Origin: Polytrichum commune
Taxonomy: Eukaryota; Streptophyta; Polytrichopsida; Polytrichales; Polytrichaceae
Assembly: GCA_950295325.1 (NCBI GenBank)
Contig: OX485806.1
Coordinates: forward strand, 122,001-186,000
Direction: 5' to 3'
Length of the DNA: 64,000 bases
Of the stretch, positions 1-64,000 are shown one piece after another. The notes below the pieces were generated by a model. That model did not search any database. It was not told the DNA's origin and saw only the letters and a program-made list of their open reading frames with translations. The position numbers and the translations under genes are program-made. Position 1 is the first letter of the stretch. Each line of letters opens with the position of its first letter.

Positions 1-401
1 AATGAATCATTTGCTAGGTGTTGAGGTTGTCACTGTAGCGACCTCCACGACTGTGCTTCCTTCTCCTAATGCACTCGCAGCTGCAATTGCACTAATTGAT
101 GATCCTTTCAGAACCCCACCATCATGCTCCACCACTACCAGTGTGCTGGCCTTCACCCCACAAAAAACATTCATTCGTGATTAGCTTGTGAATTACATCA
201 CAAACCTTTAAATTTGTAGACCCAAATCAGCACTGATTTCACATTGATTGAATCACATCACACTACAACACTGACTCAATGCTTACCAAAGAAAGGGTTG
301 GATTCCAATCTTTTGCAAGACCTAAAAAGTTGAATTCCAAGTCAGATCGATGTTGAATGAATCATTTGCTAGGTGTTGAGGTTGTCACTGTAGCGACCTC
401 C
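1..401. repeat. 46-bp direct repeat (1-46 and 356-401)
   Basis: The first 46 bases of the window (AATGAATCATTTGCTAGG... to ...GACCTCC) recur identically at 356-401. The interval between holds no recognisable gene. Because the left copy touches the window edge, its full length is unknown; it could be a tandem duplication or part of a longer repeat. Confidence 0.8.
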
Positions 402-2112
402 TCGTCACTGTAGCGCTACAGTGTTGACGGGTGTAAAATTTTTGAGGACGTCAAGTGAAGTTTTCATTTTGAGTTTGGGGTTGCATTTTGAAGGGCTGTT
501 TTGAGAGAGGTATATTTTGAAGGGCCAAATCGCGTTTGAAGGGCATTGAAGACTTCAATCTTGAACACTGGTTGGGTCCCAGAACTTATGACATGAGACA
601 AAACTTAGCACAAGCGCCTTGCTCATCTCCACCACTCCATGGCCTTCAATCGTCATGGGAGTTCATTCCTCTTATTATAACTACGCTACTTCAGCCTGCG
701 TGCGCAAGTGGCCAATTGCAACAGAGAGTTATCCCTTCGTTTCATTTGTACTACACAACACGGATAGATGTTGCAAGGACACGCCGCTTGGTAGCTGAGT
801 CAACGAGGCCCCCTACTGCTATAAGCTAATTAAGTTACATATAGTTTACAATTCCTTCATGGTGGCACAAGCACAAGTTGTTGCACGAGCACCAATGAAT
901 GTAAATGTTACGTTAGGAGCCTGCCTCTACTCTGTCACCCTGCTGGATTGGTTTCGAGCTTAACTTAATTGCCGCTGCATTTGTGCGGCGTTTGACTTGA
1001 AGTTGATGCGATTCGATTTGGTTGAAGCACGTACGTTCACTCACTATATATACTTGTACGTCCAACTTGCAACCGAGCTTACAGTACTGTAGAGCAACTT
1101 GACTGAAGGGGAATTCCAACGTTCTGACACTAGTAGTAGGACGGACAGGTGGGTGGGTCTACATGCCACGCTAATCTAAGGGCCGCTTCACACTATGGTC
1201 GTCCAAGTGGAGAGGCCGGGGGATTGAATGGTCAATTTTTTTGTCGTTGAGAGTCCAAAGAAAACGGCTGAAAATAGCCAATGGAATCTAGGGATTGGAG
1301 CCTTGAGCCGGGCATAATGCGAAGTCTCCGAAGGCCAAGTCCAAAGTCCAAACCTTTGGCCATGAACTCGCACGGGCTCTCAGCTTGGACGGTCATAGTG
1401 TGAAGCCTCTGAAGGCCAAGCCCAAAGTCCAAAGAAAGAAGGAGCATCTCACTTTGTTCCCTGCCCAAAACAATCCCTCCAATCTAACAACCAAGATCTT
1501 GTCGATTTTTTAATTTTAATTTTAATTTATTTTTAAATGAAAAAAAATCGACGGCTTCTCAATCATAGTTTGGGTTTTCATTCTTGTCCGACCCAAATGT
1601 CCTTTGAGAGTCCGTCACCTTGGTCGAAAAGTATTGCCATGTGAGCATTTTGGAGAGCGATGGCCTTCAGACTTCAGCCTCTAGTGCGATGGGTCGAGAG
1701 GTCGAATTCTCGGTTTCTTGCGTTCTGATTGGTGGAAATTGGACACTTCATATTAGGATTGGCATGTCATATAGACCCACCTTCCTAGTAGTGAGAGCAA
1801 CTGGTTTTGACCCTGGACTTGACCAATTGCTTCAACTCTCATCTTTTTATGCAGATGGATCGTAATAATATAATAATCAAATAACATGGAGTCAAGTTTT
1901 GTGGTGTGAACAACCCGCGAACTGACTCAAGTTTGCAAGTGGACTATGTAATCAATAAGATGCAACATGCAAAACCCCACAAAATATCTCACAAAAAGAC
2001 GGCACACATCTTTTTGGGATGCCTATGCCGGATCCTCTTATTTAGGCATGAAAGGGATGTGGCATTGGGGTGGGATGTGACCATGAGAGAGTAAGGTTTG
2101 TGGGTCTTGTGT
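402..2112. other. Non-coding interval with a small TIR-like repeat
   Basis: I see no gene here. A block at 1177-1412 begins TAA-GGGCCGCTTCACACTATGG and contains an imperfect inverted copy of that sequence (GGTCATAGTGTGAAGC) near 1392-1407, so it looks like a decayed relative of the TIR element at 9264-9767. An AT-rich hairpin (GTCGATTTTT... pairing with ...AAAAATCGAC) lies at about 1500-1551. Confidence 0.45.
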
Positions 2113-2300
2113 GGTCACTCTTCTTTGGTCAATCACCTACATTTGAGTGGTATATGACAAGGCTTGCAGTTAAGGATGAATAAAAAAACAAAAAAACAAC
2201 ACGTGTCACAACGAGATTGCACTATGTGCTTTAAATCATATAATATTGATTCTAGGTCCACATGTTAAAACACGGTTGGGAGAGTGTATGTGATCACATG
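2113..2300. repeat. Diverged dispersed repeat, copy 1
   Basis: This stretch shares a word order with blocks at about 13305-13480, 41965-42110, 42597-42740 and 61390-61545: (A)CACCTA-(T)ATTTGAGTGGT-TATGG, then a GGATNNAGAATGGACA-like stretch, then CTATGTGCT, then ATTCTAGGTC. The copies are strongly diverged and have no open frame, so the family is old. The element class is unknown. Confidence 0.5.
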
Positions 2301-2486
2301 TAAAAAGAAAAAAAATTGAATCTTTATGTTGACTTTCAATTTGCATCTCAACTCCAATTCTGATTATTAACTTGGAATAGCAATATGCAAGACTCGCGAC
2401 TGCTAGCCAGATGAGAAGATTGCCAATCTGATCGATCCACTGCCAAATATGGTTGTGAAGATGAGAAGTGCCCACATCAGGGGCCA

Positions 2487-2519
2487 CATGCATACATGCA
2501 TACATACATGCATACATAC
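2487..2519. repeat. CATA/CATG microsatellite
   Basis: Short simple-sequence run of CATACATG units. The surrounding 2301-2960 interval has no recognisable gene. Confidence 0.8.
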
Positions 2520-2961
2520 GAAGAGAGATGCATGCATGGCCCGGCCGTCTTGGTCGCCACAGATCTCGATGGGAGTCATCACTAGAGAGCAACAGAAGAA
2601 CAGAAGAACCTCCCAACTAAGCATCCCAGGAATCCATGGAAGAAATCAGTGATGCCTCCACTCTCTGATTACTTCCTGCATCCAGCAGATCCGCCAACGA
2701 ACACACCAACTCATATTCTTCGCCTGCCATTCCTGCCCAGCTGACTCATCTTCACAAAAACAGCAGCAAAGAATAGTTCTACTTGTGCAGGTCGACCCCA
2801 GCACACTGGATCATCGATTACACATAACCGCCTCGTCCCAACGAGGAATAAATGGCAAGTATCGAGGATCAGGAAGCCTCGCAGTTCGACTCGGGAGACC
2901 GCACTTGTGTAGTGATAATCGAGATTGGGTAGTGGTGGAGATCGGTGAAGAGGTGGCTCCA

Positions 2962-3545
2962 TTTTGTGGAATTTTAAGGAGGATCGGTGAGTAACTTGAG
3001 GTTGAATCTTGCAGGTGTGTGTTTGGGTGAAGGGAGCAGTAAGGGCTGGTGATCAGAAGTGGCTGGAGTACCAAGTCTCCCTTTCTTGTGGAATTTGGGG
3101 ATCGGTGAGTTGGTGTTAATTGCATGGATGGGTTTGGGTGAAAGGATTAGCTAAGTAAGGGGTGGTGGTTACAAGTGGCTCAAAGTCAAGTACTCTCTCT
3201 TTCTTGTGGGATTTGGGAGTCGGTATGTTTGGGGTTAATTGCAGGGGTTGGGTTGAAGGGATAATGAGCTGGGTTTGGTGATCAGAAGTGGTTAGAGGAG
3301 TCTCTCTTGCTAATGGAATTTGGTGATCAGTGAGTCCAGTGGAATTTGGTGACTAGACTCTCTTTGTTTGTGGAAATTGGGGTTTGTTGGATTGGGGCGA
3401 ATTGCATTGCAGGGGTAAGTTTGGGGGGTTAGGATACTGGGATATTAGGAGGGGCTTGGTGTGGAATTTGGGAGTTTATTGATGAGGTGGGTTGAATTGC
3501 ATTACAGGAGTGGGTTTGGGGAAGGGGATTATTAGAAGGGAGTTT
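2962..3545. repeat. Degenerate ~110-bp tandem repeat before the GIP gene
   Basis: Five to six imperfect units, each carrying TGTGG(A/G)ATTTGGG, a GATCGGTGAGT-like word, GTTAATTGCA(G)GGGTTGGGTT, GGTGATCAGAAGTGG and AGTCTCTCTTTC. Units begin near 2963, 3088, 3204, 3312, 3368 and 3459. The array ends about 15 bp before the ATG of the aquaglyceroporin gene, so it occupies its 5' UTR or proximal promoter. Several units contain GGTGAGT and TTGCAG words that could act as cryptic splice sites. Confidence 0.65.
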
Positions 3546-3561
3546 GGGGGGGGGGTGATTG

Positions 3562-6500
3562 ATGGGAGGATATAGCGAGCAGCAGGTATGGGTGGCGGAG
3601 CTGGTGGGCACAACGGTGTTCACATTTATAGGGTTAGGAGGGATCGCTAATGCGGTGCTGCCAGGCACCAAAGGCCATGGCATCGGCTTCCTGGGCATCG
3701 CCTTCTGCTTCGGCCTCGGTGTCTTCCTCCCCCTCCAATTCATCGGCCACATTTCGGGTGCGAAACCACAACAATTCCTGTCCTCGCTGAAGTGTTTTTT
3801 GGCTCCCCCTGCATTATTCTTTCATCAGATTCTTGTTTGTTTGATTGTTGTCGGGTTCAAATCGAAACTGGATCCACTTAGCACTAGTACTGGTACCCCT
3901 CTCCCTCTCCCATGCCAAAAATAGGGAAAGAAAACAAAGGATCCTCGTCGTAGTACCTCTCTCCCATGCTAAAAGATTTAGCACAAGGGGAAGAAAACAA
4001 AGAATCCACGTCCTGGCAGAAGAGAAATACTTCCCGGCCACATGGCTCAAGCGCAAAATACAAAAGGAGAAGATTGAACTCTTGAAGAAAGCTTCTCTCT
4101 TGTATGCCTGTGTGCACACAACTGCCTTCCATTTCCAATCACCTAAGTTTCGCGGACCACCTACTTGGGAGTCATTTCTCTACTCGCTCCGGACTTTTTT
4201 TTTCATCGCTTTTACGTACCCACCCAAAAACATAAAAACAATCAATCATTTTGGGACACCCTATCGATTGCTTAACAGCTTCTTGTTTATCTGAAAAAAG
4301 TGCTACGATTTCTGAAGCTTAGTTGAAAATTGCTAATTCATGTTCATTGTAGCCATGGTCGCTTGTTCCTGTAGCTGTGTATCACATGGAGAAAGACCAG
4401 CGTTGGATCTTGTGGCATGAATTTATTGTAACGATCGAGCTCGTGGGCTGTGGCAATTGGGGGCGCAGGGTATTTGAACCCCGCGATAGCACTGGCGGCA
4501 GCGGTGGTGAGCGACATCACATGGACGAGATGTGTGGTGTGCGTGAGTGCGGAGATGGTGGGGGGATTCCTGGGAGCCATCTTCACATGGTTCACTTACG
4601 TCCCCCATTTCCAGCCTCTGGAGCTAGTGGAGCAGCCGGACGATGCCGCTCTCTGCGATTGCTGCGACCTCGAAGCCAACGGCGTGGCCATCATCAAACA
4701 GGAGCTCAGCGAGCCCGCTCATCGGTAAGCTACGTTACTTGTCCTCTGCCACGCCATGACTTAGATCGGGGTTAGGGCTCCTCTAGAAAGGCCAATGAGC
4801 AGTATCAATGTGTTTTCTTAGATTACATTTCTATGTATATATTTATGGTTTCCAGTTCTTTTCAAGGTTTGTGCCTTTGGAATTTTCTCAATGTCGTGTT
4901 ACGAGTCCTGATTCTTCCTTGAAATTGGTTATCCTGTGTTATAACCTGAAAGAACTGGTGCATTCATGCTAAGTAGGGAGGGCTATGTCCAGAGTTGAGG
5001 CTTTCGATTCCATAGCTGAAACAGCAGTTGATTTTATCTTCTATTCTGGAGTTTCGCGTTTTAGACTAGCTCAATCTCATGTTACCCGTAGCTTGCTTCA
5101 ACCTTCAAATTGCTAATCCTTCCTAACCTGGAAAGATGGCGGATTCATTCATTGGCCATAACTGCCGTTCCTCTCCAGCACCATTCAATTGTGTTTGCTT
5201 TCACTGAGGTTGCACTTTGCAGATTCATTAGATTGTCGTGCATAAGACCTTGCCCTTGTTAATCTCATTTCATTTTAACTTCTGGTGGATTATGGTTTGT
5301 CTGTCTGTCTGTTTGTTCAGGTATGCATCGGCAGGCTCAAGGGATCAACACAATCAGAGTTCACTCACTAAAGTTCAACCTGAAGAAGCAGAGCACTCTG
5401 TGGCCTCACTTTGGAATAACCTCAAAAACAAGGTACAAAAGTATTAGTTTCATAGGTTGCGAATTTAATGATCTGTCATGCTGTTGATTTCTTCATGTTG
5501 ATTTTCATCTCTAACTATATGCAAGAAATCCCCACCACATTTGTCAGCACAGTCCAGAATGAGTTTCATACAGTATACGCAAAAAAGAAACAATCATTCT
5601 GTTACTGTTGATCACATTGTGGTTTGTGTTTATAATGACCTTCGAAACTCAGCAGGGTGGCCATTGTGGGTTATCTGTGCAGCTTGTGCAAACTACTCGA
5701 TGCTCAGATCTAAAGACAGGATCAAAGTCCCATCATGACGATTCTGTAAATAAATTGCACCAAGCCAGGGTGAGTGAGTACAGACCAGTGGGGTTGCTTC
5801 TTGTTGGTATATTATGATCTGCATCATGAAAGTTCTGGTTCATTACGAATTTGATTTCATTTCCGTATTCAAGCATCCACCGCAACTCAAAATATTGACT
5901 TGAGCTTATTTGTTCTTCAATCCAGGCGAAGTCCATGAAGTCAGCATGCGGTCCAAGTGTTTTGCAACGAATTGCGGAAGACCAGGAAGTGAAACTCATT
6001 GTCTTTTGCACACGCCCATCAGTGCGAAAGCGGTACTGGATCTACTGCTTCTGGGCCGAGTTTTCCCTCACCTTCTTGCTCACATACGGAGCCTTCGCAA
6101 TCTCGGGTCGCAGTGCCGCCGTCGCACCTGGGACGACAACGTCTCCTGAAGCAGAACTTTACAAGGAGGGCCTCGCGCCTCTTCTCATTGGCATACTTGT
6201 TTTCGCGTAAGTTCATAATCCCTCGCTCTCACACGTTGGACGCTACCGCCAACTCGACTTGCTTTTCCTAACCCGGGAGTGCATTAAGTTCTGATTGTTC
6301 TGGTTTCGAAGTCGGTTAAACGTCAATTAGATGTGCCTCGTTGAAGAATACAAAAAGAACGTCATCTAAAAAACCCATATTCACATGTTTTAGGTAACCT
6401 TGCTGATCATCAAGGTCACTAATCATAAACACCAGTAACCAGTGTTAGTCCTGGTTTCGAACTGGATTAAATTTCCATCGTCACATCTCCAGGACCCAGT

Positions 6501-7050
6501 GTCATGGAGAGATTCAAAAGAATATCATTCAAAACGTCCATACCTGTTTCGCACGTTTTTTGGTACCCTTGCTGCGCATCAACGTTACAACCCAGAGACG
6601 ACATTAAATCCTGTTTGTCTCAGCTTCTACTTCACAAAATGCTTGTTGGATGTATTTTCACAACTCCACAACACAGATTGTTTTAAGAGATTCAATAGAA
6701 TGTCATCAGAAACAACGAAAATTCCCATGTTTGTGGTGATCTTGCAGAGCCGCCTCATTTGTGGGGATGCACTTTCTAGGAAAGTAAATGTAAGACCTCA
6801 TTTTCTGACAAACATGGAACTGTGTTTGTGCAGGCTTGTGCTTTGTGGAGGTGGGACAACAGGGCCTGCATTAAATCCGGCACGTGATTTATCACCTCGC
6901 ATCGTGCATTTCTTTTTCCCGATTCCTGGGAAGGGGTCCTCGGAGTGGTGGTACTCATGGGTTCCCGTGGTTGCCCCATGTTTGGGTGCTGTCCTGGGTG
7001 CTCTGTTTGCCCGTTCCATGACCGACATGCTCAAATCGGGGCTCGTTTAA
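3562..7050 (+). CDS. GlpF-like aquaglyceroporin (GIP-type MIP channel)
   Basis: Five exons with GT-AG junctions and consistent phases: 3562-3757, 4469-4724, 5321-5432, 5926-6206, 6834-7050; 353 aa. The product is a six-helix major intrinsic protein, a membrane channel for glycerol and small neutral solutes or water. TM1 follows the start directly (AELVGTTVFTFIGLGG). The first NPA box is YLNPAIALAAAV (exon 2) and the second is GPALNPARDLSPRI (exon 5); the Asp after NPAR is a hallmark of the GLP group. Aligning by eye with bacterial GlpF gives a probable ar/R filter of Phe, Val, Pro, Arg, which I recall for the moss protein GIP1;1. It is longer than usual (most MIPs are 250-300 aa) because of a hydrophilic insertion of about 80-100 residues with a CDCC cluster in loop C, spread over exons 2-4. 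The start is the ATG at 3562. No frame break is seen, so it is probably functional. Confidence 0.88.
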
Positions 7051-8165
7051 TGACACCTTTCAAGATGAGAACCCACATCCACTGACACGCCACATTCAGT
7101 GTTCTACAAAATATTCATCACCTCATTCACTTAGTGCAGCAATTGCTGGCTACATATCATTACAAATTACCATAGCTTCATCCGACTTAGATTGGACCAT
7201 GATTTAATATAAGTAAAATTGGTTACTACCTTGAGGCTGCAATATGTGAGTTGACAGTTGGGGCCCCCTCGAGCATCCATATTCATCTTGAATCTATACT
7301 CTGGGCATACCCAGACAATTTCATGTGCTTTTAGGCGTCCAATTTTGTCGAGGAGGCCTAGAGCCTCCTCCCGAAATGCTGGCCTCTCCTGCAGCCACGT
7401 CGCCTATTCGTTTTAGGGTTAGGGTTAGTTTGCGAGTTCGAGTTTGATTTCTAGGCTCTTCGGGCCGCGCACACTGCGCCTCTTGCTCGCCTCCATCGCC
7501 ATTCACCGGATTGGATTGCTCTGATTGGATTCACCCACAGACTCTGCTGCTCTGTTTCTGCCTCTGCTCAAGAATACCAACGTCGGGGACCTCGCCCTCT
7601 CTCTCCACATTAATTCCACATTTCACAATTCTCACGTTCAAGTTCCCTTCTCCTGCTTCCCGTCTTCAATCAGTTTTTCATTTTAGTTTTGGTCTACCTT
7701 ACAATACAACACATCATAGGAGCAGTGAGTGGTGTGTGTGTCTGGTTTAATCTTTCCTTGCAGCAGCCTGAAATGTGCTGCACCTTTCTTTTTTTTCTTT
7801 TCTCCAATTGGATATATGCTGTTCAGAGATAATGTGTTGATTCTTCTATTCTTCACCTCATTTTAGTCTCGTATTTTGGTGTGTAACATTTTACATTGAC
7901 CACAGTGAGGGACTTGTGCCTGGAATTGCACTGCATGTTTCTTTCTTTCTTTCTCGAGTTTTTGCTGTGAGAAAGATGTGCTTTCTTCTATTCTTACCTT
8001 CGATTAGTTTTCAGTTCTCGTGTACAATGAAGCGAAAATCAGACCAATGAGGGGAGTTCAAGGCTTGTGTGTGGATATTTCTCAGCATGAAATGTATCGC
8101 TCCTTTCTTTTAAAACAATTCATCGCTGTGAGGATTGATTGCTCCCTTTGCATGACAGAGAATTG
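7051..8165 (+). other. Intergenic / possible 5' UTR of an unidentified gene
   Basis: No coding region is recognised. A GC-richer patch at about 7380-7560 contains TTTTAGGGTTAGGGTTAG (telo-box-like) and could be a leader exon. The rest is T-rich, like plant intron sequence. Confidence 0.3.
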
Positions 8166-8267
8166 ATGGATGCGCAAATAAAAGACCACACCGAGGTTAT
8201 TGGAGAAAAAGATGATTCAGTCGTCATGTTAACGATGTCTTTCGATGTGGATAAGAAGTTTGCCGAG
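8166..8267 (+). CDS. Possible orphan first coding exon
   Basis: An ATG at 8166, just after a CAG acceptor-like site, opens a 34-codon stretch (MDAQIKDHTEVIGEKDDSVV...KKFAE) that reaches a GTGAGC donor-like site; without splicing it stops at a TGA immediately after. The composition looks coding, but I find no matching downstream exon before the TIR element at 9264. It may be a gene remnant or a chance open frame. The product is not recognised. Confidence 0.25.
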
Positions 8268-8270
8268 GAG

Positions 8271-9263
8271 TGAGCAAGAGTCTGCAACTTTCTTTCTTCT
8301 TTCGTTTTGATTCGATTTTGTGTGCTGGATCTTTGTGAGGATAGATCGCATCGGGATTCACTGTCATTAAATCCCGAGGTTTGATTGTTCTTAAGTAATA
8401 CTGCTTTGAAAATTCTTGGCGCAAGTAATTAAACGATGCTATACTCAGCCCCTTCCCCTGCTCTTATCATCTTTCAAAGAAGATTGATGTCAAAGGTAAC
8501 GAGAAGGATTTGCATTTGAAAGAGGCAAATACGTTGCATGAGAAGAGCACGTGAAACAAACAAGAAACTAGGTCTTTGAAGTGATGACGAACATTGCACA
8601 TAATTTGCAGTTGCATATGCTCTGGAAAACAGTTTTGACATTGATCGGTCCATTTCATAATAGTTTGTGAACAACGAGCACAAATTATTGAATGGAAGGT
8701 CTACAATAATGAACTTCCTGAAGTGTTTATCATGTTCCTGGTGTTTCATGATTGTCCCTTTGAACATACTTGATGAAAGCCTGGGATGTTACAGCCTTGG
8801 TCTAACACAACATCTGAAACATAGATCAATATGCTGCCATACTTGTCCAATTCAATCGTCAAAGGTTGACAATGCTCGTTTTCACGATCCCCTGTTACTT
8901 TGAAATTGTGGCCATGAGCTTGGAGTCCACAAGAATATGGTCATGATGAACATATACTTCGGGCGGATAATTTGTTTCTCGACTATAGTGAGACATTCGA
9001 CTTGAACGGAATAATTACTTGACAGAATTGGACATAAACAACCTGAGCTGCCGAAGAACAAATGGCTTGCAAGTCTTAAAGTAAGTTAGAATAGGTGCAC
9101 TAAATAACGTTTGTATAACATGCCCTTTCCATTTCCAAAGAAGTCGAAATGCTTACCACATATAGTCGACTGTGGGGATAAATCCTCCCATGACTTGATT
9201 ATTATTTGACAGGAATTCCTGTTTGAACTTGCGAAATGTTTTCAGAAACTTAGTTGCGCCTAT
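8271..9263. other. Intergenic, nothing recognised
   Basis: AT-rich sequence with short open frames only. I see no conserved motif, RNA gene or repeat. Confidence 0.4.
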
Positions 9264-9767
9264 TAAGGGGCGGTTTACACTATGGACCATGAAGTCGTCC
9301 CATGGCCGTCTAAGCGATGTGATTGGACGTTGAAGTCGTCCCGGGACGACTTGGGTTTACACCAAGGAAAAAATGGCAGAGTGACCACGGAGGTTGAGGT
9401 CCACAAATTTGTTTTTTTAAGCCTACTCTATCCACTGCCATGGTCCAACGGGTTTTCCGTTGGGACAAGCAAAAGAGGTGGTCTAGGAAAAATAGCAAGG
9501 GCCCATGTCAGAAAAATGCCGTTTTAATGATTTTTTTTTTGATTTTTTTAATGATTTTTTTTCCAACTTAGTTAATGACTCCACTTTTTGGTGCATGGTC
9601 ATTCTTCATGGTCCACATTCGGTTTACACCTAGTGAAGGGCCCACGAACCATGAAAACTAATATTTTAGTAACTCGGACCATGGAAGTCGTCCCATGAAG
9701 TCGTCCCATGCAAAATAGGCCTCTTACGTGGGACGACTTCATGGTCCATAGTGTAAACCGCCCCTAA
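9264..9767. mobile_element. TIR element (MITE, PIF/Harbinger-like), complete copy
   Basis: A 498-bp element (9267-9764) with perfect 36-bp terminal inverted repeats starting GGGGCGGTTTACACTATGG and a TAA on both sides (9264-9266 and 9765-9767). The subterminal regions repeat GAAGTCGTCCCATG several times in both orientations. There is no transposase frame, so it is non-autonomous. The three-base TAA/TTA target duplication and G-rich ends fit PIF/Harbinger (Tourist-like) elements; the superfamily call is inference. A truncated inverted copy lies at 57932-58882. Confidence 0.85.
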
Positions 9768-12593
9768 ATCGCCCTTCCCAAAGAGGTTTAGAAGATTGTT
9801 TCTTCCACGATATCAGACATAGAACTCGGTGGCGAGCTTTATATCTAACATATTGTGCAGTCCCATGTAATTTCTAGATGTTATTTACAGTAGACTGGTT
9901 CAAACATGTTGTTATACATAGACGCTATCTGCATGATGCACTTCAAGTACTGATGTTGGTTCAATAACGTTGGCCAGATATTTGGTTACTAGAAAAGACT
10001 GCATCCACAGCATGGTGACAATCAATGCCCGCACCATGTGGCAGCGTACATCTTCTAATTGAATTCAGGAAGAAATACTCCGAGCTCCTAAGCTCGCCCA
10101 TTGCCACTTTTCTGTTTGAATAGAGAAAAATATTCCCAACACCTCTTCTTTGGAGATAAATACCATTTGAGGATCATAGTCAATAGTTTTAATAGATATA
10201 GTAATTTCATTGGGAAAACCATTCACCAGGTGGGAGGTTGGCATGGTGAACCCAAATCCACTCTTCATAACATCTTTATGAAGTAAGCCAAAAAATATCC
10301 TCTTCTCATCAAGGACCCCCAACCAATGCTAAGGGGTTGGTACTCGAATAACATTAAGGGTTAATGGGAGGTAGCTTACTAGGAAGTCCTCAAGAGGGCA
10401 AACAAGCTTTATTGCTTCATTTGAGCAATATATGAGATTAATATGAACACAAAATCCAAACTGCAAAATTAGGTGAGGAGAAGCTGATAAGATAAAGCTC
10501 AAGGAGCTACACAAAACATCTCATCATTTCATTGGAGTAAGATCGAGCACAATATAAAGTCCAGAAGATGGCTTTGGGCTACTGAAGACCTAGAGATGTC
10601 CATGTCTTCATGCTACAAGTGAGATTTGCACAATGGAAATAACCACATATAACTTCCATATGCTCACCAAGGCCTATCAACCCATAAGAAAACAATATTC
10701 AATCTTGTCATGTCTTTTAAGGAATTCAAACGAGCCCTTGGATACATGGGTACCAAATAAAGCCTTGCAATTACTATGGAAATAGACCACATTTGTTACA
10801 AGTCTTGTTCCATATGTTCAATGACATCTAGCCAGTCCAATGTATTCGCTACAAATTTACCAACATCCTATCAAGAGCCTTCAAATACAGGATGCACGTA
10901 ATTTGCTTAATCACCAACTGACTGACACAATGCCTTCCTTGCAATACAATATCAAGAGTATGCCACTTGATGTATGCCACTTTCTTCTAGATTCTACAGG
11001 AGTAATGACTCTGTTGAGTTACTTAAGTCTCATCAAATTAGGGTTTTATCATATGTAAGAGTACGACATGTAATCAAGTCTCAATCATGTAGAACATATC
11101 ATACACAACTCATACATAAACCTGCATACACAACTCCAAAATATTTGGAGAGGGGGAATTATTGCATACAAGCGTATATCTCATCCATCCAACATCAAAA
11201 CTTGATCCCCTATAGGTTCGTTGTTGATTCATCTCATATCACTTGAACTAGACTAATTTGGGAAAGAAACTTAGATAATAAGGAGACATTGATGTTGGTA
11301 TGAATAGCATGAATGTTGTGAATAGTTTTGTTGTGAGTATATTATTTATAGTAAGTAATGTTGGTACTTTCAGTGAATACTGCCGGGATGAACAATGCTT
11401 CCTAGATCTTATGGTGGCACTAATTTCATAGCATGAAGAAATTTAGTACCACCTTCACTAATTTCCCACACGCACTATTATCCCACCCTCACTAAATGAG
11501 ATACATAGTGTAGTCAAGTGTTTGAGTTTTATAGCAAGCCTATGTTTATTTTACAAATAAAAATTGCAAAAACACCCTACCACGGTAATTAATCTTCTTT
11601 TTACATGTTGGAAGGTTTCAGATTTCCGGTTTGGTGTGCATGAGATTCAAATGGAGATTACTTTGTGATCCTCAAATACGTAACTTGTACTTTGTTCTTG
11701 ATTTGATCATTTCATCTTCCACGAAGTCTTGGTAGATTCTCTTTTGTTTGCTGAGGCTATTGATTACCTCCTTCATGTAGTCCCAATTACCATCATCATT
11801 TTGCTATATATGATTGTGCTTTTAATGCATGCTAGGGCCACCTCAAAATGTAAGTGGGATACCCCAAACATGTAATTATACCTCAAAGATATCAATCTAA
11901 GTTTTTTTTTTTGGTTATTCCCCCCCCCCTGTAATTGTTTGGAGTTATAAGTTATTATTTCTTACCATCTATATTGCTTAAACTCATTATATATATTTTT
12001 AAGCTCATATTATTGATGTTTTCATATTCCCTCAATAATATGACAACTTTACATCATTTTTCATATTAATGAGAAGACGGAAACTCAATAATATGACTTT
12101 TTTGTATTTCCCAAAAAAGTCATACTAAAGAGGGAGAAAAATAGTGCAAAGATTTCTCTCGGCCCATCACACCCCCTTACGTTTCATAACCACGTGCGAT
12201 AAAAGTTTGCTACCCTATATTATATGCCATCTATATTTAAAATTTATGATATTTTTTCTCCATATGCATAACAATTGATAATATCTTTTGTATACATTTT
12301 TGAAATTTTTAGGCATCTTAAATTTTGTAGTAATTTTTTCAATTCAATTTTGCGTCATCCTAGTTAGGAACAATATGTTTTATTTTTATTTTATTTTAAA
12401 AATCATCAAATTTGGTTACCATTTTTTACTACGTAATAGATACCGTGTATACCTACTCATGAAAAACAATTGATAAAATTTTGACCCATTTTGGTGATGC
12501 TTTATGTAAAAAGTAGATTTGTTTTATCACACGTGATGTTCAACTTGACAATGGAGTGCACCCCCATAGAGATTTCTTTAAGGAAGAAATATT
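9768..12593. other. Intergenic, nothing recognised
   Basis: AT-rich DNA with scattered open frames below 115 codons and no recognisable domain. A long T/A-rich segment runs from about 11880 to 12480. It may include decayed transposons, but I cannot assign any. Confidence 0.4.
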
Positions 12594-12873
12594 TTATTGA
12601 AGTTGGAGTTCTCCGGAGGCCAAGTTTGTTGTCCGAGGCTTTGAGGTTGCCCAAGAAACTTGACCTCCAGAGAACTCCCCTTGGAAAAAGTGTGGCCACG
12701 TTGCCAACCACGTCATTTTTTTCATCCATGTACAAAGTTCTCCACCAAAGGACTCTTGGCCGTAGTGTAAACCACCACCGGACAAGAGTGTCACTCTCGG
12801 CCAATCAAATTTTAGAATTCCCCTGGAATTCTTGACCGGAGGACTTCTCCACCGTAGTGTAAAACGGCCCTTA
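12594..12873. mobile_element. Degenerate relative of the 9.3-kb TIR element
   Basis: The right end reads ACTTCTCCACCGTAGTGTAA then AACGGCCCTTA, the reverse complement of a TAA-GGGCCGTTTTACACTA-type terminus like those at 1177 and 9264. A second internal match (CCGTAGTGTAAACC) lies near 12763-12776. The left terminus is not identifiable, so this is a truncated or diverged member. Confidence 0.5.
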
Positions 12874-13304
12874 GTGTAAGCATGTCTTTGGTGATATCCA
12901 CCAATAAGACCACATGTACAAGAAATTAAATTAAAAAAGGAGACATGAGAGTTATCCATTAAGGCCCTCACAAAGAAGGACTACACAGTGGATCACACCC
13001 TTTTGTGGGAAACTTTATTATTATTTAGAGCTCCTTAGCTCGTCGTCGTCGTCGTTAGGGTCATCAAAAGTTAAATGATGATGACCCTCATTACCGGTCA
13101 CCTTCACTAAGTGTGATATCTTATTATTCACCAAATTTTGTAAGAAATTAGGAAATCGAAATAAACCGGCACCCCACATAGAAGTACCCCTTTATTAAAT
13201 GGGTGACATCACCCATTTTTTTGGATGATGTCACCCGTTTCTCACCCACTCAAAAAATGGACCGGCATCGCACATGGAACTTGGCCCTTACTCAAATACT
13301 TTTC

Positions 13305-13480
13305 TCTAATCAAACACCTACATTTTAGTGGTGTGTGGTTGAGTGTGGATCTGAGAATAGACACTAAGAAAACATATTCTTTAAAAGAGAATTGATTACA
13401 TGATCATAATATATTAATAAACAATTATAGGTTCAATTGTTAACAAAATAAAGGGTGGGAGGGGGGGGGGGGTTTATATA
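13305..13480. repeat. Diverged dispersed repeat, copy 2
   Basis: Contains AATCAAACACCTACATTTTAG, then TGGTGTGTGGTTGAGTGTGG, then GAATTGATTACATG and TAGGTTCAAT, in the same order as the copies at 2113, 41965, 42597 and 61390. A poly-G run lies at about 13457-13470. Confidence 0.5.
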
Positions 13481-13652
13481 TATTAGGGAATAAAACATCG
13501 TCTACCCCTAGTTATGGGATGCGGTTGTCATGTAATGGTGGACAAGAGCTTTCTTTTGCCTTTCCATGTGACCGGCATTTCTCATTTGCACTTTCTTCCA
13601 ATGGGCAAGATCATAACTTGAATAAGCAATGTCGTTAGTTCACGTGAGCCCT

Positions 13653-13746
13653 GAGAATATAACCATGAGATGCCCCAACCTACTCACATTAAGTCTTAAT
13701 ATGATTGTCCTTGCACGAAGTTGGGGCACCCCATGGTTATATTCTT
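13653..13746. repeat. Inverted repeat (hairpin), 26-nt arms
   Basis: The left arm at 13653-13678 (GAATATAACCATGAGATGCC core) pairs with the right arm at 13721-13746 with about three mismatches, separated by about 42 nt. It is probably a foldback element or MITE remnant. A second hairpin follows directly. Confidence 0.7.
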
Positions 13747-13763
13747 AGAGCCCATAAGAATGA

Positions 13764-13909
13764 CATAACATTACTCACTTGATGAGTTGTGTTCATGAGC
13801 CTTGCAATAGATTGGAGAATAAAACCTCCGGATGCCGAAATGCTAGTGTTCCAAATTGAGTTTGAAGGCAAGGCAATTGACCACAACTCATCAGTTGAGT
13901 AATGTTATG
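13764..13909. repeat. Inverted repeat, 28-nt arms
   Basis: CATAACATTACTCACTTGAT... at 13764-13791 pairs with ...GAGTAATGTTATG at 13882-13909 with two mismatches, across 90 nt. It is independent of, but adjacent to, the hairpin at 13653-13746. Likely a MITE-like foldback. Confidence 0.7.
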
Positions 13910-13913
13910 GTAC

Positions 13914-16900
13914 GCACACTGCTTGATAATATATAATGGTATGTTCATTTGAAACTTTACATGCCTTTCTTTTTGGTTGTGAGGGGTGCAAGAAAGAGGC
14001 CTGCTGCCAAACCGCCAATTGTGAAAGAAGGTCGTAGAGACGGATGATGGCATCCATCCAGACGTCATGCATCCGTTGCTACAGTGTCGTCTCTGCGCTT
14101 GACTTTGTCTGGCCTCCAGACTCAGACAAAGAACCCAAACACGAAGTTTTTAGTGTTTTGCCTCTCTTTCTCCGTCCCTCGCTTGCTTCTTCCTCCCACT
14201 TTGTTACTCACCGTTGTTGTGGTTTGGCTGCCGGCCACAACCGCAGGCGGATCCCTGGCCTAGCCAGCTTTGTATCGGTGTGTCGATCGCACGCTAAAAT
14301 GCCTGTAGCGTCCGGGAGCTTTGATCGCATGAGCGCGGTTGATCGAGGAAGAAGAGAAACGGTGCTAAGTTAGTCGAAGGGTGAATGAGCTCCGGCAGGC
14401 CGTAGGCTTGGTGTGAGGTGCGTTTAGAAATGTCTGAGACCTTCTTGGTGGGCTTGTTATGCGGTTCAGGGTGGTGTGTTGTGGTGTTAGAGATGACCGT
14501 TATCTCCGTGTCCTGTGATTGTTGAATTGGAAATTGGTTCCTAAGGGTGAAGTGTTGTAGCAGCAATGGCTTGTCGTAGATGTAAGCCTGTGCACTGATA
14601 TACAAACACTTCCTAACAAGATAGAGATGTGCCAGAGCTTTGTGGACTGATATCCACCATCCCACCATCCATTAGATTCTTGCGTAGTAAGTGGAAATGA
14701 AGTCAAATTTCCTTTGACGTGCCAAACAGACAGATGGATAGACAGAAATTTTTGTTTAGGGATTAGGATCGAGGTCTATTGAGGACTATTGTATTCACTA
14801 GTACCGACATCAGTACGTTTGATTCCGATCTGTGTACAAATGAGGTAGTGACAATTATTGACACAGGTTGTGTAAGAAACTCTCAGCATGCACCCTAGGG
14901 TTATATAGGGCTACCTTTGCCCAGATGCAGACTTTACAGATTGTTGCTTAAACCGATCGTGCTTCTAACACGAGGGCCTAGGGTCAGATTAGGAAACACT
15001 TATATTTGATAACTTTATAAATCAGAATTTATTCATGTAGTGTCCAGAAAGTACATGCTAAGATGCGGTGTGGAAATCATCTGTCAATTTCCAACATGTC
15101 CAAGCTAAAGTTACTTAGCCCTTGAAGGTATTGTGTACGCTCTATGACCCATGCGGCAGTCCCTCGGACATATATTGAAGTCAAAGTTGCTTGATCGTAT
15201 AGATTGAAAATGCATTTAACACCATGTTGGGCAATGTGATGAACTCTGGGGCAGTGGAAATTGTGGCATCTTTTGAAGGCCAATACAGTAATGAGCACCG
15301 TTCTTCTCATGTAGCCTCGCTTTGTGACCTTCTTGATGATGTCGCTTCGGATATCGGATGAACGATACTAGAACGAGACAAGCAAGGAGTGCAACCTGGT
15401 GGGCAACATCGTCATTCTGGGTTTCCTGGGCGCACATGACATGGCTACTTCTTGTCTGTTGTGCAAATGGGAGTTAGGGGTTCTTAAGTACTGAATTGCT
15501 TGCCATACTAGCACAAAGGGCACCGTGATTCATGAGGATTGAATACGCCTCCCCATGCGATTTCTCTTCCAGGATGAAGAAGCAAACCTTGTACCTGTAG
15601 TGGATAGCCTTGAAATCCGCGTAGAAGTTTTGGGTGGAGAGGGGTGATTCAGAAGTATTTTGTTTAATGGTTTTTTTGGATGGATGTAGAAGTGGGACGG
15701 AATATTTTCTGCAAAGAGGAGATAGTTCTTATTGCTCTTCTGGCCCCTTGCTTCGTGCCAGAAAAGGATGAAAAATCACTGTTTGCAATTCTGTAATTTC
15801 AGGACTCCTACTACATGTATGGGTGAGAGAGGTTTGAGAATCGTATAGAGGATAACCTCTTAAAACCCAAGTGACCTCCTTGTTTTCCAAATCCCTTGTT
15901 GTGGTCTTCTTCCATTTTCAATTCCCAGTTTAGTAACTGGGAGCCAAACTGGGAGTAATGAGGTTGTGCACGGAATATATTTCCTCGAGTTTGTTGAAGA
16001 CTATGATGTTTGGACTCTGTTGGACGGTTTTTGGAGATCTATGTGCACTTGATGTAGGCATGCACTTAGTTGAAAAGCAGGTATGTTGAGACGTAATAGC
16101 AGTGTGCATCTTCATAGTATTTGTTCCGCACTTGGGAAAAGGCATAGGTTGACTTTAGCTTGTAGGGAGTTTGCTGCAGTCAAAGTGTGAGTTGCCATGG
16201 ATCGTTTGGTGAATTAAATCCGAGCATATTGTATATCCTGGAGTTTTTTTTCTAAATGGTCTCCATTTTTGAAGTTACATATGTTCAGTTTATAGTTTAT
16301 GTGCATACGAGTAAAATGTATATATATGTCTGTTTATGGTAATCCCTTTGTTGTCGTCAGGCTTGGAGGGCACAAGTCCAAGGTAGTAGTAATACATGTA
16401 CTAATGTAAACTGTTGCTGATTGCAGGGAGTAATGGTTGAAGGGGAAGGTGAATGATTGTATAGAACTGTGGTCGATTTTGGGAAAGTGTTGGAGAGGGG
16501 ACCGATAGTACACTAAATATAATATTTTGTGTCAGCAACTCTAATTGTAATACTCAATAATACTAATTGTAAACCGCAGTGTAGTGTCACCACGTCGGAA
16601 TGTTATACCAAGATTATTTTGTCGATCCTTGTAAAGCATTTGGGGGGTCATAGATTTAAAATTATAGTCGCTTTGCAAGTAATTTTTCATCGTGATTTTA
16701 ATCATCCATAACTATATTTCATCACAGGTTGTGGACAAGAGAAGGTAGGGATTTGGCCAATGGATGAACTCATCCATCATCCATGACAATATTTGGTCAC
16801 TTGTTCATAAGAAGCACCATCCGAAACTTACCATAGTGACATTGAACACCATATGACACTAAATGTCATATTTAGTGTAGCTCTGCAGTTGCGATCTCTG

Positions 16901-17629
16901 GGAACAGGCAAGGTAGCCTTGTCGTGTGACATATTATTTCCTTTGTGCCTAGTGATTTTCCTTGGTGTCAACAATGGTATTCCCTTCAATTTTTTGATTT
17001 TTTCATGCAAAAGACTTATGTGCAACGCATCTCACATAGGTTGTGGATGTGAAATTTTATGGTTCTTGGAGTAACACTCTGATTAGTGTAGCACGAAGAA
17101 CACACGTCCCAGTTACAAGAAAGCGCTTGGTCTTCCATTTCCAGTGCCAAGATGACATGAAGAATTGTCGTGGCGACGCTATGGTCAGTGATATGAGCTT
17201 TGAGATCACCCTGAGAGAGTGGAGGTGTAAGGACTTCCTGTTCAAATGTAGTGAAATGGATGGTAATTGGCTTGGAAGACTTATGTGTTTCGAACTTTTT
17301 GGCTCCCAATGATCCAGTGGCAGCTGAGGGCAGTGTAGATTTGGAGGTGCAACACGGTGAGGAGGAAGTATTGAAGGAGTCTGTGCAACCTGGTGTACCT
17401 AGGACATGGCCAGGGCTCTAAACATGTAATGTCCGAAAGAGTCAGGGATTTTGGCTTGTACTATACCATGCACATGGGGACGTTATTAGTGTAGTTGGAG
17501 AATGGTGTAAGCTAGTGTAACATGCTTGTTGTGCAGAAAGTTCTTTCACACCACCATACGTAAATTGATTCAAGCAGGAATAGAAGACACGTACCCACTC
17601 ATTCTGAAGATTGTAGGAATCTATATCTA
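13914..17629. other. Region upstream of the TNL gene, no gene recognised
   Basis: Short open frames occur on both strands (for example about 90-120 codons around 14044-14373 plus, 15077-15437 minus and 17043-17312 plus), but none carries a motif I recognise and they overlap one another. A C/T-rich patch at about 14150-14230 resembles a plant 5' UTR. The proximal promoter of the TNL gene should lie near 17000-17629; I see no clear TATA box. Confidence 0.35.
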
Positions 17630-20600
17630 ATGGAAATGTCTGCTGCTACTGCTGCTGGAGCAGCAACATGGAAGTCTCGTGAATATGACGTGTTTATAAA
17701 TCACCGGGGGCCGGACGTGAAGAAGACATTTGTGGCTCATCTCTATGCTGCTCTGAGCAGTTATGGAATTAGACCATTTCTGGATGCATTGGACATTGGG
17801 TATGCGGTGCCGGTTTTTGAAGAAATTGACAAAGCACTGAGAGGTGCTTTTGCTCACGTGGCCATCTTTTCCAAGGGGTATGCAGAATCTATATATTGTC
17901 TGGACGAGTTGTGTGCGATGTTGGAGAGCAAGGGACGGATAATTCCCGTATTTTATGACGTGGAGGCAGAAAACCTGCGAAGACCCGAGGATGGGCCGTA
18001 CAAAGGACGCCTTCAAAAAGCACCGAAAGCGTGGGAGGACAGAGAAGATCCCGATATGGAAGGAAGCTCTTCACAAAGTTGCTGATTATAGGGCTTTTCG
18101 AATGGATGAAGTGAATGGGTGAGACTCTCTCTGGTGCTGATGTTTCTTCAGAATGTGCTCATATTAATTACCACATTTGATGAAAAGTTTCTTTGAAGCA
18201 CGTTGTCTTCCAGCACCTCCCGTTCAGAAGAGTGGAACTCAAACTGCCTTCCACGATTACAGCGTTGAAGTTACGCAACGGTTAGCGCAATAAAATTGTA
18301 TAAATTGACTCAAAATCATAACGTATATGTTGCTGCAATTTGGCTTATGGCCACTTGCCTTGATTCCACAGGCTGAGGCATCAGATTGTGTTTGTTGGTG
18401 TTTGTGGACTCCAGAAATGAGCACGAACTGATACGTAGGATCGTGGTGGAAGTTCGAAATGCACTGCCCCCTGATTTGCTACCAGGAAGACGAATCGGGT
18501 TGGAGAAGTCCATGAAGGATGTGGTGAAGACACTTGAGAGTGTGAGAGTTATTGGTCTAGTTGGGATGGGCGGTGTTGGCAAGACGACCCTTGGCATGGA
18601 AGTATACAACCACTTTGTTTCATGTCAACGTTTTGATCGTTATTGTTTTGTAAAGGATGTGCGGTCAAGTCAGACTTCCGTGTTGCAAAATAATGTTCTA
18701 CGTGATTTAGGCGTTGGGTTGGAGTCGCACTGTAACGATCAGCGTGATTATACACGCACATTACGTGGTGCTTTGAAGGATCGGAGTGTGTTGGTCATTG
18801 TTGATGATATAAGTGACGCAAATCAATTCGAAGCTCTTATCCCTGAGATTAATGAGCTTGGATTGAAGTCTCGGATTGTGATCACATCATGGGCACGGGA
18901 TGTGTTGAAGGATGCGATGAAAACTCTACCTGCAGCCTCCAAGGACGTGTATGAAGTGGAAACGTTGGACAAATCTTACTCACGGCGTCTTTCAACATCC
19001 ATGCATTTGGGAGTGAGACACCAAGCGAAGGCTTTGTTGAATTGGCAGAGACCATTTCAGACGCTTGTGACGGACTTCCATTGGCTCTTACAGTGATGGG
19101 TTGTTACTTGTTTGAGGAGAAGGATAAGGAAATATGGTTGGAATCAGTGAAAATGCTAAAAGAGAATGGGGACATTATGGACAAGCTGCGAATCTGTTAT
19201 GATGGGTTGCCCACAGATGGGGACATGGCAATGTTCCGAGATATTGCATGCATGCTAATCGGCGTGAAGCAAGAAGTAGCAATGAGAATTTGGAAGTCGT
19301 GTAGCAATTGTAGTTGCCGTTGTTTGAAAACTCCAGCCTCATCGTTACGGAATCTGATAGACAGGTCATTGGTAAAATTGGACCAGGATGACACATTGAG
19401 AATGCATGATGTCCTTCGTGACATGGGAAGAAAAATAGTAGAGACGGATGGTAAGAAGGAAGGGCGACAACCAGCAAAAAAGTGGACACACTTGTGGGAT
19501 CCGGCGATAGCCGAGAAAGAATTGAGGCGTGGGAAGGTAAGTGTCAAGGTATCATGATTTCTGACTGCAGATTTGACTTGGTAGTTTACGGAGAAGTAAG
19601 GCAGGATTATGTGAGTATTCTACGACAAATTTAAATGAAAAGAGACAAAAGTATTGACGATCATTTGATGGACATGCAGATACGACAGGCATGTGCTGTC
19701 TTGTTGGTTTGTTTGGAGTTTTAGTCTAGTACTGCAATGTAGACAAACTCTCCAATGAGTACTGTGGGGCCTGTAGGAGGGTATATTTGTCGTGGATTGA
19801 CTTCTACATTCTTGAGGGATTTTGATGTTATGTTTTGACATTCTGTGTGAGGAATGAATAAGATTTGGAATTAATTTGATTGATGTGCATTATATCGTGT
19901 GTAGGTGAATACCAAGACTCGGGGGATCTGTTTAACAGTAGAAAATCCAGATGTGCATCATAACATTCAGAAATCTACTCTATCTTGTGAAGCCAGTAAA
20001 TTGGGAAGAATGCAGGAGTTGCACTTGCTTAGACTGGATGGTTGCAATGTGGTGCAAGATGACTTCTCTAGTTGGTCCCAACAACTAAGATGGCTCCAAT
20101 GGAGTTGCAGAGGATTGACAAGTTTTCCTCTACAGTTGAAGCTGCCACACCTGGTTGTCCTGGATCTCCGCAGCAGTTCTACACTGAGATGTCTTTGGAA
20201 GAGAAATGTCGATGTCATGGTAAGTGTTACTGAATTTTTCCCAACTGACGTGATTGGATAAAGCTTAAATTGAAATTTGGATTTCAGCATTTTGTTGTAA
20301 TGGTTATCATCCTTAGTAGGCCGAGTTTGATTCTAGTTGTTATGACCCATCCACCAAGGCAGTTGCCCAAGAGATTATCGGTGTTCACATTGATTTCATT
20401 TTTACCTTCCCAGGTGACATTGGCACACCTCGTTGTATTGGACCTAGAGGATTGTCGAAACCTGACTTGTCTTTGGGAGAACGATGCCAATATTCAGGTA
20501 AAAGAGCCTTTTCATTTGTAATGGATTAGCGACACATAAATATAAATCCTCATTTATTTTGAAACTTTTTTACTTTGTACACAAGTTTATATAGTGTGGT

Positions 20601-22865
20601 CAATATTGATTCCCAATTGTTATTTAATAATAGGGTGCCACATCTTGAAATTAGACATGCTAAGTTACCATGGTGCGTGACTTGGCGACTTGCCATGACG
20701 TATACATGGCATGGTGTGATGGGCATTTGATGACCACATTTATGGGTCCACACGTTCATAAGACCAAATTGTGGAAAACTTCAAAATAATATTCTTGTAG
20801 GAGTTGGAGTATGTATGGCATATGGTACATAATGATCAATTAACAACCAAAAGAGTGGGTTTTATCAAATGTGGACTAGTTTATTATGGAGTGGGGACTC
20901 ATTTACATTGGGAAGAGGACCATGGTATGTTTGCATACTTTTCAGGATGATGGTTTTAGGTGTAAACAACTGCTTGTTATTGTGGCTCCCCAAGAATAGA
21001 TAACTAGGAAATGAATAATAAGATTTATAGAAATTAAAGCTGCAAATACCATTGATGGCGTCAAACATGAGTCAAAAAATAAACAATTTTTCTCTAGTTA
21101 CTTGAACTAGTATTTAATTAAGGTAAACTTTCACAAGAGGAGAATATGCTTACATTTTGATTATGACATGTGTTCTTGTAGCTCCCGCGGCTCGAAGTGT
21201 TGGGACTAAATTGGTGCGATTGCTTGGTTGGACTTCCGAATAATTTTGGCGGGAACGTACCAAAATTGAAGAGATTGGAAATGATGTGGTGTAGGAAATT
21301 GAAGACGCTACCGAACTCTATTGGTCTGTTGACGGAATTAGAACACTTGGATCTAAGTGTTTGTGATAAATTGATTACCTTACCAAATACCTTTGGGGGC
21401 TTGGTAGGCCTAAATACATTGGATTTGGGGGATTGCTTTAAGTTGAAGAAAATGCCAATGGAATTGGGAAGATTGGTCATCCCAGTAGAACATCATAGTG
21501 GGCTCCAGAAGTTGAAGAAGTTGGAAATGGAAGGAACAAGAGTGTGGCCCCTTCCAACGGACCTTGGGTTGCTCACATCCCTCAGCTCATTATCCATGGA
21601 CGTTCCTACATACGGTGTCCCTGCAGGATTTGACAAACTAAAAGCACTGACTCATCTATCTGTAAGATGGGGTGAAGATGTGTCCATGCGATTGAGTGAT
21701 TCTTTAGGAGCGTTTACCGCTTTACAATCTCTTCAGATAAATGAGGTGGAGAAGATCTCCCGCATTCCCCGAAGTCTGGGGGAGCTTAAGTGTTTGCGCG
21801 AGGTGCAAATCCTATATTGCAGGGAATTGTTGCGTATTGAAGCATTGCCAGCATGCTTGGAGCACCTAGACCTATGGGGTTGTTCGGAACTCACCGACAT
21901 TCCATCCTTAATGCCAATGAAGTCATTGGTGCACTTGAACTTGATGGAGTCCCGAAAATTGAGGCATATACATGGCTTGGAACGCCTCACCACTTTGGAG
22001 GTCATGAATCTGGACGGTTGTGCTTCGATAGAGGATGATGGAGTTAACGTTAATAAGGACAACAAAGCATTGCGTGAATGTGATTTGAGGGGTAGCAAAG
22101 TTGGTGTGGCATACAACAATGGATGGTTGGAGGTAAGGCTTCTATCACTTAAGTTTTGTTTTGGTGTTTTTCTTGATATTGAACCCCTAAATAGGATGGT
22201 GGCAAGTGTTGGGTGTCAATTCCAATTCCATAGATTGTGTTCATTTTCTAGTTTTATGTAGACAATGACTACTTAGAATATTCACCGGAACCCACCGTTG
22301 CCAAATGATAAATATTGTCTCCTCTTCTTCTATGAGCAATCCACAATTGCTATGAATGTAGTACTTATTTTCCTTACATTTAAGGGTTTGGGTGTCAACC
22401 TATTTTATGGAAATATATTTATTTATAGAGAGATTGGACAAAATCTCATGGATTTGTGGAGAATTCAAATCTAATGGTATAAATGTAGAGTTTTATAATT
22501 CATAGTGGTTTAACTCTTGAACATACAAAAAGGGTTGCCTACTAACTTGGGATGCTTCTATGCAATATGTAGTACCCATTAATTGCACATGCGATTGTAT
22601 TTTTGTTACTCTTGAAGTATGTTGGGAAGTTTGTAGGCAATTTTAGTAAGTGAAAATGTGCTATGAATTGTTTATAAATACATGTGATAAAAAACACATC
22701 GGTGGATACATGGTGAGTCAAGATATTAGTCCTTAAGAATAACTAAAGGTGTAAACATTATCCATCTTTGTTTGATGAGTAGGCTCATGAAATAACATTC
22801 CTCATCATTTGTTGAACTTGTTATGTAGTGAAAAAAAAGGATCAATTGGACTTGAATATTTTGAG

Positions 22866-22897
<32 letters not shown>

Positions 22898-23371
22898 TTG
22901 TGAAAAGTAAAATTTTCAATACCGATACAATATGCGTTGTTGTACTTAACATCCCAAACCTCTAGAGACCCCAGTTGACATAGAGGTGGATTTGAAATAT
23001 TTAAACACAACCATGGATCTCTCACTTCATCATGGATTATTAATATGTGAAGGAGACATGTGTAGTCACATACATGTAGTGCATACGTCTTATAATAATT
23101 GGCCATGATATTTGAGGCTTGCTACATACAATATTCTTGTTGTGGAGAGATTCATGAAAGCATATGATAAATAAGGGAATGAAGAACATATGAGAAATGG
23201 AAGTTCTTGCAGGATGAACCTTCTCAACAAGTGATCATCTATTCGGGGGATAGACTTCCATCATTCCTTCCAACTGGCAGAATGGCTGGGTATCCTGCTA
23301 GAGACCAAGACCTGGTAGCAGAGGCAACCATTTCGAGGAAGGCAGAGTGCATTGAACACTATATTCGTTAA
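17630..23371 (+). pseudogene. TIR-NBS-LRR (TNL) immune receptor gene, two frameshifts
   Basis: Six exons: 17630-18118, 18415-19536, 19905-20219, 20414-20497, 21182-22132, 23213-23371; about 1039 aa if read through. Intracellular immune receptor class. Exon 1 is a TIR domain (YDVFINHRGPD; CLDEL with the Glu that is catalytic in TIR NADases). Exon 2 is NB-ARC: P-loop GMGGVGKTT, Walker B LVIVDDI, SRIVITSW, CDGLPLAL and RMHDVLRDMGR (MHD). Exons 3-5 are leucine-rich repeats (LxxLxxLxLxxC pattern), exon 4 being a single 28-codon unit. Exon 6 is a short tail without a known domain. Splice phases fit throughout, provided one extra base near 18001-18007 and one missing base near 18985-18993 are allowed for. 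These two single-base shifts are either real inactivation or assembly errors; motif preservation in all exons favours a recent change or an error. Intron 5 holds an (ATT)n run at about 22869-22898. Confidence 0.85.
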
Positions 23372-23500
23372 ATTGAGACTTTTTGGGCATTTTGAGACAT
23401 TCACATAAATAAGAACAAGGATAAATGGAACACATATAGGAAAAGTTGTAAGATGCGAACACTTTGAAGCAGGTGTTTAGACCAAGAACCCCATAAATAA

Positions 23501-23790
23501 CTCATATTTGTGATGGTTTAGGGTGGGCAATCCAAATCTTAGACCACATTTAAGGGGAAACCTTAAAACATTCATATTATTGCACACAAAATATTAGAGC
23601 TTGTATGAATATGGTTTAGGTAGGGCAATCCAAACCATAGATCTTATTGAAGGGTTAATATGTTAACCAATATAATATTGCATACAAAATATTCCAAACT
23701 CATATTTGTGATGGTTTAGGTAGGGCAATCCAAACCTTAGACCATATGGAAGGGGAAATCATGTCTAACTTGTATTATTGCAAAAAAAAA
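23501..23790. repeat. Tandem repeat, three ~100-bp units
   Basis: Units start near 23501, 23600 and 23700 and share ATATGGTTTAGGTAGGGCAA-TCCAAACC, CTTAGACCAT and TATTGCA(CA)ACAAAATA. The array lies 130 bp after the TNL stop codon, so it may be in its 3' UTR or downstream flank. Confidence 0.7.
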
Positions 23791-23902
23791 ACATACAAAG
23801 TGTGGCATGTAAAATGCATATCATGCTAACACCACACATGCATTGGATAGTGCGACCCAAAATGTTCTTGCCTATGGCCCAAAACCCTACGCCTACTATG
23901 GC

Positions 23903-25637
23903 CTATCTAGCCTCGGATACTACCTCTTTTTCTTTTGCCTCTTTTTCTTTTGTTGCAGCTTCTTTTGCTCGCATTGCTTCAACATTCCTGAAAATCTCCG
24001 CCCCGCGACTATAGCCATTCTTGGGGTGAACGCCATCAATAACACATTTTGTATTCCGTCGGCCGCCCGAATTATACGACGAAGAATTCGAATACGATGA
24101 AGTGGACTGTCTTGCATTTCTGGTCATGGAGTAGAAACGCTCCAACTCGATGGACGCACTAGACCGCATAGGTTTACGGGTGGGAGCAACCTGCAACGCG
24201 TCAACGCAAGAACACATGTGTTAGTTTAGGGAGGAAGACCCAAACGTGTCACACGTTCATTTTTTAAGTGCAAAATGATTGTAATGCGCGGATAACCATG
24301 TTTTTTGGGGGGGTTGGGGGGGGTTCACCTTGTCACCGGGGGCGTTCCCGTCGGAGTTGGCGAGGAGGGGCAAGGCATCCCGCAAAGGAATAGGAAGGGT
24401 TCCACTCTTCGTAGGCCGAGCGTCCATCCGCAGCCGCCGTTGAGGTGTACTACTGCCGCCGGGCCGAGAGTGGAATGTCCGGACGCATTTGCGATTTATG
24501 CCTTTGAGCGGTGACGGGGACGCAGATCGCCGGAAGATTTGCTTGGGTGGGGGGCTATCGACGACGCCGGCGTCAAGAGGCTCCTTGGAGTAGTCGATGG
24601 TTGACGCGGCGTCGTAAACGGTCTCGTAGAAGAAGCTCCCCAAGTCTGACTCGCTGACGACGTCAATCGAGGGCTCCAAACGCTGGAGCCAAAATTGGAA
24701 CAAAACAAAACCCAAGGAAAAGGGGGGAGATAGAGCGCGTGAAAATCAAGATACATATGAAGCGTAAATTACACAAAATGGGTAGGCGCATATACACACA
24801 CACACATACAAACACACGTACTGTCTCAAATGAGCTTGTTAAATTTCGCGTGAGATAACAACTCTCTGTACAAATGGTCTCGTGGATCCAAGTATCTCTC
24901 GCCTATGGGATTATTCCTAACAAAATTGTTTACGGGAAGTCCGCTTCCCCAGAGCGCCTGGAGGTATTTACTAAGGTCTAACAAAAATCGGTCCCGGACC
25001 TTCTCGACCGTCCACGTAGGGCACACTATGAAGTTGGCCGTCGGGTTCAACATGTTCTTTGCGGCGCTGTTGTCCACCATGAGCGTGTTCTCGCGGGTGG
25101 GGCGGACGTCGTAGGGGACGCCTATCAAGGACGGTCGCTGGTCCCAAAAAATGGGCTTCAAGACCTTGAGGTATTGGGGGAAGCGGGGTTGTTTGGTTTT
25201 TTGACGACTTTGCCGTCCTGTGTGTACAATATTCTACAGGCTTCCTGTGCTAGGACCATGCAGGGGGGCTCGATGCCCTTGAAGATGAACTCCACGACCG
25301 CATTGGTGTTCTCGGCCATCATGGAGCTCCACACGACCACCCACCATCGTTGTTGGGCGATCTGGAGGAAGGTCCGAAGCCACGGGCGGAGGTGAACTAG
25401 CTTGCTCTTTATGAACGTGGGCGGCCCGTCGTAATTAGCGTCCTCGGGCTTGCAAAAAGGCACTGTGGGGGCCCTAGGGCAATGAACGCACTGCACGAGG
25501 ACACCGTTCAGGTCTAACACCAGGAATCGTTTCTTCGGCAGCGGGGGCGGGGCGGGTAAAACCGGGGGGGCCGCCGTGCTGCCCTCTGCGCTCCTTGGAG
25601 AAGAGCGTCGGGGAGCCGCTACGCTATGCTCCGAGCC
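23903..25637 (-). CDS. FCP1/NIF-type HAD phosphatase-like protein
   Basis: Minus-strand exons: 25637 to about 24826, then 24682-24329, then 24190-23903 (TAG). The first exon starts in a Pro-rich linker (after a CCGCAG acceptor) leading to KKRFLVLDLNGVLV, then HLRPWLRTFL, VVVWSSMMAENTNAVVEF and TLMVDNSAAKNMLNP. These are HAD motifs I, II and the DD-type motif of FCP1/SCP/NIF phosphatases, which remove phosphate from Ser/Thr (for example on the RNA polymerase II tail). Motif I reads DLN instead of DLD, and the later pair reads DN instead of DD, so catalytic competence is doubtful. A G5 run at 25176-25180 breaks the frame by one base; a TGA ends the domain at 24826. The last two exons have good splice sites and encode a Ser/Pro-rich and then Lys/Glu-rich tail, but how they join the phosphatase exon is unresolved. 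It may be the 3' part of the neighbouring ParB/methyltransferase-like gene, since the splice phase from 26149 to 25637 is compatible. Confidence 0.6.
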
Positions 25638-25639
25638 CT

Positions 25640-26148
25640 GCGGATACGATCGAGAGAAAACGGTGGGCGACTTATGTCATGCTATGTCCAAACGAAGCAT
25701 TAAGGAAACGAGTGTTCTTGGTGCAAACACAAAACCAATTGATTCATTTTGGAGGGGGTGCAACAAGGGATACAAGAGAGACAAGAGCATACAAAATACA
25801 TTCAAACACAATATACAAGTATATAGGAGTCAAAAATGGTGATTGTATTGTATACAATGCTCTATGTACATTTTGATTGGGGGGAGCCGCGTTGAACGAT
25901 GCGTTCAAACTAGCCTACTTCTAAATCTAGGAAAATTTGAAGAGACGGGCCGCCGTGATGAAGACTTCGTCGCAAGCCGGGGTAGGTGGACGAACGAATG
26001 GTCGGGGGGATGTGGCGAAGGGCGCGAGTGCCGGGGGGGCGACGTGTCCGTGAGTTTAGGGTAGTTAGCGGACACGACCAAGGCAAGAAGACAAAGACCC
26101 ATGGAGTTTCGGTCGACCGACCCAAACTGAGTGGGGTCAGTGCATTAC
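25640..26148. other. Intron or intergenic gap in the minus-strand locus
   Basis: About 500 bp between the last methyltransferase-like exon and the phosphatase-like exon. It starts (minus strand) with GTAATG after GAG and ends with TCCGCAG, is T-rich near the acceptor and carries one palindrome at 26107-26126. It can be read as one intron, which would fuse the two proteins, or as a short intergenic space. Confidence 0.4.
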
Positions 26149-26499
26149 CTCGCCTTGGTCGTGCCTTGACGACGTTGATGCCGGCATCGCCTGCGCTGCC
26201 CCACCTCTGTCACCGCCGCCTCCGACGACGACGTCAGCTGCAACCTGCTCCTGCAAAGGCTAACTGTCAGGCCTTTGTCCCAACCCAACCTCCGCATGCG
26301 CATCATGCATTGGTTCATCGACTGGGTTAGGAGTAGAGGTATCACCAGGCCCTTGCGGGCCTTCAACGTCTAACATGCCCTCGTCCACCAGGGTCTGGTC
26401 AGGGACGGGGTTTGGGTCGGTCGACCCAAACCCTGCTGCTTGGCGAGCGTCGCTCTGGGACGCTGCAACGTCGGCACTGTTTGGGTCGGACGACCCAAA
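26107..26499. repeat. 20-bp palindromes (26107, 26411, 26480)
   Basis: Three copies of TTTGGGTCGNNCGACCCAAA: 26107-26126 (one mismatch), 26411-26430 and 26480-26499 (both perfect). The latter two fall in the open minus-strand frame and read FGSTDPN and FGSSDPN. At 26411 the palindrome extends to GGG...CCC on the flanks. Confidence 0.9.
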
Positions 26500-29400
26500 C
26501 ATGTGGGGGTCGTCCCGCTGGTGGTGTGGGGGCGAGAGGATGGGAGGCCGGAGCGGCGGGGGCGCCAACGAGCTGGACGCTCCAGGGACGCGCCAAAGGT
26601 TGGGGTCGTCCACCTGCTGGACGGGCGCGTAAGGACGGGCGTGCGGCTACAGCAACTGTGCGAAGCTGAAGGAATGCTGCAGCGTGGGCCGCGGGGCGAT
26701 ATCCTATGGCGGGAAGCCTGCGGGCAAGTGCGGGAATGAACTCGGGGGAGCCATCACCAATCCCTGCGCCAGCATGCCCTGGATCACTTGCGTGATGAGC
26801 TCCGCTTGGGACGGAGTTTGGGCCATCACCCTTTGTCGCTCCTGCTCCAACAGGAGAGCCCTCAACTCCGCCACTTCGTTGCGGACCGAGGGTTCCTCGG
26901 CGGCAGCCCTCTGCAGTCGCACACGCTGCTCCTCGTCTCGGAGCATTTTTGCGTTCGCCTCCTCCACGGTGAGGACCTCCGGTTTCACCCTCACATTCCC
27001 GGCGAACGCTCTGGGGGAGGCAGGATCCGACCTCAGCCTCTTGGCGAGTTCCATGTCGTCCTCATCCTCTGAGCTTATTGTGATTGTCTCCTCCACCGCA
27101 TAGTCCCCGTACAGCTTCTTCCCCTTCATCCTTCTCCGCTCCCTGAAGGTGGCCGTCGCGTCCCTCGAGTACATGTCCTTCGCGTCATCCACCGTCAACG
27201 CGGGCACCAGCCTGCTTTGCGGCGTGGCAGCCCGCATGGCCTTCTTCCGCTGAGGGGCCTCGGATTCTTGAGTGAATCCTGTTGCCCCTTCCTCCACCTC
27301 CCCCTCCACTTTCTCTGCTTCCTCCTCCTCCTCCTCCCCCCCCTCCTCCCCAACCTCGCCACCTGCTCCCATCGACGGATTGCCCGGATGCAACCCGATG
27401 AGCGACTCTGGCAATTGAACGGGGGCACGCATGGCGAATTCACCCGGGTTGATTCGCCTCGCCATATCCAAAGGATTCTCACCCCCCTCGACTATCTCTT
27501 CAACGTAGGATCCGGGTATCCAGTCAAGGATGTCCATTTTCTTGGCCAGTGCCTTCTGGGTCCTGTAAAATTGAACATCGGTATCCTCCACATAGGAGTA
27601 GATGTGCAACCCAGACATCTGCACAATCCAAATCAATAGTATTAGTATAAACTAATGAAGAGTAAGGAAAAATGACATCCAAAATAAAATAAGAATAGTT
27701 AGTTTGGATCGAGCGACCCAAACTGGGTATGCCCATAGTTTGGGTCACTCGACCCAAACTAGGGGCAAACATAGTTTGGATCGCTCGACCCAAACCGTCC
27801 GTATAGGGCTTTCAGGGTTCTTTGCTTAACATTGCTGCAAAAATCGGTTTGGATCCCCCGAAAACGTTGAAGATGCAGTCCCCTCTTTTGGTGAGGGTCC
27901 TCATCATCCGCAGGTAGAACTCCATGCGCAGCTCATCCGCGGGGTAGTTGGCGTACTTCGCCTCGTCATACAAGCTCCTGCTGGTACCCAACCCTTCTTG
28001 GACTTGGAAGAGCTTTTCCATCCTGGCTATAGGATGGTTGGGCACCTTAAGTAGATCAGCTTTGTACACGAAGTACAAGCACAACACGTTGACGATCTTC
28101 GTCTTCTTGTCTTTCAACGTGCTGTACGCCCCCTCCGCCGGTGCAGCAACGTAGTGAGATTTCGAGACGGCATACTCCGGCTGCAATTTGCGCACGATCT
28201 CGTAAACCTGCTCTGCCCTCCTGTCCTCGACAATCCAGAGCCAGACGTCGACCTCCCTGAATTTGGGGCTGGCGTAGTCCACGAACTTCGACAAGAAAGG
28301 ATCGTAAAAAGGGTTGCTCATAGTCCCCTCGAATGAGGCTCCAGGGATATTCCTGAAGTCTATCATTCCGAAGGGGAAGCGGTCCCCGGCTTTAGTCCTG
28401 ATCGCCTTCCTGGACTCAGAGCCCGACCAACCTTGGATCCTGAGAGGCTCGACGGTGACCATGTTGAATTGCGCATCGCCTTCGAAACTGACAATCTTCT
28501 TCTCCTTTATGAAGTTGGAGAAGGCCCGCGCTGAGTGTTCGGGAAGCACCCGGTTCCTCCCCCCCCTTCACGAGCTTGGATCTGAGGAAGTCGTCTCCCG
28601 CCTCCCTCATGAGTGCCGCCATGGACGCACTGGTGAACTTATATTCGGCTTTGAAGGCCCTCCAGTGCGCCTCGTCGACCTCTCCGTCCACGATGAGCTT
28701 CTTCTCAGGCACCAGCTTGTGCAGCTCTTGGACGATGGTCGTCTTCTTCTTCCTGTTCTCCGTCCATTCCTTCATGGTGTAGCATGAAGGGACGAAGATC
28801 TTGGGTTTGGTGAAGACGATCTTGGGGTGGACCCAGCATCTCTTCGCCGTCGTCTCCACGTGTAGGATGTGGGACGCCGCTTTTCCCATCTCTGTCTCGG
28901 AAAGACCTTGAAGCGCTCTGAAGAACTCCCTCACCAGAGGCTTCATTTGCTTGAAGTGCGTAGTCTGGTTGAAGAGCATGCCGGTGTCGGGGTCCATAAG
29001 GTCCCCCGTCTCGTGTTTTTCAAAAACACTCCTCCATTTTCCCCACACGGAGTCGGACACGGTGATCAAATATATTTCTCTTCGCAACTCGTTATACTTT
29101 TTTTGCTTGTGGCTAGCATTGTCTATCGAGGAGAATTTATTGATCATCTGATATTTGAAGTCCTGCACACGTAGCCAACAATTCATGTTAGACAACATCT
29201 CATGGAATAACAAATGTAATAGCAGTTTGGGTCGATCGACCCAAATTATAAACCTAGTAAAGACAACAAAGCCATGCAAGAGTTTGGGTCGAGCGACCCA
29301 AACTATGAATTTGTTGAAGACACTAAAACAATGAAAGAGTTTGGGTCGGTCGACCCAAACATACTCACCTCCCATTTGGGGTTCTTATCTTTAGCATTCT

Positions 29401-30694
29401 CCCTTTCCCTGGGAGGCCTGCCATAAAACTCCCACACCTCCCTCGAGGCCATGATGTTTCTGATCCACGATGCCTGATAGGCCCTCTTTTTGTTCTCCAT
29501 GTTGAAGAACCTGGAGATGTCGTTGAGGACCGTCTCGTTGTCCGACCAAACCACCAAAGCCTTCCAAACTTTTAGTTTCTCCTTCTGGTTGTTCGGGTCG
29601 TTCCACTCGGTCATCAGCTGGATTTTTTTTGATGCCTCCACACTGTGTTGCCCGTCAATCAACCAGAAGTCTCCTTTGGAGATTGTCGGCCACATATCAG
29701 GCGTCGGCATTCTCTTCAACCCTTGTGGCATGACAACAATCGTCTGCCTGTCGTCCTTGAACTGCCCGCCCAAGATTTGAGCGACCATCCAGTCGACGTA
29801 GGCGTCCTCTTTGGCTCGGACACATTTCTCGGGTGGCGCAAGGTGGCACTGCGCAATGTTGACCTCGAACTTGAAGTCCCTACCCATGAAGAAGCAGTGC
29901 AGGCATTTTGTTTCGAAGTTGGTGTTTATTTTTTGTATTTCGCCTGCATCCACCTCCTGGCCAGGCTTCGGCATCCGGAGCTCCGGGGAAACAGGCTCGT
30001 CAGTCATCACCGATGACTCTCTTCCCCTTTTGGAAGGGGTCGTTTGACGGCTTGTTGATGGCGTTGGCGTCTCGCTGTCAACCGGCGTTGTTGTAGTACT
30101 TGTCCGTCTCGACTCCACAGGGACCGCCCGCGGTTTCCTCACAGTTTGTGGTCTTGAGGACCCTGCGCCTTCTTCCGTCGTTGCCTTCCGCCTCACAGGC
30201 TGTTGTGTCTTGGGTTTGCTTTGCAGCGCCTTGTTTAGAACCGTGATGGCCTGTTTTAACTTCGTGAACCTGCTCGCAACCTTCGTGTTGGTTACACTGC
30301 CATCTATGAATATGGCCTCCGGTTGTATGGTTTCAGGGTCGACGCAGGTCTCCTTGGCGTACAGGGGGTCGAAGGGCTCGGAGAACTGGTGCATGAACAT
30401 GTGGACGTTCTGCACGGCGGAGTTATCCAGTATGACGTCTACATAGTCCCCGAGAGACTGGACAGACGCAACCTCCCATCCCGTCAGCGTTGCCCAGGTG
30501 TGCTGCTCGTGGGTCCCCACCTTCACCACGAATAGCAGCTTGAACATGGATGCCTTCACCACCTGAACGGACCATGCGAGAACGACGCCATCTTTTGGAA
30601 CGTAAGAATCGTCCTGTGGAGTTTCATATTCCTGCCAAAGGTGGTCTGGCGCGAGCATGAACCACCTTTCACCTGGTCTCTTTTTAGGGGCCAT
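26149..30694 (-). CDS. ParB/Srx-like plus DNA-methyltransferase-like protein
   Basis: Minus strand. Exon 1, 30694-29369 (442 codons; ATG follows a TTGCAG acceptor): an N-terminal unknown domain, a Ser/Thr/Pro linker, then a ParB/sulfiredoxin-like domain ending in GDFWLIDGQHSVEASKKI. Exon 2, 29162 to about 27828: a helical region, then NPFYDP and RGDCIFNVFGGSKPIFAAM, resembling motifs IV and I of N6/N4 DNA methyltransferases. Exon 3 from 27618 continues that fold (GLHIYSYVEDTD...FYRTQKALA), then an acidic stretch, a SIM-like TITISSEDEDD and a coiled coil. Reading on to the GTAATG donor at 26149, the frame is open except for three TAG codons (26704, 26647, 26260). A G8 run (28559-28566) gives a one-base shift, and the exon 2/3 junction is not clean. 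ParB-plus-methylase pairs are known in phage and bacteria. Either a mobile-element gene or an unstudied plant family, possibly decaying; the palindromes lie in its introns and promoter. Confidence 0.55.
27703..27794. repeat. Three palindromes at 36-bp spacing, intronic
   Basis: Copies start at 27703, 27739 and 27775 (each with zero to two mismatches). They fill most of the intron between the two methyltransferase-like exons. The 16-nt spacers are related to each other but unlike the spacers of the other arrays. Confidence 0.9.
29226..29359. repeat. Three palindromes at 57-bp spacing, intronic
   Basis: Perfect palindromes start at 29226 (centre AT), 29283 (AG) and 29340 (GT), exactly 57 bp apart, inside the 206-bp intron 29163-29368. 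The 37-nt spacers have diverged from each other while the palindromes have not changed outside the central dinucleotide. Confidence 0.92.
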
Positions 30695-30722
30695 CTGCAA
30701 CCCAAGAAATCGAAACTGTGAG

Positions 30723-31853
30723 TTTCGGTCGATCGACCCAAAGTATTGCAACGTGCATTTAACATTTGGAGGATTGACTCAAACATTATTTAATTTTCAA
30801 AGTCGTTTTAAAAGATCTTTTAGATTTTAAATTGTGGTTTAGGTGGTCACCCTGCAATGTTTGAGTCGAGCGACCCAAACATGATGAGGCTGCAAATTTA
30901 GGTAGTTTAACCCATTCATTTCAGAGTGCAATGTTTGGGTCGAACAACCCAAACATATTACTTAATTTTCAAAGTTCTTTTATATTTTACAATGTGTTTT
31001 AGTTCTTCTCCGTGTAATGTTTGGGTCGACCGACCGAAACATGTTAGGCTGTAAATTTAGGTAGCTCAACCCAATCATTTCAGACTGCATTGTTTGGATC
31101 GCATGACCCAAACATTTACTTCATTTTGAATTTTCTTTTATATTTTACAATGTGGTTTGTTCTTCTCCCTGTAATGTTTGGGTCGAGCGACCCAAACATG
31201 ATGAGGCTGCAAATTTAGGAAGCTCAACCCATTCATTTCAGACTGCAATGTTTGGGTCGAACGACCCAAACATGATGAGGCTGCAAATTTAGGAAGCTCA
31301 ACCCATTCATTTCAGACTGCAATGTTTGGATCGAACGACCCAAACATTTACTTCATTTTCAAAGTTCTTTTATATTTTACTATGTGGTTTGTTCTTCTCC
31401 CTGTAATGTTTGGGTCGAGCAACCCAAACATGATGAGGCTGCAAATTTAGGTAGCTCAACCCATTCATTTCAGACTGCAATGTTTGGGTCGAACGACCCA
31501 AACATTTACTTCATTTTCAAAGTTCTTTTATATTTTACAATGTGGTTTGTTCTTCTCCCTGTAATGTTTGGGTCGAGCGACCCAAACATGATGAGGCTGC
31601 AAATTTAGGAAGCTCAACCCATTCATTTCAGACTGCAATGTTATGGTCGAACGACCCAAACATTTACTTAATTTTCAAAGTTCTTTTATATTTTACAATG
31701 TGGTTTAGTTCTTCTCCCTGTAATGTTTGGGTCGAGCGACCCAAACATGTTAGGCTGCAAATTTAGGTACCTCAACCCAGTCATTTCAGTCTGCAATGTT
31801 TGGGTCGCTCGACCCAAACAAGACGCTGCAATGTTTGGGTCGAACGACCCAAA
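30723..31853. repeat. Palindrome array, ~158-bp units with two palindromes each
   Basis: After one copy at 30723-30742, fourteen palindromes start at 30860, 30934, 31020, 31093, 31177, 31251, 31325, 31409, 31483, 31567, 31641, 31726, 31799 and 31834. The spacing alternates 74 and about 84 bp, giving a 158-bp unit with two palindromes. Unit spacers include GATGAGGCTGCAAATTTAGG and AAGTTCTTTTATATTTTACA. Flanks add further pairing (ATG...CAT). The array starts about 30-165 bp upstream of the minus-strand ATG at 30694, so it is in the promoter or 5' leader. Confidence 0.93.
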
Positions 31854-34800
31854 CATTTAGTTCATTTTAGGCTGCAATTCAAATATTTATTATATTTTAA
31901 TATGAGTTTGGGTCGTCTCCCCAAACTACTGTGTTTCCATATGCATGTTTAATGCTTCGGCAACATATACAATGCTTATGCATTGTATATGTAACAGGAA
32001 CCTAAAGGGAATGATGCAAATTGTGTGCACTGATGCAAATTGCTTACCTTGTCTTTCAAACTCTTGAAAGCTGCTCTCACAATCTGCTTCTTACAACCAG
32101 ACTCAGAAACTCTGTTGTGGCACTAAAGAACAACTCTCACAAAGACCTAAGAAACACAATGAATCTCTCAAGCACCCTAAAACTTTCTCACAAACTCCCT
32201 AATTCTTGCAAACTCAGGCCTAATTTGAAAGACCTCTACCTTTCTATCACACTCGACCGTGCTCACTTCTACTCAACCTAAAATCACTCCATGCATGAAA
32301 TTTACAAAACAAGTAAGGAGTTCAACACAATAAACCGCTCCGAACTCACTCAAAGCTAACACTCTAGACCAAGAAGAGAGAATAACAAGAGGAAGACAAT
32401 AACAAGAGGAATAGAATGAGAGAAGAGGAGGAGAAGCATCAGAGAGGAGGACAGGAATGAAGGAGAAAGAAGAATGAAAGGAAGCGGCGCGACCAAGACA
32501 AAAGCAAAAGGTGCGAAAGGAAGCGCTTGGCGCGGCGCTATGGAAAGCGGCGGCGGCGTTTCCAAGAGCGGCGCTTGGCGCGGAGGAAGAGAGGAAGAAA
32601 AAGAGAGAAAGAAAAAAGAGGAGGGGAGAGAAGGAGAGAGCGGAAGGGGTCACCCTAAACCCTCGAATCCGGGCCATTAGATTGCGCCGGACCCATCAAC
32701 GGCTCAGAAGCCTCGCGGGCCAACACCCTGCCAGGTGTCGACACCTCCTTGGTTAAGGTGGTTGCCCGCGAGGCTTGTGGTGTTGGCACCTGCCACCCTA
32801 GGCAGATTGCCTTCCTGGTTGTCCTTGCCCCTAGGTGCGGGACATAGGAGGGCCGGCGCCTCTCTTGGCCGCCCGGCCCCGGCCTTCTAACCCGCTATTC
32901 ATTAGCGGCAATTCAATACCACTCAAAAACCTACGTGGACTAAGGTATTCCACAAAATTAACACCATCGCCAACTCATATTTTAATGGTGTTCAATTGAA
33001 TGATCACCCGTTGGAATTGATAACATCGTAGAATGTAGCCATTATCGTTTTGGTGTATGAATAATGTAATTTATGGAATCATATGAGAGTGTTACAAAGT
33101 CTAAGAGGAGTAAGTCATAATTATATTGCAATCCACAAAGGCAATTACACGGTGCAATAATATAAATATGGTAACCATTCACATGGTTAACAGTTTAGGA
33201 TTATGTATTGTAATTTATATGATGGTTGTTGGTAGAGGACAATGCTCTAGTCTATAATGGATACCCTAACAAGTAGCATTAGAGTGAACATTAATATATG
33301 TACTTAGAAGTTCACATTTGAAGTACATGGGAGAAACAAATGATTACAAATGTATCTACTGCAACCCCATGGAGTTCACATATCATATGAAGTCATTTAA
33401 ACATTCAATTTGATGTTTGATGATGCCTAAACCCTAAACCCTAAACCCTAAACAACACAAACCATAACTGGATGGCACATAGGTCAAATGACATGGGCCT
33501 TGGTGCTTGTAGTTTCCAATACAAATGTATAATGTCATCACAACATCCTAATTCACAAACGTGAAAGATGGATGTGTGGTTTTTCACGAATGAACGCACT
33601 AAAGGAAATAAATGATATTGTGCTCACAAGTAGGTGATACAATATTAACCTATAACCTTGTCACCTGGTAAGAAGAGCATAAGAACTAGATTATAATAGA
33701 TAGGATGTTGTTCATGTTAACATGTTATTTGGAATAGTGAAATATTATATATTAATTTAAGGTAGATTTCATGTTGTGAATGATATGAGGACATACCTTT
33801 TGAACTTTGCATGTTTTGCTCACACACATTGCTAGAGTTCAAGGGACTTCACGATAGGTTCAAACATCATTGAAACATTGAATGTGCCAAATGTCAATTT
33901 TGGTTTATGGTTCCATTAATGACTTCCACATAGGTACTAGGTTATTGTCACACTTGGAGCCTTGAGGATGAAGCAATATTGGGTGCACACATTACAACAC
34001 AACAGATGTTCTTTTAACTAGCGGAAATTGAAAGTTGGCCAAATTATTCAAGTTTGTCATGGCATTAATTATTTGTTTTCAAAATATAAGTCCTCATGTG
34101 AGAGTGTAAGTAATTGCATTAACTATTATATTTAGTGACTTTTAGTGACTTTTAGTATATGAAGTTTTGTAATACATGCACATCTTTTGTCAATATATTG
34201 TTTGAAATATACCATAATGTTTGACTACAAGTAGAGTAAAACCCCTTAATAGATATAATCTTACATATTGTCACAGGGTTATTGGTATTCAGTGTATGCG
34301 TTCATATGTAGTGTATCAAAATCTTTATATCCTTTTTAGTTATATGATAGTTAGTGTTTGATACACTTAAAACGAACGCATACACTTCCTATTACTAACC
34401 CTATGAGAGTAAGTAACATTAAATGTAAACTCAAACACTAAATATCCACTGTGGTGATATATGGAAGTTACATATAGGAATTTATTATTAGTAAGGATGT
34501 GAGAAAAAAATACAACAATGATAAAAGGAGAAAGGAGATGGCAATAGGGAAGGTGGTGGTGTATTCATGTATAAAACTAATTATGAAAGAGTTGAAGAAT
34601 AGTGTTGACCAAGTTAGGGTGGTAACAACTTTAAATAATATATGTTGAATTATTCATTTGATGGTTGGGGCAACGAAGAGCCAAGCTAAATATACATTGT
34701 CTATTATTGACAAGAAGCGGGAAATTGAGTCAGAAGGTTTGAATTAACGTCCAAAGGAGACCAGGTGGGAAAGGCATCCAAAGAGGATGCCCAAAGCGGA

Positions 34801-35032
34801 GGCGGGTAGTATAAAGAGCCCAACCCCCCCCAAATGCTGGTTCTTTCTTTCATGTCCCAATCTTGAGATTGCTGCAAGCTCTCTAAGTTGGAGCTGTAAT
34901 ACACGGTTTGTGTACGTTTTCATTCATGAGCAGCTAATTACAACAAATATCTACGAGTTCAGTTGTTCCAAATAGGTTATATATAGATTAATAGAGAATC
35001 ACCCGAATAAATAGGCGGATTTTGCGGAATTG
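31854..35032. other. Interval between the two palindrome arrays
   Basis: No gene recognised. It contains a purine-rich low-complexity block (about 32380-32650), a GC-rich inverted repeat (GCCTCGCGGGC at about 32711 pairing with GCCCGCGAGGC at about 32764-32774), and AT-rich DNA from 32900 to 34980. Open frames in the purine-rich block are low-complexity only. Confidence 0.4.
33425..33453. repeat. Interstitial telomere-like repeat
   Basis: Four consecutive plant-type telomere units (CCTAAACCCTAAACCCTAAA...). Too short for a telomere; probably an interstitial remnant or a telo-box cluster. Confidence 0.8.
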
Positions 35033-35991
35033 TTTGGGTCGGTCGACCCAAACCCAGCCTTACAGTGTGGGTGCTCTCTGTTGTGAGCCTGAACCCATCC
35101 TGCCTCAAGGTTTGGGTCGATCGACCCAAACCCAGCCCTACAGTGTGGGTGCTCACTGATGTGAGCCTGAACCCATCCTGCCTCAAGGTTTGGGTCGATC
35201 GACCCAAACCCAGCCCTACAGTGTGGGTGCTCATTGCTGTGAGCCTGAACCCATCCTGCCTCAAGGTTTGGGTCGATCGACCCAAACCCAGCCCTACAGT
35301 GTGGGTGCTCATTGCTGTGAGCCTGAACCCATCCTGCCTCAAGGTTTGGGTCGATCGACCCAAACCCAGCCCTACAGTGTGGGTGCTCACTGTTGTGAGC
35401 CTGAACCCATCCTGCCTCATGGTTTGGGTCGGTCGACCCAAACCCAGCCCTACAGTGTGGGTGCTCACTGTTGTGAGCCTGAACCCATCCTGCCAAAAGG
35501 TTTGGGTCGGTCGACCCAAACCCAGCCCTATAGTGTGGGTGCTCACTGTTGTGAGCCTGAACCCATCCTGCCAAAAGGTTTGGGTTGGTCGACCCAAACC
35601 CAACCCTACAGTGTGGGTGCTCACTGTTGTGAGCCTGAACCCATCCTGCCAAAAGGTTTGGGTCGGTCGACCCAAACCCAGCCCTAAAGTGTGGATGCTG
35701 TGTGTAGTGAGCCTGAATTCATCCTGCCTCGAGGTTTGGGTCGCTCGACCCAAACCCAGCCCTCTAAGTGTGGGTGTTGTCTTTAGTGAGCCTGAACCCA
35801 TCCTGCCAGAAGGTTTGGGTCGATCGACCCAAACCCAGCCCTCTAAGTGTGGGTGCTCTCTGGAGTGACTCTAAACCCATCCTGCCAAAAAGTTTGGGTC
35901 GCTCGACCCAAACCCAGCCCCCTAAGTATGGGTGCTCATTATCGTGACCTTAAACCCATCCTGCCAAAAGGTTTGGGTCGCTCGACCCAAA
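35033..35991. repeat. Palindrome array, 13 units of 78-79 bp
   Basis: Thirteen palindromes start at 35033, 35111, 35189, 35267, 35345, 35423, 35501, 35579, 35657, 35735, 35814, 35893 and 35972. The unit also contains a second hairpin, GCTCACTGTTGTGAGC, nested in TGGGT...ACCCA. Central dinucleotides are AT, GT or CT. Because 78 is a multiple of 3, several frames stay open on both strands, but these are not genes. The array ends about 215 bp before the ATG at 36206 and lies in the promoter or leader of the DUF7869-like gene. Confidence 0.95.
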
Positions 35992-36205
35992 CCCAGCCTC
36001 TAAGTGTGGATGGGATCTGGATGACAGTGTGGCCACTGGCCATCCAAAACCTTTACGAACCCAATGGCATATTAGTCATATGAACTTGTATGAGCACTGA
36101 GTATTTGCAATTTTGTTTATATATGATGGTTTTTGTGGTCTTCGATTTGAACCTACAATTTTTGTGATTTTTTGACAATGTTCAATGTTCATGTGTGTAG
36201 GCAGA

Positions 36206-39200
36206 ATGGATGGGTTTAGTGAAATTGGGGATTGGTCATCTGATGACATGGCCACTTGGCCATCTGCATCTGATGATGACTTAGACATTGTCGGGGAGGC
36301 TATTATGGCTGACAGTGCGGATGAAGATCATTTGGATTTACCTTCATCTTCCGTACCGCAGTGTCCCATTGTTGAATGTACGGGACTTTCAAGGGCTTCG
36401 TGGGTGAATTTGGAGGTGATACTTCTTAACGATAGTGGAGTTGTTGTGGCGGAGGGGATTTGCCGTAACACCCATCCGCAAGATTGCATTGATGAAAACC
36501 CGCTTGGCACCGAGGACGTTGGGGTTGTCATATTGGAGTCGGTCGTTCATTCCGAGGTGGATCCCACTCATAGGTTCTCCCTCCGCAGGTGGCCGTTGAG
36601 GAATGTCACAATTGATGGAGTTAGCTTGCGTGAACATGAGCAACGACACATGCAAATCGAAAAGGAGGTGCAATCAAACATGCGGCCGCGCAAGGGTCAA
36701 AGAAAGTACGATACATTGGCACGTCCTGCTCCGTCTGCAACTGATTGTAAACGTCAAAGGTTGCTCGGGGAGGAGTCCATTAGAGAAGTTGCCACAAAGG
36801 ATTGTTGTGTGCATCGTTGTTGCCAATTGTTTCCAAGGGATAAATTGAAGGCCATCCGCGAAGAAATGTGGCTTGGAGATTTCCGTCTAAGATCCACAAG
36901 AAAACTTGATGTCCATAGGGCGATACATGTGAATGGGATGGGTCGCAAGGTCATCACCATTGAAAGCATGGACGTGTGTTGTAAGGCATGGTACACCATT
37001 CACGGTGTGTCGAAAGCGGACTTTTATCGACAAGCTGCTTATGCCAAGGAAGGCCACCGGTCCCGTCACCATGGTAATGTGGGTTTAAAGAAGCCTAGGG
37101 AAGCAACAAGGCAAGCAACGGCCACTCTAGCAACCATCATTGTCCCCCTTGCCGATGCAATGCCGCACAAAACACGCACGCTCACAACCGGTGAAAAGGT
37201 TGTGGAGAAAGTTCTTCCCACAGGCACAAAATGGAAAGACATATTGTTGGACGTGAATGCAGTTGGCGAGAAGATTGGGTTGGAGCCAATTTCATTGTCA
37301 AAATTGAGTGCAATTAAGAAACAAAACTTTAGCGAATACATTACAAAAAGACGAGGGGACAAATTTGCCAGGTGCTCTAATTGCGAGAAGTTGAAGCGCC
37401 TCCGGGATGCACACACGATGGGTACCGAGTCGTATGCAGCGCATCAATTGAACTATTTCAAGCACGTAAACATGCAAGAGGCACACCGTAATGATTATTA
37501 CACAAATAGAGCTTTGTCCATCTCCAGGCCCTTGGAGGTTCTTACGGTCATCCATGACAAAATGGACCATGCCAAAACAGCCTCCCCATGTTTTGCAAAT
37601 CGAATCAAGGCCACGGATGGGTTTTTTAAGTTGCCTGTATCGGTTACAGGTGAACTTCGAAACAATGTCATGACATACCCTAAATGTTGTGGTTTTTTAT
37701 TCCGTGATGTACTTGAGAACATGGATTCACTCAAAATGGTTTAATTATATCTAATCACGTTGGGTTGGCATTACAGGAATGATTGCACATGGACACGGTG
37801 ATGTCAAGTTTGCTCATTATGCTCTTGATTTGTATCCAGCGGATTCAAACCACACAATAGGGTCATTTGCAAGGCTTTTACGTGATTTAGAGAAACCGCC
37901 AGCCTATTCTTCAGGATTGTTATTTGAAAACACGGGTTCAACACCTCTATATGAAGCGTTGTTGGATGGAAAAGATGTATGCTTTCATTCGTTGCCAGAG
38001 CCACCCAGTGATCCCGTGATTGCCAAAAAGTTGCCTCCCACTTTGCGTGTCCAATTGGACAATTGTGCCAAGGACAATAAAAGTAGATATGTTTTTGCAT
38101 ATTGGTCGTTGTTGGTTGCGAAAGGCATTTTCAAGGAGGTTTTTGTGTCCTTCCTATTGGTAGGCCACACGCACGATGATATTGATGCATCTTTTGGGCG
38201 GTGGAGCATGAAGTTGCGGGAGGAGGATTTCCCTACAATCCCGTTATTGATGAAGTCGTACATGGATTTGGATAACGTTCCGGTCATCCCCCATATGATT
38301 GAGGAGGTGCCAAACTTCAAGGCATTTATAGAACCTTATATTCGAAGTGGAGCTCACCGATTGATCGGGCATACGAAGGCACAACAATTCCGCTTCTATA
38401 TGCGTGACGATGGTGTCCCGGCCATGCAATACAAGTTGTTGTGCACGACACAAGACTGGAGCCCGCCGGAGGGTCTTCTTGTGTGGCGCGTGGATGCGGA
38501 TGGAAAGACCATGTTACCGGATGGGGAGCCTAGGCCTTGCAAGCCAATAGCCATGAAGAATTTGGAGGATATTTTGAAAGGTATATCAGGCTTCATACAA
38601 TATTGGGAGAGTTTGAAAATAGCGGATGTTGGCGGATCATGTTGGCATCGTTATGGGAGTTGGATACATTATTGGACCCGTGTTCGTGCCGCCTTGGCAG
38701 ACCTCCACCAAGATAGCCCTCATACTTTGAGGCATGGATTTTGGCCACAAACACGAGTCGATGTACAAGCTTCGGAGCCTAGTCTTTTGGGAAATGGAGA
38801 GGTTCGAGAGGAGTTTGATGTGGACGACCATTACGTGGGGCCTGCTAGTAGTCGTCCCCCACCATCTTTCCGCATTGCAGTGGATTGTCATGAAGGTTAT
38901 ATGCTCATTTTACGTCCTGGAGACGAGACATATGCAAAGCCAGTGTGGGTGGCAAGAGCTTTGTCCAAACCCAATTTTGTAACTTCCAGCCCTCATTTTC
39001 GACAGATACAAGTGGAGTACTATCGACCGACAGCAAGGAATGAAGATGTGATTCGGCATTATACAGGCTGGGATACAAACCCTAACTTTCGGTGGAAGAT
39101 GGATTCTGAGCACGGTCCATCTTGGGTAGATACAGATTCCATATTCATAGCATGGAAACCACGGAAAAACCATAGTGGATCAGTGTCCATCCCTCAAAAG

Positions 39201-39263
39201 TACATAACTTTTGCAAAAGACAACCTTGCTCGGATTGCACAAGAAGCAACCCACGTTGAATGA
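36206..39263 (+). CDS. DUF7869-like, DDE-transposase-like protein
   Basis: Two exons, 36206-37649 and 37777-39263, with a clean 127-bp GT-AG intron (phase 1); about 976 aa, no frame break. The N-terminus is acidic (DDD/EDE clusters). The middle part has a Cys pattern (DCCVHRCCQLF; RCSNCEKLKRLRD). The core has three acidic sites in RNase-H-like order: IHDKMDHAKT, LRVQLDNCAKDNK and LLVGHTHDDIDASFGRWS. I recognise this as the DUF7869 family (name from memory), widespread in plants, oomycetes and animals and thought to be transposon-related; its activity is not established to my knowledge. The start is placed after the GTGTAG acceptor-like site; an in-frame ATG also exists at 36185. The C-terminal 250 residues (WDTNPNFRWKM, YITFAKDNLARI) are not assigned. 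Its 5' flank is the 78-bp palindrome array. Confidence 0.78.
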
Positions 39264-39802
39264 GAAGTTGGTAGGATTGTGTTAGCATGATTATAGTTTA
39301 ATACGTAATTATAGCAATATAAATTACACATATGTGTGCTCTTCAAAATTGGGGCAGAGTTTGGGTAGAACTTACGAATACTATATTGTTTGGAGTTGGA
39401 TGAATATCCATTTACTATATTTCAAAAAAAAATGAAGTTCATCTTATTATTATGTTTGGGACTATATTGTCGAATGAAGAAATATGCATTTATTACATGC
39501 ACTTTGTATGTTGCAATGTCTATATTCTATTGTGCATGCTAATAATAGAAATCAGTTTATATGTTTTTTGGGTGAAACTTGTTTGGAGTGCTCTACCCAA
39601 TGTGTTTTTGTTGATGAAGTTGGTGTCGAGTGCTCTACCATATGTGCTTATGTCCGCACATCATAGATTTGGGATATTAGAACATATAATATAATTGAGA
39701 TTGTTGACAATATAGTTTCGGGCCTCTTCAAGTTCTTTGATCCATATATTAATTTGAGACTAGAGAAAGTCTCAATTTAATGAATATAGTGTTATTGTCA
39801 TC
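39264..39802. other. Spacer between the DUF7869-like gene and the acidic ORF
   Basis: AT-rich, no coding motif. It may include the 3' UTR of the upstream gene and the promoter of the next. Confidence 0.4.
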
Positions 39803-40396
39803 ATGTGCTGCTCAACATTCACGTACAAAAACCGCATGGCATGTCCACCTAGCATGAGGTTGTGTGTATATAGGGGTGGCGAGTTGGCTGAGGAATCTGA
39901 ATTTTCTCCCAAATATCCTAAAGATTTGACAAGTCAGCGGCTTACATATTGCGTTACATTGAGGAGGAAGCACCGTGTTGTGAAGGCAATACAACCCGGA
40001 GACAGACTTCTTCTGTTCCTTAAACGGGGTGGGTTATCACCATTGGCTATCTCTACGTCGGAGGCAAATGTTTGTGTTGTGTATAATGGAGATGGGCACT
40101 TGCTTTTGGAGGTAAACTCGGAGTTGTTAAGCGAGGATGCATCCCGAGAATTGGAAAAGCAATTTGGAGAGTTGGTATTGGTGGACGAAAATGAATGCGA
40201 AAATCAGCATGAAAGTGAAGACGAAAGTGAAGACAAAAGTGAAGGCGAAAGTGAAGACGAAAGTGAGGACGAAAGTGAGGACGGAAGTGAAGACGAAAAT
40301 GAAGGCGAAAATGGCGGAGAATCGAATAGAGAAAGAGGTGTATGTAGCACTTTGGGTTTCACTTTTCCAACAACAAAAAGAAAATCTGGAAATTAG
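39803..40396 (+). CDS. Small acidic protein of unknown function
   Basis: Single open frame of 197 codons (ATG 39803; a second ATG at 39836 would give 186 aa). Residues 1-130 look globular (MRLCVYRGGELAEESEF, VKAIQPGDRLLLFLKRGG). Then comes a run of ESEDESEDKSEGESEDE-type repeats of about 45 residues, ending in a basic TTKRKSGN tail that could be a nuclear signal. I do not recognise the family. It sits 540 bp downstream of the DUF7869-like gene on the same strand and may belong to the same element; acidic tails of this kind suggest chromatin or DNA-binding partners, which is inference only. Confidence 0.55.
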   Translation: MCCSTFTYKNRMACPPSMRLCVYRGGELAEESEFSPKYPKDLTSQRLTYCVTLRRKHRVVKAIQPGDRLLLFLKRGGLSPLAISTSEANVCVVYNGDGHLLLEVNSELLSEDASRELEKQFGELVLVDENECENQHESEDESEDKSEGESEDESEDESEDGSEDENEGENGGESNRERGVCSTLGFTFPTTKRKSGN

Positions 40397-41784
40397 ATGA
40401 GGCGCACTTCCAACAAATAATTAGAAGAAATTTATCTGCAATATTTTGTTGACAGATGTGGGCATGCTATTTCAAAATCTTTCCGACCATTGCTTATTTT
40501 TATTTTTTACACTCAAATAACACGATATTAAGTTCAATAACCTCATCATACATCATTCAAAAAATATATATGAGAGAAAACCTCTTTTTGACTTGCATAC
40601 GAGTATTGGATAGCCCAAAGGAGCACAATTTGAAGATGTTAGAGTACGCTAGAGTTCATTTAGGAACATGTGGTTTTTTTCTATTGTTTTGTTTGCATGT
40701 TCAATTATTTTAACCTATTATCCTTCCCAAACTAATAATAATCACAAATTTAGAGTTGACCAGAATATTTAGAGTCTTTAGGGGTATATACCTATAGAGC
40801 CTGCAGGTTCAATGTTGTTTCTTCGTTGCTCATCCCCCCCAAAAGGAAATGAATACCTGCATAAATACATACGGTAAATTATGTTTCACTTTTCAGTCGG
40901 CTCCCCCTTACACTTTCACTTTTTAAAATTGAGATCAATATTTATTTATTTTATTTTATTTTAAGCAACCAAAATAAGCACAATGATTATCCCACTTAGT
41001 GCATGTTACTATTCGAGGTTATGCATTATAATAAAGTCTTATTGAGGAGTTCAATAGGTTGTTCAGACATTATAGAACATGAATAACTTTGTGTGGTGAA
41101 TTATTACACTCTCATTAAACAATAACTCTAAATAATAACACACACTAATTGGGAAAATCAATGTAGTGTATTTGTGAAACGAAACACAACCATTTAAATT
41201 TTTTGAAGGAGCCAAATCAAGTGAGGTTGATGAGGTGTGCTTGAACTTGCATACCAAGGACAACCACTCAGATAGAGCAAAGCATAGTCCGGACAGTGTA
41301 GGGGGGCCACTTCTTCTAGTGCGGGCATGGGGACATCCAAACCTTAAAAAATAAAATAAAAATCCTTGTGTAAGCTTGGCATATTCATAAAGTGGTGTAT
41401 GTATGTGAGTACTATAGAGGGCTCTCTATTCCAACGAAAAAATAATAACTTCTTTCCTCAAATTTTGCCGCGTGTCAATCCTTCATTGGTTAACAACCCT
41501 CTTGAATCCCATGTGGAGTCTACGTTGTGGCATTGGTAAAGTTGAAATAGAGCGACATGTATTGGATGATGGTCATTGTGTGGATTTGGCCACAATTTTA
41601 ACATAACTTTCTAGTAGAAAATTAGTGTGGGCAACGTTATTTTATTTTTCTAGATGACTAATGTGGGCGATTAGTTTATTTTGTGCTACTTTTGTCCTAC
41701 AAGTAACATTTGTTGTGTTGGTTAGAAGTCTTCATGACAACTATCCATCAATTTAGAGGAATATTTGGAATATACCTAAACTCA
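40397..41784. other. AT-rich interval, nothing recognised
   Basis: No gene, RNA or clear repeat seen. Short AT-rich stretches only. Confidence 0.4.
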
Positions 41785-42890
41785 ATAAAGAATAAACCGA
41801 AAGATCAAGACATGTCACCGGTTGGACTTAGAAACACTAGAATTTTGACATAACATTTCAAGACCTTGCATGTGTAGAAATAAGAGCACACCATCAATAG
41901 TGAAGATTGCAAAATTTATTGCAGACGATGAGGTAGACGTGTCCAATTCGGTTACTCATCTCCATCAAACACCTATATTTAAGTGGTATGTGGTTAGGTG
42001 TGGCTTCAAGAATGAACATAACATAAAAGACACGTGTTTTATAAGAGATTGGATTACATGCTCAAAATGTTTTAACCCATTCTAGACTCGATAGTGAACA
42101 TAGTTGGGGGAACCTATATGATCATTTAATGAGCATGAGAATCTTCACTTTGATAATGAGTAAGATATTCATATGGGCTCCAAAGATTATGGGAAAGTGG
42201 CTACGGCCCTGACTTGGATTTGCTAACCATCTCATACTAATCACATGTTTTTTTCTTTTTTTCTTTTTTCTTTTTTGAGACAAAAGGCCAACACAGCCAA
42301 CGCCAAAATGAATACTAATCGCATGTTCTCATATACTAGGAGAAGTGGGATAATCGGAAACAATGACCGTTTAAGACCCATCTACATTAAGACAAAAGAT
42401 AACTGCTGAAGTGCAAAACTAGCCTTTGAGAAAATAGTCCAGAAATTCACATGTAGTCGCCTTCACCAAGGGTCACCCACACTCTCCCATTATTCCCCTC
42501 TTTTCGGCAAAAGACTATGGTGACAATTCACCCTTTCGATTTGGATAAGATTCTCATTGTTCGTGATGTAAGCATGCCTATTTATGCTACTTATCTTAAT
42601 CAGACACCTATATTGGAGTGGTGTATGGTCAGGCGTGGATTTAAGAACTGACATCAAAAAGGGCATCATGTGTTTAAAGAGGGTTGAACTATGTGCTCAA
42701 AAAATGTTAACCATTCTAGTTCATTAGTCAACATCATGGCCGGGGTGACCTATATTGATCGTTTAACAAATATCCACTTTGATAATGAATAAGATACTCA
42801 TACGAGCTCCGGAAACTATGAGGAAAAAATGGCTACAACCTCAATTTGGATTTGCTTAGATCATTTTATACTATTCAAGTGTTTAATGTT
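41785..42890. repeat. Two diverged copies of the dispersed repeat
   Basis: Copies 41965-42250 and 42597-42880 share CACCTATATT(T/G)AAGTGGTAT, ATGTGCTCAAAA-TGTT, CATTCTAG, TTTGATAATGA(G/A)TAAGAT, CTCATA(C/T)G and CAATTTGGATTTGCT. A preceding block at 41785-41850 (GAAAGATCAAGACATGTCAC, TTGGACTTAGAAACACTAG) recurs near 60985 and 62590. Copies are 60-75% similar by eye; no coding frame. Confidence 0.6.
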
Positions 42891-44340
42891 CTACGAGAAG
42901 TGGGGAACTTTAAAACATGTGAGTATACTACAAGTTGTGTGGAATGATTTGAGCACCAATGTACATTTATTGTGTGGGCTAGACCTCTCAGACCTCTCAA
43001 CCTTTTCTAATGATTTGAAACCTCTAGCTCAACACCAACTTCAAGGTATCTCTTTCAAACCTCTCAACCTCAAACAACAAACTTGCAACCCTTCTTCTGG
43101 ACCTCTCAACTTCAAACAACAAATTTGAACCTTTCTCTCCCAAACTTGTGAACCTTAAACAAATGAACCTCAAACCCCTCTCTCTCATATATTTGAACCT
43201 TAAAAACCGCACCTCAAACCCCTCTGCATGAAATCTCCCATTCAAATAACCCCAAACCCCCTCCTTCTCTCCCAATCTTTGCTCTCTCAATGTCAATTTC
43301 TCCCTCAATATGTTTTGATCTTTACTCTTTCCTCGTTTGCACTCTCTTGCTCTTGCTCTTGCTTTCGCCCTCCCTCAAGCAGTGAAGTTGACCAACGCTT
43401 CATGGAGGTGGAGGGGAGCGAAAGAGGAAGGGAGAGAAAATGAAGAAGGGTTTTGGTTGGGTTGGTGAAATACAATCAGTCGGAACATGCGCCTGTGGGA
43501 ATAAGGGTCCACGGCAACAAACGCCACCCCCTTGTTTAAAAATGTATAACCTTGCATAAGCCACCTAACCTTAGGTGGGGTAAGGTATGTTGGAGGTATT
43601 CGATTCATGTTTTATATTCTTCAACTTCTATGATGTTTAAACTTAGTATTAAAATGCCCAAGGGTGAACCTTTCATTAAAAGCCATAATCATGTGTGTTT
43701 GCAATATATAGTATATAAACCCAAGCCTATTCAAAAATATTTTTGTAAATTTAAGTGGTAAATGTACAATTTCAATTATCAAATCAAAAGTGATAATATG
43801 TGTACCAAAAAAAATGTACATTTATGTTTAATCATATGTATAAAAATCTAGTTGTGAACATTGATTAACCCCTATCCTTTGTAAAAAGCAAGACCCTACT
43901 AAATCTTATCAATAAAGTTGTCGGAGACTTCTTCATCCCCCATACATAGCTTATAAGCACCGGAATTTGCAATAGAGTTATATGCCATCATAGGTACCAA
44001 ATTTGCAATTATTTTTGTAAGTCTACCATCAAATGATCAATGAGATCAATGAGATCCCCACTTGTTGTTGGGTCATTCTTGATACCAACATAAGCCAATG
44101 ATTTACAAAACGTATGTTTGCCTCCCAACTCTAATTATAATATTAAACTAATTATTCACTACGGTTCACAAATTTTTTGCCAATGGGTGGATATGAGCAT
44201 ATGTTATAATAAAGGAGCGGAATTTTCCAAAAGCATCTTTGAAGTCACTACTCTACTGAAACCCTATCTAAAAGGCATCCAATGAGGAAGCTCACAAATC
44301 CTAGATGGAAGAGTAGACTCCACGAACTAGTATAAATGTT
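42891..44340. other. Non-coding interval with pyrimidine-rich patch
   Basis: CTCAACCTCAAACAACAAAC-like short repeats occur at about 43050-43200 (ACCTCTCAACNTCAAACAAC repeated) and a C/T-rich patch at 43230-43380. No gene recognised. Confidence 0.4.
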
Positions 44341-44441
44341 TGCCCCCCCCCCTTTCACTAAGAGTTGTCTACCCTAGTTTGTGTACACCCTATGTTCATG
44401 CCATGCAATCAATCATATTTTGCGCTGCATTTCACATAAGG

Positions 44442-44764
44442 TTTGGGTTGACCAACCCAAACTTGCTAACCCTATTCAGTGTACTAATAGAGTTTGCGTT
44501 GGTGACCCTAAACCTAGGGTCCTTTGCACGGGATCATGTTTGGGTCAACCGAGCCAAACTCTTCTTCATATCTTACAAAAGATCTACATGGGTTTGGGAC
44601 AACCGACCCAAACCTCCTAACCCCAATCAATGCAATACTAGAGTTTGCATTGGTGACCTCAAACATGGGTGCCCTTCCTATGGGTTAAAGTTTGGGTCGA
44701 CTGATGCAAACTCTTTGGCATATCCTATTAAAGGTTTACATGGGTTTGGGCCTGGTCACCCAAA
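44442..44764. repeat. Decayed palindrome array, ~152-bp units
   Basis: Five degenerate palindromes start at 44442 (TTTGGGTTGACCAACCCAAA), 44539, 44593, 44691 and 44745. The spacing alternates about 97 and 54 bp, so the unit is about 152 bp with two palindromes, as in the 31-kb array but with different spacers. Several mismatches are C-to-T or G-to-A changes. Confidence 0.8.
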
Positions 44765-45254
44765 CTTGCTAATTTTGGTACCAATAGTAATCATCACTAC
44801 TTCTGGTGGCCATTAGGCAGTCAATAAGCAACCATTGGGTAGTTATTTTTAAGTTATGAGTATACATTTTGGTGGCAAGGTGACCACAACGTTTACTTTT
44901 GGAGCACATCCGTTGTGGGACGGGGTTAGTCATTGAGGAGGGTAGCAATTACCATAAAACAAAATGCATATGAAACTTTAAATCCTAAAATTCAAAACAT
45001 TGCCATCATCCACCTCCCTCCTCTCTATTGTTGTTATTATTCCTCCATTCCCTCTTGCCCTTGCTACACATGATCTTGGTGCTCTTTGTCATGTTGGTCA
45101 ATGTGTTGGTGCTCTTTGACGTAGTCTTAGTCAAATTGGCCATCTTCAAGGTGATTTCTCTTCATCCTTTTCAATTTGTGTTCGTTTCGTTCCTTGCATT
45201 TGATTTTGGAGGTCAAATACGTGTTGATGTCAAAAATGTGGAATTTGATTTTTT

Positions 45255-45520
45255 TGGAGGTAAACAAGGTCAAGTGTGTGCCGATGTTGAATGTTTGATT
45301 CATGTTATGAAGTCCAAGTACTATGTTTTTGTGGGTTTTAGTTTTTTTAAAGGTGTATGAGGTCAAATGTATGCTAATGTCTAATTGTTGAGGCATATTT
45401 TGAAACCCAAGTGCTATATTTTGGTTTCTTGAAGGTGTAGAGATCAAATGTGTACTAATGTTGAATGCTTGATGCCTATTTTGAAGCTTGAGTTTTATAT
45501 TTTGTAGGTTTTTTGAAGGC
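45255..45520 (+). repeat. ~84-bp tandem units upstream of LINE ORF1
   Basis: About three imperfect units (from about 45265, 45350 and 45434) share AGGTCAAATGTGTGCTAATG, TTGAATGNTTGA, CCCAAGTGCTATATTTT and GGTTTCTTGAAGG. They lie 150-400 bp before ORF1 and could be promoter monomers of the LINE 5' UTR, as in some L1 elements, or an unrelated tandem repeat. Confidence 0.5.
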
Positions 45521-45670
45521 TAACATAGTTGAATCATTCCAAGGGCATTAATGCAAATGAAGCAACACGAGCCCAATCTTGCATATTGAAGGTTGTCACT
45601 TGAAAATTGTCTATTTGAAATTGTATTTCTTTTGCATTTCACAATTTATGTAGCTAACCATTTACGACAA

Positions 45671-46927
45671 ATGGACATCCCACTTGGCTCGATTTACTCC
45701 AACCCAATCGACATTGGGACCAACGCCGTCACCAAGCATTGGGCGGGTTTCATTAAGGTACATCTAAAAAACCCACAACAAGATGGAATAGCGTTACTTA
45801 GAGGCCATAGAGCATTTGTTATGGCAATGGAGGATGGTGAAAGGGTTATAGGTAAAGTAGAAAAGGGATATGAATTAGTTACTAAAGCCCGTAACCTAAG
45901 GTTACACCTCAAAGGTGAAACCCTCCGACATGAGCATGCATCTACCATATTTGAGTCACTAGTGCAAGAGAGTTACTACAATGGTCACCAACACGAGTTT
46001 ATGGGTCTTGCCAAACCGGAACTCGATAAAAACTTTGCTTTTCTTACTCTCACCATGGAGGAGGCTAGGGATTTAGTACTCAAGGAGGGAATTGTTTACA
46101 ACAATGAGAAGTTACAAGTGAGCATCACCCGATATAGGAATGGCGGCAACCCATCCGAACTCCGAATTAGCACAACTCTAGTGGCTAATAACCTCCCACA
46201 ACGTGAGACACCAACCGCCATCACCAAAGCCATCAAGCAAATTTTTGGAGAAGACAATGTTGTAGGCATTAGCTTTGGCAATACTAATCAAGGCACCACC
46301 AACAAGCAAGCGGGATGGTGCCACATTCAATGTCTTAACGCCGCGGTCTACACGGCATGGAAACACAAGTCTACCTACATTCTAGGACGACACATCGATT
46401 TCATTCCGCACCATGGGAGCATCGATGGAACGGCCCCCAACAAGACGGCGATCCGACTAGCCCAAGCTCCCGTTAGAGAAGTCATCGCGGATAAAATCCA
46501 AGCTATGGGTAACGCCACTAACCTCCACCCACTCATCACCGAGAAGCATCTTACAAAAACCATGAAGGAATTCGAGGATAAACTAGATGAGAAGTTTAGC
46601 TCTCTCACTACCACCATAAACAACCACACGGATCGGAGACACGATGCAACCACAACGACCATCACCAACCACTCCACCAACCTCCATGCGCTCCTTGGTA
46701 CGATAGCACATGAGTTCCAACAATCCAACATCCGCATGCAAGGCATCATCACCGGCCTCTCCACCGCCGCCCCGGAGCTATTGCATACGTCCGCCCCGTC
46801 ACCAACAATACACGGCCTCAACACATCCGCCCTACCTCTACCTCTACCACTCCAAGCCCCCCCCCCCCCCGGATTCCAAAACAACCAACAAATGTACCAT
46901 CAAGGACCCCATACATTTAATGGATAG
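45671..46927 (+). CDS. LINE ORF1 protein, RRM-like
   Basis: 418 aa from the ATG at 45671 (MDIPLGSIYSNP...). Residues about 170-270 look like an RNA-recognition fold: STTLVANNLP (RNP2-like strand), an ITKAIKQIFG helix and AGWCHIQCLNAA (RNP1-like strand). A Thr/His/Asn-rich helical stretch and a Pro-rich C-terminus (LPLPLPLQAPPPPGF) follow. ORF1 proteins of LINEs bind the element RNA; many plant LINE ORF1s carry an RRM. The frame is intact. Confidence 0.7.
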   Translation: MDIPLGSIYSNPIDIGTNAVTKHWAGFIKVHLKNPQQDGIALLRGHRAFVMAMEDGERVIGKVEKGYELVTKARNLRLHLKGETLRHEHASTIFESLVQESYYNGHQHEFMGLAKPELDKNFAFLTLTMEEARDLVLKEGIVYNNEKLQVSITRYRNGGNPSELRISTTLVANNLPQRETPTAITKAIKQIFGEDNVVGISFGNTNQGTTNKQAGWCHIQCLNAAVYTAWKHKSTYILGRHIDFIPHHGSIDGTAPNKTAIRLAQAPVREVIADKIQAMGNATNLHPLITEKHLTKTMKEFEDKLDEKFSSLTTTINNHTDRRHDATTTTITNHSTNLHALLGTIAHEFQQSNIRMQGIITGLSTAAPELLHTSAPSPTIHGLNTSALPLPLPLQAPPPPGFQNNQQMYHQGPHTFNG

Positions 46928-47213
46928 TGCCCCCTTAGCATACCACAAATGGCCACTCTATCTTATATGTTATAGTTTGATGTTATCTTATAATAAAGAG
47001 CCCACATTCTTGTTCCTACTCCAAGTACTCTCTTACTTTATGTATCTCTCTACATATCCCCCCTATAGGAAAAAATACACAAACACACTAAAACCATGGT
47101 ATTGGCACAACAAAAACACCCACACCAAGCACCATCAACTATAAACCGGAAAACCCACAAGGAATCTACCCCCACACACATCACCAATTCCCCGTACACA
47201 CCCACACTACCAC

Positions 47214-48386
47214 ATGAGAAAAATAATAACATTAAGTCTCACCCTCCTAATTGGGATAAGCCACCCCCCCGTCATCCACCAAGATAATCTTACATACCAC
47301 AACAAATACGACCCACATACTACCCCACCAAAAAAATTCCCATTTAAAATGTCCCATATAACCTTCACACATAACAAGACCCACAACACAACCCCCACTC
47401 ATAATCCAATACAACATACACCCACAACACAATCCTTCATTAACACCCAAATCCCTTCCACACACCCCCTTAACAACCATATATATAATAAACCACACTC
47501 ATGCACATCCCACAACCACTTCACACAACAACCACACCCACTTATCGCATACCACCCTAACCCCAATAAAGGTAACACCCACACTTACAATACACACAAA
47601 CATTCCTACAACAATTATGACACTCAACATAACACCCAAAATAAAATAACCTCACCAATGGCCCCAATAGACATACTAACCCTCATAAGCAACATATACC
47701 ACATAACACACACCCATTATAAAAACCCAAAAACTAAAACCATAAAATACTACACTTGGAACAACTCCGCAATAATCCTTCAACACGGAGACGTGGAACC
47801 CAACCCTGGACCAATATCACAAATTTCCAAGAACCTACCTAAAAAATACACACATACACAACACCGATATTTTATACCAAAAATACTAATACTAAAACCC
47901 CAATATGAACACCTAGAGGGATCATTTGAATTTCACGCCTTTCCCCCACAAAACCTAAGCCTAACACCCTTACAACACAAATCATCAGTCCACACACTAA
48001 AAGAAATGCCTCAATCTTACCTAACGGACATACCAATAACACCCACACTACAGTCACACACACTTCCACCACCACACATCACACTAATACTTCTTAGCGG
48101 TGATATACAACCTAACCCCGGACCAATCTCACACATTACCAAAACCCCCCCCCAGAGTACACACAAAGACAAAGACATTTTTTCATACCCAACTTTATGT
48201 ATTGGCTCTTCTATTATTGCTATAATAAAAAGCATACGCTCAACATTTGGCAAACTTCGACACACCCCCAACACATCCACACTACTTACCAACAAACACC
48301 TCACCAAACTAACAACACAACCCAAAAAGATACAATATACCACAAAAAACATCCAAAGTCCCCACACCAAACAAGAAAAACTGTAA
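47214..48386 (+). CDS. LINE ORF2, N-terminal part with two 2A-like motifs
   Basis: Open frame of 390 codons of His/Thr/Asn/Pro-rich composition. The translation start is uncertain; the ATG at 47214 or a later one (MAPIDILTLIS near 47659) is possible. It carries GDVEPNPGP (D to P at 47790-47813), an exact match to the 2A consensus D-V-E-x-N-P-G-P, and GDIQPNPGP (48102-48125). 2A peptides make the ribosome skip the Gly-Pro bond, releasing the upstream product. A hydrophobic ITLILLSGD stretch precedes the second motif, as in other LINE 2A-like signals. The frame is lost between the second and third motifs, so the true ORF2 continues in the frame that starts about 48197. Confidence 0.65.
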   Translation: MRKIITLSLTLLIGISHPPVIHQDNLTYHNKYDPHTTPPKKFPFKMSHITFTHNKTHNTTPTHNPIQHTPTTQSFINTQIPSTHPLNNHIYNKPHSCTSHNHFTQQPHPLIAYHPNPNKGNTHTYNTHKHSYNNYDTQHNTQNKITSPMAPIDILTLISNIYHITHTHYKNPKTKTIKYYTWNNSAIILQHGDVEPNPGPISQISKNLPKKYTHTQHRYFIPKILILKPQYEHLEGSFEFHAFPPQNLSLTPLQHKSSVHTLKEMPQSYLTDIPITPTLQSHTLPPPHITLILLSGDIQPNPGPISHITKTPPQSTHKDKDIFSYPTLCIGSSIIAIIKSIRSTFGKLRHTPNTSTLLTNKHLTKLTTQPKKIQYTTKNIQSPHTKQEKL

Positions 48387-50476
48387 CCTTCAATATTATA
48401 ATTACAATAATAATACCAAGCTACACCACCGCTATCCATCAAATAAACCCCGCCCATACGAACAACTCACACCAACATCAACACGCCTATAACAAACACC
48501 CATCCTTATACAAACTAACCAAATATATTATAGACCTCCAAGTACTCATACTCCTTAGCGGCGACATACATCCTAACCCCGGACCACCCGCACATATAAC
48601 TAAAGGTCTCCCCGGGGACTATACACAAAGACAAAAACATTACTTTATACCTAATACCACCTCACTTAAATCCTCATATACCCACCTAGAAAACTTATTC
48701 TCAACACCCCTAACACAAGACTCGCCTAACCAAGAACTAACCAACATACACCGTCACAAACCAATACTTTCACAACACCCAATACATTCCCAAATTTATG
48801 CCCTCATAATAACATATGGACCTACACCACAAATATGCGACCAACAAATGGTTGAAGACATTGACCCCCGATGCCTCACCATCCTCAAAAGACTACAAAG
48901 ATCCCCGGAATACACTTCCTTACACACACAACACTTACACACCATCAACCACCACACACCACCTACTACCATAGCACAAACATACACACACATAAATGAA
49001 AAAATAGCCAAAGGGGAAAACATAACTATACCTATCCTACAAAAAGAAATACCCCATATACCCCCACAAATACTACTAGAACTAAGCAAATGTATACAAA
49101 CCATACATGGTTACCACTCCAGACATGACATAACACACCCCAACCTTAGCCCGAACACCAACATAGACACGGACAATCACCAAACTTCAACATTAAAAAT
49201 AATTACCTGGAATACAGGGTGTATCAGCTCAAGTTTACCTAGAATCCAAGAACTCGCACGAACAATACATAAAGACCCACATATCATATTCATCCAAGAA
49301 ACTAAACTCCAAAAACTAAAATCCACAACATATATAGACAAAAAATTCCCAAACTACAAAATTGTATATAATAACTCAAACACCACAACACCAAACCAAA
49401 ACAGATATTCTAGGGACAACCCGGCTAGAGGGGGTACCCTAACTATGATACCTAAAACCATCCACACAAATGAAAATATCACCAAAATGCCCACACCTAG
49501 CACAATCTCACCATACTTACAAGTCATCACCATCAAAAATAAACCAATTACCCCCATACTCCTCATAAATATGTACATGCCTACACATCCCCAAGACATA
49601 CACCTAATACAAGAAATCCAAAACCAAATCCAAACATTAGTACAAAATCACTCAACACACCACATCATACTAGGAGGTGACTTCAACCGAGACATCCTCC
49701 TTAAAGGACGGTCATCCAACGGAATAACATCCCCTCCCAACCCACATGACCATGAATGGGCTCACTTCACACAAAGACTAGGACTTAAAACGATTAATAA
49801 CCACGAAACATACACAAGGCAAGGGGGACACAATTACACCGCGACTAGCCACATTGATGGATTTTATTCTAACCTCCCAAACCACGCCTCCCTACAAAAC
49901 CACACAATCACCAACCTTAACCAAAATTCGGACCATTACCCAGTCCAATTACAATTAGCCCCAAACACTATAATTATAAAAACCAAACCAACACCTAACA
50001 CCAATCCTAGGATCACCTATCCTATATCCCCGATAAATATCCAAAACCTCCTAACAACCTTCCTAGATAAACAAAATCTTAAAACATCAAATCTCATAAA
50101 TACATTACAACAAGAACAACTCACTCAACCACAATGGGAAGAAGCTCAAATTAACTTCCAAAAAATCTTAAACTCTCTCAGCAGTTGTATTGAACAAACA
50201 TGCATGACACAACCCACACCCCCTCTCCCCAACCGAGCCAAGATCCAAGGCGGATTCCTCCCAAGAAAGCAACATAAAGTTTGGAAATCACACCTCAAAA
50301 TATATCATAACATCCGCAAAGCAATACATGCAGCCTGCCACTACCACCACACACAATTACATAATCACCCCGACATAAAGACACTCTCCTCACTTCACAA
50401 TGTCAACATTCCCCCTCCCCACAAACCCCACCACCCACAAACCCCACCACCCACAAACAATGGATTGAGAACCTAA
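48197..50476 (+). CDS. LINE ORF2, third 2A-like motif and APE endonuclease
   Basis: Open frame of 759 codons. It contains VLILLSGDIHPNPGP (motif at 48563-48586), then an apurinic-type endonuclease domain: IITWNTGC (about 49200), IIFIQETKL (49285-49305), GGTLTMIPK, INMYMP, IILGGDFNRD (about 49667-49690) and NSDHYPVQL (about 49925). The metal- and substrate-binding Asn, Glu, Asp-x-Asn and Asp-His residues are present, so target nicking could be intact. The frame ends by shift just after a 16-nt tandem duplication at 50425-50456, which alone does not restore the RT frame. Confidence 0.8.
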   Translation: MYWLFYYCYNKKHTLNIWQTSTHPQHIHTTYQQTPHQTNNTTQKDTIYHKKHPKSPHQTRKTVTFNIIITIIIPSYTTAIHQINPAHTNNSHQHQHAYNKHPSLYKLTKYIIDLQVLILLSGDIHPNPGPPAHITKGLPGDYTQRQKHYFIPNTTSLKSSYTHLENLFSTPLTQDSPNQELTNIHRHKPILSQHPIHSQIYALIITYGPTPQICDQQMVEDIDPRCLTILKRLQRSPEYTSLHTQHLHTINHHTPPTTIAQTYTHINEKIAKGENITIPILQKEIPHIPPQILLELSKCIQTIHGYHSRHDITHPNLSPNTNIDTDNHQTSTLKIITWNTGCISSSLPRIQELARTIHKDPHIIFIQETKLQKLKSTTYIDKKFPNYKIVYNNSNTTTPNQNRYSRDNPARGGTLTMIPKTIHTNENITKMPTPSTISPYLQVITIKNKPITPILLINMYMPTHPQDIHLIQEIQNQIQTLVQNHSTHHIILGGDFNRDILLKGRSSNGITSPPNPHDHEWAHFTQRLGLKTINNHETYTRQGGHNYTATSHIDGFYSNLPNHASLQNHTITNLNQNSDHYPVQLQLAPNTIIIKTKPTPNTNPRITYPISPINIQNLLTTFLDKQNLKTSNLINTLQQEQLTQPQWEEAQINFQKILNSLSSCIEQTCMTQPTPPLPNRAKIQGGFLPRKQHKVWKSHLKIYHNIRKAIHAACHYHHTQLHNHPDIKTLSSLHNVNIPPPHKPHHPQTPPPTNNGLRT

Positions 50477-53400
50477 CCCATATAGGACAAACGGCCAAAA
50501 TAGACGCCTATAAAATTACCTCTAAACAAACCTCGATCAACTGCAAACTCGCCATCAAGAAATATAGAGCCCTACTCAACACCAAACCCAAGACTATCCA
50601 CAAAGAGATCTTCCAACCATCAACCGAAAGCTCGTTGGATTGCATAAAAGACTCTCACGATAACATACTTACCAAACCCACAGAAATAGCCAATGAAATA
50701 TACCGCGCCCAACAAATATCATTTCAAAGACAAGCGCCCATTTGCGATGACACCATAGACCACCCACACATATGCATGTGTGCCATACGAAAATATCCAT
50801 GACACTCACAAGATGGGATCATACTAGACAAACGCGGACCTCAAAACCCACAAATAAGCCTACAATTCACTAGAGAAATATATGACAATTGTATAAAAAG
50901 ATTAACCAAAGGTAAAACCCCCGGCCCGGACAACATCCCCAACGACATCATCAAGATATTACCCCCACAATGCCAAACCCTTATATTCTTATTCTTCCTA
51001 CATTACTACAAACAACGGAAAATCCCAACTGCCTGGAAACACAGTAAAACTATTTTACTCCATAAAAAAGAAGACCCTACCCAACTTAACAACTATAGAC
51101 CAATAGCGTTAGCTAATACAATATATAAATTGTATACTAGCACCTTAACAACCCTCCTTATAAACTACGGGGAAAGAAACCGCATACTACACTTCAGTCA
51201 AGAAGGTTTCCGCCCCCAACGTAATACCTCAAGACAAATACAAACGTTAATAGCCGCCCTCGAAGATGCACGACTCACAAATAAAGATATATATATAACA
51301 TACATAGACTTTAAAAACGCTTTTGGTTCTATAGACCACGCAAGACTCCTAGCTATCATGGCCGACCTAGGCTACCCCCTAGATGCCATCGAAATAGTAG
51401 GCAACATCTATAACCACTCTACCACCGCCTTCACGGGTAACTTCTTTGGAACCACACCTCCCATCAAAATTAACCGAGGTACCATACAAGGTGATACCCT
51501 TAGCCCATATTTATTCATAATCTTTCTAGAACCACTCTTAAGATGGCTAGAGAAGGGCAATATGGGCTACCACTTTAGTACGTCCCCATCCACATGCACC
51601 ACATCGGCATATGCCGACAACCTAGCCATTATTACCGACAAAATTCAACATATTCAACCTCAAATAACTAAGCTCCAAAAATTCGCCGAATGGGCGCACA
51701 TGGATCTCAACCTATCAAAATGCGCCATCACCGGATGTCCTAACAAGTCCAAACTGAAACCTAATACCTTTAAAGCGTTCATCCAATCCCAAAACATTAT
51801 GTATAAATCTAAAAACTTTCCAACCCTTACACAAAATGAGCCATACACATACCTAGGCATCCAACTAGTGTCATCCCTAAAATGGAATCTCCAAAAAGAA
51901 CTCACCTTAAATAAAGCCAAACAACAAGGCAAACTATTCGCCGCCTCCCCGGCAAGCTTAAAACAAAAAATCAAAATCCTTAATACCGTCATAAAACCTC
52001 GGATTGCCTACGCATACTATGCGGTCCCCTTTTCAAAGCCCGATATTAAAAAACTTGATAAAATAATCAATAAAATAACAAAAGAAACTTGCAACATACC
52101 AAAAAGTACAGCCAATATCCTCACACACCTATCCCACGAAAACTTCGGCATAAATATGACCTCACTACTCCCAGACTACATCCATTGTATAGGTCAACAA
52201 CTACTACAAGCCCTCAACGACCCAGGGCAACTAGGAACCATCTATCAAGGCCTAACCAAATACATATCCGCTAAATACGGAGGTTCCCTACACCTACCTA
52301 AACTAAAACAACAAGCGTGCTCTAGATCCCCTGTAGCACGGACACTATTCCTACTCAAAAGAGAATATGAAATACATGTAACCACCAAAAACAAAACCTT
52401 CCCAGTCAAAAAAACCCCACTAGAAATAGCATGGAGAACCAACCCCATATACAACACCCTCTCGGACCACTCTAAAATACAATCCCAAAAATACCTAGAC
52501 AAACTCTATACATATGGCATAACCACTCTATCACAAATCTTAAACAAAACTAGTACATCCATCCTTACCCACGAAGAATTCCGCATCACATACAAAAACA
52601 CACCCAAAACCATTAAAGCGGCACTACAACAAGCACAAATACTATTCCCTCAACCACAACAACCCGCACCCCAAACAACACCCCAAACAACACAACACCC
52701 GACACAAACCACCGACCCCAACCTAAACCCAATACTTGGGAACGCCATACATAAAATCATAAAAGAAAAAACTACCACAAGAAAGGACAAATGGGGAGCA
52801 CAAGCCATCAAAACAACATACTTATGCCAATGGCAAACCACGAACAACACCACACAACAATGGCGCACAGAAGAAGAATTACTCCACCCGGACAACATAT
52901 TATTAAACCATAACCTATTAACCATCACACAATACCACACCGCAACCACAACACAAAGCACCACTAACACATATGCCAACTACCTTACCAATACCCAAAC
53001 AAAAGACACTAAGTTTATACATCCACCACTAACAATCACCAACCTCACACTAAACATCCATGAATGTAACCCCGACAAAGATATCATAACCAACAAACCG
53101 TCCATAACAACACACGCATTAGGAGCAAATGTATATGACCAAAAAGGAAACTACATAGCTACCCTTACCCTCGAAAGGTTACATTGGCTATGGAACCAAT
53201 TCTCTCATAACACCCTTCAACACCTCACTAACTTCCTACAACCACCACCACAAGATTTTGAAACAGAAATCCTATGGCTCCTACAAAGATACATAACTAT
53301 ACTCCCCAGGAAAAAGCCAAAAACTATCCAACCAAACAACCTACACCAAACACTACCCCCCGAAATCACCAAAACACTCATAGAATCCTTCCAAATCACA

Positions 53401-55494
53401 CACTCATACTATTCATCCCCCCTCACTTGCCCTACCCAACTCACCCAATATAACTCCCCACACACTCGAGACATACTATTTGGATCAATAGGCAAAGCAA
53501 ACTCGGCCAAATGGACAGGGCATGGACTAGCGTTCCCCACGGACCACAATACAACCCTCGAAGCCCTCCACTGGGCTAGAATGGCCGCTAAAGAGGATGC
53601 ACAAACAATCACTATCCTAATAATAAACCACAAGGATTGGACACCACAACAAATACCACTCACAAACCCGGACATACACATCCTAGCCACAATCCCACCA
53701 CATACTATAACATACAACCCCACGCCAGAATGGCCAAAATACTACCAATACACTGAACCATCCCTTACATCAATCATATGCGTACACAACCAAAGAACCA
53801 TACTAAATAACACCCAAATACCAACCGCATTACAAAGAATCCTCAAAAACACTACACATACACACATAGACATCCACCCCATTAAACCCACACCCACACA
53901 TTACAACGTTAAATTCTCTAACGCATGGAAAAATGCCCCTAAAACCACCCCCCTCCAAACCATAAACACCCACATAATACCCCTACCAAGCACATTCACA
54001 AACACATACCCCCTTAAATTCCACCCACAACAGTGCACATATACGGATGGATCATTCATCCCCCCGACCAAAAACTCCGAAGGCCAAATAGAACGAAACA
54101 CTGCAGGATCGGGAGTATATAGCCCTAACAACAACACAAAAATCGCCGAAAGATTACCAGGCTACCAAAACATACTTAGAGCCGAACTCAATGCAATTCT
54201 CATTGCCGTTAAAAATATACAACTCACTAAAATAGACACACACATATTTACGGATAGCCTTAACAACATATATCTAATTAACAACCACATCCACCGCCCA
54301 ACATCACAACACCACCACCCAGACAAACTACTCATAGCAGAAATAGTACGACATATATACTGGACCCCACACAAAATACACATACATAAAGTACGGGCTC
54401 ATACAGGCATCACCGGAAATGAAATAGCAGATGCACTAGCAAACGAAGGAACTACCATAGAAAAACCGAATGCCACCCCATGTATACACACTGCCCACTC
54501 GACCCCATACTGGCTAGCAAGCTACCCAACAACCACACACGACGGAGCCATCCGTAACTTACGTACATTCATAACCAAAGAACACGAAACAAATGAAGCA
54601 AGCCTAGCCAAACATAAATTCCCATACGTAGACAAATGGCTATCCAATACCCAAATAAACCAAAAACTCTCCAACCATTTTTGGCAAGACGAGAAAATCC
54701 CGGATACCCAAATCACCCAAACACTCAAATTCAGATACGCCCAATATATGGGTAACCACATGAAAAACATATTTTGGCCTATCACACACCCAAACCCCAA
54801 TTGCACGCTATGCCATAAAAATGAACGTGACACATGGCCTCACCTACTATCCACATGTGAACACCCATTCCTTAAAGGACTTAGAATTGCACGACACAAC
54901 AAAGCAATACATCTCATCGCCCAAACATTACAAGCCAACAAAAATACCAGATTCTTTACACTAACAAACGCAGGTCACTTTAATAACCAACCACAAGAAC
55001 AAACAATACAGGAATGGCTACTCCAATGCACTTGCCACCCAAACCCATGCCAATGCCTCGCCAAACTAAGACCAGACATCCTATGCATACTCGGAGCACC
55101 AAAACAAATACAAACACCTATATCACCCTCTCCCGAACATACGATCCAATTCATTGAATTCACATACTGCCATGATAGATTCCCGGAACAAGCAATCACA
55201 CACAAACATGCCAAATATGACCCACTAAATAACATCATCCAAAACAACGGTTGGAAAACCAACCCCCTCATAACCATCACGGCTGGAGTAAGAGGAGCCA
55301 TACACGAACACTCCATTGAAAATCTCACAAAAATAAAAATCCCAAAATCAAACATCAAAAAATTGATGAAAGACATACACCAAAACGCCATCAAATACCT
55401 TACCTACTTAGTACTAAATAAAAGAAAACTAGACAACAAACAAAACCCGTACCCCCTCCTAATTAAAAATAGCTTGTTTGTATTAAAACCCTAG
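50443..55494 (+). pseudogene. LINE ORF2: reverse transcriptase, RNase H, C-terminal nuclease-like
   Basis: One frame is open from about 50443 except for a TGA at 50800, giving 1563 codons from 50803 to the stop at 55494. RT: KGKTPGPDNIP, NNYRPIALANTIYKLY, YIDFKNAFGSID (51301), GTIQGDTLSPYLF, AYADNLAII (YADN at 51610-51621; the usual motif is YADD), LNLSKCAITG. RNase H: TDGS (Asp 54046), RAEL (Glu 54184), FTDSL (Asp 54253), EIADALA (Asp 54430). Then a CX2C...H...C knuckle (CTLCHKNERDTWPHLLSTC, from 54802), and LRPDILCIL with FIEFTYCHDRFPE and HAKYDPL, which has the D...E...K spacing of PD-(D/E)XK nucleases. Together with the APE domain this makes two nuclease types in one element. It is broken relative to the APE part by a frameshift and the stop. 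Confidence 0.8.
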
Positions 55495-55500
55495 AGCCCA

Positions 55501-55601
55501 CCTCCCCACAGGAGGCATAAAACCATACACTGCATCACGGAATACCGTGATCAGTGCATGGCTAACAGGCTCGCATTCACGCTGGTATCATATACTAGCG
55601 T
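55501..55601 (+). other. Three stem-loops at the LINE 3' end
   Basis: CCTCC-CCACA-GGAGG at 55501-55515; a 12-bp stem with one bulged C at 55528-55556 (CACTG-C-ATCACGG, loop AATA, CCGTGAT-CAGTG); and a 10-bp stem at 55579-55601 (ACGCTGGTAT, loop CAT, ATACTAGCGT, one G-T pair). They lie within about 110 nt of the ORF2 stop and are probably recognised by the reverse transcriptase for priming. Confidence 0.75.
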
Positions 55602-55605
55602 TACT

Positions 55606-57931
55606 TTTTCTTTTCTTTCTAGCTAACCATTAATAATCATCGTGTATCACCCAACAACAACCAAGAATACCAAGAATCTATTTTGGTCCACTTAGAAAAC
55701 GATTAGAGTTATAAAATATTCTAACAAACACAATCATGTGCATGTTAGAGATTAGTTTGGGCCCTCTAGAGATAAGGTGCTTGCACTTGGGAGGTCTGAA
55801 GTTGAACTTTAAAACTAACAATGCATGTAGGTCATATGGCAATTTAGTGATTGTTCTATCAATTTAGAGTTGCTTGGACATAAACATCATTAAAGCAACA
55901 CCGAGAGAAAAAAAACAAAAAAACAAAACATGACATGTTTCCTCTTCTATACGGAAATGTAGAGACATGACACTTGCCATTAGTACGCTCAGAAGTATCT
56001 TCCCCTTGCCATTAGTACGCTCAGAAGTATCTTCCCCTTGCATACTAGAATGCAAGACTATCGTCTCCAGCATTGCTCTAAATGCCATAGTGTAGATATT
56101 TTTTCACTTAAAAAGTTACTTATGTTGACGAATCTAATCATATTGGTAATTAGTTGGGGTGGCACTTTGAGAACTCTAGATGGCCTCTAGGCATCTATTT
56201 TAAGCCCTTCGCAAATAGTGTATGTGACTTTAAATACCGTAAACAGTGTAATGATCTGGCTTGAAGTGTAGAAAAACAGAACATGTTACGGAAGTTATGG
56301 GAGACTCAAACACTTCTGTCGGCATGTAAGTTAAGATGGACGGAGTCCTTGAAAAAGCCGAGGCCAGGAGGACCAGTGCCCAACATTCCCTGTGCCACCA
56401 TGCCCACTTGGACTTGGCAATATTTATTTTATTTTTACTTTTTCTTTTTGCACCAATTGAAGGCTTAATTATATTTTGGCATGAGTATGTTCAACAATGT
56501 CATAAGGTGTATCCCTATGTTACATAATGGTCTACAACTTGACTAAAGTGTACACAAATGACACTTGCCACTAGTATGCTCAAGAAGAATATCTTCCTCT
56601 TGTATACAAAAATGTAAAGACATGACACTTGCCATTATTACGCTCAAAAGGTTAGGCTCTTTGCATGACACCAAATACCACAAGCGGTGTAGTTTGAAAT
56701 TTGTGTGAATCCCATAATTTGTTATTTTAGAACATTGATTTGAACGATTGTTTTATTTTATGCTACTTTTGTCCTTGAACTAACATTCAAGGTGTTGGTG
56801 GAAAGTCTTTGAGAAGAATAGAAGAAGATCCGGGGTCTTTAGTCCAAACTATATCCACCTTGATTGATTATACCCACATTGATTATATCCGTGCAAATTG
56901 TCCACCTACACTAATAGACGATTTAGTGCAGTGGTGTGGCATCGACGAAGGCGTGGGTTGCAAAATTCTATCAGGAAGAGGTTCAGTTATCATGTGGAGT
57001 CATCTTGCTTTGGGCAAATGAATGGATGGCAAGTCGTCGTGATTTCATCCACAAACGGTCATGTAATCCAAACACACCTAATTTGCGTAAGATCACATTT
57101 GTGGAACCAAAGTGCACTGATATCAAGGAGTTTTCTAGTGTTAACACGGATCCATGATAAAAGAGAATTAGTGCAATATGATGTTCGTAAAAGCATGTGA
57201 CATTATGGAATGACACAAATTCAACATTACAATAATGACAACAAATACATTGATGACAACATGATGCATGCAAGCATGTGATTTGAATTCTTTGATGGTT
57301 TATGTTAATGTCACAACCCGTGATATATATGGGAATGAACACCAAGGAGTGAAATTTCTATTGGGAACATTCGTTCCCTAGGGTTTCGGGATATAAAAGA
57401 AGGAGTAACGTAAAGGAGGTCCATATTACGGAGTATAGAGCATATCGGTGTGCACGTGGACTTGGCAAATTGCAATGAGTCATCGAGCCCTAGGCAGCTC
57501 ATGTGGGGTACGTAGTACGCCGAGTCCACATGTATTATTTCCACATTGCTTAAGTTCCACGCAAACTCATAGACTATTTAAGTGGCATAACTAAGATAGT
57601 GATGTAACATTCATGGCAGCTTGAATCCTGTAAAATATAAAATATTATATTGCAGACGTTGAAACTTGAGCTGGACCGAATGCTCGAAGAAGCCGAGCCT
57701 GGGAGGGACCACCACCCACAATTTTGTGTACCACCATGATTGGCTATTCCGATACCGGAGCCCACTCACTCGGCAAGTTGCAGTTTATTAAGCCATAGCC
57801 ACCAACACCGTTTCCGCTTGCTTGCTGCTGGTCACTCCTTCCTCCTCTTGCCATGAACATGTTCATGCAGATTGATCCAGTATTGCAGCGCAACACGCCA
57901 CACCAAGCAGCTTGTGGGATGTGAGGAGTTA
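55606..57931. other. Non-coding interval with a small tandem duplication
   Basis: No gene recognised. A 32-bp unit (CTTGCCATTAGTACGCTCAG...) occurs twice in tandem at 55973-56036, and a diverged relative lies at about 56556-56650. The rest is AT-rich. Confidence 0.5.
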
Positions 57932-58882
57932 TTAGTTTTCATGGTTCATGGGCCCTTCACTAGGTGTAAACCGAATGTGGACCATGAAGAATGACCATGC
58001 ACCAAAAAGTGGAGGTGCTCATTTTTTTAATATTAAAAAAAAAGGCAGATGTGGCTTGCAAATCTTCTCACAACAGTTTTTTTTAAATAAAATAAAACGA
58101 GCAATTTAATTTGTACATGCTCAATGTAATTTACATGTGACATGTACCTTGTGTTGTCACTACACTAAATAGGATATTTAGTGTTTGATTATATTTAATG
58201 TTGTTACCACCCTACCATGCTCCACACTAATTTTCAATTATTTGATAATTAATGTTAGAAGATTTCCCATTGCACTTCTTTTGACTACCCTGATCTACAA
58301 TCACTAAACCACTACAGATTTTTCTTTTTTTGTTTTGCAACTGCATTTTGTAAGCATATTGGGGTGTGTAATATACCGTTGGAAAGGTATTTTCAAGACC
58401 TTTCCAACGGTATATTACAAGCCCCAAAATTCCAAACATTACATTTGGTAGACCAAAACACAAAATCTGCACTTGAATTCTTGAGTTCTAGATGTCCCGC
58501 GTTGTTTGGTGAAACACGTGTGAGCCGGTTTAAGGGGTAGGGCAAGGTAGTGCTGGTATGTCTCATGGGCTATGGTATAATTAAGGCTCTTAAAAGGTAG
58601 ATTCATTAAAAATTTGTTGAAATGATATTTCTCTGACATGGGCCCTTGCCTTTTCCTACCAGACCACCTCTCTTGCCTCTCTCAACGCAAAACCCGTTGG
58701 ACCATGTCAGTGCATTTATTAGGCCTTAAAAATTATATTTTGGGGACCTTGACCTCCATGGTCCCTTTGCCATTTTTTCCTTAGTGTAAACCGAAGTTGT
58801 CCCGGGAGAACTTCAACAACCAATCAACTGCCTTGCAGAGCCCTGGTCCAACTTCATGTTCCATAGTGTAAACCGCCCCTTA
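57932..58882. mobile_element. Truncated inverted copy of the 9.3-kb TIR element, with insertion
   Basis: The right terminus (58861-58879, CCATAGTGTAAACCGCCCC, then TTA) matches the terminal repeat of the element at 9264-9767 in inverse orientation. Internal words such as GGGCCCTTCACTAGGTGTAA, CCATGCACCAAAAAGTGGAG and AAACCCGTTGGACCATG also match. The left terminal repeat is missing. About 600 bp absent from the 9.3-kb copy lies at about 58016-58625 and includes a long hairpin. Confidence 0.75.
58361..58425. repeat. 28-bp-arm hairpin
   Basis: The left arm at 58361-58388 (core TAATATACCGTTGGAAAGGT) pairs with 58398-58425 with two mismatches at the base of the stem and a 9-nt loop. It lies inside the insertion within the TIR element. 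No associated gene is visible; a precursor-like small RNA or foldback transposon is possible. Confidence 0.8.
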
Positions 58883-60111
58883 GTGATACGGGTTCGTGGA
58901 TGTGGTGTTCGTGAGGTTTGTTGTCTGTGGCTGCAAACACGTACTTAGTATTACGGCTCTGGTTTGCGGTACACTTACTTTATAAAGATGATGAGCAAGA
59001 TGATGTATGATTTGGCCTACTTGACGGCCTCTCATGAAGCTCCTTCACCTCGTATTCCCTATTCTTGAATGATGGTTTCCATATAACTTATTTCAACTTG
59101 ATTTCATCCATCATTCTTAAATTACCTTGATGTATCAAATCCGGTGCTAGTTGAGAAGAACCTTGTCGGTCGACAAGTTAATGCTAAGTAAATTTTTTGG
59201 AAATCATTCATTTCATTTCATGAGTTGCTTTCTTGCAAGGTTTCAACATTTTTGTCCTTTTGTTGTGCCCGGCGTAATTTTTCATCTGTTTTATGTTCTA
59301 ATTCTTCAGTTTGTGTGACATCTCCAAGTACTCTTGTTGGTATTTCTACCTTCTAGTTCTTGGGTTGATATTTCCAAGAACTTTAGTAATCCTTTTTGTT
59401 TGGTTTCCCTATCTTCTACTTAATTTGACCTTTCGGTTGTTTTTTATTTCTAAATTTCCAAGTAGTTTGTTGTCCCCTTTCTTTCTGGGAAATTTGATTG
59501 GTTTTTTTCCCCCCCCCCCTTGAGTTCTCTAATTTTGAGCTTTGGTAACCTTTGTGTGAAATCTCAAGTTTTACCGAGTTCCAAACCTTTTTGGATTCAA
59601 GAAGTTTCCTTTATTCTTACTTCCAATAGCTTCTTTATTATTTTCTAAGTCTTGAGTTGTTGCTTGATCTTCAGCAATTTTGAGTCCAAGTTTAAGAAAG
59701 GTTTACGAATCCTTTGGTTTCCCAAAGGTTTTTCTTTGGCCTCTAAGGTATCCGGAAGCTCTTCAACGTCCTCCGGGCTTCAAAAGTCCTTTAGGTCTTG
59801 TAGTCGTCCCGCTACAGTACATCCTTCAAAGCCTCGGATTTTTCATTAAGTCCCTTAGGGCCTGGCTGCACACGGGGGTGCCAGCTCGGAACCGGTGCGG
59901 GCCAAGGCCTACCCGGAAACTCCCAACCGGGTAGGGAGGCTGGCCATCCCCTAGTGGCGGGTCCGGGTCGGAGTCCGCACCGGCTAGGTATGTGCCGGAG
60001 AGCCTCCACATTCATCCGCAGTTTTCCGTCGCTTCCCAAGCTCCGCTTTCTTCTCTCCCACGCTCCGCTCTCTTATCTCCCACGCTCCAAGATCCGCGTT
60101 GACTGAGGTTG
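58883..60111. other. Intergenic, nothing recognised
   Basis: T-rich DNA to about 59640, then a GC-rich block (59860-60010) with inverted-repeat words (CCCGGAAACTCCCAACCGGG). A pyrimidine-rich stretch at 60030-60090 resembles a 5' UTR. No gene recognised. Confidence 0.35.
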
Positions 60112-60161
60112 ATGGAGCATGCAACTGCGATTGACACGGAGCTCCGACAGCTGCGATTTGG
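60112..60161 (+). CDS. Possible short first coding exon
   Basis: An ATG at 60112 follows a pyrimidine-rich leader-like stretch and opens MEHATAIDTELRQLRF, ending at a GGTAATG donor (phase 2). It could be the first exon of the partial gene at the right edge, but its phase does not match the frame used there, so intermediate exons would be needed. Confidence 0.25.
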
Positions 60162-60984
60162 GTAATGTTTCATGGATAACGATGCATTTAAGCTTCAAAG
60201 TTGGATTTCTGTAACCTCGCACTGTTTTGTGCTTCCGGATTTCTTTGGGGTTGAGTTGGAAGCGATTTCATATCCTGAGAGAAGTGTGCTGGTCCTAGAG
60301 AATTCCCTGTCAATCTTTCTTCAGAACCAATGTTTGTGTTGTGAAGAAGAATCGTCTGGGTTTTAGTGAGGAGATTTGTGAAACGAAGATATTGGGCGTT
60401 CGGTTTTGGCTGGATTGTCGGCTGTTCCTGTGGGGGAACCTGTGGCGGCTATATTGGAGTTTGGTGAAGGTTTGGAGGTAAAATTGACCACTTGTGAGTC
60501 GACCGTGCTTACAAAACGCATTCTTGCAAATAGGATTCGGCCACCCTTCTCGAAATCGGAAGCTGCTTTTGGGGGTGAAAGGTTTAGCGGTTTTTTGGGT
60601 AGCTCGTGAGCTTGTTTGTTTTAAGATTGGCTCCAGGCAGAGAGTGCATTTTCTGGGGATTTGCACAGAAGGTGCACACGGTGGATTTTCTGGAGTTCCG
60701 CTTCAATTGCGAAGCTTGAGATTCTGTGGCGGTTTATATTGAGTCTTCTTCGGAGGTGAATTACCTGGAGACCTGACAGATAGACAGACATGTCGATTGA
60801 CCAACGGACCGTGCCGGAATTACATTCTTGCAGTCCTATTTGGCCACACTCGGGTTTTAAAGTTTTTTCAGCTCTTGTCGAAGTCACCGCAAATATTGTT
60901 CGTGAAGAATGTTCGACGGTTGAAATTTAACACAGCTGCTTGAAGCTACGAGAGCTCGCTTGGGTGGAGTTTAGGGTTTATAGT

Positions 60985-62700
60985 TTAGGGTTTAAGATGA
61001 CAATATGTAACTGGGTGGACTTGGAAACACTAGGATGTCATCTGATTGTGTGCACAACATCTCCTCGGACATGGGGCATTATAGGGCAAACAGTCTCACA
61101 AAATGCCATTCAAAATATCAGATGATTGAACTGGTTTGATGTTTTGCAAAGTTTCCATCGGGAAATGTCAATGAAAAAACTATTCATTGCGTAATTGCTG
61201 TCGTGAATTCGCAAAATTTGTGTGGTTCTTGGAAACTTTGGCAACACTTCTGGATCTACTTTGTGTGCAAGGTAGCTTCTACAAGATTAGTCAGATAGGC
61301 ACACCATGAAATGGGCATGAAATAGGCCTTACGAATCAAGCCTTCAAGATTATTGTACAAGAAATGTATGTGGGACTTATGTGGTCAACCTCCTTAATTG
61401 GATACCAATCTTTGAGTGGTGTATGGTAAGGTAAGGTTTGTAGTCAAGGATGGACACTACATGTGTACCAATGAAGTTGGAGTATGTGATCAACATACAG
61501 ACATCATTCTAGGTTCAATACATAGTTAACACATGTGCTTTGAAGATGAAGAGAGTGTTCACTTGGACCTGTTATGATGTTTGCTTCCCAAACTCGAATT
61601 GTGATACTTTTCATAATCCGCATTTGCTACCAGATGAGACTTCCCCGACCAAAAGTTGTCTGTGGAGTTGGAAGTGCCCACAATTTCCCAAATCCATTCT
61701 GTCAATAGCCCATAAGTAGAGTGTGCAGATACGGAGCTCGAGCAATTTGGTCGCAACTATGTAGTTATGACCTGAGTAATGTGAAGAGTAGACATCTCTA
61801 AATGACTTTTGCCATTTCATGAGGTTTGCTGGGAAGATTTTTGGACATAATCAGTCAAGATTTTTGTGTTTCCAAGTCCTTCCGTTTTCATGTCGACATC
61901 TTTCCGTTTTTCTTTATTGAGTTGAGGTATATTCTATGGACGCCTCTAAAATGATCAATAATTTTCCTGCATTCTGGAAATTCGACCGGTTATTTCTCAA
62001 ACTCAACTGGTTTCACCTGTAGCTAGTGGTTGGTTCTCCCCGTTCTACGATTTCATCTGTGTTCTTGTTGACCAAGCTTTGGCAAACAAGGGACTCTGAA
62101 ATTACGACATCACAGTTACATTTACATCAACAAAACCTTGGTGGTCCTGTGAGTGATACCTTATGTGTTGCAACAAGAACAGAAGCAACTAGGTCCATGA
62201 CCTTGGCAGGCAAGAAGCCACAAATGCCCCATGACAAACATTCGTATTAAAGATGACATTTGATTTGAGATTCGAGAATCATACTGTAGAGCGCTCCTTA
62301 TTTCATCTTTATCAGTGCCGGACTATAGTTTCTACATGGAATTCAGTTACGTATCACCCAATGTACGAGTGAAACGTGGAAAAGTTTGAGGGGGAGAATA
62401 CTTACATTTCTTCGTTGGAACTGAGAGCCTTCTACAGTACGTGTAGATTCGCAAAACGTGCATTCCATCAAATACATGGTCCAGTGTACGGGGAGAACTG
62501 ACCGGTCCACACAGCTGAACCGGTTGAAGTTCAAGACTTCAGGTAACTTACCATAAGTTTAAGAGGAATCTATGGAATGTACGTCAAATTAACAAAGAAA
62601 TCCGAAAGATCACAACATGTAACCTGTTGGACCTGGAAACACTAGGATTTTCACCTATTATGCCCACAAATCTCCCTGGACACCGACATGATCTTGTCCA
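60985..62700. repeat. Diverged dispersed repeat copies
   Basis: The blocks at 60985-61050 and 62590-62660 share ATGTAACNGGNTGGACTTGGAAACACTAGGAT-type sequence with 41785-41850, and 61390-61545 shares the CTTTGAGTGGTGTATGGT, TATGTGATCAACAT and TTCTAGGTTCAAT words of the copies at 2113, 13305, 41965 and 42597. Two telo-box words (TTTAGGGTTTA) lie near 60970-60995. No gene is recognised in 60162-63173. Confidence 0.5.
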
Positions 62701-63173
62701 AAAGGTTGTTTTGACTCAACCACAGTGGCCAAAACCTCAACCCAAAAAAACCCGTTGTCCAGTCTCACTCGATTGTGGATCTGCATGCTATGAAAGTGCC
62801 CCGTGAAGTCAACATGTTCGATTTTTTGGTTTGTGATCTTTTCGATATATGTTTGCAGAGTGGAGGATTATTGGGAAGGGTACAAGTTGTTTTGCTACGC
62901 ATACTATTCGCATTCGTTCCAACACGAATATGAATTTCAGCAATCCAAATTGGGTTCGTGATTTTTCTCCATTGAATTGTTTTTTTGTGGTTTTTTTTGG
63001 TTCTTTCTTCTTTTCCGGGCTCCTATGAATCGATGTTGTGTGTAGCTTTTGAGGGCCTCCGCAATGGCTAAGTTTGCGCAGGGCAGCTTGTGTGGCGACG
63101 ACATTCTGGGTTGCCTTTTCCCTCCCATCATTTGCTCCGCACTACATGCATGCAACTTCTACCTCTTGTGGAG

Positions 63174-64000
63174 ATGTACTGCAAGTGGGAGTTGGAAGAG
63201 GACTGCAGCAACCTTCGGGCTCTCATGCTCAGGTTTGACTCCGAACTGGAGTTGGAAGCGCATGAATTGGGGCGCTCGCTTTTGTTTATGGTTCGGGATG
63301 ACGATATGGGTTTGAATAATTTGCCGCAACGCGTTCGCCCAATGTCACAGACCAACCCATTCGATGTTGTCAGGGAGAGGCTGGCAGCAGTGGGCTCCGC
63401 TATTCGGGATCTCCATCCACAGGTGCACATACTTTCGGATTATTCTTCTTCTTCATGTAAACTAGCCAAGAAATTTGTGGTGGCATTGAAGATGGGAACC
63501 AAATTGTTTCATACTTGCAACATTTGGCATTGAATTTGAAAACGAGGTGGATACAAAACACATTCGCTTTAATCGTGGATGGCATCTAAGATGTTTTCCA
63601 TTTCCAACACACATATGGTTTCACACTCATTGTCATTTCCATGTCTATGTTGTGTGCTACTCGGAATCAAAATGTCAAAATTGTGTCGGTATTTCGTATC
63701 GTGTGCATGGTGCTACGCTAAGTTCTCTCCTATGCACTATTGTGTTGCCTAAATCCCATTTCGTATGCAAGAAGGTTGCAAACTCAGAAGAAAAGGGAGT
63801 GCCTCAATCCGACTCCGAACTGGATTCTCCTTCTCGGTGCTGCCCACCTCTTGATCTTCTTCCTTGTGAGCGCGACGAGCCAGCTCCACCTGCAATACCA
63901 ACAATGTCTGACCTTCCAGGAAATGCTTTTGGCGGATCATGGTCTCCACCCTGCCTCTCCTCGGCTGCTCCATACGCTCCACATGTGGCCCCTTGCGCCG
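63174..64000 (+). CDS. Partial gene of unknown function at window edge
   Basis: Two exons fit together in phase 0: 63174-63422 (ATG start or earlier; ELELEAHELGRSLLFMV, ...RDLHPQ then GTGCAC) and 63772 to the window end (KVANSEEKGVPQSDSELDSP... Pro/Ser-rich, open to 64000). The first exon is Glu/Leu-rich and helical. The frame extends upstream of 63174 without a stop to about 63090, so the start is uncertain. I do not recognise the family, and splicing is inferred only from the sites and open frames. Confidence 0.35.

Follow-up and report, generated by a model that had tools for sequence, protein, structure and literature searches.

A 22-bp palindrome arrayed inside large DNA transposons of Polytrichum commune: candidate recognition sites for an element-encoded protein

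Most of the palindromes that recur through the 64-kb stretch of Polytrichum commune DNA analyzed here (the window) sit inside a multi-copy transposon, grouped around one of its genes, a context overlooked in the initial annotation. The palindrome is probably, though with appreciable doubt, a cognate, self-identifying site of the transposon, the candidate binder being the element's own ParB-like/methyltransferase-like protein in a VANC-like anti-silencing or marking role. Algal transposon proteins of the ParB-methyltransferase type have been reported; this plant genome offers several protein-site pairs, and its candidate sites have an exact sequence and number in the thousands, so that the question of self-recognition becomes testable. 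If the reading is correct, sequence-specific self-recognition by transposons would have a second example, different in mechanism from VANC, and the proteins could supply programmable DNA-binding modules.

Structure and abundance of the palindrome

The window contains 42 matches to TTTGGGTCGNNCGACCCAAA with at most three mismatches, in line with the roughly 42 copies counted initially; the mean for dinucleotide-shuffled sequences is 0.03, and none of 100 shuffles reaches 42. The genome-wide excess proposed as a check is evident, with 9,731 exact sites and none in the control. Core length is strict: cores of 0-1 bp occur twice and cores of 3-12 bp 172 times in the genome, versus 9,731 sites with the 2-bp core. 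The variable 2-bp center described earlier thus stands, but the motif is longer than the 20 bp then assigned to it. Among 186 sites with at most three mismatches from the six first-fetched regions and the window up to 40 kb, the preceding base is G in 180 and the following base is C in 170. Because these outer bases are nearly fixed, the motif is 22 bp long, GTTTGGGTCG-NN-CGACCCAAAC, the two core bases being variable.

The reported tandem arrays with periods of 36, 57, 158, and 78 bp are real (Table 1). So is that of about 152 bp, but it is degenerate and is not part of the element to which the other sites belong. Because of this location, and because the three-mismatch match at 23842 is unconvincing, the coherent set comprises 37 sites between 26107 and 35991, 24 of them exact. 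They are placed around the opposite-strand gene, namely upstream, in both introns, in the last exon, and just 3' of the stop codon; in the window copy 27 belong to intergenic arrays and six to introns.

Table 1. Features of the family-1 element and its palindromes (window positions)
Feature	Position	Strand	Evidence or remark
Target-site duplication ATTG, left copy	23351..23354	.	Sequence
DNA transposon, family 1, holding the palindrome arrays	23355..39793	.	16,439 bp; inverted repeats and target duplications
Left terminal inverted repeat AACACTATATTCGTTAAATTGAGACTTT	23355..23382	+	27/28 bases match right end
NIF/FCP-type phosphatase gene	24829..25676	-	PF03031, E 6e-9 and 3e-5
Single palindrome about 10 bp 3' of stop codon	26107..26126	-	Window match
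Exon 3	26137..27618	-	Frame broken in window copy; 498-aa ORF in copy c2
Intron 2, 3 palindromes, 36-bp spacing (27703, 27739, 27775)	27619..27829	-	Window matches, aligned copies
Exon 2	27830..29162	-	Methyltransferase-like motif GDCIFNVFGGSKP by eye
Intron 1, 3 palindromes, 57-bp spacing (29226, 29283, 29340)	29163..29368	-	Window matches, aligned copies
Opposite-strand gene exon 1, 442 aa	29369..30694	-	ORF; ParB-like motif FWLIDGQHSVEAS by eye
Single palindrome just 5' of start codon	30723..30742	-	Variant TTTCGGTCG in 4/4 aligned copies
158-bp-period array, 14 palindromes, between two divergent genes	30860..31853	.	Window matches
78-bp-period array, 13 palindromes, upstream of transposase	35033..35991	.	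Window matches
Transposase gene, two ORFs	36176..39263	+	DUF7869 (PF25273), E 9.6e-43, in second ORF 37755-39263
Right terminal inverted repeat	39766..39793	-	28-bp inverted repeats
Target-site duplication ATTG, right copy	39794..39797	.	Sequence
Degenerate 152-bp array, related palindromes, outside element	44441..44765	.	2-3 mismatches per site, 4 listed sites

The carrier transposon and its genes

Homology to copies c1, c2, and c5 starts and ends within a few bases of the element boundaries, and 4-bp target duplications (ATTG, ACTT, ATAA, and AAGG) flank all four copies for which both ends were read. The regions c1-c6 were picked for holding the palindrome and L031-L039 for one exact site each. 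The family-1 transposase has at least 85 matches in the genome; no mention of its DUF7869 domain was found in the literature searched. The phosphatase gene, present as two ORFs in the window copy, is a single 281-aa ORF in c1.

In the opposite-strand accessory gene, exon 1 contains no internal palindromes, and its splice sites are kept in four copies. The intron-2 donor is altered in the window copy and kept in the other three aligned copies, and the exon-2 frame, broken near 28.57 kb in the window copy, is open in c1. The gene is under purifying selection, with a dN/dS of 0.06 between copies L055 and L056; the value of 1.09 for the near-identical pair L056-L058 is uninformative at a dS of 0.007.

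Conservation of the arms

In diverged copies overall the arms are at least 95% identical, versus 50-65% for the flanks. At five noncoding sites, the window shares 95/100 arm positions with c2 and 96/100 with c5, the flanks sharing 110/170 and 118/189; the corresponding values are 39/40 and 40/40 versus 44/80 and 43/80 at the two exon-3 sites, and 19/20 and 19/20 versus 23/36 and 18/36 at the pre-start site. MAFFT tends to align palindromes to each other, a behavior that favors high arm identity. Two of ten window sites were dropped from this comparison, 27775 having no partner in c2 and 29226 none in c2 or c5. In comparison with c1, a close copy, the sites in exon 3 and before the start codon are kept no better than their flanks.

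The exon-3 palindromes, 26411 and 26480, lie within coding sequence and translate as FGS-x-DPN, and their arms are kept in copies merely about 70-90% alike. Five diverged copies whose synonymous sites are saturated or nearly so keep the palindrome in intron 1, four of them in arrays of another period. The intron-1 spacing is 40 bp in L056-L059, L055 has one site, and c2 and c5 have spacings of 48-49/46 bp. At the place corresponding to the 78-bp array, c2 and c5 have palindromes arrayed about 56-66 bp apart. These observations support the initial view that the palindrome itself, rather than an array unit, is the conserved entity, the arms being far less diverged than the flanks in diverged copies. 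Chance or plain tandem duplication is rejected on the shuffle, genome-wide, and arm-versus-flank counts.

Distribution among transposon families

Among the matches listed, all 100 exact sites fall in the six fetched regions, three per element family. Of the 50 listed sites with a GC core, 39 are within 25 kb of a listed element copy, against a background of 2.7% of those contigs lying that close; the remaining 11 can be aligned with family 1. Together these are 148 distinct sampled sites (two are in both lists) of the 9,731, and all lie in, or in at most 39 cases within 25 kb of, two transposon families. The transposase of the second family is unrelated to that of family 1, and the two families share the identical palindrome, in arrays with different spacers. 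Across its array, family 2 has a divergent gene with a ParB-like FIWDGNHR and a methyltransferase-like motif.

Relatives of the family-2 gene at 40-45% identity define families 3 and 4. The family-1 palindrome was found at none of their 20 loci, 16 of which carry recurrent palindromes of other sequence with a 2-bp core (perfect at 12 loci and imperfect at 4); the changes in their arms are symmetric. A set of 27 upstream stretches contains 47 perfect palindromes with this core length, versus 0.45 expected. Palindrome type tracks the protein tree with seven changes, the smallest number possible, on labels assigned by hand, where L046 with its one unrelated palindrome is labeled "none" and L030 and the family-4 rows are labeled by imperfect palindromes. 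Because site and gene are physically linked, matching trees are no proof of co-evolution. In one family-3 subclade three of four members lack a perfect palindrome of this core length, and the fourth has a single unrelated one.

At 50-75% identity, eight of eight family-2 relatives lack the family-1 palindrome in the 1.8 kb upstream, and seven carry another type. Given this lack, the family-1-type palindrome was probably gained late in family 2, where it may serve the protein of family 1. Tentatively, and with doubt slightly outweighing confidence, we propose a eukaryotic transposon code of the ParB-parS type, in which each protein lineage would read its own palindrome with a 2-bp core, arrays of it would be maintained through the element, sites and proteins would diversify together, many element lineages could coexist in one plant genome, and some elements could borrow the code of another.

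The candidate binding protein

The palindromes (GTTTGGGTCGNNCGACCCAAAC) arrayed around one accessory gene, in its promoter region, its introns, and its last exon, are candidate recognition sites, and the product of that opposite-strand gene, a ParB-like/methyltransferase-like protein, is their most probable binder. A dimer would place one subunit on each 9-10-bp arm with a 2-bp gap between them. A dimeric DNA-binding protein had been named initially as the simplest reading, and it is backed by the strict 2-bp core and by the symmetric arm changes in related families. If the protein works as VANC does in Arabidopsis, binding would mark the element's own copies or relieve their silencing, so that its genes stay expressed; we infer an effect of anti-silencing or DNA marking. 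Since the site would be bound by an element-carried protein, each element family would be able to recognize its own DNA.

The domains may truly be ParB and methyltransferase. Exon 1 has no significant sequence match in Pfam, NCBIfam, or PDB; the Pfam, NCBIfam, PDB profile, and phmmer searches returned no profile support for either domain, and PHROGs nothing helpful for the element's proteins. For the family 2-4 domain, Phage_tube_C ranks first in Pfam (E 5.4e-4, 4 of 20 members), and DUF1015, which is kin to ParB, matches one of the 20 members with E 0.0093. With a poor AlphaFold model of the family-3 domain (pLDDT 52; 33 for an earlier model from six sequences), Foldseek ranked Noc first and sulfiredoxins at nine of the next 11 ranks, with E values of at least 0.4. 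In the available passages of a survey, sulfiredoxin is the commonest eukaryotic form of the ParB fold (PMC12704722). In VIA-align, which listed mostly unrelated proteins, the ParB-family rows (two ParBs, KorB, and Noc) have Z 2.0-2.3 over 62-69 aligned residues, below unrelated rows at Z 4.0. Family 1 was not significantly matched to families 2-4 by hhalign, and when the cores alone are compared, 12 of 200 shuffles equal the real score in local alignment and 79 of 200 do so in global alignment.

No Pfam family of N6/N4 DNA methyltransferases was matched, and a METTL13 chain hit for one family-3 piece (E 0.28) is not significant. The catalytic motif of these enzymes is (D/N/S)PP(Y/F/W). By eye, the active-site motif reads DIPE in family 3 and QFPD in family 2, and none is clear in family 1; it looks degenerate, and therefore modification may not be the function.

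Alternative explanations

It is unlikely that the palindrome is the target of a host transcription factor whose site several transposon families independently took up as a promoter or intronic enhancer. Identical palindromes with different spacers in two families with unrelated transposases would fit such a factor, as would the highest density of sites between divergent genes; however, every sampled site lies in or near element copies, as described above, and related elements carry other palindromes that track the element protein lineage.

Binding by another element product, the transposase or the exon-3 part, for transposition in the manner of CACTA subterminal repeats has still less to recommend it. 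Such a product is encoded and carried together with the sites, 13 of which are directly upstream of the transposase gene, but none of the 37 sites comes closer to the two element ends than 2.7 and 3.8 kb, family 2 has the site with an unrelated transposase, and a distinct 98-bp subterminal repeat is present in the family-1 element at 23499-23758. Subterminal transposase sites are rejected on position. The recombinase site also suggested initially is likewise rejected, as no recombinase gene was recognized among the scanned ORFs and the sites are internal.

We give little credence to RNA hairpins (9-10-bp stem, GNNC loop) acting in introns or untranslated regions in splicing or as small RNA. 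RNA copied from a perfect inverted repeat can fold, and six of the 37 sites are intronic, whereas 27 are in intergenic arrays. Moreover, arm sequence is fixed in copies with saturated synonymous sites, where a hairpin would allow paired changes, and the strict 2-bp core is no requirement of a hairpin, since larger loops would do. Functionless spread of palindromes by slippage and gene conversion with chance persistence is the least credible explanation. The arrays clearly expand and homogenize, yet their spacers diverge or give way to others, the arms staying fixed even at single sites and in a coding exon, and the arms in c2 and c5 are not as diverged as the spacers.

Comparison with known systems

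The accessory gene, with its putative cognate sites, can be compared with several described systems. In the passages available, VANC motifs form tandem repeats in accessory-gene introns and upstream of the transposase, their sets differ between related families, and a VANC-type motif also occurs in the unrelated transposon AT9TSD1 (PMC5735166; PMC10398659). The motifs quoted there are 8-9 bp long and have no spacer, and the string "palindrom" does not occur in the text (PMC5735166). The P. commune elements are similar in that tandemly repeated motifs occupy introns and upstream regions and change between related families. They differ in the DUF7869 transposase with 4-bp duplications, VANDAL elements having a Mutator-type transposase and duplications of about 9 bp. 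Pfam scans of the element's proteins revealed nothing recognizable as VANC. The initial statement that no described plant element has this core agrees with the literature, since a search by palindrome fragments yielded no such element among the matches listed, but a close behavioral analog exists.

No report on binding sites of ParB/methyltransferase-type transposon proteins was found in the literature. In Ectocarpus, the large DNA transposon Sola1-1_Ec32 has a ParB-methyltransferase accessory gene on the strand opposite the transposase (PMC12477816). According to the passages available, its protein has ParB-like and N4/N6 DNA-methyltransferase-like parts, and the authors suggest that such proteins may bind and modify their own transposon; these passages describe no binding site, and "palindrom" is absent from the main text (PMC12477816). 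Both are large DNA transposons with an opposite-strand accessory gene for ParB-like and methyltransferase-like parts; unlike in Ectocarpus, candidate sites are visible here, the genome is that of a plant, the domains are less securely assigned, and the active site of the methyltransferase-like part looks degenerate. A 4-bp target-site duplication is a feature of the Sola superfamily, shared by the four family-1 copies, whereas PF25273 (DUF7869) is the only domain found in the family-1 transposase.

Bacterial ParB-parS, Noc, and KorB have palindromic sites read by a dimer. The ParB fold is often found on mobile elements and, in phages, is often fused to predicted DNA methyltransferases, as stated in the available part of the survey (PMC12704722). 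The palindromic sites here would likewise be read by a dimer, but they number tens per element, and the domain is unrecognized by sequence profiles. The CACTA/EnSpm elements have a 3-bp duplication flanking CACTA and subterminal motif arrays. The family-1 element resembles them in the many short motif copies in one transposon and in an inverted repeat that reads AACACTA, but its duplications are 4 bp long and its 37 motifs are internal rather than subterminal.

Abundance and genomic context of the palindrome

The number of palindromes in the window far exceeds chance expectation. The initial annotation had estimated about 42 copies, and we count 42 sites at up to three mismatches versus 0.03 in shuffled sequences. 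The excess extends to the whole 408-Mb genome (64 contigs, of which the seven large ones total about 406 Mb), where 9,731 exact sites are found versus none for the reversed pattern. The 2-bp core is strict: genome-wide, a core shortened to 0 or 1 bp occurs twice and one of 3–12 bp occurs 172 times, and all 50 places listed for the latter belong to a single dispersed repeat of 29 bp or a closely similar variant, which is a different sequence. Alignment of 186 sites from the window and six further regions extends the motif to GTTTGGGTCG-NN-CGACCCAAAC. This dispersed 29-bp palindrome, TTTGGGTCGAGCAAAATGCTCGACCCAAA, combines the same arms with an 11-bp spacer, and the 50 listed of the 172 places resemble one repeat family.

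As far as sampled, the palindrome is confined to transposons. The 100 listed exact sites all belong to six fetched regions, three containing the 16.4-kb transposon of the window (family 1) and three containing a second transposon family (family 2). Fifty of the 280 genomic palindromes with core GC are listed; scored by proximity, 39 of these are no more than 25 kb from a listed element copy, a distance that takes in 2.7% of those contigs. With the palindromes masked, each of the remaining 11 aligns to family 1. The placed sites comprise 148 distinct ones of the 9,731, with two places common to both lists. Two loci also share an insertion, about 2,276 bp long, 99.9% identical between them and bounded by TG...CA, which looks like a recent solo LTR; at one locus it interrupts a palindrome, with a 5-bp duplication (ACGAC).

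Structure of the family-1 element

Family 1 is a DNA transposon. Homology of the window to three other copies (c1, c2, and c5) starts at about 23355 and ends at about 39795, and 4-bp duplications (ATTG, ACTT, ATAA, and AAGG) flank all four copies for which both ends were read. Exon 1 of the accessory three-exon gene has at least 87 scored matches in the genome, and the transposase has at least 85. ORFs and the conservation of splice sites, rather than transcripts, underlie the three-exon gene model; in the window copy the gene is decayed, with a changed intron 2 donor and broken frames, and its exons are open in other copies. The frames of the phosphatase gene are open further in c1 and c2. 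The imperfect palindrome GGTTTAGGTAGGGCAATCCAAACC within the 98-bp repeat near the left end is a possible subterminal transposase site. Inside copy c2 there is another left transposon end, with GGTTTAGGTAGGACGACCCAAACA after it, which probably marks a nested relative.

Coordinates and strands of the described features
Feature	Location	Strand	Comment
Family-1 element	window 23355-39793		28-bp terminal inverted repeat, one mismatch
98-bp tandem repeat	window 23499-23758		contains GGTTTAGGTAGGGCAATCCAAACC
NLI/FCP-type (NIF-type) phosphatase gene	window 24829-25676	minus	PF03031
Three-exon gene	family 1	minus	accessory gene
DUF7869 transposase	family 1	plus	
ORF with leucine-rich repeats	window 21182-22261		similar to plant disease-resistance proteins
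LINE-like element	window 50803-55494	plus	reverse transcriptase, E 1e-30; RNase H, E 2e-15
Copy c1	C1:608-634 kb		family 1
Copy c2	C1:1172-1198 kb		family 1
Copy c5	C1:2112-2130 kb		family 1
Second left end in c2	reverse complement of L004-L006, near 13829		
~2,276-bp insertion	L009 5450-7725; L007 741-3016		
Family 2's own palindrome	L012 7597-9370		TGTGCGT-NN-ACGCACA, mostly in a 64-bp array

Most of the 37 internal sites (27) form two arrays between the divergent genes, and one site immediately precedes the start codon of the three-exon gene. Introns 1 and 2 of this gene contain three sites each, exon 3 contains two, and the last one is located about 10 bp beyond the stop codon. Exons 1 and 2 are free of sites, as are the transposase and phosphatase genes. 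The array at 44.4 kb, which the initial annotation had grouped with the others, is degenerate and lies outside the element.

Conservation of palindrome arms

The near-fixed arms and differing spacers described earlier within the window are also seen between diverged copies: versus c2 and c5, the arms are kept much better than the flanks, in a comparison where two partnerless window sites were dropped and the aligner tends to pair palindromes. Versus the close copy c1, arms and flanks differ for noncoding sites, and no difference is observed for the exon-3 and pre-start sites.

Identical positions between the window and other family-1 copies
Sites	Arms, c2	Flanks, c2	Arms, c5	Flanks, c5	Arms, c1	Flanks, c1
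Five noncoding	95/100	110/170	96/100	118/189	97/100	157/200
Two in exon 3	39/40	44/80	40/40	43/80	40/40	75/80
Pre-start	19/20	23/36	19/20	18/36	20/20	24/24

With the arms unchanged, the period of the intron 1 array varies by lineage (57, 48-49/46, and 40 bp), as does that of the array upstream of the transposase (78 vs. ~56-66 bp). The three-exon gene is under strong purifying selection, with dN/dS of 0.06 at dS 1.5 between two diverged copies (L055 and L056); dS is past saturation between the window and L055, L056, or L058.

Palindromes of other families

Family-2 copies (c3, c4, and c6) were chosen for fetching by presence of the palindrome. Their transposase-like protein matches a SWIM zinc finger weakly (E 0.076) and shows no relation to the family-1 transposase by tblastn. 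The palindrome forms 32-bp arrays, both inside an apparent intron and in the stretch separating divergent genes, and in c6 and c4 the gene across the array encodes VPLCRM...FIWDGNHRFFAW and, further on, GRVVDLTCSTGASILATRACGRHLLAFEGDN. By eye, these resemble ParB/Srx-type and N6/N4-methyltransferase-type motifs, respectively, as do DFWLIDGQHSVEAS and GDCIFNVFGGSKP in family 1.

A palindrome of its own, TGTGCGT-NN-ACGCACA, is also carried by family 2; when up to two mismatches are allowed, c6 has 20 such sites, and none is found in the window, c1, c2, or c5. Because it is present in seven of eight family-2 relatives at 50-75% identity, and the window's palindrome at up to three mismatches in none of the eight in the stretch read, the c6 lineage probably acquired the family-1 palindrome late, either by borrowing the site or through a change in its own protein.

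More distant relatives of the family-2 gene (families 3 and 4, 40-45% identity; 20 loci read) carry recurrent palindromes with a 2-bp core and other arms, perfect in 12 loci and imperfect in four. The perfect types are GGTTTCGG-GA-CCGAAACC, also GGGTTCGG-GA-CCGAACCC; GGCCTCGG-AT-CCGAGGCC; TGTTTCGG-GC-CCGAAACA; and TGTCTCGG-TC (or TG, GG)-CCGAGACA; an imperfect one is GGCATCCC-AG-GGGGTGCC. Arm changes among them are symmetric. The remaining four loci, one subclade, have no palindrome or a single unrelated one, and the window's palindrome is absent from all 20 at up to three mismatches. In 27 upstream stretches, perfect palindromes with 8-bp arms and a 2-bp core number 47 versus 0.45 expected. 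On a tree of 20 proteins, where the branch uniting the three rows that carry the palindrome of the window is supported at only 83/74, palindrome types require seven changes, the minimum possible (shuffled mean 13.5). This shows that palindrome type is lineage-specific; it is not by itself proof of co-evolution, because site and gene share one element.

Candidate binding proteins and proposed mechanism

The names ParB and methyltransferase are leads from motif, topology, and precedent rather than established memberships, because sequence-profile searches with ParB or methyltransferase profiles do not recognize the accessory protein and fold matches are non-significant. The best Pfam matches of the family 2-4 domain are Phage_tube_C (E 5.4e-4, four of 20 members) and DUF1015 (E 0.0093, one of 20). 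With the family-3 domain modelled at modest quality (pLDDT 52), Foldseek ranks Noc first and sulfiredoxins in nine of the next 11 places, none significantly; VIA-align gives Z 2.0-2.3 for two ParBs, KorB, and Noc, with unrelated rows higher (4.0). Profile comparison gives no link between family 1 and the other families, and for the cores alone 12 of 200 shuffles score equally well locally and 79 of 200 globally. A ParB-fold survey (PMC12704722) describes phage proteins in which the fold is fused to N6_N4 methyltransferases, and reports that in eukaryotes it occurs most often as sulfiredoxin.

In the most likely scenario, as we infer for both binding and effect, each palindrome would be bound by a dimer of the accessory protein, promoter and intron arrays would concentrate this protein on its element, and the bound protein would keep the genes of the element accessible or marked. 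The closest tested parallel is Arabidopsis VANC, whose motifs are reported to stand in tandem repeats within introns and upstream of genes and to vary between families, one of them also being present in an unrelated transposon (PMC5735166).

Elsewhere in the window, the LINE-like element has a match to PF12237 (PCIF1) between its reverse transcriptase and RNase H, just below the Pfam cut-off (E 3.4e-7). PF12237 is named for PCIF1, an RNA cap N6-adenosine methyltransferase; a retrotransposon with a methyltransferase-like domain would deserve separate study.
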